Shown one piece after another: positions 1 through 64,000 of a stretch of DNA of 64,000 nucleotides (the stretch's first letter is position 1; each line of letters starts with the position of its first letter). A program made the position numbers and the translations under genes. The DNA comes from Sphaerolaimus hirsutus (lineage: Eukaryota; Nematoda; Chromadorea; Monhysterida; Sphaerolaimidae), in contig OZ038454.1 in the NCBI GenBank assembly GCA_964036195.1, positions 19,702,315-19,766,314 of the forward strand, written 5' to 3'. The notes under the pieces were generated by a model. The model saw nothing but the letters and a program-made list of their open reading frames with translations, ran no database searches and had not been told where the DNA came from.

Positions 1-198
1 TGGGGGAGTTATTCGAGGTGGAGGGGGCATTTTTCCCCACCTCGCCAACAGGGGCCTTTTCAAAGGGAGAGTTATTCGAGGTGGGTCTTATTCGACGATA
101 TGTAGCTTATTCGAATGCCATTTTTAATCATAAAATATTTCCCTTACGATTAATATTCCACATACCTAAATCGCACAACTTTATCCAACAAAACAAAC

Positions 199-1114
199 CT
201 GCGGGCCGGGAAAGCCGGGCACCGGGATCGGCGCCAACCCTGGAAAGTTGCCGCTGGTCAAGCCCTGCAGGTCCAAATCGGCATTGGGTTGCCTAGCTGC
301 CAATCTGGCGAGATCTATGTTGTCGGGCCTGAAAGCGCCCAGGGACCTGGCGTCGCCGCCGAAGTTTTGACTCTGGCCGCCGGCCGACCCGCGCAGTGCG
401 CCGCCCAGCGCGGAGGTGAGCGCTTCGATGGCGCTGTTCTGCACGCCGCCTGCGATGAATGGTGTGTGATTTAAGATGTTGTTATAGTTCCTTAATGAGG
501 TATGAATACAAATGTTAAGTAATTACACTTAATGACACTACCTCATTACATTACGTTTATATTTGCTTATTTTACCCAGAAATAATCCGTGGGCAGTCCC
601 AGACCTTGTAAAGTGTAAAGTAAAGTGTCAAATGACATGTTAAATTTCAATCAACACAAAAAGGTAAAGATATTATCACTGTACTTAGCATGACGTATGA
701 CACTTTACTTTTCATTTGTCAAGACAATTGACACTACATCACATTTTACATGGCATTTGACACTTTTCGTTACACTTTACAGGGTCTGGGATTGCAACCT
801 GATGATGAATGCTACAGAAATGTAGCACGCAGTAGATGCGAGGGATGTAGAATTCAACCCCATCCGAAACGCGTCAAAATTTTCGTCCCATTACAACACC
901 AAAAATCATCTCCCAACCCACCTTGCAGCACTCCAGTACCCGGCCGTTCATTCAAACCCAAATCTCCAAACGAGTTGAACAAAACGGGACTGCCGAAGCC
1001 GACTTGCCGCCTGTGTCTGTAGTGCGACCGGCCTTCCACGAACATCGTCAACGCGCTCACCGCCGCCAACATGCACACCAGCGACGCCATGCAGTTCGAG
1101 TTGGCCGACGGCAT
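199..1114 (-). CDS. Small secreted protein, N-terminal two exons (gene continues past left edge)
   Basis: Two exons can be joined. Exon 1 (922-1114) starts at an ATG and encodes an apparent signal peptide: polar start, then a hydrophobic run around MASLVCMLAAVSALTMF. It is followed by RHRRQ, a plausible basic processing site, and a Gly/Leu/Phe-rich stretch. It ends at a GTGGGT donor in phase 1. Exon 2 (199-449) follows an ATCGCAG acceptor in the matching phase, encodes a Gly/Ala/Leu-rich segment ending in a Pro-Gly-rich run, and stops at a CAG|GTTTGT donor, so coding must continue beyond base 1. The 472-bp intron holds an inverted-repeat element (590-801). No family is recognised; an extracellular or cuticle-associated role is only inferred from the signal peptide and composition. 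Confidence 0.7.
590..801. mobile_element. Inverted-repeat element, GGGCAGTCCCAGACC family (copy A)
   Basis: Termini read GGGCAGTCCCAGACCTTGT on the left and ACAGGGTCTGGGATTGC on the right, an inverted pair. The interior alternates TGTAAAGTG and GACACTT motifs that also fold back. It lies inside the intron of the secreted-protein gene. Related copies lie at 12776, 13234, 54050 and 59159. Confidence 0.75.
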
Positions 1115-2560
1115 TTTAGACTGGGATTAGTTCGGGGAGCTGATGAAAGTGAAAGCGCCGGCTGAAACTGAACGACTGACTGATAAGTGAAGAGTGAAAG
1201 TTGATTGTGCGGCAAGTGAACGTCGAGATGAAAACGGGATGAAAATGAAACTTGGGGAACAGAGGTCACGATGTTACACACCGACGCTGCTGCACGATCA
1301 CGCGAGCTGCACATCGCTTTACAGCGCGATTTATCACTGGTGAAAGCAAAAACTGGTTATCCTAGCAATTATGCACGCATGCACGATGTGATTATATGAA
1401 AAGAGCGCATTGGATTATAAGGTATCAACTGTGGATTGATACAGCTTTCTGCACAGATCGACTATACTCTGTCTCAAAAATACTATCTTGAGCGACGTAT
1501 CATGAAATAGTTTTGCCGCGATTCTTTTGCAGGTCACTCGGGCAGCAGAGCGGCGGCGCGGCGCGGCCGCACAATGATCGCACACTGTTTAGTTCGCGCG
1601 CGGCCATATAATACCATCGAAATACGACGGCGCGCGAAATAAATTCGAGAATGTCGCCTAACAGACCGCCGAAAAAGTGAGATGCACCCCGACATATTTT
1701 CAAATTGGGTATGGCCGCGCGGCGGCGCAAAAACGCGAGGGGCGGCAGGCACGGCGCCGTGTCACTGACTCAATTCGGATGTGCGGCGCGGCGACGCCGC
1801 GGCACCGGTGCGACTGCGAACGTGCCGCCCCTGCAGCGCAGTGCTTCCCCGCGGGATATCGATATGGTCGATATTCGAAGAGATTGATGCCACTTTTTGT
1901 GGACTTTGATGATCTGGATTGACAGGTGATGGCGGGTGGCTCTAGTACGACTGTACTTTTTCAGTGTGAGTCAATTTGTCAACGCCGACGAAAATCTTTT
2001 ACCTACTTTATTCAAAAAATTTCGACGGCTTCGATGCTATTCACACCCGAAAATCATGCGCGCAATCAAAAAAACGCCTACACCTGCGCAGTAAATACAC
2101 AAATCCGTAATTCAGACGACACGTGGAAACATTTGATTCACGCGGGGCACGCGGACGGGGACTCATCCCCGCTGCAAATTTTAGGCATGAAATCGACGGT
2201 TTGTTGCAAAATGTAGGTCGAACCGAGCCGCGCGACAGCGGCCGCGGCCGCGCGTCGTGCCACCATCTGTGCCGCACTCGGCCACAATGCATGCGTCGCG
2301 CCGGCCCGGCGAAACACGATTCAGGCATGATGCATGCGCGCGCTATCCGAGCGATTTTACACGCGCTGAAACGCTAGGTAGCGCGGCAAACTGCAAATGA
2401 ACCCGGCGGCAGCCAAAGTGCCAATTTGACGCCGAATTTGGGGATGATCGATCGATGATGAAGTGTCACACTTTACGCAAGTATATCAATATTTACTTAT
2501 TGCCCCTGTACGCGTCTAATAAGGAGAGGGGCGAAGGTTGAGGAAGGACCGAACGAGTGG
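1115..2560. other. GC-rich upstream region, no gene seen
   Basis: This stretch lies upstream of the secreted-protein gene. About 1520-2400 is strongly GC-rich with many CG dinucleotides and NotI-like GCGGCCGC runs. Open frames here are arginine-rich on both strands, as expected from GC-rich non-coding DNA, and show no splice-consistent exon. It may hold the promoter of the minus-strand gene. Confidence 0.4.
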
Positions 2561-2625
2561 GTCATATAGAGTTGATAATGCATGAATTTATGCATGTTGA
2601 GCTAGCATTTCAGACGCCGTTAGCA

Positions 2626-3045
2626 GGGACGTATCCAGGATTTTTGAGCGGGGGGGCTGCTTGTTTACGGAGGCCGGCGAGGGGGGGGGGGCTCAGCCCC
2701 CCCCCTAAAATTTTTAGCTACATAGTGGCGGAATGGCGCTTGCGCCATTAGTAGGCGCCATGCCATGGCGCGAATGGCGTTGGCGCCATGGAACGCTGTT
2801 TATGTATGTAAAAATACATACAAAACAGCAAAAAGCACAATATTGAGTGTATTTATAACGATTTGCGGTCACATGTAGCAAATCTGATGATAGTACCTTA
2901 TGTCTGGTGAAGAATGCGCGCTTGCGCGCAAAAATTTTTACACTGACGTTGAAAAAGTCGCAATTTCCGGTCACTTTCTTGTCTCACCCCGGGAAGGGGG
3001 GGGGCTGCAGCCCCCCCGCCCCCCCCTGGATACGGCCCTGGCCGT
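2626..3045. mobile_element. Inverted-repeat element, GGGACGTAGCCAGG family, copy 1
   Basis: Begins GGGACGTATCCAGGATTTTT and ends with the inverted CCCTGGATACGGCCC. Poly-G and poly-C blocks lie just inside the ends, and the middle has nested GGCGCCATGGCG palindromes. Three related copies are at 7338, 38186 and 38463. Confidence 0.75.
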
Positions 3046-3881
3046 TAGATTCCACAGTTGTGAAAGCGTTTTTATTTTTACTCGTAAAAAGTATACCTAC
3101 CTACCCGATTGCAGCGTAAATGTGTTTACGTTTCCTCAGAAAAAATACCTGTACTCGGTTTTATGCATACTATTTGAAAGCGAAACTTGACTAGCGATGG
3201 AAAAATATCTAAGAACCTGTCCAGCAAATTTTGCCTTCGCAATTGAATTTAAATATTGTCATGGCGCTTTCCTCCCCCCAGCGACAAATTACCGTGGCGC
3301 TTTTTGCTTTGGCGCTAGCGCCAGTACTATGGCGGTTTACATCACTATACCAGACTACAGAAAATATATTTTTAATACTGATTCACTATAGATTTTGGAA
3401 AAAAGCTTGAAATTACAGCATATTTAATATCATTCTACTAAAGTGCTGCATTGAAGTGTTGACAACGTTCCTTCCGTTGATAATACATGATTTACATTTA
3501 TGCATAAAGTTATTCAGTTATTTTTATGCATTTTTTAATTCATGACTAGAACGTTGAAGTTGAGTAGTTTTAACAACTCTGTAATAGGCTCTGAATATGC
3601 TTTCGAAAAATTCTAGAAACTTTATACACATCGTTTCAGTGCGTGCGTTCAGACTCGTTCAAGCAGTGATCAAATATTGGACATCACCAGAGTATTTTCA
3701 CATCATGCATGCATAAATACACACATGAATTTTAGCAAATCGATGCACACCCCAGAGACGGCACGATTTATTTATTGCCCGGCTATTTACACGCAAATAT
3801 CAGATCAGCACACACATAAACTCAACAATTGGATGAGGTGAAATCAACAATAGGAAAAACATTCATAACGCTCAACTAGAA

Positions 3882-6800
3882 TCATTTCTTTTTAATTTTT
3901 TTCGGTGGAGGTGCAGTTTCCGGATCAACCTACAGAAAAAACGATCCTTTCTCGACACGGACAAAAATGAACTGCGTCACAAAAAAACACTAACTTTGAC
4001 CTCTTGCGTTTCTACCAAACTCTTTGTCTTTGCCAACTTGCCCCTTAATTGCCCACCCGTTTTTTTCTTGCCACGACTTTTCACTGTACCAATCTTCCCC
4101 GCACTGCCCGGAGCGCATCTATTCTTCAAGTGACACCTGGCACACTTCGAGCAGTGCCTATAGCTGGACTTGTTGCAACGGTTGCATTTCGTACAATGTG
4201 AATACGGCCCGCCATCCTGCGCAGTGACAAATTGCCATCATGACGAAATGAGAACGGACAAATCGAGATTGAATAAACCTTCGCAGTGCATGCGCCGCAT
4301 TTATTGCAATGTTTGTTGCCGCTGTACACCCAGCGATTGCATTTATCGCAGTGGCTATAAAAATGTGTGAAAATTAACATATGCCACATTTTACGATGAC
4401 ATAAGCGGTCGGCTAACCGGTAACCATCTAAGGCCTTCAAGATAATATCCTTCAGTGGTACATCCGTGTATAATCTAACCGGACTGCCTTTTGCACTTTT
4501 TGAATTAAAAGTCGCGTGATTTTCATAATCTATTTTGAAATCGGTCATTTTCACGTTTGGAAGACATTGGATGATTTTTGCTTCCATGAAGTAGGGCGAC
4601 ACGATGAAGAATGGAGAATTTTCAGGAGATCTGCGTGTTTCAATGCCAGTTGGGATTGGTTCCTGAATTAAAAAAAAACAATCTGAGTTATGGAAAATGC
4701 CAAAAAAAGAGAGAGAAAAAACACGTCAGACTCAGAGTAAGAGAAACTTCTAAACAAACTACTAAATTTCATCCAATTAAGAATGCAATGAAACGGGCAT
4801 TCCTACAGCCTCCAACAGGAAATGTAGAGATTTGCAATTTGTAAAAAGCGAGCTTACAGGAACAAGTGTAGTGCATGTCTTCCCGGCTGAACTAAATATT
4901 GGATAGATATTCTGCACGTGCTGCATGCCAGACTCCGTCCAGCAAATTTTGCCTTCCCAAATTAATTCAAATACAGCCATCACAAATAAACAAACTTATC
5001 AATCTTCCTTCTCAACTGCTCCATGGTTTTGCACAGAGGCGCGAGCATGGCACCAAATGGCGGGTCGGCAATTATTCCGACTTTTTGATATTCCGATGCA
5101 AACTTTTGTAAACTGGCAGCACCAGCAGTGGAGTAAAAGTGGTCGGAAAACATGCTGTAGAGTGCGAACCGTTTTCCAGTGTGGAATTGGGCCTGTGGTT
5201 AATTGGAGGGACCCTGTGCTGATAGTCATCTAAACCCACTGCTTGTATACACGGGTAGTGTAGAAAAATATATACGGGTAGACGGTACATATTTATGTGC
5301 AGCGAGCAGCACTACATGAGTGGCGGGTCTAGATGATTAGCGGGTTCTGAACGTATAGAGGTCGATATGGTAGGGTCATTCGAATCAGACCATACTTAGC
5401 GGATCAAAAAAAGCCCTAAAAAGCTAGAAGCACCAATCAACCAGCACCCACCAATCTCTGATCGATATCCAGCAGGAAAGCCGGACATTTCACATCGGTG
5501 AGAGATTCAAACAAGCGAGGGCAGCCGATGCATATCACAGCGTCGCACTTCACATTTTCCGTAATGATCTGAACCAATTTCTCACTGGCGCGTGTTGAGA
5601 ACCAAAATTGCTGAATGTAATAATGCCAGATTTCGAAATTATCGGTGAATAATCATTGAACTGTTTATTAACTAAACATGTGGGATATTGAAATCTATTT
5701 CGCCAATAGACAACGTATGATGAACAAAAACGAAAACCGAAATGACCAGGGGTCAATTCCGCAACTGAGCCAAAAAACAAACATTTTAGAAGTGAGAAGC
5801 AAAATGAGCAGCGAAAGGTGAAATAGCAAGTGAAAGTCAAAAGCGAATAAAAATGGGAAGTGGAAAGTTTACTTATCTTTTAACTTCTCACTTCAAATGG
5901 TTTTTTACCTCTCCACTTATGCGGAATTGGCACCAGATTTGCAAACGCACCCCTTCTTTATCACTGTCAACTTTCGCTCGCATGAGACTGGACGGGTGTC
6001 TGAGCATACGCTTTGTCAAACCAGACACAACTTCGTGGCCGTCATGCTGTTTTGGCAGCTCGCCAGCAAAGAGCAATTTGTCATCACAGGTGCGACACAA
6101 ACGCGCTTGTTCAGGGTTCGCCAAGAATTGTTTTAGCCTGTAGTTGAGGCGAGAGTTCTAGGAAAGCGGTACAATGCCAATGGTAAAGCATGGTTTGGTA
6201 AACTAAACGTACTAGTCGAAATAAAAATTAGTGTCAACTAAATTTTGGTTAACTAATTTATGTGATTTCAACTTCCCCATAAGATAGAGCATAGTTAATT
6301 TTATATCGTGGTACTTACTTTTAATTGTTTCTGTCAAGCGTGATGCTTTTAAAATATATTTTCTGTTATTTAGTTGACATTTATCTGCGATGTGAAGTCG
6401 TGTGTGCCTATCTGACAGTTGCAGGGTATTTACAAGAATGGCTACAGTACAGCGCGGCTGGCGGGCTGATGGAAAGTGCAGTAAACACAACTATGTCAAC
6501 ACCGCACTATTCACCAGTAATTTATGGTGCGATTATTGTGATTAATAATCCTACACTGCCGAACACAAATCTCACAACAAAACACCTCACAAACGCACCT
6601 CTTCACCAGTTCAACGCGTGAATATTCACACTTATCACCATCTGCGATTGGCGCGGCGCCAACAGCTTTGCCCAACGCGCCATCAGTGGAAACTGGCTGG
6701 AAAAATGGGCACGATTTCCGCGAACGACACACGGAGCAGGCGAAAAATCTCTCCGGATTAGAGTCGGACGCCTTGCGACGTTCGAACAGCAGACAGGGAC

Positions 6801-7899
6801 CTGAGCGGAGGGGTTCGGGCAGGTGATCGTGATCGAAGGGTGCCAAAATTAGACGTGCACATGAAAATGATATGTGGATTTTTAAAAACAACATTTGCTG
6901 GATATCCAACATGAATATCCTACACATTTGCAAATAAATTGCTGACGTAACGTCACCCAGTCATTGGTTTCAATGTGTGTTCTACATCATACAGATCACA
7001 AACCACGGTATTTGTCATGTACATACTCTTTACACTCAATTTTAGGGGGGTATTTCGAGGGGGTATTTATTATTTCCTCAGCAAAATTTAAGGGGGTATT
7101 TATTATTTCCTCAGCAAAATTTAAGGGGGTATTTATTATTTCCTCAGCAAAATTTAAGGGGGTATTTCGAGGGGGTATTTATTATTTCCTCAGTAAAATT
7201 TAAGGGGGTATTTCGAGGGGGGGTTAATTGGAGGTAATACGATAGTTGACATGAATTTGCAAAGTCAACCAGCATGGGCCGATCAAGTACAACGAGCGTG
7301 GCGCCACGCGCCCAAACAACTACCACAACAATCACACAGGGACGTAACCAGGATTTTTGAGCGGGGGGGGGATTGTATACAGAGCCCGGCGAACGTGGGG
7401 GGCAGCGCGCCCCCCGCAAAATTTGTGTTAAAGGAATGGCGCCTTGGCGCCAGCGCCAGTCGTAGGCGCTACGGTACGCCATGGCGCCAAATAATGCTGT
7501 ACTGGATGTATTTTACATACATATAAATACAGCGACTGGGACACATTTGGAGTGCTTTTTTGGTCGTAAACCATAAGTATGAATAAAGCATAGTCTTTTT
7601 CGGTCTGCCGACAAAATCGCTTTATGGAAGTGCCATTTCTGGCATATTTTTCTGTCAGACCCGAGAAGGGGGGGCGCCCGCCGGCTACGCCCTTGCCATC
7701 ACAAAGCATAGAAACTTGTCAACCAAGGATGAAACAAACCATGCTGACAACTCGGCGACTCGAAAGCGTGATCCAGTATCACATGCACATTTCCCCGCCG
7801 CCGCAACTCATCTCCACCCGAGGACACCTGCCGCTTTCGCTTCGAAACACCATGCTTGGACTTTGATTTTGTCGCTTGACGTGCCTTTGATTTCGTCAT
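3882..7899 (-). CDS. ZCCHC4: rRNA N6-adenosine methyltransferase, ZCCHC4 family
   Basis: Predicted to methylate one adenosine of large-subunit rRNA. Nine exons: 7740-7899, 6599-6800, 5951-6137, 5452-5610, 4992-5192, 4418-4662, 4279-4354, 4001-4216, 3882-3929, all phase-compatible, giving about 497 aa (human about 513). The basic N-terminus is followed by a GRF-type zinc finger split by intron 1 (SCQHG joined to PCLLFERR, then FACSVC and SCPFFQ). LLDID and the catalytic ADPPFG motif (about residues 278-283) mark the methyltransferase fold. SPYFMEAKI and DYENH match the family's C-terminal half. A Cys/His cluster follows (HCDKC, HCNKCGAC, HCTKC, HCSKC), then a Lys-rich tail. The CCHC zinc knuckle of vertebrate proteins is not seen. 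Exon 5 could instead end at 4996 with a 34-bp extra exon near 4870. Confidence 0.92.
4355..4417 (-). other. 63-bp in-frame mini-intron of ZCCHC4
   Basis: A GTTAGCC donor after TACCG and a TTTTTATAG acceptor bound 63 bp that contain no stop and keep the frame. Splicing restores GYR-HCDKC, which aligns with the family. Retention would insert 21 residues just before the zinc cluster. Confidence 0.75.
5747..5936. mobile_element. Inverted-repeat element, GGGGCCAGTTCCGCAA family, in a ZCCHC4 intron
   Basis: The left end resembles AGGGGTCAATTCCGCAACTG and the right end ATGCGGAATTGGCACCAG, inverted. The interior is rich in GAAGTGAGAAG motifs and their complements. It lies inside the 340-bp intron between exons 3 and 4. 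Relatives are at 10790, 14027 and 54798. Confidence 0.65.
7040..7225. repeat. 33-bp tandem repeat, about four copies
   Basis: Repeats of about 33 bp built on AAGGGGGTATTTATTATTTC followed by CTCAGCAAAATTT. Copies are nearly identical from about 7060 to 7205 and flanked by shorter GGGGGTATTTCGAGG pieces. It lies in ZCCHC4 intron 1. Confidence 0.85.
7338..7695. mobile_element. Inverted-repeat element, GGGACGTAGCCAGG family, copy 2
   Basis: Starts GGGACGTAACCAGGATTTTT and ends CCGGCTACGCCCTTGCC. It carries the same GCGCCAGCGCC palindromes and poly-G/poly-C blocks as the copy at 2626. It sits in ZCCHC4 intron 1, with its right end about 45 bp from exon 1. Confidence 0.75.
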
Positions 7900-8119
7900 C
7901 TCTTGAGGATGCTGTTATTTACGGCAAAACATTGACTATCATTACTCTTTGCAATTGCCAGGAGGTAAATATGAATCGACATATAGACGTTTTGTCAAAG
8001 CACATGGTGGTGGGGATGGGTAAACCAGCCAAGCGACATTTTTTAAATGATTTTTTTTATCAGCGCATACGTCCAATTTTGAGCATTAATAGACAAACGC
8101 TAGCATTTGCTAATGTCTA

Positions 8120-9179
8120 ACTTCTTCTAAAAACAAATTGGAAAGATTTTTGCGTGTGTTGGTAGCGGTGAACTATCATCGATAATGGGCGTGCGCACAC
8201 TAGTTTACCGCCAGACTTTGGTAAACTCATAAATCGGCTTTCCATGCTTTTGAGTTTACTGGAATGAGTTTTTTGGAAGCTCCATCAACTGCAGTTGCCA
8301 GATAGGTCATTCTGGTAAACTCAAATGCGTTCACAGCCCATTTATGAGTTTACCAAAATCTGGCGGTAAAGTAGCGTGCGCAGCGCCATTGCGTACTGCC
8401 TTCAAAAATTACATGCAGACCGTTCCCTTTCCGTTTTCTGTTGACACAACGATATTAAACGCCTAAACATCAATCGTAAATATGTAACGAATATCTTCAA
8501 AATTTAATAGAGTACAAGATCACAACATAATGACGTGTGCTAAAAATCACGAATAGACTCGGTTATTCTCCAAATTCAATTCAGATAACGACATGCAGCT
8601 AGCTGCCCGACGGAGCCTGAAACATTGTTGCACCAGATTTCATATAACACCCTTTAAAAATAGGAAAAAAGCAATTTTCCAAAATCCTCAAATGTGTCAA
8701 TTGCGAACGCAGCCGCACCCAAGCCGCATTTACTCCCAGAGGTATTACTGCTTCGCACAAATTGAACTGAAACACAGACAACAAACGGACCAGGGCCTAG
8801 CTCTCGCTCAAAACTAACACAAATGAATGGCCACAACAATTCAGAGAATTTCCCTACATTAGTATTTATGTAAAAATCGCTTTTTTCAACATTTGTTTTG
8901 AAAATGTTAAACATGAAACATTTCGAAAAAAAACATTCGTCAGTACCTAATTTTAACACTTCATTCCGACATTTGACATTTCTGCCAAACAAAGCGTGTC
9001 ATTTACTTACATTTGTCTGAATCAAATTGGCACCGGGCCCAGACGTGCATGCATGGAAATCCATGCGTGGAGTACATACTTTCACTCGAACAACACAGTG
9101 ACTCCTAAAAGCCAGCCAAAACTTCGGGATGGGAGATAACTGCGGTGCAGTGCGTGCACACGCGCGCGCGTGTGCAGTG
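8120..9179. other. No gene seen; inverted-repeat elements
   Basis: About 8190-8392 is an inverted-repeat element with ends GCACACTAGTTTACCGCCAG and the inverted CTGGCGGTAAAGTAGCGTGC. The remainder is unassigned. Confidence 0.4.
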
Positions 9180-9674
9180 CACAGTTGTTAAAATGTACGT
9201 ACATTTACTCAAAAAATACGCATACGCGTGTACGCGGTAAATACATTTACATATACTTTAGAAAAAGTAATGTACTCATTTTTACGCGTACATTTTAAAG
9301 GTACACGCGTACAGAGAAAATTTATTTTTTGTTGCTAAAATAAAATCATAATTTTAGTTTGCTAAAATAAGAAAATTTTGAAGAAATCATATTATTTTTC
9401 AAAAAAATACTAAATAATCACTAAGAAACGACATCTATTATGTCTTCCAGCGCAAAACTCACTCTCACATGTAAAAAGTAGCAGTTTTCAAATTTTCCAG
9501 GGGAAAAGTACTAGCTTTTACATTTTCCTGGGAAAAAAGTATTTTTTCTACACATTTAAACATGAGTACGAGTAAAAAAAGTCTTTTGCATTTTCTACAC
9601 TTTTTGGTGAGTATAAAAAAATACTTACATTTACATATACTTTAAAAAAATGTTCAGTCACTATAACAACTCTG
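9180..9674. mobile_element. Non-autonomous hAT-type element with 8-bp target duplication
   Basis: Termini CACAGTTGTTA and TAACAACTCTG are flanked by GTGCAGTG on both sides (9172-9179 and 9675-9682), an 8-bp duplication as in hAT elements. The interior is rich in ACGTACATTTAC and TACGCGTGTACGC motifs. No transposase frame is visible. Confidence 0.75.
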
Positions 9675-9682
9675 GTGCAGTG

Positions 9683-11170
9683 CGGCGCGCGCATGAACGA
9701 TAGTCCACGGCGCCGCTGCCCACCCAAAAGCCAACGGAATCGGCGACCATTCTTATTACTGCCGCTCGGCCACCCAGTGCGCAATAGAAGGTAAATCAAG
9801 TCAACACGGAAGCCGACTTTCTGGTGCGGGGGGGGGGGGGCGCCAGCCAGAAGAAAGTCTCGCCCCAGATGGAGCTCACGCACAGCGCAAATGCAGCCGC
9901 GCGCTTGTTTCGGCCGTGGACGATGAGACACCTCCGGGAGGTGCCTTTCCCCAAACCAGATTTACTGCCGCGCGAGCGTCGGTTGCGCAGCGGCGCTTCC
10001 CCAAAACTACGCTGGCGCGCGCGCATGCTAAGCGCTGCCTGCCACGCAGAGTTGTTGACAGTATTTACCGAACTTTTTTAAAGTATTATATTTTTACTCA
10101 CCCCTGAGTACAGAAAACGTAAATAATTTTTTTATTAGTTTTACGCTGCGTAAATGGTGAGTACCAGTATTTTTACACGGGAAAACGTAAAAGTATTTTT
10201 TATAGATTTTGTACCTAGGACGATGTAGGTAAAAATGAGTAAAAGTGAATGTGAGAGTCGTCGCTTTCCCTACACATCACAACTTCTTTCATTTCCACTG
10301 CCATTGTTGCAGCCGTTTGAATTCGTTTGAGTGGTTTTTGCTTTATTTTGCATTACAAATTTTTTTCTCAATTACGTTTTGTGTACTCGCGTACTTTCAA
10401 AAAGTACGCGAGTAAATGAGTGCCGGTATATTTTTCGGGAGGAAACGTAAACGTATTTACTCAGTACTCGAGTATACGTATTTGTCGAGTAAACGTAAAT
10501 ACGTTTTAACAATAATGCTGCCATGCTGCGGTGCGCTGCGCTCACTTTGTGGCCGCCTGAAACGCATACAAAGATCGGGCAGTCTTTTAGTGGTGCCGTG
10601 CGCGTTATCCAACCGTTTAGAAAAAATATATGCCATATCTGACGTCGTTCACCGCGCAAATGATGCAACAGTGTGTCGTTTTAGGAGCGTGAATGATGTT
10701 ATCATTTATTTAAAATGAGATATTCTATTCGCTTGGCCGCATGTTTATTTACATCATATCCGCGCAGAGGGCAGATCAGGTGCCAATTCGGCAAGTTGTA
10801 AAAAGAAAATTTTGAAGTGGGAGTGAAAAGATAAAAATATCCTTAATTTTTTACTCCTCACTTCAAAATTTACTTTTCTTCTTAATTTTTACTTCTGTTA
10901 ACTACTTTACTTTTCTTTCAAAATTTTACTTCTCACTTCTAAATCGATTTCTTTACTTGCGGAATTCCCCCAGGTGCTACGCCAAATTGAATCCGATTCA
11001 ATGTGAACACTACTCAATATTCACTTTTCTTTATTTGCGTCAAAAATCGCTCAGCAAGCGACATAAATGAAACTGAACGATGTGATGAAGCAGTTGGAAC
11101 GTCGCGAGCGGCACTACCTCACAATACGACCGTTCTGCTTGAACGATGGTGTCGAGGCAAGTAGATAATT
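9683..11170. other. No gene assigned; GC-rich block then repeat fragments
   Basis: 9690-10060 is GC-rich and open in several frames without a convincing exon. 10070-10515 carries ACGTTTTC/GTACGCGAG motifs related to the hAT element at 9180. 10790-10975 is an inverted-repeat element with ends AGGTGCCAATTCGGCAA and TTGCGGAATTCCCCCAGGTG. The GC-rich block could be a 5' exon or promoter of the downstream plus-strand EGF gene, but no joining site is evident. Confidence 0.3.
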
Positions 11171-11766
11171 GAGGCGTCTAATTCTGAAAGTCGACAAGTC
11201 CACAAAATGTGATTTTGAGTCAATAGCATTTTAAGTTTCCGATCCAATTCCAGGCCCGTGGTGCGTGTCCAATTTGGCTCTCTCATGCTAATTTTCAGCC
11301 CCTGCTCTCAACCTATATGTGAAAAATGGGGTGTCCATAAAATTCCATTCGGTCAGAGCAAACCTGTTTTGGGGAGGGAAATGGACTCGACGCCTTCTTG
11401 CACGCGAGAACATTTTTGTTCTCGGCGACGACGAGGCTGCCTTATGGGAAATTTATGGACTTGTCAACTTTTAGAAATCGGTGTCCACAGTGGACTTATC
11501 ACATTTCTTGCGTTTTTTCCATAAAAAAGGATGCGGAAGGACTGTCGACTTTTAGCCAAAAACTAGGTGGACTTGTCGACTTCTTGCCCATTTTTTTTTG
11601 CATTTTTCCCAAAAAATGTCAAATTTGGCACTATGCCATATGGGCATGTGAGGTCAAAAAATTTATGGAAAATTATGAAAAATGTGCGGAAGTAGCCCCA
11701 GATGATGTTTCCGGGCCTAACTCGAAATTTTCATATGTTGGACTTGTCGACTTAGAATTGGACGCC
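11171..11766. mobile_element. 0.6-kb inverted-repeat element (GAGGCGTCTA ends), copy 1
   Basis: Left end GAGGCGTCTAATTCTGAAAG is mirrored by TTAGAATTGGACGCC on the right. GTCGACAAGTCC and its complement recur inside. A second, clearly homologous copy lies at 60646-61290. Confidence 0.75.
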
Positions 11767-12063
11767 AAATTATATCATTTGTTAATTGATTCAGCAGTAT
11801 TTTCAATTAGGATCTATCAGGCACGAGATTGAAAACCTGAGACGCGATCTCACACCCTGTCTTTTCAAATGTCAACTGATTGTGACAACAACAGTGATAA
11901 GGGAAAGTGACAAATAAAATTCTTGCCATTTTTGACTAGACGATTGATCTATAAACTTTCTAAATCTTACGCCTTAAACAAAATACAAAATTAGCCCCAG
12001 CTGAAGTTTTACTCGGCACTCGACACAGACCTACAGCTCAGACCATTGACTGAACTCCATGGG

Positions 12064-12768
12064 TAGGGTTGGAAAAAAAAACGTTTTTTTTTAACTCGAT
12101 GTTTTTTTAAAAAAAACAACGTTTTTTTAAAAAAAACAACGTTTTTTTTAAAAAAAAAACGTTTTTTTTTAAAAGCTCCCAGATATGACCTAGTGTCAAC
12201 ATATATAGGTATATCAGACACTGGCAATACTCTGTGATGTTAAATATGACCATATAATGGCTGTGGAGCCATGGGATAGCATTATAAGTGGTGATTTGTG
12301 TCAAAAATATCCATTTTTCGTCGACATATCGTTCGTATATCGCCTTATAGTCGAATGTTCATGACTTCAGGTAAAGTTTGGCACGGAATGGTGATCAAAC
12401 AAGGTTATAAAAGGAGGTTGTTACTTTGGGAGTGAAGTTACACACTGTGGAGGTACATGGAAGCACATTACCTCAATATTATATATTACAGCAACATATG
12501 TCGGCTTATTCACCCATGGTAGCACATAGAAATGGATGTTTTGATACTAAAAATGCAACAAAACCAATGAAAACAACCACCAATTTCAATTTGTGTGTGA
12601 AATTGCGCGCTTGCGCGCAAAAATTTTGCAAAATACCTAGTGCTTAGTACTAAAAATTTCGGCCGATGTTTTTTTTTAAAAAAAAACATTTCGGACGTCA
12701 TGTTTTTTTTTTAAAAAAAACGTTTTTTTTTTAAAAAAACGTTTTAAAAAAAACATCGGCCAACCCTA
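12064..12768. mobile_element. Non-autonomous hAT-type element (TAGGGTTGG ends), 705 bp
   Basis: Ends are TAGGGTTGGAAA and GGCCAACCCTA. The 8-bp target duplication TCCATGGG is intact on both sides (12056-12063, 12769-12776). Long A/T homopolymer hairpins (AACGTTTTTTT) lie just inside both ends. The interior (AGCTCCCAGATATGACC onward) is shared with the elements at 49948 and 52941. Confidence 0.9.
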
Positions 12769-12775
12769 TCCATGG

Positions 12776-12918
12776 GACACTCCCAGACCCTGTAAAAAGC
12801 CCTGTAAAATGTCAAATGTCATGCAAAGTGTCAATTTGCCATTTTGCAGGGCATTTTACATGACTTTTGACACTTTGCATGGCATTTGACATTTTACAGG
12901 GTCTGGGAGTGGCACCAG
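12776..12918. mobile_element. Inverted-repeat element, CAGTCCCAGACCC family (copy B), abutting an exon
   Basis: Left end ACACTCCCAGACCCTGTAAA, right end TTTACAGGGTCTGGGAGTGG then CACCAG. The final CAG of the element is the predicted splice acceptor of the EGF exon that starts at 12919. Confidence 0.75.
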
Positions 12919-15322
12919 GTTCCCAATTCGCGCAGACCGCTCTGGGCGGGTGCTCGTGCGGCCAGCACTACGCGGGCCCCGTGTGCGAGTACGTCCATTG
13001 CGCCAACAACGGCACCAGGACCGAGCGGAACACGTGCCTGTGCGACGATGTCAGGATTTCCGGCTTCTTTTGCGACCGTTTGGCGTGCTCAAACGGGGGG
13101 CACGCGCCTAGTGGATGGAGCAAGTGAGTAGAGTCACGGAAATTAGTGAACCTTTAGTGATTGATTTTGAAAGTTTCGTTTTTATTGGAACTGGGATTGC
13201 ACCAGAGAACTACATTTTGCCGATTTTACAATTCAGGCAGTTCCGAGTCCTGTAAAGTGTAAAGACAAGTGTCAAATGTCATGTAAAAAAGCAATAATAA
13301 AAAAATCAAAAATTACTACTTAAATTTTGACATTTTGCATTTTGACAATTGACAAGTTACATTGACATTTGACACTTGACTTTACAGGGCCCGGGCCCGG
13401 CAGCCCTAGTGATCCCTCACACCAAACCTACACCCGCACGCGCAGATGCCAGTGCCCCCCTCTGTACACGGGTCGATTTTGCGAGCAACCCAGCGCGGCC
13501 CTGATCGCCCTGTGCACCATGGCCACGCTCAGCGGCATTTTGCTGCTCGCCGCTCTGGCTTTGTGGAGGATTAGTGCCGGCAGGGCTGACCGGGCTAATA
13601 AGAGGACCACTGGTTGGGGTAGTGAAAGGTGGCGGTGAACCGTCGCGCTAGTTGAGCGATGGAAAATTAGTGACCTTGTCAATTGACAAAAAAAAAACGG
13701 GGTAACATTGCCGGCCCGCACTAGTTGACACATGTGTGTCAACAGGTCTGTGTCAACTCAGATTTCAGCTTCACGTGTCGCAGAACGATCTTCCAACGCA
13801 CTCGCTGTAACATTGCATTTTTCAACATTTCCGCATGTGCATTTGGAGATCGGTCTGCGACACGTGAAGCCGAAATCTGAGTTGACACAGACCAGTTGAC
13901 ACGCAGATGTCAACTAGTGTTGACCGCCATTGTAAGAAGTTACATACAATTCACGTGCCATCGGCAGCTTCACCTGCAACGTCCATTATCACTCATCATG
14001 CGGAATTGGCACTGTTCTGGGGCCAGTTCCGCAAAATGAGAAGTGAGAAGTGAAATGGCAAAGGCGAAGTAAAAGCGCAAAGGCGAAGTGAAATGGCAAG
14101 TATATTGAGAAGGAAATTGGCAAAAGCGAAGGGAAATTAATGCGAACGGAAATTAATTTATATGTTTTTTACTTCGCTTTTGCCAATTCACTTGCTATTT
14201 CATTTCGCCTTTGCGCTTTTACTTCGCCTTTGCCATTTCACTTGTCACTTCCCATTTTGCGGAATTGGCACTGTTCAGGATTATAAGTACTGCCTCCCAT
14301 AATTAATTTTGACCCAAAAAATCCACAAATTTCTACACGACCAAACCCATATCCACTGTTCGAGCGATATGGAATGATTCAAAGTCTAAATGTTTCTATC
14401 GCCCGCAGCACTGCGCGTCGGAGAGAACTGCGAGCGGGAATACATGGAAAGCGCAGATGAGTTACATGCCAACAGTGAGCGCACAAGCCACGCCCAGAGC
14501 TGTCTGAGGGGGGGGGGTACAATTTGGGGGGTATTCAGTGATGGGGGTGTTGCCATTCGGTTGTTGCATTGGAGAAATTTGATGCCGTTCAAGTTGTGTT
14601 GAGGTTTATGGTCGTGGTTATGGCCAAAATTTTGTATGACCAAATAATCCCCCAGTGACTAGGTGGTGAATAAAAATTATTTTTATTTATTTATTTTACA
14701 TGGCCGATCTGGCCGGCTGGCTTTGGGGCCCAATATCTCGGTCATTTTTACCGATTGTGATGATTGATCCATCACAATTGGTTAAAAAATGATCTTGTTA
14801 TTGAGCTACAAATTCAACCGGCCAGATCGGCCATGTAAAATGAATGTGTTTTTATAGACACCCCCTAATCTCGGGACCGGCGGATTTTTTGGGGAAAACT
14901 AAAAAAATGTTCATAGCTCCGACCAGAAACAGCAACTTGAACAGCATCAAAAACGGCCAATTCACAGCCGAACAGGAACACGCCAATCCCTGGAGACCCC
15001 TCTAAAATGCCACCCCCGCGGGCAGCTCTCACCACCCCCTTACAACAATCGCTCAAACAACAGCCAACTCGACGCAGGCGCCCCCCTCAGCACGAGCTGG
15101 CCGCAGCCGCACGCCGCCCCGCCGCCCAGCTACACTTACACGCCGATGGTGCAGCCGCCGCCCTACACGGAACGGTGCGCGTCGCCCGCCGAGGCGTTGG
15201 TCAGCTTGGTGAGCACGAGCAGCGCGGCCGACCCGAACGCGTTGGACAGTAGACGAGGGGATAGAAACAGCGCAAATAATGGGTGGATGCTGGCTAAGGT
15301 GGAAGGACCCACTGCTGTGTGA
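12919..15322 (+). CDS. EGF-domain single-pass membrane protein with PPxY cytoplasmic tail (5' end not found)
   Basis: Four phase-compatible exons: 12919-13123, 13404-13618, 14409-14474, 14976-15322. The first two encode Cys-rich EGF-like modules (CSCGQHYAGPVC, CLCDD...GFFC, CQCPPLYTGRFC). A hydrophobic helix follows (ALIALCTMATLSGILLLAAL), then a basic stop-transfer stretch, giving a type I membrane protein. The last exon encodes a disordered Pro/Ser/Asn-rich tail with two PPPY motifs (SPPPYNN, QPPPYTE), typical ligands of WW-domain ubiquitin ligases, and ends at TGA 15320-15322. The two EGF exons are sure; the 66-bp exon and the exact start of the last exon are inferred from intron phase. 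Upstream exons, including a signal peptide, were not located. No ortholog is named. Confidence 0.65.
13234..13403. mobile_element. Inverted-repeat element, GGCAGTTCCGAGTCC family (copy C), in EGF-gene intron
   Basis: Left end CAGGCAGTTCCGAGTCCTGT, right end ACTTTACAGGGCCCGGGCCC then GGCAG. It runs up to the acceptor of exon 13404, so the element end supplies the AG of the intron. Confidence 0.6.
13711..13925. mobile_element. Inverted-repeat element (CTAGTTGACAC ends), copy 1
   Basis: CACTAGTTGACACATGTGTG at the left and CGCAGATGTCAACTAGTG at the right. Inner arms GTCTGTGTCAACTCAGATTT and complement fold back. A homologous copy lies at 57120-57315. Confidence 0.65.
14027..14275. mobile_element. 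Inverted-repeat element, GGGGCCAGTTCCGCAA family
   Basis: Starts GGGGCCAGTTCCGCAAAATG and ends TTTTGCGGAATTGGCACTGT. The two halves (GAAGTGAAATGGCAAAGGCG and complement) form a near-perfect foldback. It lies in the intron between exons 13618 and 14409 of the EGF gene. Confidence 0.8.
14690..14840. repeat. Short foldback (CATGGCCGATCTGGCCGG)
   Basis: TTTTACATGGCCGATCTGGC at 14695 is repeated inverted as GCCAGATCGGCCATGTAAAA at about 14820, giving a ~145-bp hairpin inside the last intron of the EGF gene. Confidence 0.7.
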
Positions 15323-15882
15323 CGTAGCCGGTTACCTTGTTCCTATAACGTGCAACAGTATTTCCTTGAAATACCCCCAGGGGGATTTATTTTTTCAGAG
15401 TGATAATTTTGAGGGGGGTATTTCGAGGGCGGGGTTTATTCAAGGGGGGATTTCGAGGAAATACGTTATTAATACTCAGTACAATATCGAGTGTCAGGTC
15501 AATGCTTGTATACATATTAAAGCGATTGCCAGTACAACATCTCACTTTAGAAGTTATTGCGAAATTTGCAAGTATGAATCATTATACTATTATGGTGGAC
15601 AAAATGCTATACAAATTCTACCATTCTACAATGAAAGAATTCTACCATATTCTGAACAATAAGGTTACCTACATGCAAAATTGTGCACCAAATTCACCCA
15701 AGGTGGAAACAATGTGAAGAGAAATTTTCATGTCTGTTCGAATATTCAAATGGTGTATGGTAGATTTCATTGTATTTAGGTGTGCCGTCGGTAGACTATA
15801 ACACTTTCACACAACCTAAAAGTAAACTCAATCCTTCACACACAATCAACTCAACCAAACGCACCCAAACCCCAAGACCCAC

Positions 15883-18800
15883 CTATCCCACCCTCTCAAC
15901 ACAGAGCCAAGTTCTCAGCTGTTCATTCTTTCCCCTCGCATAAGCATTCGGGTCATCAAAGGGCGCGTGCCATCTAGCCAGTGCAGATTTGGCTTCATAA
16001 AATGGGCGCTTGGCTCTCAAATGGGGCGGCTGTGCCGATTTTCGCTGCTGCACGCTGCCGCTGCCAGGCGAGAAGGATCGCTGAGCACCCATAACGTGCC
16101 TTGGGGGGAACTGAGGGGGGGGGGGGTGCTCGTGTGAAGATTACCGCGGCGATTATTGCCAAGATTTGGTGACGGAAAGTTCGCATTTGCAGCGCAGTTG
16201 GCTATGTAAGAATAGTGTACACCGAACCGAATGGTCCTTCACACAAGTTGACAACAAAATATTTCAAAGCAGTAAAACAGTTTTAAACACATTTGAGTTG
16301 ACCACAATGAGGTGTCCGTCAACTGCTCTTGATGGAGGTTGAAAATTCATTCTGGTAAACTCAAATGTGTTTAAAACAGATTTATCACTTTTTGGAAATT
16401 CGGACAACTACCAGTATGCGTAGCCACCTTAAAAAGCCGTTACACCTTAAAAATCCACCGAAAAGTGCAAAAAGTCAAACTAACAATAACATAACGATCG
16501 TCAAAACCAGGGAAAATCCTCCTAGTCATGACCAAATTTCTCAACTTTGACGCCATTTCCGGGCTGGCGCGCTTGGCTATAGCCTCGCAGTGATTGGTCA
16601 TCGCATCCCTAGTGTAAATCCAACACCGGGGACCGGAACGCGCAGCGGACCACAGAAGGAAACCATCGTCAACTGAACTGAAGGGGGGAGGGTACAGATT
16701 GGATATTTTTTGGGACATGCATCTAGAGGGAAGAGAATTGCGTAGGGGTAGGAAGGGGGTCCCCCCCCAAACCGCCCAGCTACCTATCTATCCCGGAGGA
16801 AAAATTTTGGGCTAATATCGCCTAACCCCCCCCCCCCCCAAATCGGCCAACTATCTACCTATTTGGAGGGATTTTTGAGAAACTATACCACAATTTTCGC
16901 TCAAAATCACGATTTTTCATACCATTTTATAGATTTTTCACTCCAAAATCACTAGTTCATGTGTCTAACTGCCTATTTTCAGCTATTTTTAGTACTACAT
17001 GTGCTTATATACCCGGTTTTAGGCCATTTTTCACTTAGTTTTAGCCATTTTTCACACTTTTCTTCCTTCTATACTTCGAAAAAGCCTATCTGAAAGAACG
17101 ATTTGCTATCTATCCAACCCCCCGGAGTGTCAAAATCTAGAATACCCTTGGAATTGCGAAATAATCCAATGGCCGATTGAAAGAAATGCCATCGAATCGC
17201 AAAACTCTTATTCGCATCTTGCATCACTTCATACAAGACTGGAACTCACGTCCTTTCCAGGCAGAAAAAGTGATATCCCTCATTGTATATCCTATGCACA
17301 AAGCCGCCAAATTTGTGCATCTCCTGTCTCCCAATGACCAAAATGTTGGTGTATCCATATTTATTTCTGAGTAGATAGAGCCGGTTGAAAAACTGGTCGA
17401 TCATTTCGGACACATTTCGCCTTCTGCGACCGCCAAACAGCATATTCAAGCCGTCGACTACCACCTCGAAGCGCGGAGATTGGTCGAGAAATCTGTAGAT
17501 TTGAAGCTCGTTCACAAGCCAATTACATGTTGATTAGGAATGGAAAAAAAACATTTTTAGAAACCCCTTTTAATAAACACGTTTTTTTAACGATCAAAAA
17601 AGTTATTTTCAAAACGTCCCAAATATGGTACTTTTTTACTTTTCATCCAGGTAGCCATATGGGGTGCCAATAAAAACGTAAATTACCGGTGCCGCTGCTT
17701 TATGCCATCGCGGTAGGACTAGCCCCCCCCCCCAAAAAAAAAAAAACACAACCACCTTTAATAACAACCAACAAAACCCCACCAACTTCTTAAACTGCTC
17801 CACCTCCTGCGGCGTGCTCGACGCGAACACGCCTGGGCTATACTCCCCACCCCCTTCGATGAGCACCGTCTCGATGATGCCCTCGACGATGCCGACCTCG
17901 TTGGCGCTCAGCTGCTCGGCGGGGCGCAGCCGCTCGCCGCATATGACGCACCTGCCGGCGGAGCCTTTGATCTCTGTCCGCTGCACGTTGATCACTGCAG
18001 TCGGGTGGCGCCCGTTCACGCTGGGTTGATAGGATTGAGTATGATTTTTTGTGACAAAAAAGTCAGATAAAAATCTGGAAAAACCGGATGGTGTATCGAT
18101 AATTTCTTAAAATTTCGATAATTACTTTTCGAAAAATCAAATACCATATATAGCAGTAACTACTGATAAGCAAACTTGAAAGTGTTGGGTGAAGTGACAA
18201 GTAAAAATGCATACGACAGACAAGAAGTTCAATCGTTCAAAAGTTCATCCGCCAAAGTTCATCTACGAAAAAAACTTCTACTCACTCTAGTCGCTTGACG
18301 AATTAAAACGCTTTTCGACAATTCAGTTGACTATTTTTTCTCTAAAACTCACGAAGCAGCTGCATTCTGCATCATCTGCGCGGTGCCGCCGGAAATCGGC
18401 TGGCCCGTTTCAGTAAAAACTTCCAGGAGCTTGTCGAAGGCGGCCCACACGTCGTCCGCACTGCGCGTCTCACTCGACGCGTGCGACTGCAGAAAAATAA
18501 TTGAGGGCTAGTGAAGCGCGCACACAGGGGTCTCCAAGATTTCGACCTTCGTGGGGGTTGGATAGATAGCAAATCGCTCCTCTGTAGGGATAGATACCTG
18601 AAAAAGTTTTCTGGAGGGGGCTTGAGGGAGGGGCTCGCGTGGGAATAATATAGGCTTTTTCAAAAGGCAAAAAGCGGGGAAAAATCGCTGAAAATAGGTC
18701 AGAAGATTAGAAATAGCCAAAATACGTTAAAAATAACTATAAACCGACATATAACTTATGTATATAGCCAAAAGTAGCGATTTGTAAGGTGAAAATAGCG

Positions 18801-21800
18801 TAAATGGAGCAAATTAACGAGTCTGGGTGTAAATTGGGGAAAAAACGCTAAAAAATTGCTCCGCATAGGTTGATGTCTGAGCCATTTGGGGAATTGAAAG
18901 CTGATAGCTGGATTGATAGATTGATATCTGGACGATGTGGGTGGGGGGCACTCCACCCCTGCCCCTCGTGGTGACCCCCAGTCAGATAACCTTTTTCGCA
19001 CAAAAAACCCACCGCCAAAAATCTGGCGGCAGCCTCCTCCACATATGGGGGCATGGCAGCCAGCAACCCATTGGACACTATTCTCGGCCGTTCGTGCAGC
19101 ATCTGGAACGCCTTGTCCATGTTGTCGGCGGCGAAGTAGGCGCACGCCAGGCGATTGTGCACCAGGCTGGCCAGGGGCGATTGCAGTCGCGAGCACACCG
19201 ACAGAAGTGCTGAGCAAAAGGCGGGTTGGGGCAGCTATTTTACCGCCCATTTAGCTATTTATCTATCTATCCCGGAGGCCGCTCAGCCATCCATCCCAGA
19301 GGCAAAATTTTGGGCTACTTTCCCCTAACCTCCCCCCCCCCAAAAAAAAAGCCCAGCTATCTACTTACCCGGAGCGATTTTTGAGAAACACGACCCCGAT
19401 TTTCGCCCAAAATCGCTTTTTATCATTGATTTTCACCTCCAGAATCACTAGTTCATGCGTCTAACTGCCTATTTTCAGCTATTTTTAGTAGTATATGTGC
19501 TTATATACCCACTTTTCACCTACTTTTTGCGATTTATCTCCCTTTTCTTCCTTCCATGCCTATAAATTGAACCCCCCCAGAAAATTTTTCAGCTATCTAT
19601 CTATCCGGATGAGCGTTTCGTTATCTATCCAACCCCCCGGAGGGTTGAAATCTAGAAGACCCCTGCTGTTGAGTATATTGGACAAATGCAGGTGATAATC
19701 CCTAACAGCTAGCGTAATTGTATTTAAAAGCGCCCATTGAAGTACCGATTGAATTGTGTCGATAAAAAACGGAATGACTAACGATTTTATCGGGGAGCGA
19801 TACGTAGTAGAGCAGATTTTAAGGGGGTTAGGCGTTTTTGCAACTTAAGTTCCTGGTGGATAAAAGTTTTGTTAAAAAAGGCAATAAAATATCATATTAA
19901 GAGTCAAAGTAAGATTGAGTTTGCCAAAAAGTTTAAGTTAGGGAATTTGAACAAAAAATTCGCAAAATATCAAAATATTCCCCACATTTTCACGCACACC
20001 AAAAACAGGACTAGGCGACAAGTAGGGTTCAAACTGGGATTTACTTTTCGGGATCGGGATTGTTTTTGTTTTTTTGAGATTTCGGGACCGGGACCGGAAT
20101 TAGGGCTTCGGGATCGGGACGACAAAATCCAGAAATTTTTCGGGATTCGGGATCGGGATCCCGTTTAGACCCTAGCGACAAGTACCAACGCTCGCGCAAG
20201 ATGATGGAGCAATGCCAAGCCCACTCACCACGCGCCCGCTCCAACCTGCCCATGGCGATGCACAGAATCGCCTCCGCCGGCGCGCCCAACATTCTCGGAT
20301 AGGCGGAAAATTCACCCCGATCCAGCAACGTCGCCAGTCGGTCCAGCAATTTCGACTTCGCCCGCTGCAAATCCTCGTGCGCGCCCATATTCGAAGTGTA
20401 ATCGGAAACGGTGGACACGAGACGGGCCACTTCGAGCAGCGTGCCTGGGAGAATTTTTTATGACACAAAAGTATGTAAGCGAAGGCACCGACAATATCCG
20501 GAAACCAGCGCAACCCCATCCCCTTTAGCTGCAATAAAAACAGCGCAATAAGACCACAACGGCATCACCCAGCGCACTCGAACCACCTTCAGCGGCACCA
20601 GCACCAGCACCAGCACCACAGCAGCACCAGAGGCACCATGTCGGCCCCCGGAGACATCATCACCGAGCCGGACAAGAAGGTGGTGTGGAACGCGCCGTTC
20701 AGCGAGAAGAACGTGTACAACATCCGGCTGACCAACAACGGGGCGCACCGGATCGGCTGGGCCATCAAGACGACCAACATGAAGCGCCTGTCGCTCGACC
20801 CGCCCTGCGGCTGTCTCGACTCCAAGGTGGGTCGACGCGTGAGGGTTGCGGCGACACCTCGACACCGCACCCAACTTTCGATGGCAAAGAAAAAAGTTTT
20901 CACGTTTTCGAATGTTTATTCCACTATCGAAATCTTTCCGCCGGTATTTTTGGTTAAAATGTAAAAATTTGTATGTGGCGGCAACTTAAAATCGATGTGG
21001 AGCCGGAAAGCATCAAAATCAAAATTCAAAATTGAACTGAAAACACGGAAATGTACAACAAAATTCGAAAATTTGAAAAATATTTTTGAAGAAAAATATC
21101 CATTATGCCATCAGTATCGCAACTCCCCTCCCTCTTAGGAGTCAGTGATGCTGCACATCTCGTGCGAGCCGTTCGACTTCGCCAGCGAGGACACCAACAA
21201 CGACCGCATCAGCTTCGAGTGGACCAACGCCCCCGAGGGCGCCGCCAAGCAGTTCCGCCGCGAGTGGTTCCAGGTGAGACAGAAGGGGTATAGAATGATC
21301 TAGGTAGCCGTCAAAGCTCCCTATTAGCCTAAACAGTATCCTTAGCTTCGTTGGTACAACAAAAGACCCCGATAATTCTCATCCAGGGTGTTCACATCTA
21401 CATTCCAAAAAGTTCACATCATAGTTCTATCAAAAAGTCAATTCGAACATCAAATCCGAAAATCGACAAATCGATTTCGCAACCGCTGCAACCTTACACC
21501 CATCAATAAAATGGCACTCGCAGGGCGACGGCATGGTGCGCAGGAAGAACCTGCCCATGGAGTACAACCCCTGAACGCCCGTCGCCGACGCGCCCACCTA
21601 TTTCGAAGGCACTTCTCGCCAGTTTTGTGATATACGTTGGAAATGGCTGATCGTCGGTCTCTAGAACTGTAACACGTAAACTGTAAACTGTACCGGATCC
21701 GTTTTCAAACGACACCTTTGTGATACCCCTTGTCGATTAGCGCGCGCGTACGATCGAGCTTACCAGTAAATTTAATCTTAGCGGTGAATATCTATCCCCA

Positions 21801-23354
21801 GTGTGCAAACGATACGAAAACGTAAATTAAACGTAAAAAAAGGTAAATTAAACAACCTGGAGTCAAGAGCGTTTCATCCTTGACAAGTTTCAACGTTGCC
21901 GGGTCGACGCCAGTCAAATACAGCGCGTAGGACATTGCTCGCAGATAGAAACTGTGCACGCGGGCAGTTCGGATGTAGGTTGCGTCCGCGCCGAAAAAGT
22001 CTGATCCGCCGCCTGTTCGTTGTTGAGAGGCAGAAAGTAGGGATGGGAAAAATCAATTATTTTCTGGCTGCTAAATGGCTAAAATTTATTAATTTAGATT
22101 TCCTTGCTAAACGGCTTTTGTGTTGGCTCATACTTTATCATCAAGAGTGCGTTTTCATTATCCCAGATGCACTATTTCGCGGCTTACATAAAATTCCACT
22201 AAAACAAAACAAATACCGTATTTGCTTGAATAATCCCCCCCTTGAATAATTCCCCCCTCGAATACCCCCCCCCCCCTGTAAAATGAGTGAGGAAAAAATA
22301 ATTCCCCCCTCGAATAATCCCCCCCCCTCAAGGCATGCTATTCTTGTTCAAATTAGACATAAATTAGACATAAAAATCAATTTTTATGTCTAATTTGAAC
22401 AAGAATAGCATGTTATTGTGTAAATAAAGCATGTTTTGTCGAATAAGTTGATGGAAACATGCTTGAGAATTCTGACGAAATAATAATTCCTCCCCTTGAA
22501 TAATCCCCCCGTCAAAAAAGACTTGACGAAATAATAATCCCCCTGGGGGTATATTTACTAAAATAATATATATAATACGATATTTACTAAAATATTAAAA
22601 TATTTTTAAAATTGTTTATAACAGAAAATCGCGGCTTTTGACCCCATTGATTTCGAAACGCAGTCAAAAATCGAGCGCCAATCGGACCAACCAATCTGTA
22701 CGGTCTGCTCTCTAAGCTTTCTCACCCTGTCATAAGCGCCCAGTTCGTCAGCAAAATCTGCACCCTCGCCGTGGGCGGCCATCTCCTCCAGCTGCCCGTC
22801 GCACTCGCCGTCCAACGGGAAGGTGGGCCGCGACGCGTCCGACGGCCCCTTGCGCATGTCGGGCTTGCGCGAGTGGCGCGGCTTGGGTGCTGGTCGGAAA
22901 ATGTGAGTGGATGTGTGTGGAGGGAATCTATATTTCAACATAGGGAAAGGGCGACGTAGGCTCCCTAGACATGTAAACCCACTCGCTCGCTCGCTCTATC
23001 ATACCTCAGCCAGCTATCCATGTGGAGCTAATTTTGAGCGATTTTTCCCAAATTTTTACTCAAAATTGCTAATTTTATAAATTTTCATCATCAAAATAGG
23101 AATTTTCGGCTGCTATTTTCGCTGTGCACGCGCATTAGCCGCGACATCCCCGGTGTAGTTAATCCTCCACCAAGCTGCAGTCAATTCAATAACCCACTAA
23201 ATTCACCTGAAGTATTCTCACGGCGGTCACCAAAAAGTTCATCAAACTGGGACGGAAGTCCTTTGGCGACAGCAAATCGCCCGCCACTGTTACAAATAGA
23301 GCGACCGGGACCTATGAAGGCCCTCGAAAAATGCAGCAGAATGGCACGCCGCAT
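15883..23354 (-). CDS. PRORP: Mitochondrial protein-only RNase P nuclease (PRORP / MRPP3)
   Basis: Cleaves the 5' leaders of mitochondrial tRNA precursors. Nine exons: 23207-23354, 22623-22889, 20229-20444, 19013-19209, 18353-18486, 17783-18020, 17250-17506, 16533-16677, 15883-16080. They join without frame break to 599 aa (human 583). The N-terminus ([13 protein letters not shown]) looks like a mitochondrial targeting peptide. Helical PPR-type repeats occupy about 140-320. The split zinc site is C345/C348 (CVIC) with H572 (WHAP) and C594 (WLC). The NYN nuclease domain has D418 (VVVDGLN), D489/D490 (VDDGFLL) and D510 (YTRD), the expected metal-binding aspartates. The donor of exon 2 and the start of exon 9 are the least certain. 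The MSP gene lies in intron 2 on the other strand. Confidence 0.93.
16730..17140. repeat. Dispersed repeat with CTATCTATCC motifs, copy in PRORP intron
   Basis: Shares long stretches (TCACTAGTTCATG, CTAACTGCCTATTTTCAGCT, TATTTTTAGTA) with 19255-19665 in the same orientation. Inverted relatives are at 18540-18870 and 36230-36700, with fragments near 23000, 23890, 24880 and 49190. The ends carry CTCCGGGGGGTTGGATAGA-like motifs. No coding capacity is seen. Confidence 0.7.
19255..19665. repeat. Dispersed repeat with CTATCTATCC motifs, second copy
   Basis: Homologous to 16730-17140. It lies in the PRORP intron between exons 3 and 4. Part of the inverted relative at 18540-18870 lies in the next intron. 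Confidence 0.7.
20638..21574 (+). CDS. msp: Major sperm protein (MSP), three exons, nested in PRORP intron 2
   Basis: Nematode sperm cytoskeletal protein: it polymerises to drive amoeboid sperm crawling and, when released, signals oocyte maturation. Exons 20638-20826, 21139-21273 and 21524-21574, all phase 0 with GTGGGT/GTGAGA donors and TTAG/GCAG acceptors, encode 124 aa (usual length about 126-127). The whole protein is one immunoglobulin-like MSP domain. Diagnostic segments are [52 protein letters not shown] and the C-terminal [16 protein letters not shown]. Exons are GC-rich and codon-biased against AT-rich introns, as in a highly expressed gene. A CAG/CACCAG run precedes the ATG (20595-20630). 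It is transcribed against its host gene. Caenorhabditis MSP genes are mostly intronless, so the two introns are notable. Confidence 0.97.
22214..22560. mobile_element. TACCGTATT-family element (imperfect)
   Basis: Begins TACCGTATTTGCTTGAATAA followed by poly-C blocks. Repeated TTGAATAATCCCCCC units and an internal foldback (AATTAGACATAAAAATCAAT) fill it. The right terminus is degraded. Relatives are at 37361, 50199, 56654, 58722 and 60184. It is in PRORP intron 2. Confidence 0.6.
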
Positions 23355-23426
23355 AATTGAAATTATTTATAAATAATAGATTAAATATGGGCGATTAATC
23401 TTCCAAAATTATAATCGATCGAACAT

Positions 23427-24160
23427 TCATTTCTTCTCATCAGTGTTCTTTTTCCAGCCCGCGTCCTCCACTTGTCTCTTGAATTTGTCAAGTAGATATT
23501 TTCGATCGAAGTGCTCCACCCAGGTGTGCGGGCAGGCCTGCTCGAATTTCTTCCGCAGTGCGGAGCACTTCTTCTGGGCTGAGGTAGATTCAGAATCGCC
23601 AGAACCCTCGACGTCTACGCAGCTGCAAAATTTGGACTGCAGGGTAACTAATTGATAGACACCTTTTGCTACTCGTGGGTTGGCGGTTTTGTGTCCAGCT
23701 AAATATTCTTGTGCCAGTCCCGCACCCAGTAGAAAGTCCCAAATGTCGTAGAAATTCGTCAATTGTCATGCAAATATGCCAATGTTCAGTATTGAATTTT
23801 ATAAATCTTACATGATATTTAACACTTCACTTTACAGGGTGCGGGTCTGCACAACATTTATCGCCCGAACCAGGGTAGGAAAAGGGGGTTTGAGTGGTTC
23901 CCTATCCGTGTTCTATCTATCCCTCTGGAGAGATTTGGCATCCATCCAAACCCAGGAGGGTCAGAATTTAGAACACACCAGGCCAGAACAGATAAAGTTC
24001 GGCAACTACAAGACGACCGCATCAACACACGCAAAAACGATGAGAAATTTGTTTGCGACGGCGGCAAACGCGACAGAAATACAACTAACCGCCAATACTC
24101 GTCCCTCGCCGCCCAACAGGCAAGTCGCTGCGACTTCAGCAGTGGACCACCACCGCTCAT
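23427..24160 (-). CDS. COA6: Cytochrome c oxidase assembly factor 6 (COA6)
   Basis: Intermembrane-space thiol/copper protein that helps deliver copper to COX2 of complex IV. Two exons, 24090-24160 and 23427-23622, joined in phase 2 (CG|GTTAGT donor, TTTTGCAG acceptor), encode 88 aa. The twin-cysteine signature is complete: C15 and C25 form CX9C across the splice junction (ACWAARDEYWRC), and C43 and C54 form CX10C (CSALRKKFEQAC), the COA6-type spacing. HTWVEHFDRKYLLDKFK matches the conserved third helix. The ATG is 603 bp downstream of the mtHsp70 stop, and the TGA is 72 bp upstream of the PRORP ATG on the same strand. The intron carries remnants of a TTTACAGGGTGCGGGTCTG element end. Confidence 0.93.
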
Positions 24161-24356
24161 TGCACCAACAAAATGCCGCACCAAGCAGAGCCAACTGACG
24201 CTATACAAGAAGATGACACACTATATTTTCACGGCGTGCGGTAAAATTGTAGAGAGGCGACAACACAAGTGCAGGTACGATGTGACCGAGTGAATTGTGT
24301 ATTCCCGCAATTTTGTTAAGTTAAATAGATTCAATATTTCGCGTGGACAAGCCATG

Positions 24357-24362
24357 TTTATT
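24357..24362 (-). terminator. Candidate polyadenylation signal of mtHsp70
   Basis: AATAAA on the minus strand, about 400 bp after the mtHsp70 stop and about 200 bp before the COA6 start. It would allow mtHsp70 to end independently. No transcript evidence is available. Confidence 0.35.
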
Positions 24363-24762
24363 TCAAATATTTAGATGGGTAAAAAATGAAAACGGCTGAT
24401 TAACCACAATCCATCGCGTAGTACGGAACATCTTCCTTGTAGGGCGGGAAAATAAGGATGTGTTAAATATAAAAATGGCATAAACACTAGACTGACTATG
24501 TATATTATAAAAAATACAAAAATCGAATGCGTTTGACTATTTATATAGATGATATTAAAGGAAAAATAGTTCAATCGTCCAAAGCAGATCATTCGGAGAA
24601 CTCTACCAAGAGAAAACTAAATACAATAAAGTAGAAATTCAAGACATACCCTAGCCAGAAACCGCCAATAACAATATCCAAAAGGAAAATCAGATAAAAA
24701 GCTGAAAACTACCGGAACTGGATCAAATCAACAACCTACAACTCAACTAAACCGATCCCGAT

Positions 24763-40021
<15,259 letters not shown>

Positions 40022-41246
40022 TTTGCGGCGGAAATGCGGCGCGGCGGCGACAAAAAATAACAACGGCAGCGAAGGCCGACGCAATAAACGCTAGATTCTA
40101 CTTTCCGTCCGGCTTGGCACGCTGCCCGCTTGCGCTTGGGAAGGTTTTTAGGCTTGACCCCGCCTTGATGATGAACTCGGGTAGGGGTCGGCGGCGGAAT
40201 GGATCAAAGGTTGAATGCCATGGGATTAACTCTGGACTCACTCGGGATTATTGCTCAGATTGGGTGTGGTGGCTTTAATTGCTGTGTATAAATACTTATA
40301 TTTGGCAATATTTGATGTGCTCTGCTGTGATGACAAAGTTTCAGCACTATAACCTCACCATAGCCCGAGATATAGCTTCCGAAGTAAAATAAAAAAATTG
40401 ATGGCTAACTTGACCGGGAAGGTGTTTATGATAAGAACAAGTTTACTCCGTTTTTTACATGCAATTTCAATTCTCACTCTTCAAATGTTTTTTTTACATA
40501 TCCACTTACGTCAAAATTTTGTAGATGTATTTATAAAATGTATTTTTGTAAAAGTCTGAATTCACCACTGTCAACTATCTATTCTGATGTAACCTTTGAA
40601 TGATGTAACAAAAAACGGGAATGATCTACGCTAAATGTACGCTTAATCCGATCGCATTCAGCCTTTGATCCATTCCGCACAAAATTGTTGGCATGAAAAG
40701 TGTCAATTCAATCGGCGCAATTAAATACGCGTGCAGTGTGGGGGTCGTGTTTTTCATTAGAAGTCAACCACATGCGTGCAATTTGGTCAGCAGACGCGAC
40801 TCTTTATAAAAAACTTCCCGCGTGCAACCCAAGCCAAGCCATAGGCCGGACGGAAAATACAGTCAATCCAATAAACAGGGAACGTGCGTTTTGAAATTTC
40901 TTTTATTTTGAGAAGGTTGGAAGTATACGGAGAATGAAAACGATAATTTTTTAGCTGCTATTTTCTGCGTACAAATAGGATTAGAGACACGTTTCAACTC
41001 GGAATTGTGAAAGTCGTTTGTTTAAGCCCAAAGTGTGAAAATCTGAGCATGAACTTGGCCATCGACGTGATCACGTTTTCAAACTGATAATTTGTTTCGT
41101 ATAGATCCTGCGATTTCGTATAGATCAACGCCGCTGTGCGAGAAATTTCCATCGGAATTGCATCATCACGCTGATTGCAAGTCTTTCGATCAGTGTTTTC
41201 CCCACTGCTCGATTATGTCCCAATTTGGGGGGTGGCGTCTCCGTGC
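40022..41246. other. Intergenic region upstream of mtHsp70; likely promoter, no gene seen
   Basis: The first 150 bp upstream of the ATG are GC-rich, as expected for a housekeeping promoter. I found no clear heat-shock element array and no TATA box that stands out. The rest has no exon-like open frame. Confidence 0.35.
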
Positions 41247-41318
41247 AGCAGCGTGGCGCAGTGGGAGCGTGCTGGGCCCATAACCCAGAGGTCGGTGGAT
41301 CGAAACCACTCGCTGCTA
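41247..41318 (+). tRNA. Initiator tRNA-Met (CAT)
   Basis: Seventy-two bases with acceptor stem AGCAGCG paired to CGCTGCT, discriminator A, and anticodon CAT at 41279-41281 inside the GGG/CCC-flanked anticodon stem typical of eukaryotic initiators. The T-arm has GGTGGATCGAAACCACT, with ATCGAAA in place of TTCGA, another initiator hallmark. The A-box region is TGGCGCAGTGG. No intron. It sits about 1.2 kb upstream of mtHsp70 on the opposite strand. Confidence 0.97.
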
Positions 41319-42540
41319 TTGACTTTTTGCCACTCGCCCACCCGCTGCGCCATAAGCGACCACAATATTAACTTTTTGCTACCGTGAACGTTTTAATTGA
41401 ATTCCCATGTAATCTTTTCGGGAGAAATGTAGGTGTGATGGTGTGAATTCTATGCTTGTGTTCAATTGTTCAATTTTTTACTTCTGCAATTTACACATAA
41501 TTTCAACATAACATACTTTTGCTAAACTAAATGCATGCTAAATGGCGAAGAAAAAGACAATGGTGAGATGTAAAATGGACCTAAATGGAATGTTGTCGTT
41601 CAGTGTGCGCAGAATTTCACGCACCATGACAGTCGTAAAAGTGATGAATAGTACCAATTCCGCAATAGACAATGAAAAAATGTGTAAGTGGATAACAAGT
41701 AAATATGAAAATATTGTAGTTTCTAATAAGATTACTTGCACTCAGTCACCACTTATTAATATCTCTGGCGGTTGTCGGCTTGCGGTATCAGCCCAGGGTT
41801 CAAAAAATACTGGCTGTTCAATGCCCATAATAATGCTCAGCTTACATTTAGGTTTATGATACTGATACTTTCATTTACCAATACTAGGGTGAATACTGAT
41901 AACAGGTGTATTGATACTGATACCAGAAAATATTGACATTTTTTCTGACTGACCACAGTATCATTTGAACCCTGATCAGCCCCTGGACCTGGACACATAT
42001 TTACCATTTGTTGCAGTATAGAGTAGAGTAGCCATGAATAACTCCACTGCCCCACCCAGTAAATACACACATAAAGGTCTTCACGTATCACCTCAGTATG
42101 CAGCAAATTCTGTATATCGAGGCAGCTGTCCTGAGACATGCTGTGTCTTTAGGACAGTGCTCTGATGACCAAATAGCTTCACCAATCCCACATGCAATGG
42201 TGACCCCATCCCCATCCACAGCAATTTCTGATGTGCACATTTCTGAGTCTGAAAATTATTTGTGAGTATCATGCTTCAATGGGTTATTGTGCATTATAAC
42301 ATGTATCATCAAATCATCAAAACATATACAATTGTGAAAGAATTGCGTGCTAGGTATGCCTAATGTAAAAGATAGGACGCACAATCACAGGCCTCATTGT
42401 GCCCAATTCGTGTGTGTTTTTGCACACAATGCAGTCACTATTTATTAGTACAAATGCCCTTTACAAACACGATCCACAATCTTGACAAACAGGGTTAGTA
42501 GATGGCAAAGTTGCTTCCCAAGAATGCAATTGCACATGTA
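41319..42540. other. Mostly unassigned; one possible plus-strand exon
   Basis: 41538-41741 on the minus strand is open and hydrophobic but has no splice support. On the plus strand about 42156-42260 is open (residues SDDQIASPIPHAMV, STAISDVHISESENY) between an AGGACAG acceptor and a TTT|GTGAGT donor, so it could be an exon of an unknown gene. Nothing else is supported. Confidence 0.25.
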
Positions 42541-42544
42541 TAGG

Positions 42545-42745
42545 GGGTTGACTTGAGTTTTTAGGGGCTGAGTTTACAATTCAGGGTTGAGTTGATGGGT
42601 GTTTATAAATTAGGGTTGAGTTGACAGAAGTTTAAAAATAAGGGGCTGTTGACACAAGTTCACAAATTAGAGGCCGAGTTTATGGGAGTTGAGTTGATGG
42701 GTGTTTGCCAAATTAGGGGCTGAGTTTATGGGAGTTAACAATAAC
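42545..42745. repeat. Degenerate ~45-bp tandem repeat (TTAGGGGCTGAGTT)
   Basis: Units containing AAATTAGGGGCTGAGTTTA or GGGTTGAGTTGATGGG recur about five times. The same motif reappears at 45440-45490, on the far side of the satellite, so it brackets the array. Confidence 0.7.
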
Positions 42746-42829
42746 ATTACCATAATCCTTAAGTGAGGCCCCCGGGGCTAAAAAATATAAATTGTGATAT
42801 AATGCATTTGTGGGTTACTGCTTACAATG

Positions 42830-45420
42830 ATTTGAAATATGCACTCCATTCTGACAGTACATTACAATAACCCTGAAATTGAACCCAAAATGGGGCCAAA
42901 ACTTTCAAATTGTGAAATGATGCATTGTGGGTTTCTAATTGCACTGATTTGATATATAATGCACTCCATTTTGACACTACATTACCATAACCCTGAAAAT
43001 GAACCACTGGGGCAAAAAACTTTCAATTTGTGAAATGATGCAATTTTGGGTTTCTGATTGCACTGATTTCAAATTTAGGTTTCTGATTGCACTGATTTGA
43101 TATATGCACTCCATTGACACTACATTACCATAACCCGTTAATGAACCCATGGGGCCAAATACTTTCAATTTGAGAAATGATGCATTTTTGGGTTTCTGAT
43201 TGCACTCATTTGAAATATGCACTTCATTTTGACACAACATTACCATAACCCTGAAAATGAACCACTGGGGCCAAAAACTTTCAATTTGTGAAATGATGCA
43301 TTTTTGGGTTTCTGATTGCACTGATTTCAAATTTGGGTTTCTGATTGCACTGATTTGATACATGCACTCCATTTTGACACTACATTACCATAACCCTCAA
43401 AATGGACCCATGGGGTTAAATACTTTCAATTTGAGAAATGATGCATTTTCGGGTTTCTGATTGCACTCATTTGAAATATGCACTTCATTTTGACACTACA
43501 TAACCATAACCCTAAAATGAACCCCCTGGGCCAAAAACTTTCAAACCATAAAATGATGGATTTGTGGGTTTCTGAGTGTAGCGATTTCAAATATGCCCAG
43601 GGCTTAAAAAATTAGAAATTGTGAAATGATTCAATGTGGGTTTCTAATTGCACTGATTTGAAATATGCACTCTGTTTTGACACTACATAACCCTGAAAAC
43701 TACATAACCATAACCCTGAAAATGAACCTCTGGAGCCAAAAACTTTCAATTTGTGAAATCATTCATTTTTGGGTTTCTGATTGCGCTGATTTCAAATTTG
43801 GGTCTCTGATTGCACCAATTTGATATATGCACTCCATTTTGACACTACATTACCATAACCCTAAAAATGAACCCATGGGGCCAAATACTTTCAATTTGAG
43901 AAATGATGCATTTTTGGGTTTCTGATAGCACTCATTTGAAATATGCACTTCATTTTGACACTACATTACCATAACCCTAAAATGAACCCCCTGGGCCAAA
44001 AACTTTCAAACCATAAAATGATGGATTTGTGGGTTTCTGAGTGTAGCGATTTCAAATATGCCCAGGGCTTAAAAAATTAGAAATTGTGAAATGATTCAAT
44101 GTGGGTTTCTAATTGCACTGATTTGAAATATGCACTCTGTTTTGACACTACATAACCCTGAAAACTACATAACCATAACCCTGAAAATGAAGCTCTGGAG
44201 CCAAAAACTTTCAATTTGTGAAATCATTCATTTTTGGGTTTCTGATTGCACTGATTTCAAATTTGGGTCTCTGATTGCACCAATTTGATATATGCACTCC
44301 ATTTTGACACTACATTACCATAACCCTAAAAATGAACCCATGGGGCCAAATACTTTCAATTTGAGAAATGATGCATTTTCGGGTTTCTGAAAGCACTCAT
44401 TTGAAATATGCACTTCATTTTGACACTACATTACCATAACCCTAAAAATGAACCCCCTGGGCCAAAAACTTTCAAACCATAAAATGATGGATTTGTGGGT
44501 TTCTGAGTGTAGCAATTTCAAATATGCCCAGGGCTTAAAAAATTAGAAATTGTGAAATGATTTGATGTGGGTTTCTAATTGCACTGATTTGAAATATGCA
44601 ATCCATTTTGACACTACAAAACCCTGAAAACTACATAACCATAACCCTGAAAATGAACCTCTGGAGCCAAAAACTTTCAATTTGTGAAATCATAAATTTT
44701 CAGGTTTCTGATTTCACTCATTTGAAATATGCACTTCATTTTCACACTACATTACCAGAACCATAAAAATGAACCCCCTAAGCCAAAAACTTTCAAATCA
44801 TAAAATGATGCATTTGTGGGTTTCTGATTGTAGCGATTTCAAATATGCACTCCATTTTGACACTACATTACTAAAACCCTGAAATTGAACCCCTAGACCC
44901 AAAAATTTCTTATTGTGAAATGATGCATTTTGCAGGTTTCTAATTGCACTGATTTGAAATGACTCAATTTCAACTCTACATTACTGTAAGCCTTTAATTG
45001 AACCCATGGGGCTAATAAATTAGAAATTGTGAAATGATGCATTTGTGGCTTTTTGATTGCCTTGATTTGAAATATGCACTTCATTTTGACACTACATTAC
45101 CATAACCCTGAAAATGAACCCCCAGGGCCAAAAATTTTCAAATCATAAAATGATGTGTTTGTGGGTTTCTGATTGTAGCGATTTCAAATATGCACTCCAT
45201 TTTGACACCACATTACTAAAACCCTGATAATGAACCCCTGGGCACAAAAACTTTCAATTTGTGAAATGATGCATTTGTGGGTTTTTTATTGCACTGATTT
45301 GAGATGTGCACTCCATTTCTACTCTACATTACCATAACTTTTTAAGTCTAACCCCTGGGGCTAAAAAATTGAAAATTGTGAATTGATGCATTTGTGGATT
45401 GATGATAGTGATTTTTTGAA
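42830..45420. repeat. Satellite array, ~116-bp monomers, ~466-bp higher-order unit
   Basis: Monomers share TATGCACTCCATTTTGACAC, TACATTACCATAACCCT, AATGAACCC, CTTTCAATTTGTGAAATGAT and GGGTTTCTGATTGCACTGAT. Between about 43520 and 44460 groups of four variant monomers repeat as a block: the variant CCCCCTGGGCCAAAAACTTT recurs at 43522, 43987 and 44453, a spacing of about 465 bp. Divergence rises toward both edges. Open frames on the minus strand only follow the monomer period. Confidence 0.93.
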
Positions 45421-45487
45421 ATATTCATACCATTTTCCAAATTAGGGGCTGAGTTTACAGGAGTTTCCAAACTAGGGGCTGTGTTTA

Positions 45488-46410
45488 CAGGATTTAGAGG
45501 GGGTCCCCATGGGGTGCCATTTTTGGGGGGTCTCCAGGGGGTGCCATTTTCTGGAGGTACATATGGGGGTGCCATTTCAAGGGGGTCCACATGGGATGCC
45601 ATTTTTTGGGTGGTCCCCAGGGGTGCCATTTTTTGGTGGTCCTCAGGGGGGTGCTATATTTTTTTTTGCGGGGGGGGTCCATATGGGGTGCCATTTTGAG
45701 GGGGGGGTCCCCAGGGGGGTGCCATTTTTGGAGAGTCCCCAGGGGGAGCCAACTTTGGGTGGGTCCCCAGGGGGTGCCATTTTTGTGGGGGTTCCTAGGG
45801 GGTGCCATGTTTGGGGGGTCCCCAGGGGGTGCTATTTTTGGGGGGTCCCAAGGGGGTGCCATTTTTAGGGGGTCCCTAAGGGGTGCCATTTTCTGGTGGT
45901 CCTCAGGGGGTGCCATATTTGTGGGGCCCTAGGGGGTCCCATTTTTGGGCGGTTCCCAGGGGGTGCCACTTTTGGGGGGTTCCCCAGGGGGTGCCATTTG
46001 GAGGGGGGTCCCCATTGGGGTGTCAGTTTTTGCAAGCCTCTGAGAAGTGGGTACCTAAAGCAGGATTCTCTCCAACCTTCAGTTGGGTTTTGTAGAGTCA
46101 CCAGGGGGAGCCAACTTTGGGTGGGTCCCCAGGGGGTGCCATTTTTGTGGGGGTTCCTAGGGGGTGCCATGTTTGGGGGGTCCCCAGGGGTGCTATTTTT
46201 GGGGGGTCCCTAAGGGGTGCCATTTTTGGGGGGTCCCTAAGGGGTGCCATTTTTTGCTGGTCCTCAGGGGGTGCCATATTTGTGGGGCCCTAGGGGGTCC
46301 CATTTTTGGGCGGTTCCCAGGGGGTGCCACTTTTGGGAGGTTCCCCAGGGGGTGCCATTTGGAGGGGGGTCCCCATTGCGGTGTCAGTTTTTGCAAGCCT
46401 CTGAGTAGTG
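45488..46410. repeat. G-rich minisatellite, ~27-30-bp units
   Basis: Units built on GGGTCCCCAGGGGGTGCCAT plus TTTTTGG, about 30 copies with variable G-run length, all G-rich on the plus strand. All three frames of each strand are open over long stretches (GVPRGCHFW-type or MAPPRDPP-type repeats), which is a by-product of the repeat. Confidence 0.93.
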
Positions 46411-46420
46411 GGTACCTATA

Positions 46421-47140
46421 GCAGGATTCTCTCCAACCTTCAGTTGGGTTTTGTGGTTCTCTACAATTTATACCACAAGGATTTACAAACACAAAAAGAA
46501 CAGCAAAGCACAAATGTAACCAATTGAAGATTACAACAAAGTTTGACACCTTGCAAAAACCACACTATCATATCACAAAACCTATACCACACAGAATGCA
46601 CAGGGTCCCCAGGGGGGTGCCATTTTTGGAGAGTCCCCAGGGGGAGCCAACTTTGGGTGGGTCCCCAGGGGGTGCCATTTTTGTGGGGGTTCCTAGGGGG
46701 TGCCATGTTTGGGGGGTCCCCAGGGGGTGCTATTTTTATGGGGTCCCAAGGGGGTGCCATTTTTGGGGGGGCCCTAAGGGGTGCCATTTTCTGGTGGTCC
46801 TCAGGGGGTGCCATATTTGTGGGGCCCTAGGGGGTCCCATTTTTGGGCGGTTCCCAGGGGGTGCCACTTTTGGGAGGTTCCCCAGGGGGTGCCATTTGGA
46901 GGGGGGTCCCCATTGGGGTGTCAGTTTTTGCAAGCCTCTGAGTAGTGGGTACCTATAGCAGGATTCTCTCCAACCTTCAGTTGGGTTTTGTGGTTCTCTA
47001 CAATTTATACCACAAGGATTTACAAACACAAAAAGAACAGCAAAGCACAAATGTAACCAATTGAAGATTACAACAAAGTTTGACACCTTGCAAAAACCAC
47101 ACTATCATATCACAAAACCTATACCACACAGATTGCACAC
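46421..47140. repeat. Tandem duplication (~542 bp) of minisatellite plus unique flank
   Basis: GCAGGATTCTCTCCAACC through the flank TTACAAACACAAAAAGAACA occurs at about 46421-46602 and again at 46963-47140, separated by a second G-rich minisatellite block (46603-46930). The flank piece also recurs inverted at about 47350-47400, at the end of the adjacent coding exon. Confidence 0.85.
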
Positions 47141-47317
47141 TGCACACCATCATACCAAATTGCAAACTGTCTACATTTTACTACTGAGTTTCATGCCCAA
47201 CCATTTTACAGAAGTTTACAAAAATCCATTCCAAAACATTGCATCTTTGGTATTGTTATTGTTGGTAGATTACATACCGCATTTCAAAACACATGCCTAG
47301 CATGTGGGCAAACTTAA

Positions 47318-49897
47318 CTAAAGTATCATATTTTCTCCAATGGTATTAATTGTAGAGAACCACAAAACCCGACCGAAGGTCGGAGAGAATCCTGCTAGTC
47401 TGTAAACAAAAGGCAAACCGTCTTCTGGTACTGAGTGTGCAGCATGCAATGAGTCATTATTACCAGTTCTTGTTTGGATGGAGTTCGTCTCACCCTCTGA
47501 TTGCACTACTTTTTCTCCAGACTCCTTCAAATCTTTCTCAAAAATGACTAATGGCCCATCTACAAATTCTTTATCTTGTGGGTCGGCATTACCAGCTGTA
47601 GATTTTACATTGTGTGCATTGAGAACATTTTGCTGACTGAACTGTTCCTGTACTTCTTCCTTCCATTGCTTCAATTCATGCATTTCCTGCATTTTTATAT
47701 GTATACGCGGTGGACATCACACTTAGTATGATAACCTACCATAACCTATCTGAATAATGAACCAAAACTTTACATTTTTTCATCATAATATGTCGTTTTT
47801 ACTATGAAATAATTAATCGTGAAATTTATCACAAAATTTTATTCATAATATTATGGTAGGTTTTTATACTAGGTGTGCTGTCCGCCGAGTATACTTTGAA
47901 ATTTGTCAGTTTATTTTAAAATTGATCTTCAAAACAAGACTGACCACATTCTGTTGGCTTGCACTGTTAAGTGGTTGATGTGCCATTTCCATAAATGCTG
48001 CTCCATTAACCTCATCATCAAATGTGGGAAAGTTTATGCTTGCAATATCACTTGCTGATAATCCTGGCAGAACATCCAATATAATCATATCATCATCAGT
48101 ATTACCAGGATCGGATATTGGCACTGGTATTGTAATTGGATGGACTGTCAGGTCAGCAGTCAGTGCCTGCATTTGTAAGCATGCTTTGTCACTGACATTG
48201 GGCCCACACGTGCTAGTTGACATTGCAACTTCATGTCAACTCAATGTCAACTAAATAACACAAAAAATTATTAGAAGTATCACACTTAACAGAAACTATA
48301 AAAAATTAAGTGTCATGATGTAAAATTAACTATCAGATAGAAAAGTTGAAATCACAGACTTCACTAAACTTTAGTTGACACAAATTAAGTTGACATCCAC
48401 TGTGTGTGGCGCCAATACCTGACACGAACTGACAAAAGGCATGAAAGGGTAGAATGTCACCTTTCTTTCCTCCGGTGTAGTCACTTTCACAGGGGGCACT
48501 CTTTCTTCGTCTGGTTGCACAATCACTGCTGCATGGCCAAAATCTGTGGTATGGCCAGGTGCACTGACTCCAGGTGGCCCCACATTGCCTGGTGGATTGG
48601 CACCAGAAATATGTTTTAGTGCAAAAAATGACTGTTGAGTTTCTGGCACTGTTGGTGGATTTGCCTGAAGTTTAGATTGAACAGGGCATTTTTAAGTACA
48701 CATTATGCTGTATAAAACAGAAGTCAAACCTACAACAACAGTGTTGGTTTCTCTGGCAGCTTGTGGAAGGTGTGTCTCAAAAAAAGTTGTTGTGATGGAA
48801 GGATTATGGTGTTTTGAAGTTGATTGTTCAACAGCTTGAGGGTCACTCAGTATTTGAAAGTTTTCTCTTTCTACTTCATGAGTGTTTTCCACAGCAGACT
48901 GAGTTGTGCTGGAAGGTGCACTTGTTTCTCTGGAAGTAATGCGCTGCACCACTGGCATTGGTGAAATTGCCTGAAATGTTTGTTGCATGTCATGTGGTTT
49001 CGACATCATTTGGATTACTGAAAGACACTGCTCAAGTAAACCCACTTCAAGTAGTGCTCAAGTAACAATACTCTGTGCCTATGTATGCCCGGGTGCTCAA
49101 GTCTGGCCCCCGCACTGGTTCTACATGGGCACTGCAGGGGGTCCAGTTTTGGTCCTGCAGGCTGCAGCCCCCCTCCAATGCTTCAGATATCTATCTAGCG
49201 ATTATACCCCCTCTTTTCATCTAAACCGTATTCATATTTATGTATATTGAACACCCACAAGCCCCCTCCAAATTTTTGTGCTATATGTCTTCTGGAGGAG
49301 CGATTTGATCTTAGTCAAAAGGCCGAGCAGCCATTTACTATCTATATGAACCCGCGGAGGGGTCAAAATTTATTTAACCCCTGGGGCACCGGGTATTGCT
49401 ACTTGAGCACTATGTTTACTTGAGCACAGGTGTTTAGTTAACTGAACCTACAAAACTATTCTGGACAGAATTCGTTTCCCGAATGGGTTCCGCTAGGACG
49501 CTTCTTTCAAACACATGGTTTCTGATGGTGGGATTCTGAAGCTCCACTTTTTGTTGTTGTTGTCGCGACTCATCACCGCGAGTGTCAACCAGAATTTTGG
49601 TTATTTCCTCTGCCAACTCGTGAGTTCTCTCCAAAACAAAATTAGGTAGTGGTGTTCTCCTCGGTGCAGTTGTTGTGGATCTGGTTGTAGTTGAAGTTGT
49701 AGTCGTAAAAAATACCTGTCGTTCTTCTGGCGGTTGTTGTTTTTCCACTGGGTCAACAAAAACTGTGAGCTTGTCATCGTCTGCGAACTCATTCAAATCA
49801 GTGTCAGTTCGTTCGAATTTCTGCTTGTCAGTCCTCTCAGAGTTTTCAGCCTCAAACATGGCATTTGCCAGCTCAAATGGAACCATTCTTCCGCGAC
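47318..49897 (-). CDS. Ser/Thr/Pro-rich low-complexity protein, five 3' exons
   Basis: Exons 49452-49897, 48734-49027, 48461-48664, 47936-48166 and 47318-47686 chain with GT/AG sites to about 514 residues; every junction between them is phase 0. Contents in order: FELANAMFEAENSER, an acidic stretch, Thr runs (TTTTSTTTRSTTTAP), Gln-rich segment; Ser/Thr-rich segment; Pro/Gly-rich segment (NPPGNVGPPG); acidic segment with ISDPGNTDDD; and a charged last exon ending at a stop at 47318. No domain or signal peptide is seen; the 5' exon was not found. The last ~25 codons lie in sequence shared with the repeat flank at 46421, so the true end may differ. Mucin-like extracellular or intrinsically disordered protein; function unknown. 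Confidence 0.5.
47701..47894. mobile_element. GTATAC(T/G)CGG inverted-repeat element forming most of an intron
   Basis: GTATACGCGGTGGACATCAC at the left and CTGTCCGCCGAGTATAC at the right. It fills 194 of the 249 bp between exons 47936-48166 and 47318-47686. Homologous to 26497 and 58308. Confidence 0.85.
48199..48413. mobile_element. GGGCCCACAC-type inverted-repeat element forming most of an intron
   Basis: GGGCCCACACGTGCTAGTTG at the left and CCACTGTGTGTGGCGCC at the right. Flanks are ATT and AAT. It fills 215 of 294 bp between exons 48461-48664 and 47936-48166. Confidence 0.75.
49029..49432. mobile_element. TGCTCAAGTAA-ended element forming an intron
   Basis: TGCTCAAGTAAACCC at the left and GTTTACTTGAGCAC at the right. 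A further TACTTGAGCAC/GTGCTCAAGTAAC pair lies inside each end. On the minus strand the element's end TTACTTGAGCAG is the splice acceptor of exon 49027. It contains a fragment of the CTATCTATCC repeat (49190-49380). Confidence 0.7.
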
Positions 49898-50198
49898 CTG
49901 TGGGGAGAAATGTGGAAGCGTTGCCGCAACTTCTTTGTGGTTTTGACTAGGGTTGGAAGAAAAACGTTTTTTTTTTTTTTTAAAACAACGTTTTTTAAAA
50001 ATAAAAAACGTTTTTTTTTAAAGCTCCCAGATATGACCTTGTGTCAACATAAACCTATAGGTATATCAGACAGTGGCAATACTCTGAGATGTTATATATG
50101 ACCATATAATGGCCCTACACACACTAGTTTTCACCCTGACATGTGTGAAAACTGAAATGGCCACATGGCGACATTCAGCCTACTCTTATTGTATGAAA

Positions 50199-50646
50199 TA
50201 CCGTATTACCTCCAATATAAGGCATCCCTCTAATATAAGGTACCCTCTAATATAAGGTATAACTTTTGGCTATTTTGAACGCGCCGAAATAAATATAAGG
50301 TACCCTCTAATATAAGGCATACCTCTAATAAGGCACAGCTGGCTGCGTGCCAAAACACGCAAAATAATAAAAACGGTTGCTAAACATAGCGGAAAATGAA
50401 GAAAATGGTGCTGAAGGGCACTGCGATGACTCTTCGTCGACTTCCGCCGCTGAAAAGTGTGTCAGTTTACGACGGCACTATTCACTCGAAGAGAAACTTT
50501 AAATTGTTGACCAGACGAAAATCTGGCGGAAAAAATTGAAGGTACCCTCTAATATAAGGTACCCTCTAATAAAAGGTATAACTTTTGGCTTTAAAAATCT
50601 GACGAAAACAATATAAGGTATACCTTATATTAGAGGTAATACGGTA
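50199..50646. mobile_element. TACCGTATT-family element with ATATAAGGTACCCTCTA repeats
   Basis: TACCGTATTACCTCCAATAT at the left, ATTAGAGGTAATACGGTA at the right. The inner 18-bp unit CTCTAATATAAGGTACC occurs about eight times near both ends. It is nested within a CACACTAGTTTTCACC foldback (50110-50800), which lies within the hAT element. Confidence 0.85.
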
Positions 50647-51184
50647 TGTGTTTTAGTTTTCAAATTTTCAAATTTTCACTTTTCTTAATTACAATTCCAA
50701 TTTAATTTAAATTAAATCATTCAACCGTGTTCATTAATTTGCATTTAAAAAAATTTCAGTTTTCACACGAAGTCACAGTGAAAACTAGTGTGCGCAGGCA
50801 CAATGTCTGTGGAGCAATGTGATAGCATTATAAGTGGTGATTTGTTCAAAAATATCCATTTTTTGTTGACATATTGTTCGTATATCGTTTTATAGTCGAA
50901 TGTTTGTGACTTCAAGTTTGGCACGGAATAGTGATCAAACAAGGTTATAAAAGGAGGTTGTTACTTTGGGAGTGAAGTTACACACTGTTGAGGTACATGG
51001 AAGCACATTACCTCAATATTATATACTACAGCAACATATGACGGCTTATTAACCCACTGTAGCACATATAAATAGATACTTTGATACTAAAAATGCCACA
51101 AAACCAATGAAAACAACCACCAATGTCAATTTGTGTGTGAAATTGCGCAATTGCGAAAAAATTTGCAAAATACCCAGTGCTTAG

Positions 51185-51963
51185 CAGAGTTGCAAAAACG
51201 TATTTACGTTTACCCGAAATACCCAGTTATTCGGGTATTTATACTTACGTTTACGTTTACGTTTTCATAAAATACCGTTACGTTTTGTTACGTTTTCCTG
51301 GCCGAAATACCCGGGTACCAGAGAAAACGTAAAAAGCGTTGTGAGACCAAAAATTTTTTTGCAAAATGTAATTTCCGTCATAAATTTCCGACAACTTTAA
51401 AAATTTTGCGCGCCAGCGCACACTTTTCCTCCACAGAAGCCGTATTTTCAAAATAGGTATATTCAATATTCAAATTATTCTATAGTTAGACCCCACCTCC
51501 GTGCAGAGTATTACGTATTACTTCCCAAACTCGAATTGTGCGAAATGCTTATAAAAAAAGTCAGCGGATGCTGTTATTTAGTGGCTTTCATGGATTGATT
51601 TTGAGCAATTTGAAGATCAAATGTTTAATCAACTCTATGAATCACTATAATATAAATTTTTTGTGACATAACACTTGGGAAAACGTTGACAGAATGTGAA
51701 AAATTGATAGAAAAACCGGAGAAAAAATATAAGGGCAGCTTCCAAAAGACGGTGTCTCCATAATAGAAAGTCGGTGAAAAATAGAAGGGCGCCCTTCTAT
51801 TAGATGAAACACGGTAATAATTTTTTTACGTTTACGTTTTATTTTACGTTTTCCCAGATATTTTAAAAATACCTTACGTTTTAGTATTTATACTTTCATT
51901 TTGGAAAAGGTATTTACGTTTACGTTTACGTTTTCCAAAAATACCAGTATTTGACCAACTCTG
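51185..51963. mobile_element. hAT-type element (CAGAGTTG ends) nested in another hAT element
   Basis: CAGAGTTGCAAAAACG at the left, GACCAACTCTG at the right. 8-bp duplication GTGCTTAG (51177-51184) versus GTGCTTAA (51964-51971), one mismatch. ACGTTTACGTTTTC words fill both halves. Related to 9180 and 63100. Confidence 0.85.
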
Positions 51964-52446
51964 GTGCTTAATACCAAAAATTTTGGTCGATGTTTTTTTT
52001 ATTAAAAAAACATTTCGGATGTCATGTTTTTTTAATAAAAAAAACGTTCTTTTTAAAAAAACGTGTTAAAAAACATCTGCCAGCCCAAGTTTTGACAGAA
52101 GCATTAGGCTCTGTGCACACTAGTGCGTCATAAAAATTTGAGGAACTCATAAATCTGTTTTGAATACATTTGAATTTACCAGAATGAAGAGTCTGTCAAC
52201 TACAGTTTACAGCAATCAAAAACCATTCATTGTGGTAAAATAAAATCTGTTGAATACATATTTATGAGTTTCCCAAATTTCAATCAGTCGGGAAACAGAT
52301 GAAAAGAACTAGGAGAACTGACATTTTTCAACCCCCGGGGATTCCCCGATCCCCACCGACAATAACATGCCAACATGTTTGCCATTAAGATTCACCATAG
52401 ACCCATAAGCAGTACACATTTCACATCACTAAAAAAACACAAAAAA

Positions 52447-52923
52447 ACACAAACCCACCACTATCCGATCGACTGGGAAAGGCGAATCCCAGAGGCGCGA
52501 AGGGGCCAGGCGGCGGCGTACGGATGATAGGCTGGCGTTGAGACACTCTGATTGTCGGTTTTGGTGGCAGCGCTGGGGGCAGTCCCAGACCCGTTATTTC
52601 CTCTGCCAACTCGTGAGTTCTCTCCAAAACAAAATTAGGTATTGGTGTACTCCTCGGTGCAGTTGTTGTAGATCTGGTTGTAGTTGAAGTTGTAGTTGTA
52701 AAAAATACCTGTTGCTGTTCTGGCGGTTGTTGTTTTTCCACTGGGTCAACAAAAACTGTGAGCTTGTCATCGTCTGCGAACTCATTCAAATCAGTGTCAG
52801 TTCGTTGGAATTTCTGCTTGTCAGTCCTCTCAGAGTTTTCAGCCTCAAACATGGCATTTGCCAGCTCAAATGGAACCATTCTTCCGCGACCTGTGGGGAT
52901 AAATGTGGAAACGTTGCCGCAAC
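52447..52923 (-). pseudogene. Duplicated Thr-rich exon fused to duplicated terminal exon
   Basis: The right part (to about 52923, after a CCCCACAG acceptor) is nearly identical to exon 49452-49897 as far as LAEEIT. There it runs directly into GGGTCTGGGACTGCCCCCAG, the terminus of the CAGACCC element, and then into a near copy of the terminal exon 53938-54049. The element itself is missing, so the intron that once separated the two exons has lost its donor. Read through, the frame continues into a Pro-rich tail. Likely a by-product of unequal exchange and not an active gene, though expression cannot be excluded. Confidence 0.6.
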
Positions 52924-52940
52924 TTCTTTGTGGTTTTGAC

Positions 52941-53562
52941 TAGGGTTGAAAAAAAAACGTTTTTAAAATAATAATAAAAACGTTTTTTTTAAATAAAAAA
53001 CGTTTTTTTTAAAGCTCCAAGATATGACCTTGTGTCAACATATATAGGTATATCAGACAGTGGCAATACTCTGTGATGTTATATATATGACCATATAATG
53101 TCTGTGGAGCCATGGGATAGCATTATAAGAGGTGATTTGTGTCAAAAATATCCATTTTTCGTTGACATATTGTTCGTATATCGTTTTATAGTTGAATGTT
53201 CCTGACTTCAAGTTTGGCTCCGAATAGTGATCAAACAAGGTTATAAAAGGAGGTTGTTACTTTGGGAGTGAAGTTACACACTGTTGAGGTACATGGAAGC
53301 ACATTACCTCAATATTATATACTACAGCAACATATGACGGCTTATTTACCCATGGTAGCACATAGAAATGGATACTTTGATACTAAAAATGCCACAAAAC
53401 CAATGAAAACAACCACCAATGTCAATTTGTGTGTGAAATTGCGCAAAATAACTAGTGCTTAGTACTAAAAATTTCAGTCGATTTTTTTTTATAAAAAAAA
53501 CATTTCGGACGTTGTGTTTTTTTAATAAAAAAAAACGTTTTAAAAAAACATCGGCAACCCTA
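52941..53562. mobile_element. hAT-type element (TAGGGTTG ends), 622 bp
   Basis: 8-bp duplication GTTTTGAC at 52933-52940 and 53563-53570. Ends TAGGGTTGAAAA and GGCAACCCTA. The same target sequence as 49948 shows that the two are copies of one insertion multiplied by segmental duplication. Confidence 0.9.
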
Positions 53563-53937
53563 GTTTTGACAGAAGCATTAGGCTCTGCGCACACTAGTGC
53601 GCCATAAAAACTTGAGGAACTCATAAATCTGTTTTGAATACATTTGAGTTTACCAGAATGAGGAGTCTGTCAACTACAGTTTACAGCAATCAAAAACCAT
53701 TCATTGTGGTAAAATCAAATCTGTTGAATACATATTTATGAGTTTCCCAAATTTCAATCAGTCGGGAAACAGATGAAAAAAACTAGGAGCACTGACATTT
53801 ATCAACCCCCGGGGATTCCCCGATCCCCACCGACAATAACATGCCAAAATGTTTGCCATTAAGATTCACCATAGACCCATTAGCAGTACACATTTCACAT
53901 CACCCAAAAAAACACACAAAAAACCACAAACCCACCA

Positions 53938-55225
53938 CTATCCGATCGACTGGGAAAGGCGAATCCCAGAGGCGCGAAGGGGCCAGGCGGCGGCGTACGG
54001 ATGATAGGCCGGCGTTGAGACACTCTGATTGTCGGTTTCGGTGGCAGCGCTGGGGGCAGTCCCAGACTCTGTAAAAAGCCATGTAAAATGTCAAATGTCA
54101 TGCAAAGTGTCAACGTCATGGAAAATGCCTGGTAAAATAGCGAATGTACGTTTGTCATTTTACCGGGCATGTTACATGACTTTTGACACTTTGCATGACA
54201 TTTTACATTTTACAGGGCATTTTACAGGGTCTGGGAGTGGCACCTGGTGTTGGCGGTGTCGTTGTCGTCGGCGGTGGTCGGGTACGCCTTGGACGCCGGG
54301 TCGTGGCTGCATGTATTTATGTGCGATTTTTGGGGGCAGTACCTCTGCTCATATTTAGCTTCACCTTCTCGTAATCACCTTTTTACTTATCCACTTGCGG
54401 AACTGCCAGTGGACAAAATCTCAGTCGCTAATAGCGCCACACACACCGGATGTCAACTGTTGCGGTGTCAACTCGATTTAAGTTCAATTTAGATCGCAGG
54501 ACAAGTTTCAAGTGCACGTACAGCAATGTTGATGCATTTGAACACGGTTTAGCAACCTAACAACTAAAATCTTTATGAAAAACAGTCGGCCCAGTTGACA
54601 TCCGGATGTCAACTGGGCCGACTGGTTTTCATTAAGATTTTAGTTTATGGGCCGCGAAACCGTGTTCAAAAATTATGACACAGTTTATGTGCACATGGCA
54701 ATATTAATACCTCATCGACTTTGCCGCATGTGTCCTTGAGAATTGTCCTGCGACGCACAGAATAGTGTCATAACCGAAACGATGACACCGAAACCAGGGG
54801 CCAGTTCCGCAAATTGAGAAGTGAGAAGTGAAATGAGAAGTGAATTGAGAAGGAAATTGGCAAAAGCGAAAGGAAATCAGTTTTTATTTTTACTACGCTT
54901 TTGCCATTTCACTTCGCTTTTGCCAATTTTCTTCGCATTTGTCACTTCACTTCTCACTTCTCAATTTGCAGAACTGGCACCAGTTAACATCCAGTGTGCG
55001 TGGACTGGCACCATTGTGACAAAAGGTTCTCCCATTTGCAATTAATGTAAAATAATGAAAGCAAAATCGTCATGGTAAATTATCCAACTGCACGCCACTC
55101 CAACCGACTACTCTCAGTGGTGGTAGTGGTAGTTGTTGTCGATGTAGTTGTGCTCGGTGCCGCAGTGGTTGTCGGTGGCGTCGTGGGTACTTCCTCTGGT
55201 TCGCCAACGTCGTTGTGGATCATAC
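53938..55225 (-). CDS. Thr-rich protein, three 3' exons
   Basis: Exons 55105-55225, 54244-54306 and 53938-54049 join in phase 2 at both junctions. The first encodes MIHNDVGEPEEVP then a Thr/Pro run; the second a short acidic Asp/Asn/Thr segment (PASKAYPTTADDNDTANT); the third AATETDNQSVSTPAYHPY and a stop at 53938-53940. The intron 54050-54243 is exactly one inverted-repeat element. The 55105 donor (CG|GTTGGA) is weak. No 5' exon was found. The first exon enters in the same phase as the exon at 49897, so both may be alternative or duplicated continuations of one gene. Confidence 0.5.
54050..54243. mobile_element. CAGTCCCAGACCC-family element (copy D) that is an entire intron
   Basis: Plus-strand ends CTGGGGGCAGTCCCAGACTC and GGTCTGGGAGTGGCACC. 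Read on the gene strand it starts GTGCCACTCCCAGACCC and ends GTCTGGGACTGCCCCCAG, so its terminal bases are the GT donor and AG acceptor. Inner arms ACATTTTACATGG and complement fold back. Confidence 0.8.
54425..54625. mobile_element. Inverted-repeat fragments around AGTTGACATCCGGATGTCAACT
   Basis: ACACACCGGATGTCAACTGT at the left is matched by CAGTTGACATCCGGATGTC at about 54592-54611, itself a perfect short palindrome. Probably related to the TAGTTGACAC elements at 13711 and 57120. Confidence 0.45.
54798..54985. mobile_element. GGGGCCAGTTCCGCAA-family element
   Basis: AGGGGCCAGTTCCGCAAATT at the left, AATTTGCAGAACTGGCACC at the right. Near-perfect foldback of GAAGTGAGAAGTGAAATGAG and its complement. 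It lies in the intron between exons 55105 and 54306. Confidence 0.85.
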
Positions 55226-55870
55226 CTGTGATAAGGAGTTGATGAGGGTTGTGGACTAGGTGGAAAGGATTTTTTACAGTGATAAACGTCATTCGATATT
55301 CGTTCGCATTAGTCTGATGCTGCTCACATGCATTGGCACTTGGCCAAACATTGAAAAACAACGACAACACTCCCTTAAAACATTGAATTCAATACTGTGG
55401 TTTGATGGGAACATTTTTTGTTGTGCCGGCTGGAGCCTAACATCAATCCCGGCAGCTAAAATAGAAGCGATTTATCACGTATTTTTCAGTTGACCGCAAA
55501 CCTACTGTCAAGTAATGAACTTATAATTACAAGTGATGAAGTTATATTTACGTAAAATACCGTATTTATGTGTGTGTGCAGCCATACTTCATTCATACCC
55601 ACACACACACCTAAATACATATTTGTGAATTTTGAATCAAATTCAATTTATTATTGCGCCGCTCGCGAGTAATTTATCGCAGTGCACCTGTATAAAGTGT
55701 GTCATGTCACACGCACTTCAACAACAATGGACATTTTTCCGCTGGTAGAAGAAATTTTTACGGGAATCTTTCGTGAACACAAATGCCTGCCGAGTGCATA
55801 AATACATAATATACAACACGTACAGCATACAGCGCGACTATATAAGGAGACTTAAGCCGCGCGACGTTCG

Positions 55871-55942
55871 GCCTGTGTAGTATAGTGGTTAGTACTTCAC
55901 GTTGTGGCCGTGACGACGCAGGTTCGATTCCTGCCACAGGCA
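55871..55942 (+). tRNA. tRNA-His (GTG)
   Basis: Acceptor GCCTGTG pairs with CACAGGC, discriminator A. The A box is TAGTATAGTGGTTAGTA, anticodon stem TCACG/CGTGA with loop TTGTGGC (anticodon GTG), T-arm GCAGGTTCGATTCCTGC. Seventy-two bases, no intron, no CCA encoded. The base before it, to which G-1 is added after transcription, is G. It lies 36 bp from the stop codon of the convergent minus-strand gene. Confidence 0.97.
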
Positions 55943-55978
55943 ACCCAAATTTTTGCACTTTTTTAGAAAATATTTTAA

Positions 55979-58900
55979 CTAACGCGGGTCTCGCGGTCCC
56001 ATCTGGCAGTACTTGACGATGTACTGGTCGTTCCTGTAATAATTTTATACTTTTTCTTGGTATTATATGTTGATAACCCGACATTTGACGAACATTTGCG
56101 AATCAACTTTCTATCTCATTTAAAAAAGAGCTTCAAGCTCATTTGAATGCGGAATGAAAGATGGGTTGGGTATACCTAAAATACTACTTTTTTAATAAAT
56201 TGGCGGATTTTTATCAAAAGAAGTATAAGCGGCGCTGCATTCTACCGTACCATCTTTAATAAGTCCCCCTTCATTCACCCCCCCCCCCCCCAAAAAAAAA
56301 AAACACACACCGAAACTGCAAAAATAATGAGAGCATAAAATTCCACCCATTTTTGGGAAATGAAAAGCAATCGGCACGCACCTCATGCCCAAATCGGCCA
56401 AGAGCATGTTGTTCAAGGACAGCTTAATGATGGGCCTCTGCTTGGTGGGCATCGGGTGCTGCCTGTCCACGCAGCGCATGGGGTCGCGCGTCCGCAGTTT
56501 GCAGCACAGCGCCTGCACCCTGTGTGGGGGGGGGCTGTTGGAAGTTGGTGGAATTATCACTTCGAGTGATGAAAAATAGCCACCACTGTTTTCAGCAAAA
56601 TGTTTTCGATCTTTCAATAGCAGCCACAATAGCCGGTTGCAGCGTGAAAAGCTTACCGTATTTCTCCGTGTAAAGCACCCGGGTGCTATACAAAATTGAG
56701 ACCCTTTCCAGCAACCTTTTTTTATACTTGTATAACACCCGGGTGTTAGTTCAGGGGGTGTTATACACGGAAACAACTCCAAATTCTACGGACAGTACAG
56801 CGGATTTCTATTTATGATACACGTCCCTACATATTTAGGCTTTTTTTTAGGTTCCCAGCGTGCAGCAATGCAATGGAAAAGTGCTTGCCGCGGAATTACA
56901 ATGAGTTGCGCGCGCCAGGCACAATATTTAAGCAATTCAAATCGGGTGATATTTTTGAAACCTAGCATAGCACCCCGGGGTGCAATGCAGCTGTGTAACA
57001 CCCCGGGTGTTGTGCACGGGGGGTCCCTTACACGGAAAAATACGGTAAGCTACCTTTGAGCCACCACAATAGAGCCGCTTTGAAAATGCCTCACTACCAA
57101 GGGGTAGTGTCTTTTATATTGGCGGCCCATCCATTAGTTGACACGCGTGTGTGTCAACTTGACTGTGTGAACTCAGATTTCAGCTTCACGTGTTGCGGAG
57201 CGATCTTCCAATGCAGTTGCCGTAATATTTATTTTTCAACATTGCCGCATGCGAATTTGAAGGTCGCTCTGCGAAATATGAGTTGACACAGACCAGTTGA
57301 CAGTTGACACACATATTCAATTCAATTAATTAGTTTACTCGGCGCGGACTGTTCAAGTCAAATGCAAGTAAAATTCAACAACATACACCCGTCGGCTACC
57401 CTTATTGCGGTCATATTTGGTGAGATTGTAACTTCTTTGCTTAGCACAACACAGAGATGGCATGTAATTGTGATTGTAAGTGAGATAACATTTACTGCGA
57501 CGGCCAGTGAAAGAAGAGGAAAAAAACTCGGTAAACTACCTAGCGTCCTAATAAGTGAATGAATACAGGAAAATGGCAAACAACATCGCCAGTCACACCC
57601 CGGGATGAACACTCGCGTATAAAAGCGAGCACAAAAAGCAAGTGAACTTTAACAGAAATATAATAAATATAATGAAATACACCACATCATTACTTGTTGT
57701 CAAATCTAATCACCTCCTTAGTCTTAATATTTCCGTTGTTTTCTATTCCCAAAAGTTTCCTTTGTTTTGTCTTGCTAGAGATATTTTTGATCCTCATTTC
57801 AAATGATATTTCCATTTTGTCACAAAAGATGGTTGTTGTTCTCGTAATTTCCAAAGATGTAACTTCATAGACTCCCTTCAGTTTACATTGACAGAAATAC
57901 ATTACATCACATATGTCAACTAGTGCGTGGGTCACCAACAACTACGGCCAGCACAGTTCTCTGGCCGGCCATGAGCGGCAGCTAGCCTTGCGTACCTGGC
58001 GCCGTCGACTCTGCTCATGCCGGCGACGTAGGTGCGCCAGTCGTCGCACAGCGAGCCGAACTCGCCCGCGCCCATGGACACGTCCCTCGGCTTCGACCAG
58101 TTGCAGTCTTCCCGCTCCTGGGGGTGCAATCAGGATTTAGATAGGTATTTACTTGTTTACACGTGCAGCATCCAGTCCGGACATCGAGTAAACCCTCGAT
58201 TAGTGCACCTCCTTGAATAGTTTTTCACTCAAATATTTCCCCGCTGAAAGGCGAGTGAGGAATTCCTGAAACCCTGGAATAGTTTGATGGGTGAGAGAAC
58301 AGAATGTGTATACTCGGCGGACATCACACTTAGTATGAAAACCTACCATAACCCATCTGAATAATGAGCCAAAAATTACAGTTTTTCATCATAATATTTC
58401 GTTTTTACTATGGAATAATAAATTACGAAATTTCTAACAAGATTTTATTCATTAAATTAGGTTTTCATTAAATTAGGATTTTATTCATTAAATTGGTAGG
58501 TTTTCATACTAGGTGTGCTGTCCGCCGAGTATATTGACTGGTAGAAAACTACCATAATTTCTAATGCATTGCTCATTTGTACAATTAATTGGTAGAAATC
58601 TGGTAGAAAATTCTGACATAACAATAATTCCCACTTGAATAATTCCCACTTGAATAGTTGAATAGTTACTTGAATAGTTGAATAGTTGAATGAAAAAATA
58701 ACTCTCCATGAGACAGTATATACCGTATTTCCTCGAATTACCCCCCGGGGGTTTATTTTTTCAGAGTGAAAATTTTGAGAGAAAAGCGTTAAAAATGCAA
58801 CAATAACCACCATTTATAAGTTTTTACAGGCTTATATAAGGATGTAGATGGTATAAACGATGTTATAACGTAACACAGTAAGTGTTTTGAACGTCTGTTA

Positions 58901-59503
58901 TGCATTTCCCGGACTACAAATTCTTAGTGCCCAATTTGAGGGGGGGTATTTCGAGGGGGGTATTTCGAGGAAATACGGTTCATACATATAGGTATACGGT
59001 ACTATTAAATCGAAAAATCCATGTTTAACACCAAAACCCTTCCCCACCAGTGCCACGACGCTGCGGATCGGATACATGGCATCAACATCTTCACACACGA
59101 CCGTGAACAGGGTGTCGTCCCTATTGTTGCCCTGGCTGAACACGTGCCTCATTGCCAACTCAACCAGGGGGCAGTCCCAGACCCTGTAAAGTGCCCTGTA
59201 AAATGTCAAATGTCTTTCAAAGGGACAAAAGTCATGTAAAATGCCCTGCAAAATGGCAACTCGGTTGCCATTTTGCAGGGCATTTTACACAACTTTGACA
59301 TTTTGCATGGCCTTTGACAGTTAACAGGATTTTACAGGGTCTGGGACTGGCACCAGGCCATGTCTCTGTCTGCACTCGAGACGGAATGGGTCGAATGGGA
59401 TCGATTGCATAGTGTGTCTTGAGCTGGTTACTAAATCCCATTGGCATACTGCCAATGTCAGTGCTATGAAAATGCGCAGGTAGAATTGGTTTAGAGACGG
59501 CAT
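55979..59503 (-). CDS. Secreted cysteine-rich protein resembling dermatopontin, five exons
   Basis: Exons 59354-59503, 59048-59158, 57996-58117, 56382-56519 and 55979-56033 join in frame to 191 aa. Residues 1-28 are a signal peptide (FYLRIFIALTLAVC core). The body has about nine further cysteines in an arrangement like the dermatopontin repeat: a Cys, then a hydrophobic V-S-x-NNRDD segment ending in VVC, then DCNWSK...LCDDWRTYVAGMSRVDGA leading to a CC pair, then a shorter third unit ending KYCQM. In dermatopontin, C-W, G-x-x-S and DR/CC elements recur similarly; this is pattern recognition, not an alignment. An extracellular-matrix role is inferred. Intron 1 is almost entirely an inverted-repeat element; introns 2 and 3 hold other elements. 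Confidence 0.75.
56654..57047. mobile_element. TACCGTATT-family element with CACCCGGGTG blocks
   Basis: TACCGTATTTCTCCGTGTAA at the left, TTACACGGAAAAATACGGTA at the right, a perfect inverted pair. Several AACACCCGGGTGTT palindromes lie inside. It lies in intron 3 of the dermatopontin-like gene. Confidence 0.9.
57120..57315. mobile_element. TAGTTGACAC inverted-repeat element, copy 2
   Basis: CCATTAGTTGACACGCGTGT at the left, ACCAGTTGACAGTTGACAC at the right, arms ACTCAGATTTCAGCTTCACG and partial complement. Homologous to 13711-13925. Confidence 0.65.
58308..58534. mobile_element. GTATACTCGGCGGACA element, copy 3
   Basis: GTATACTCGGCGGACATCAC at the left, GTGCTGTCCGCCGAGTATA at the right. 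It lies in intron 2 of the dermatopontin-like gene and is collinear with 47701-47894. Confidence 0.85.
58722..58979. mobile_element. TACCGTATT-family element (CCTCGAAAT type)
   Basis: TACCGTATTTCCTCGAATTA at the left, TATTTCGAGGAAATACGGT at the right. It shares GGGGGTATTTCGAGG words with 7040-7225 and 15365-15465, which look like fragments of this subtype. Confidence 0.85.
59159..59353. mobile_element. CAGTCCCAGACCC-family element (copy E) nearly filling an intron
   Basis: Plus-strand ends CCAGGGGGCAGTCCCAGACC and GGTCTGGGACTGGCACCAG. On the gene strand the GTGCCAGTCCCAG end is the donor of exon 59354. The acceptor lies about 6 bp beyond the other end (CCTGGTTGAG). Intron length is 195 bp. 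Confidence 0.75.
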
Positions 59504-60183
59504 ATTTTGAAATGGTTGATTGTGATTCACGAGCGGCGATTTAATACATTATTGTTGCCTGGATACAAAAAATATCAAATAGCGGTTTCGTGGTAGAACA
59601 GATGACAATGTCTGTGAAAGCGATTGAACTATTTACAAAAAATTCTGCAATGCTAATTTTATTCAGGGAACTGGTTTTTTAATCGATCTAATTATTTCCG
59701 ACTTAGTTTTTGAACAGTATTTAAAATTATCTTCTGCAATTTTAAATTGCTTGATACTTTTTACGCAGTGCAGTGTGCAGGTACAGCCAAGCGAGGAAAA
59801 GTTTCACAACAGTTCGATCCCGCCACATTTCATAAATGGAAGTTTCTCGGTGTTTTTTAATTTACTTTTGCCATCCATCGCATCCGTCGTACATCGCATT
59901 CGCAACACCCATATTCGAAGAGTCATTTCCGCACATTTCGTATATTGGGCGGGTTTTGTCGCGTCGCGGCACCAGGTCACCGCGGCGGTTAATTACTCAA
60001 ATCATATTTAGAGGCAGACGTAAATACATACATAAACAGTTATCTGGGCCTTCAATCATGCGCCTTATTTTTCATTTTACAAAATTTTTGCCTGTCCAAA
60101 TTTTGTATTGTCGCGCCGCACCGCGGCAGTGTTGTGCGCGCGAGGTGACCGTGTCAGACCGTGTCACTGAATAATTTGTATTT

Positions 60184-60427
60184 TACCGTATTTGCTTGAA
60201 TAATTCCACTGGGGACTTTTGAGGGGGAATCAATCGGGGAGGGGGGTTATTCAAAGGGAGAAATTACTTTTTCATCATAACTTTCAAGCATGTTTCTATA
60301 AATGCATTTCACGCAATATGCTTTATTGACACAATATCACGCCATTTTTGTGAAAATTGGACACAACAGGGGGAACTATTCAAGTGGGAGAATTATCCAA
60401 GTGGGAAACTATTCAAGCGAATACGGT
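60184..60427. mobile_element. TACCGTATT-family element, short and intact
   Basis: TACCGTATTTGCTTGAATAA at the left, CTATTCAAGCGAATACGGT at the right. 244 bp, no coding sequence. The right half repeats ATTCAAGTGGGA three times. Confidence 0.9.
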
Positions 60428-60645
60428 GATCGAATATGTAATGTTCAAAATAGGAATGGTGTCTAATAATCAGTCAGCATGGTTTTTTTCTTGTTAGAAT
60501 ACAATGTCAAGTTCACCGGCGAGAAACGACACGGGTGCAGAGCAACCAAACACAACTGAAGGACTTACTGAACTCATCTTATTAAATAATCATACCTATT
60601 CATCTTGATGTTGAAATGTAAATATTACTTATGAGAGAAAGCAGT

Positions 60646-61290
60646 TGACGCCTCTACTACTAAAAGTCGACAAGTCCACAAAATGTCATTTTGAGTAAAT
60701 CGCATTTTAAGTTTCGGACCCAATTCCAGGCCCGTGGTATGTGTCCAATTTGGCTCTCTCATGCTTTCCATTAAGTTCCATATGTTAACAATAAAGTGTC
60801 AAATTTTCAGCCACTGCTCTCAACATTTATGTGAAAAATTAGGTGTCCATAAATTTCCATTCGGTCAGAGCAAAACTGTTTTTGGGAGGGAATTGGACTT
60901 GTCGACTTATTGCACTAGAGAACATTTTTGCTCCCGGGGAGGCCGAGGCTGCCTTATGGGCAATTTATGCACTTGTCGACTTTTAGAAGTAGCTGTCCAT
61001 AGTGGACATATCACATTTCTTGCCACTTTTCCCATCAAAAAGGAAGCGGAGGGATGGACTTGTCGACTTCTTGCACTAAACTAGGTGGACTTGTCGACTT
61101 CTTGCCCGAAATTTTTGCATTTTCCCCAAAAAATGTCAAATTTGGCACTTTGTTATATGGGCATGTGAGGTCAAAAATTTCATGGAAAATGATAAAAAAA
61201 TGTGTGGAAGTTTAGCCCCAGATGACGTTTCCGGGCCCAACTCGAAATTCTCATATTTTGGACTTGTCGACTTTTAGAAGTAGACGCCTC
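60646..61290. mobile_element. 0.6-kb inverted-repeat element (GACGCCTC ends), copy 2
   Basis: TTGACGCCTCTACTACTAAA at the left, TTTTAGAAGTAGACGCCTCA at the right. Collinear with 11171-11766 through GACAAGTCCACAAAATG, AACATTTTTG and ATGACGTTTCCGGGCC. The copies differ by substitutions and small gaps. Confidence 0.85.
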
Positions 61291-61544
61291 AGTTGTTAGC
61301 AGTTTATGTAAACAGCTTAGGGCACAAAATTCAATTCAGTAGATTTCGTGCCGATCCAAAACTCACTTTTAAAAAATTTAATGAAGGGATCATATTTCTT
61401 ACGCAGATTTTTAGGTTGCTCAATATTTATCTCACTTTTAAACGGGGTTGGCAAAATCTCAGAAAAAACGAAAATGGACAAGAATAAAATAGATGGTCAA
61501 TTTCAAAATAAAAATTGCATAAAAATTCGAATTTTTGGGGTTTC

Positions 61545-61795
61545 AGGATCGGGATTGGGGTTTCGAGATCGGGATTGGGGTTTCGAGATCGGGATTGGGG
61601 TTTCGGATGGGGATTGGGGTTTCGGGATGGGGATTGGTGTTTCGGGATGGGGATTGGGGTTTCGGGATGGGGATTGGTGTTTCGGGATGGGGATTGGGGT
61701 TTCGGGATGGGGATTGGTGTTTCGGGATGGGGATTGGGGTTTCGATATCGGGATAGGGTTTTCGGGATGGGGATTGGGTTTCAGGGTAGGGATTG
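61545..61795. repeat. 20-bp minisatellite, about 12 copies
   Basis: Units GGGATGGGGATTGGGGTTTC with a GGTGTTTC variant in alternate copies and GAGATCGGGATTGGGGTTTC at the left. Because 20 is not a multiple of 3, all three plus frames are open with the same GWGLGFRDGD-type peptide. Confidence 0.92.
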
Positions 61796-62330
61796 GAATT
61801 TTGAGATTTCAGAATTGGTGTGTTTGCGATCAGGACCCCATTTGAACGTTACTGGAAGTTCATTCTCTCCAAAAAGATAATTACGCGGAATTCGCAGGTT
61901 ACAGTATTTTCATGGGCGAAATTTCGTTTTCATTTTACAGCCACAATTACAAAAGCTATAAACGACGACTGTAGTGAGTGCTACAACGAACGTTGACGTT
62001 ACAACTGAAAATCAGCTTGAAAAAGGTTGACGGGAGGAAGTATACTTCAACCATTGATGAATCAAATAGTACACTAATATTTCAAATTCCAGGAAACAGT
62101 AAAACAACGAAGGAAGCAAAATTATCACAGTTCGCGAAATTATGATTGATCACTGGCATAAAAAACATGTAACACTGTCGCTGCACACTCCAGTTTACAA
62201 CTTTAAATTTACGACTCCAAAAATCCAATTACAGTAAACTAAAAAACCATTCAAAGTTTATTTATGAGTTGACTAAATTTTATATTTACCGGCAGCAAAC
62301 TCCTGTGCGCAGCGCAACAAAAATAACAGG

Positions 62331-63875
62331 TCAATCGTGCGCATTTGTGCAGACGGCTTTTTCAGCAGCCTCCAGCCACATGTCGACCTGAGAAAATTGA
62401 CTGGCGATAGAGGATTTCAAATGGTAAACACTTACGTCCACCACATTTTTGGTAGGAAATATTTAAATGGGAAGCCGAATTCACTTGTTTTTTCACAACT
62501 CGGGAAATTCTTCAGATATTTATGTTGTTTATTTAGTAGACATTCATTTTCTGTAACCTTCGATAGTTTCAGGTTCGGTATTAGGGATAGCCAGCGCTTT
62601 TTTTTCAAGCGTTTTTGTTTTAAAAAGGCTGCTTTTTTTAATAAAAAAATTTTCTGCATTTTTTAATAAAAATCGCTGGCAAATTTTTTTCTACCTATGC
62701 ACTGGGTATTTTGTAATTTTTTGGCGCGCAAACGCGCAATTTCACATGCACATTACCACTGGTAGTTGTTTTCATTGATTTTGTGTATTTTTAGTGTCAT
62801 TCTTGCATGGTATCATGTAATAATAAGCTGTGATATGTAAGTGTAGTACATAATATCAAGCCAATGTGGTTCCACATACTTCTACAGTGGGAAACATCAG
62901 TCTCAATGTATTAGCCTTCTTTTATAACCTTATTGGCCCCATACACGCTAGTTGACATTTGGTGTCGATGTCAACTAGCGTGTGTGGGCCCATTAAAGCA
63001 CTATTTCATGCCTCACTTTACTTGAACTCATGACTATTTGACAAATAAGAATTTACATAACGAGTCAACATTGGATTTTTTGGCATAAAACTCCACTTAT
63101 AATGCGTATACTCGCGTACTGCGTAAATACGTTTACGTCTCCCCCCGAAAAAAAACCCCGGTACGCCCTTACTCGCGTACTTTTTGAGAGTAAGCGAGTA
63201 CCGAAAACGTATTTTAAGGGGACATAAAAGTCATTTTGACAGACAGAAAGTGACAAACATCAGGATATTTTCCCAAGAAATATGTATCAGGAGAAAAACC
63301 CCCACATGTTCGATGTATGCCAACGTCAAAATTCAAAAATACTGACTGTTACGTTATCTATGAGAGAAAATACTAAGTTTGACGTTTTCTGCGAGAAAAA
63401 TACCCACTTTTACGTTTTCCCAGGAAAAAAGTATTTTACTCAGTTTAACGTAGTGTAAAAGTAAAAAATTTTACTTTACGTTTTCTGTACTTAGCTGTGA
63501 GTAAAATACAAATACTTTACGTTTATATTGAAAAAAGTTCAGTACTTTTAACAACTCTGCTCGGCACTTAAAAATATTTAAATACCTGAAATATTTAACT
63601 CTTCAAATAAAAAGAACCTCAGTTCACTAATAAGAACGCTGGCCGACCTGTTCGCCCCTGGCACCCCTGAGCACATTGATCGCGTCCATACCACCAGCGA
63701 GCGCTCTGAACTTTTCCGCCGCCGCCCTTTCAATGCCATCAGCAGCGTTGTCCACCCCGTCGCCGCGGTGCAGCGCTCGCATCGCGTACACGAGCAGGGT
63801 GCGCGCCCGCCGCCGCACGGCCGACAAGTTCGTGTCGCGGCAGTCGATCGCGGACGCCAGAGACGCGTTGGCACA
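62331..63875 (-). CDS. Unrecognised protein, last two exons (5' part beyond right edge)
   Basis: Exon 63648-63875 (after a CTTGGCAG acceptor, ending at CAG|GTCGGC) and exon 62331-62387 (TTTTCTCAG acceptor, TGA at 62331) join in phase 0, giving the C-terminal 94 residues. The sequence is helical and Ala/Arg-rich with CANASLASAIDCRD, a basic RRRART stretch, LVYAMRALHRGDG, and VDMWLEAAEKAVC near the end. Without splicing the first exon would run on to a stop at 63627. I do not recognise the family. The intron holds several transposon remnants (62580-62690, 62935-62991, 63100-63559). Confidence 0.6.
62935..62991. mobile_element. 57-bp minimal inverted-repeat element
   Basis: GGCCCCATACACGCTAGTTG at the left, CAACTAGCGTGTGTGGGCCC at the right, flanked by ATT on both sides (62932-62934, 62992-62994). 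It is almost only two termini of the family at 30169 and 35407 with no interior. Confidence 0.85.
63100..63559. mobile_element. hAT-like remnant (ACGTTTTC words, CAACTCTG end)
   Basis: Ends TTAACAACTCTGC at 63549-63561 like the right ends at 9674 and 51963. The interior has TACTCGCGTACT and ACGTTTTC words. The left end is not clear. Confidence 0.5.
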
Positions 63876-64000
63876 CTGCCAAGAGGTTGTTGTCGTCGTT
63901 TGGGGGAGGAGAAAGAATTCGCTTTTCGACGTGTATCACGAAAGCTTAATTCAATTTCTTAGCGTGCACATGAAAACCAAAACCAGGGAACAGTTCAGCA

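Follow-up and report, generated by a model that had tools for sequence, protein, structure and literature searches.

The most probable reading of positions 54050-54243 of the window, which is the whole 64,000-nucleotide stretch of DNA that was analysed, is that of an exact, transposon-made intron of the introner type (probability roughly 0.6). Read on the minus strand, the stretch comprises a near-palindromic MITE, element D, together with one of the two CAG triplets that flank it. If this reading is right, the spliceosome would use exactly these sites, and the exon would have been continuous before the insertion. The features are listed below, with a slash marking a prospective splice border.

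The element and its target site

54050-54243, minus strand: candidate intron of 194 nt, element D plus one CAG target-site copy; donor CAG/GTGCCA, acceptor CTGCCCCCAG/CGC
54053-54243, minus strand: element D proper, near-palindromic MITE of 191 bp
54050-54052, minus strand: target-site duplication copy, CAG on the gene strand, prospective acceptor
54244-54246, minus strand: other target-site copy of D, CAG on the gene strand, end of the upstream segment T2

On the minus strand the 194-nt stretch starts with GTGCCACTCCCAG and ends with GGGACTGCCCCCAG (longer ends: 5′ GTGCCACTCCCAGACCCTGTAAAA, 3′ TTTTTACAGAGTCTGGGACTGCCCCCAG). It is 85% self-complementary across 184 columns, and the RNA of D with its flanks (54030-54260) is predicted to fold at -106.4 kcal/mol (z = -13.7 against 200 shuffles). 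The original prediction held that the intron is one copy of an inverted-repeat element, and the borders of the two do coincide to the base. It also held that the termini of the element supply both GT and AG. The GT does lie in the element. The AG, however, comes from the duplicated target and not from the element, since CTG stands on either side of D on the plus strand (54050-52 and 54244-46). The layout on the gene strand is ..ACAC CAG/GTGCC....TGCCC CAG/CGCTGCC.., with one extra element-derived C before the second CAG. In its self-complementarity and its CWG duplication, D carries the transposon hallmarks expected of an introner, namely inverted repeats and a target duplication. It has also been observed that the inverted repeat at 54208-54243 holds CCCT/GTAAAR, which reads YTTTACAG/GG when reversed, so that motifs resembling donors and acceptors are found close to each end, whichever strand is read.

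It is proposed that D is a non-autonomous PHIS/NuwaI-like MITE that would have landed on a CAG of a coding exon with its GTGCC terminus upstream. Transposition would have copied the 3-bp target, with the upstream CAG becoming the exon end (CAG/GT). The element would provide the GT, and the downstream CAG, following the C-rich terminus, would serve as the acceptor (CTGCCCCCAG/). Excision of the element and one target copy (194 nt) would leave a single CAG, presumably the sequence before the insertion. Intron status would in this way have been gained in one step, at insertion.

Should the mechanism hold, an insertion at a sense CAG with the GTGCC end upstream, and no other kind, would yield an exact GT-AG intron at once. 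Given random orientation and W, approximately a quarter of exon insertions would be expected to qualify, and insertions at existing CAG acceptors would leave splicing intact. A MITE whose target triplet equals the acceptor CAG would offer a simple rule predicting which insertions become introns, and would bear on the source of new introns in animals.

Related copies had been predicted elsewhere in the window and were found there. The relatives of family 1 (A, B, C and E) were retrieved by a BLAST search of the D copy against the window, C as a short match only. A second family (F, G and H), whose termini are the same as those of family 1, was chosen by eye from a terminus scan as paired ends with a common interior.

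590-798, minus strand: element A; flanks CCG and CTG; apparently inside a longer intron of a gene on the minus strand
12774-12915, plus strand: element B; flanks CAT and CAG
13237-13400, plus strand: element C, degenerate; between TTCAG (13232-13236) and CAG (13401-13403)
59168-59353, minus strand: element E; flanks CAG and CAG on the plus strand, CTG on the gene strand
54798-54980, plus strand: element F, second family; flanks CAG and CAG
5750-5933, plus strand: element H, second family; flanks CAG and CAG
14020-14271, plus strand: element G, second family; flanks CTG and TGT, or CTG and CTG if the right end lost one base

The shared 12-base terminus, with at most two mismatches allowed, gives 55 matches on both strands, compared with 7 to 15 on one strand in five base shuffles. 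Further matches at 10779, 23710 and 55012 are possible ends of related elements. A lone second-family terminus at 14013 lies head to tail with G (14013-14271), the two having GGCACTGTTC in common.

The flanking triplets of seven elements (A, B and D to H) were read at a fixed 11-nt terminus; C was omitted, as its ends are eroded. CWG accounts for 11 of the 14 triplets, or 9 of 12 without D, against a background share of 2.7% of window triplets; binomial values for these flanks are descriptive only, because the boundary was chosen after the copies had been viewed. Four of the seven elements (D, E, F and H) have identical triplets on both sides in direct orientation, all of them CWG, compared with none in inverted orientation. 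This direct orientation marks the CWG as a duplication lying outside the inverted repeat. Moving the boundary by one base on both sides also gives four matches.

Ordinary splice consensus already leans towards CAG at either border of an intron. D alone is therefore no proof of a duplication, and among the copies that do not form full introns E, F and H are the telling cases. The duplication of C is uncertain because each end has lost about three bases (by eye). Two other target lengths were weighed by eye from the flanks. An 8-bp duplication is a misfit for D, E and F, whereas a 4-bp duplication, CCAG, suits E, F and H but does not take in D as one unit with them.

Coding potential and candidate splicing of the flanks

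54244-54306, minus strand: T2, upstream coding-like segment; favoured reading HDPASKAYPTTADDNDTANT; the 5′ limit (acceptor CATGCAG) is a guess
53938-54049, minus strand: P, downstream coding-like segment; favoured reading AATETDNQSVSTPAYHPYAAAWPLRASGIRLSQSIG, then a stop codon

The flanks were scored with a codon-position model trained on 700 codons from mortalin and EGF exons of the window. The gene that supplied the mortalin part of the training set, a mitochondrial HSP70 (mortalin)-like gene at 33944-40090 on the minus strand, has several introns and many GTG-type donors. For T2, frame 1 of the gene strand scores 12.2, the other two frames -14.0 and -13.5, and the other strand at most 4.8; the score of 12.2 is reached by 0.6% of 1500 random 63-nt windows (best of six frames). 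For P, scored over 54049-53936, frame 1 scores 0.6, a value reached by 18% of 1500 random 114-nt windows, and the others -13.7 and -10.7. The absolute coding signal of P is ordinary and its frame preference is clear. Element D itself gets no more than -9.7 in any of the six frames.

Frame 1 of both T2 and P is also preferred after mortalin-only (556 codons) and EGF-only (144 codons) training. As a control, the mortalin-only model finds the expected frame in all three held-out segments (two EGF exons and segment R, described below), and the EGF-only model misses R, its one held-out control. A codon-usage model selects frame 1 for T2 and P; it misses the expected frame for R+P2 and is undecided for R2.

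Exact removal of D joins frame 1 to frame 1, giving HDPASKAYPTTADDNDTANT-S-AATETDNQSVSTPAYHPYAAAWPLRASGIRLSQSIG and a stop. The flanking exons had been predicted to join in phase, in a Thr-rich reading. They are joined in one codon-favoured frame, but codon composition does not point to the Thr-rich one. The Thr-rich (LPPKP) frame is open over the junction too, and in every test it comes second or last among the three gene-strand frames. Four segments can be strung together in this LPPKP frame into a 356-aa reading that is open and neatly self-repeating; no weight is put on it, as codon composition favours the other frame for T2 and P. The length of open reading frames over rejoined sites is uninformative: the 153 aa obtained at E are reached at 10.6% of 5000 random points, and the longest frame across the site of D lies on the other strand. 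The joined T2 and P have no match in Pfam.

One alternative denies that the flanks are exons of a single gene: T2 or P would be non-coding or otherwise read, and GT, AG and phase would fall together by chance in GC-rich sequence. This would be consistent with the two frames that are both open across the junction, with the missing Pfam match and with the third-position GC of T2, which is matched by 67 of 556 window segments of similar GC. Frame 1 nevertheless leads the other gene-strand frames by at least 11 bits in T2 and in P, and it is this same frame that exact removal joins. The alternative is therefore considered improbable, and T2 and P are treated here as putative expressed exons.

The splice sites available at D were compared through 43 combinations of GT and AG. 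The favoured frame is open and in frame in two of them, namely exact removal and a donor CCT/GTAAAA 18 nt in, and both exits use the target-site CAG as acceptor. The acceptor of D is thus better supported than the donor, and the true border may be 18 nt off, since the inner donor also keeps the frame. Of the 43, four give an in-frame open exit in the Thr-rich frame. Three share the target-site acceptor and differ in their donor (the exact one, or one 18 or 30 nt in), and the fourth goes through an internal acceptor, which works with one donor only and lies beside a TTTTACAG motif. The donor GTGCCA is without the G at +5 that most mortalin donors show (by eye). To judge by homology and by eye, one mortalin exon in the window seems to use the C-rich acceptor CACCCCCAG.

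The region around D contains repeats. The segment 53452-54067 recurs at 51961-52590, and 52593-53100 recurs at 49600-50111.

52459-52590, minus strand: paralogous P copy, with only the last 18 nt of D

It is inferred that D is older than the tandem duplication, because the first repeat reaches only 18 bases into the intron stretch. The paralogue at 52573-52590 was considered as an empty site and ruled out, as the last 18 nt of D are present there and mark a tandem-duplication junction. In the duplicated copy these 18 nt may be coding. The P copies with the 18 nt of the element differ at 2 of 132 sites, compared with 32 of 481 sites and 20 gap columns in the following stretch (Fisher p = 0.018). 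Both target copies of D are intact, while the duplicated following stretch carries those 32 differences.

The neighbouring segment R continues in frame into the paralogous P copy (52459-52590), and does so in the LPPKP frame and not in the favoured one. Its copies have 8 differing sites in 98 codons (3, 1 and 4 at the successive codon positions). The segment is without sign of strong protein constraint, as most of the changed codons (5 of 7) alter the amino acid. As a separate observation, the tandem duplication of approximately 1.5 kb within 49600-54067 fuses exon-like segments in frame (...HELAEEIT/GLGLPPALPPKP...), and its first unit holds an extra stretch with inverted ends at 50114-50798.

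A second alternative is that D is a MITE in an exon of a silent or decaying gene. There would then be no exact splicing, or the internal CCCT/GTAAAR and YTTTACAG/GG would be used, adding residues or shifting the frame. The donor-like and acceptor-like motifs inside the inverted repeat, near both ends, are in keeping with this, as is the internal donor found in one of the two favoured-frame exits and in three of the four Thr-rich exits. Against it, the favoured frame has no in-frame exit through the tested internal acceptors, and the Thr-rich frame has one, with a single donor. D still has both target copies unaltered, T2 and P each favour the frame in which they are joined, and the P copies have changed less than the sequence after them. 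An unspliced or inexactly spliced element is accordingly held to be unlikely, and the exact intron remains the preferred reading.

Gene context of the other copies

Among the eight copies (A to H), D alone forms an exact, whole candidate intron. Of the five family 1 copies in the window, D reaches both splice borders, C one and B possibly one. C lies in an intron of an EGF-like gene whose donor, GTGAGT at 13124, is outside the element. The edge of C appears to be a working acceptor, because 13403 alone of three tested acceptors keeps the EGF-like frame. The EGF exons have matches to EGF-type models below the cut-offs only.

For B, it had been claimed that the copy ends at the acceptor of the exon starting at 12919. 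Its right flank CAG (12916-12918) does adjoin an EGF-like reading from 12919, but this frame also stays open from an internal TTTTACAG that ends at 12899. At the left end of B there is a repeat of about 705 bp (12064-12768), bounded by TAGGGTTGG and CCAACCCTA, with an apparent 8-bp duplication, TCCATGGG (12056-12063 and 12769-12776).

The claim that a copy supplies the donor at 59353 concerns E. The GT is there, but no AG stands at the other end on that strand. E was ruled out as another exact intron: with CTG as its sense triplet it gives no AG, and so has no exact exit. When the acceptors of E were checked by hand, only an internal GCAG kept the frame, and the upstream 60-90 nt do not prefer that frame. 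E is directly upstream of a minus-strand coding-like segment of 195 nt (frame score 10.8), which reads LVELAMRHVFSQGNNRDDTLFTVVCEDVDAMYPIRSVVALVGKG; the 60 nt before E score negatively in all six frames. The joined flanks of E had no protein match in Pfam, and the flanks none in PDB. E, lying straight before a coding-like segment and lacking an exact exit on that strand, counts in favour of the second alternative given above for D.

A lies within an apparent longer intron, with donor AAG/GTGGGT after 922 and an acceptor ending at 450 (by eye). F occupies AT-rich sequence between a Thr-rich segment near 55100 and T2, apparently also in a longer intron (by eye). No gene context is evident around G and H. 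The settings of A and F raise a third alternative, in which D was a MITE inside an older ordinary intron whose remainder was later lost, the match of borders being only apparent. If T2 and P are exons, however, the intron left over beside D amounts to 0 bases upstream and the target copy only downstream. Two exact and independent losses are unlikely, which makes this explanation highly improbable compared with the direct origin of the intron by insertion.

A nematode source had been implied for this DNA and is borne out as most likely. The segment 20629-20850 matches four solved major sperm protein sequences (2bvu, 1msp, 2msp and 1grw; best E 5e-25), all of which we take to be nematode proteins, and the open reading frame around it matches Pfam Motile_Sperm (9.6e-12). 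To our knowledge, so close a form of major sperm protein is confined to nematodes. The broader proposal, that a nematode harbours a population of CWG-targeting MITEs acting as introners, is put forward tentatively; it is possible, though doubtful.

Several further repeats were noted in the window. The inverted repeats at 8188-8387, 13705-13933, 32338-32490 and 62930-62996 carry CACTAGTTGACA-like motifs close to their ends and are possibly another family. A large palindrome of approximately 1.2 kb (27570-28763) is 83% self-complementary. Tandem arrays occupy 42744-45436 (spacing of about 116 nt) and 61515-61847 (about 20 nt), the latter being open as a repetitive peptide in several frames.

Comparison with known transposons and introners

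The NuwaI group of the PHIS superfamily is defined by 5′-CWG-3′ duplications, with termini that usually start with GGG (PMC4482050). D and its relatives fit this group, as PHIS/Harbinger-like MITEs, in their CWG target. Four of the seven elements have the same triplet on both sides, always CWG, at a boundary set post hoc. The left termini begin with GGG in six of the seven elements (TGG in A), and the right termini with GTG in six of the seven (GTT in A). The likeness extends to the CWG duplications, to GGG at the left terminus and to the animal hosts, which for NuwaI are 12 bony fish, a beetle, a crustacean, a mollusc and an anthozoan (PMC4482050). In contrast to the group as described there, the right terminus here begins with GTG, and 20 window ranges compared with Pfam gave no match to the DDE transposase or Myb/SANT protein expected of an autonomous partner. 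These ranges were picked by eye, mainly among 161 open reading frames of at least 90 aa, and since they contain no transposase, the placement in NuwaI is made on ends and target. The available text of PMC4482050 draws no link between NuwaI and introns. The terminus patterns gave 0 matches in viral_contigs (viral) and genome_contigs (bacterial and archaeal).

Within nematodes, a likeness is offered by Tc1, insertions of which in exons of C. elegans are spliced from transcripts. Tc1 splicing differs in being imprecise and in using cryptic sites near the ends of the element; its target is TA, so that no AG can come from the duplication.

In the literature searched, which included few subscription journals, no nematode introner and no CWG-target or NuwaI/Harbinger introner was found among the matches listed. 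A study of intron gain and loss in nematodes names unsequenced DNA as one possible source, with introners cited as an example in the text available (PMC9169325). The introner survey reported introners in 175 of 3,325 genomes, with two animal groups only among animals and land plants (PMC9860276). The stem “nematod” is absent from the main text of that survey in a term search (PMC9860276). What the survey looked for was sets of introns alike in sequence (PMC9860276), a requirement that a single exact case is unable to fill.

The introner elements of Amoebophrya resemble D in having direct repeats of 3-5 nt over the exon/intron borders and inverted repeats capable of forming hairpins (PMC7789003). 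They differ in that, according to the accessible part of that report, they were defined among non-canonical introns, 10% and 31% of which could be assigned to putative MITE families (PMC7789003). The introners of the survey form groups within a genome that are similar up to both borders (PMC9860276), whereas here there is one exact candidate intron. They are nonetheless like D in being non-autonomous and DNA-transposon-like, in their inverted repeats and target duplications, and in leaving the length of the mRNA unchanged (PMC9860276). The likeness includes the proposed division of labour at D, with one splice site taken from the element and the other from the target duplication; both arrangements appear in the legend of Fig. 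2 of the survey (PMC9860276).
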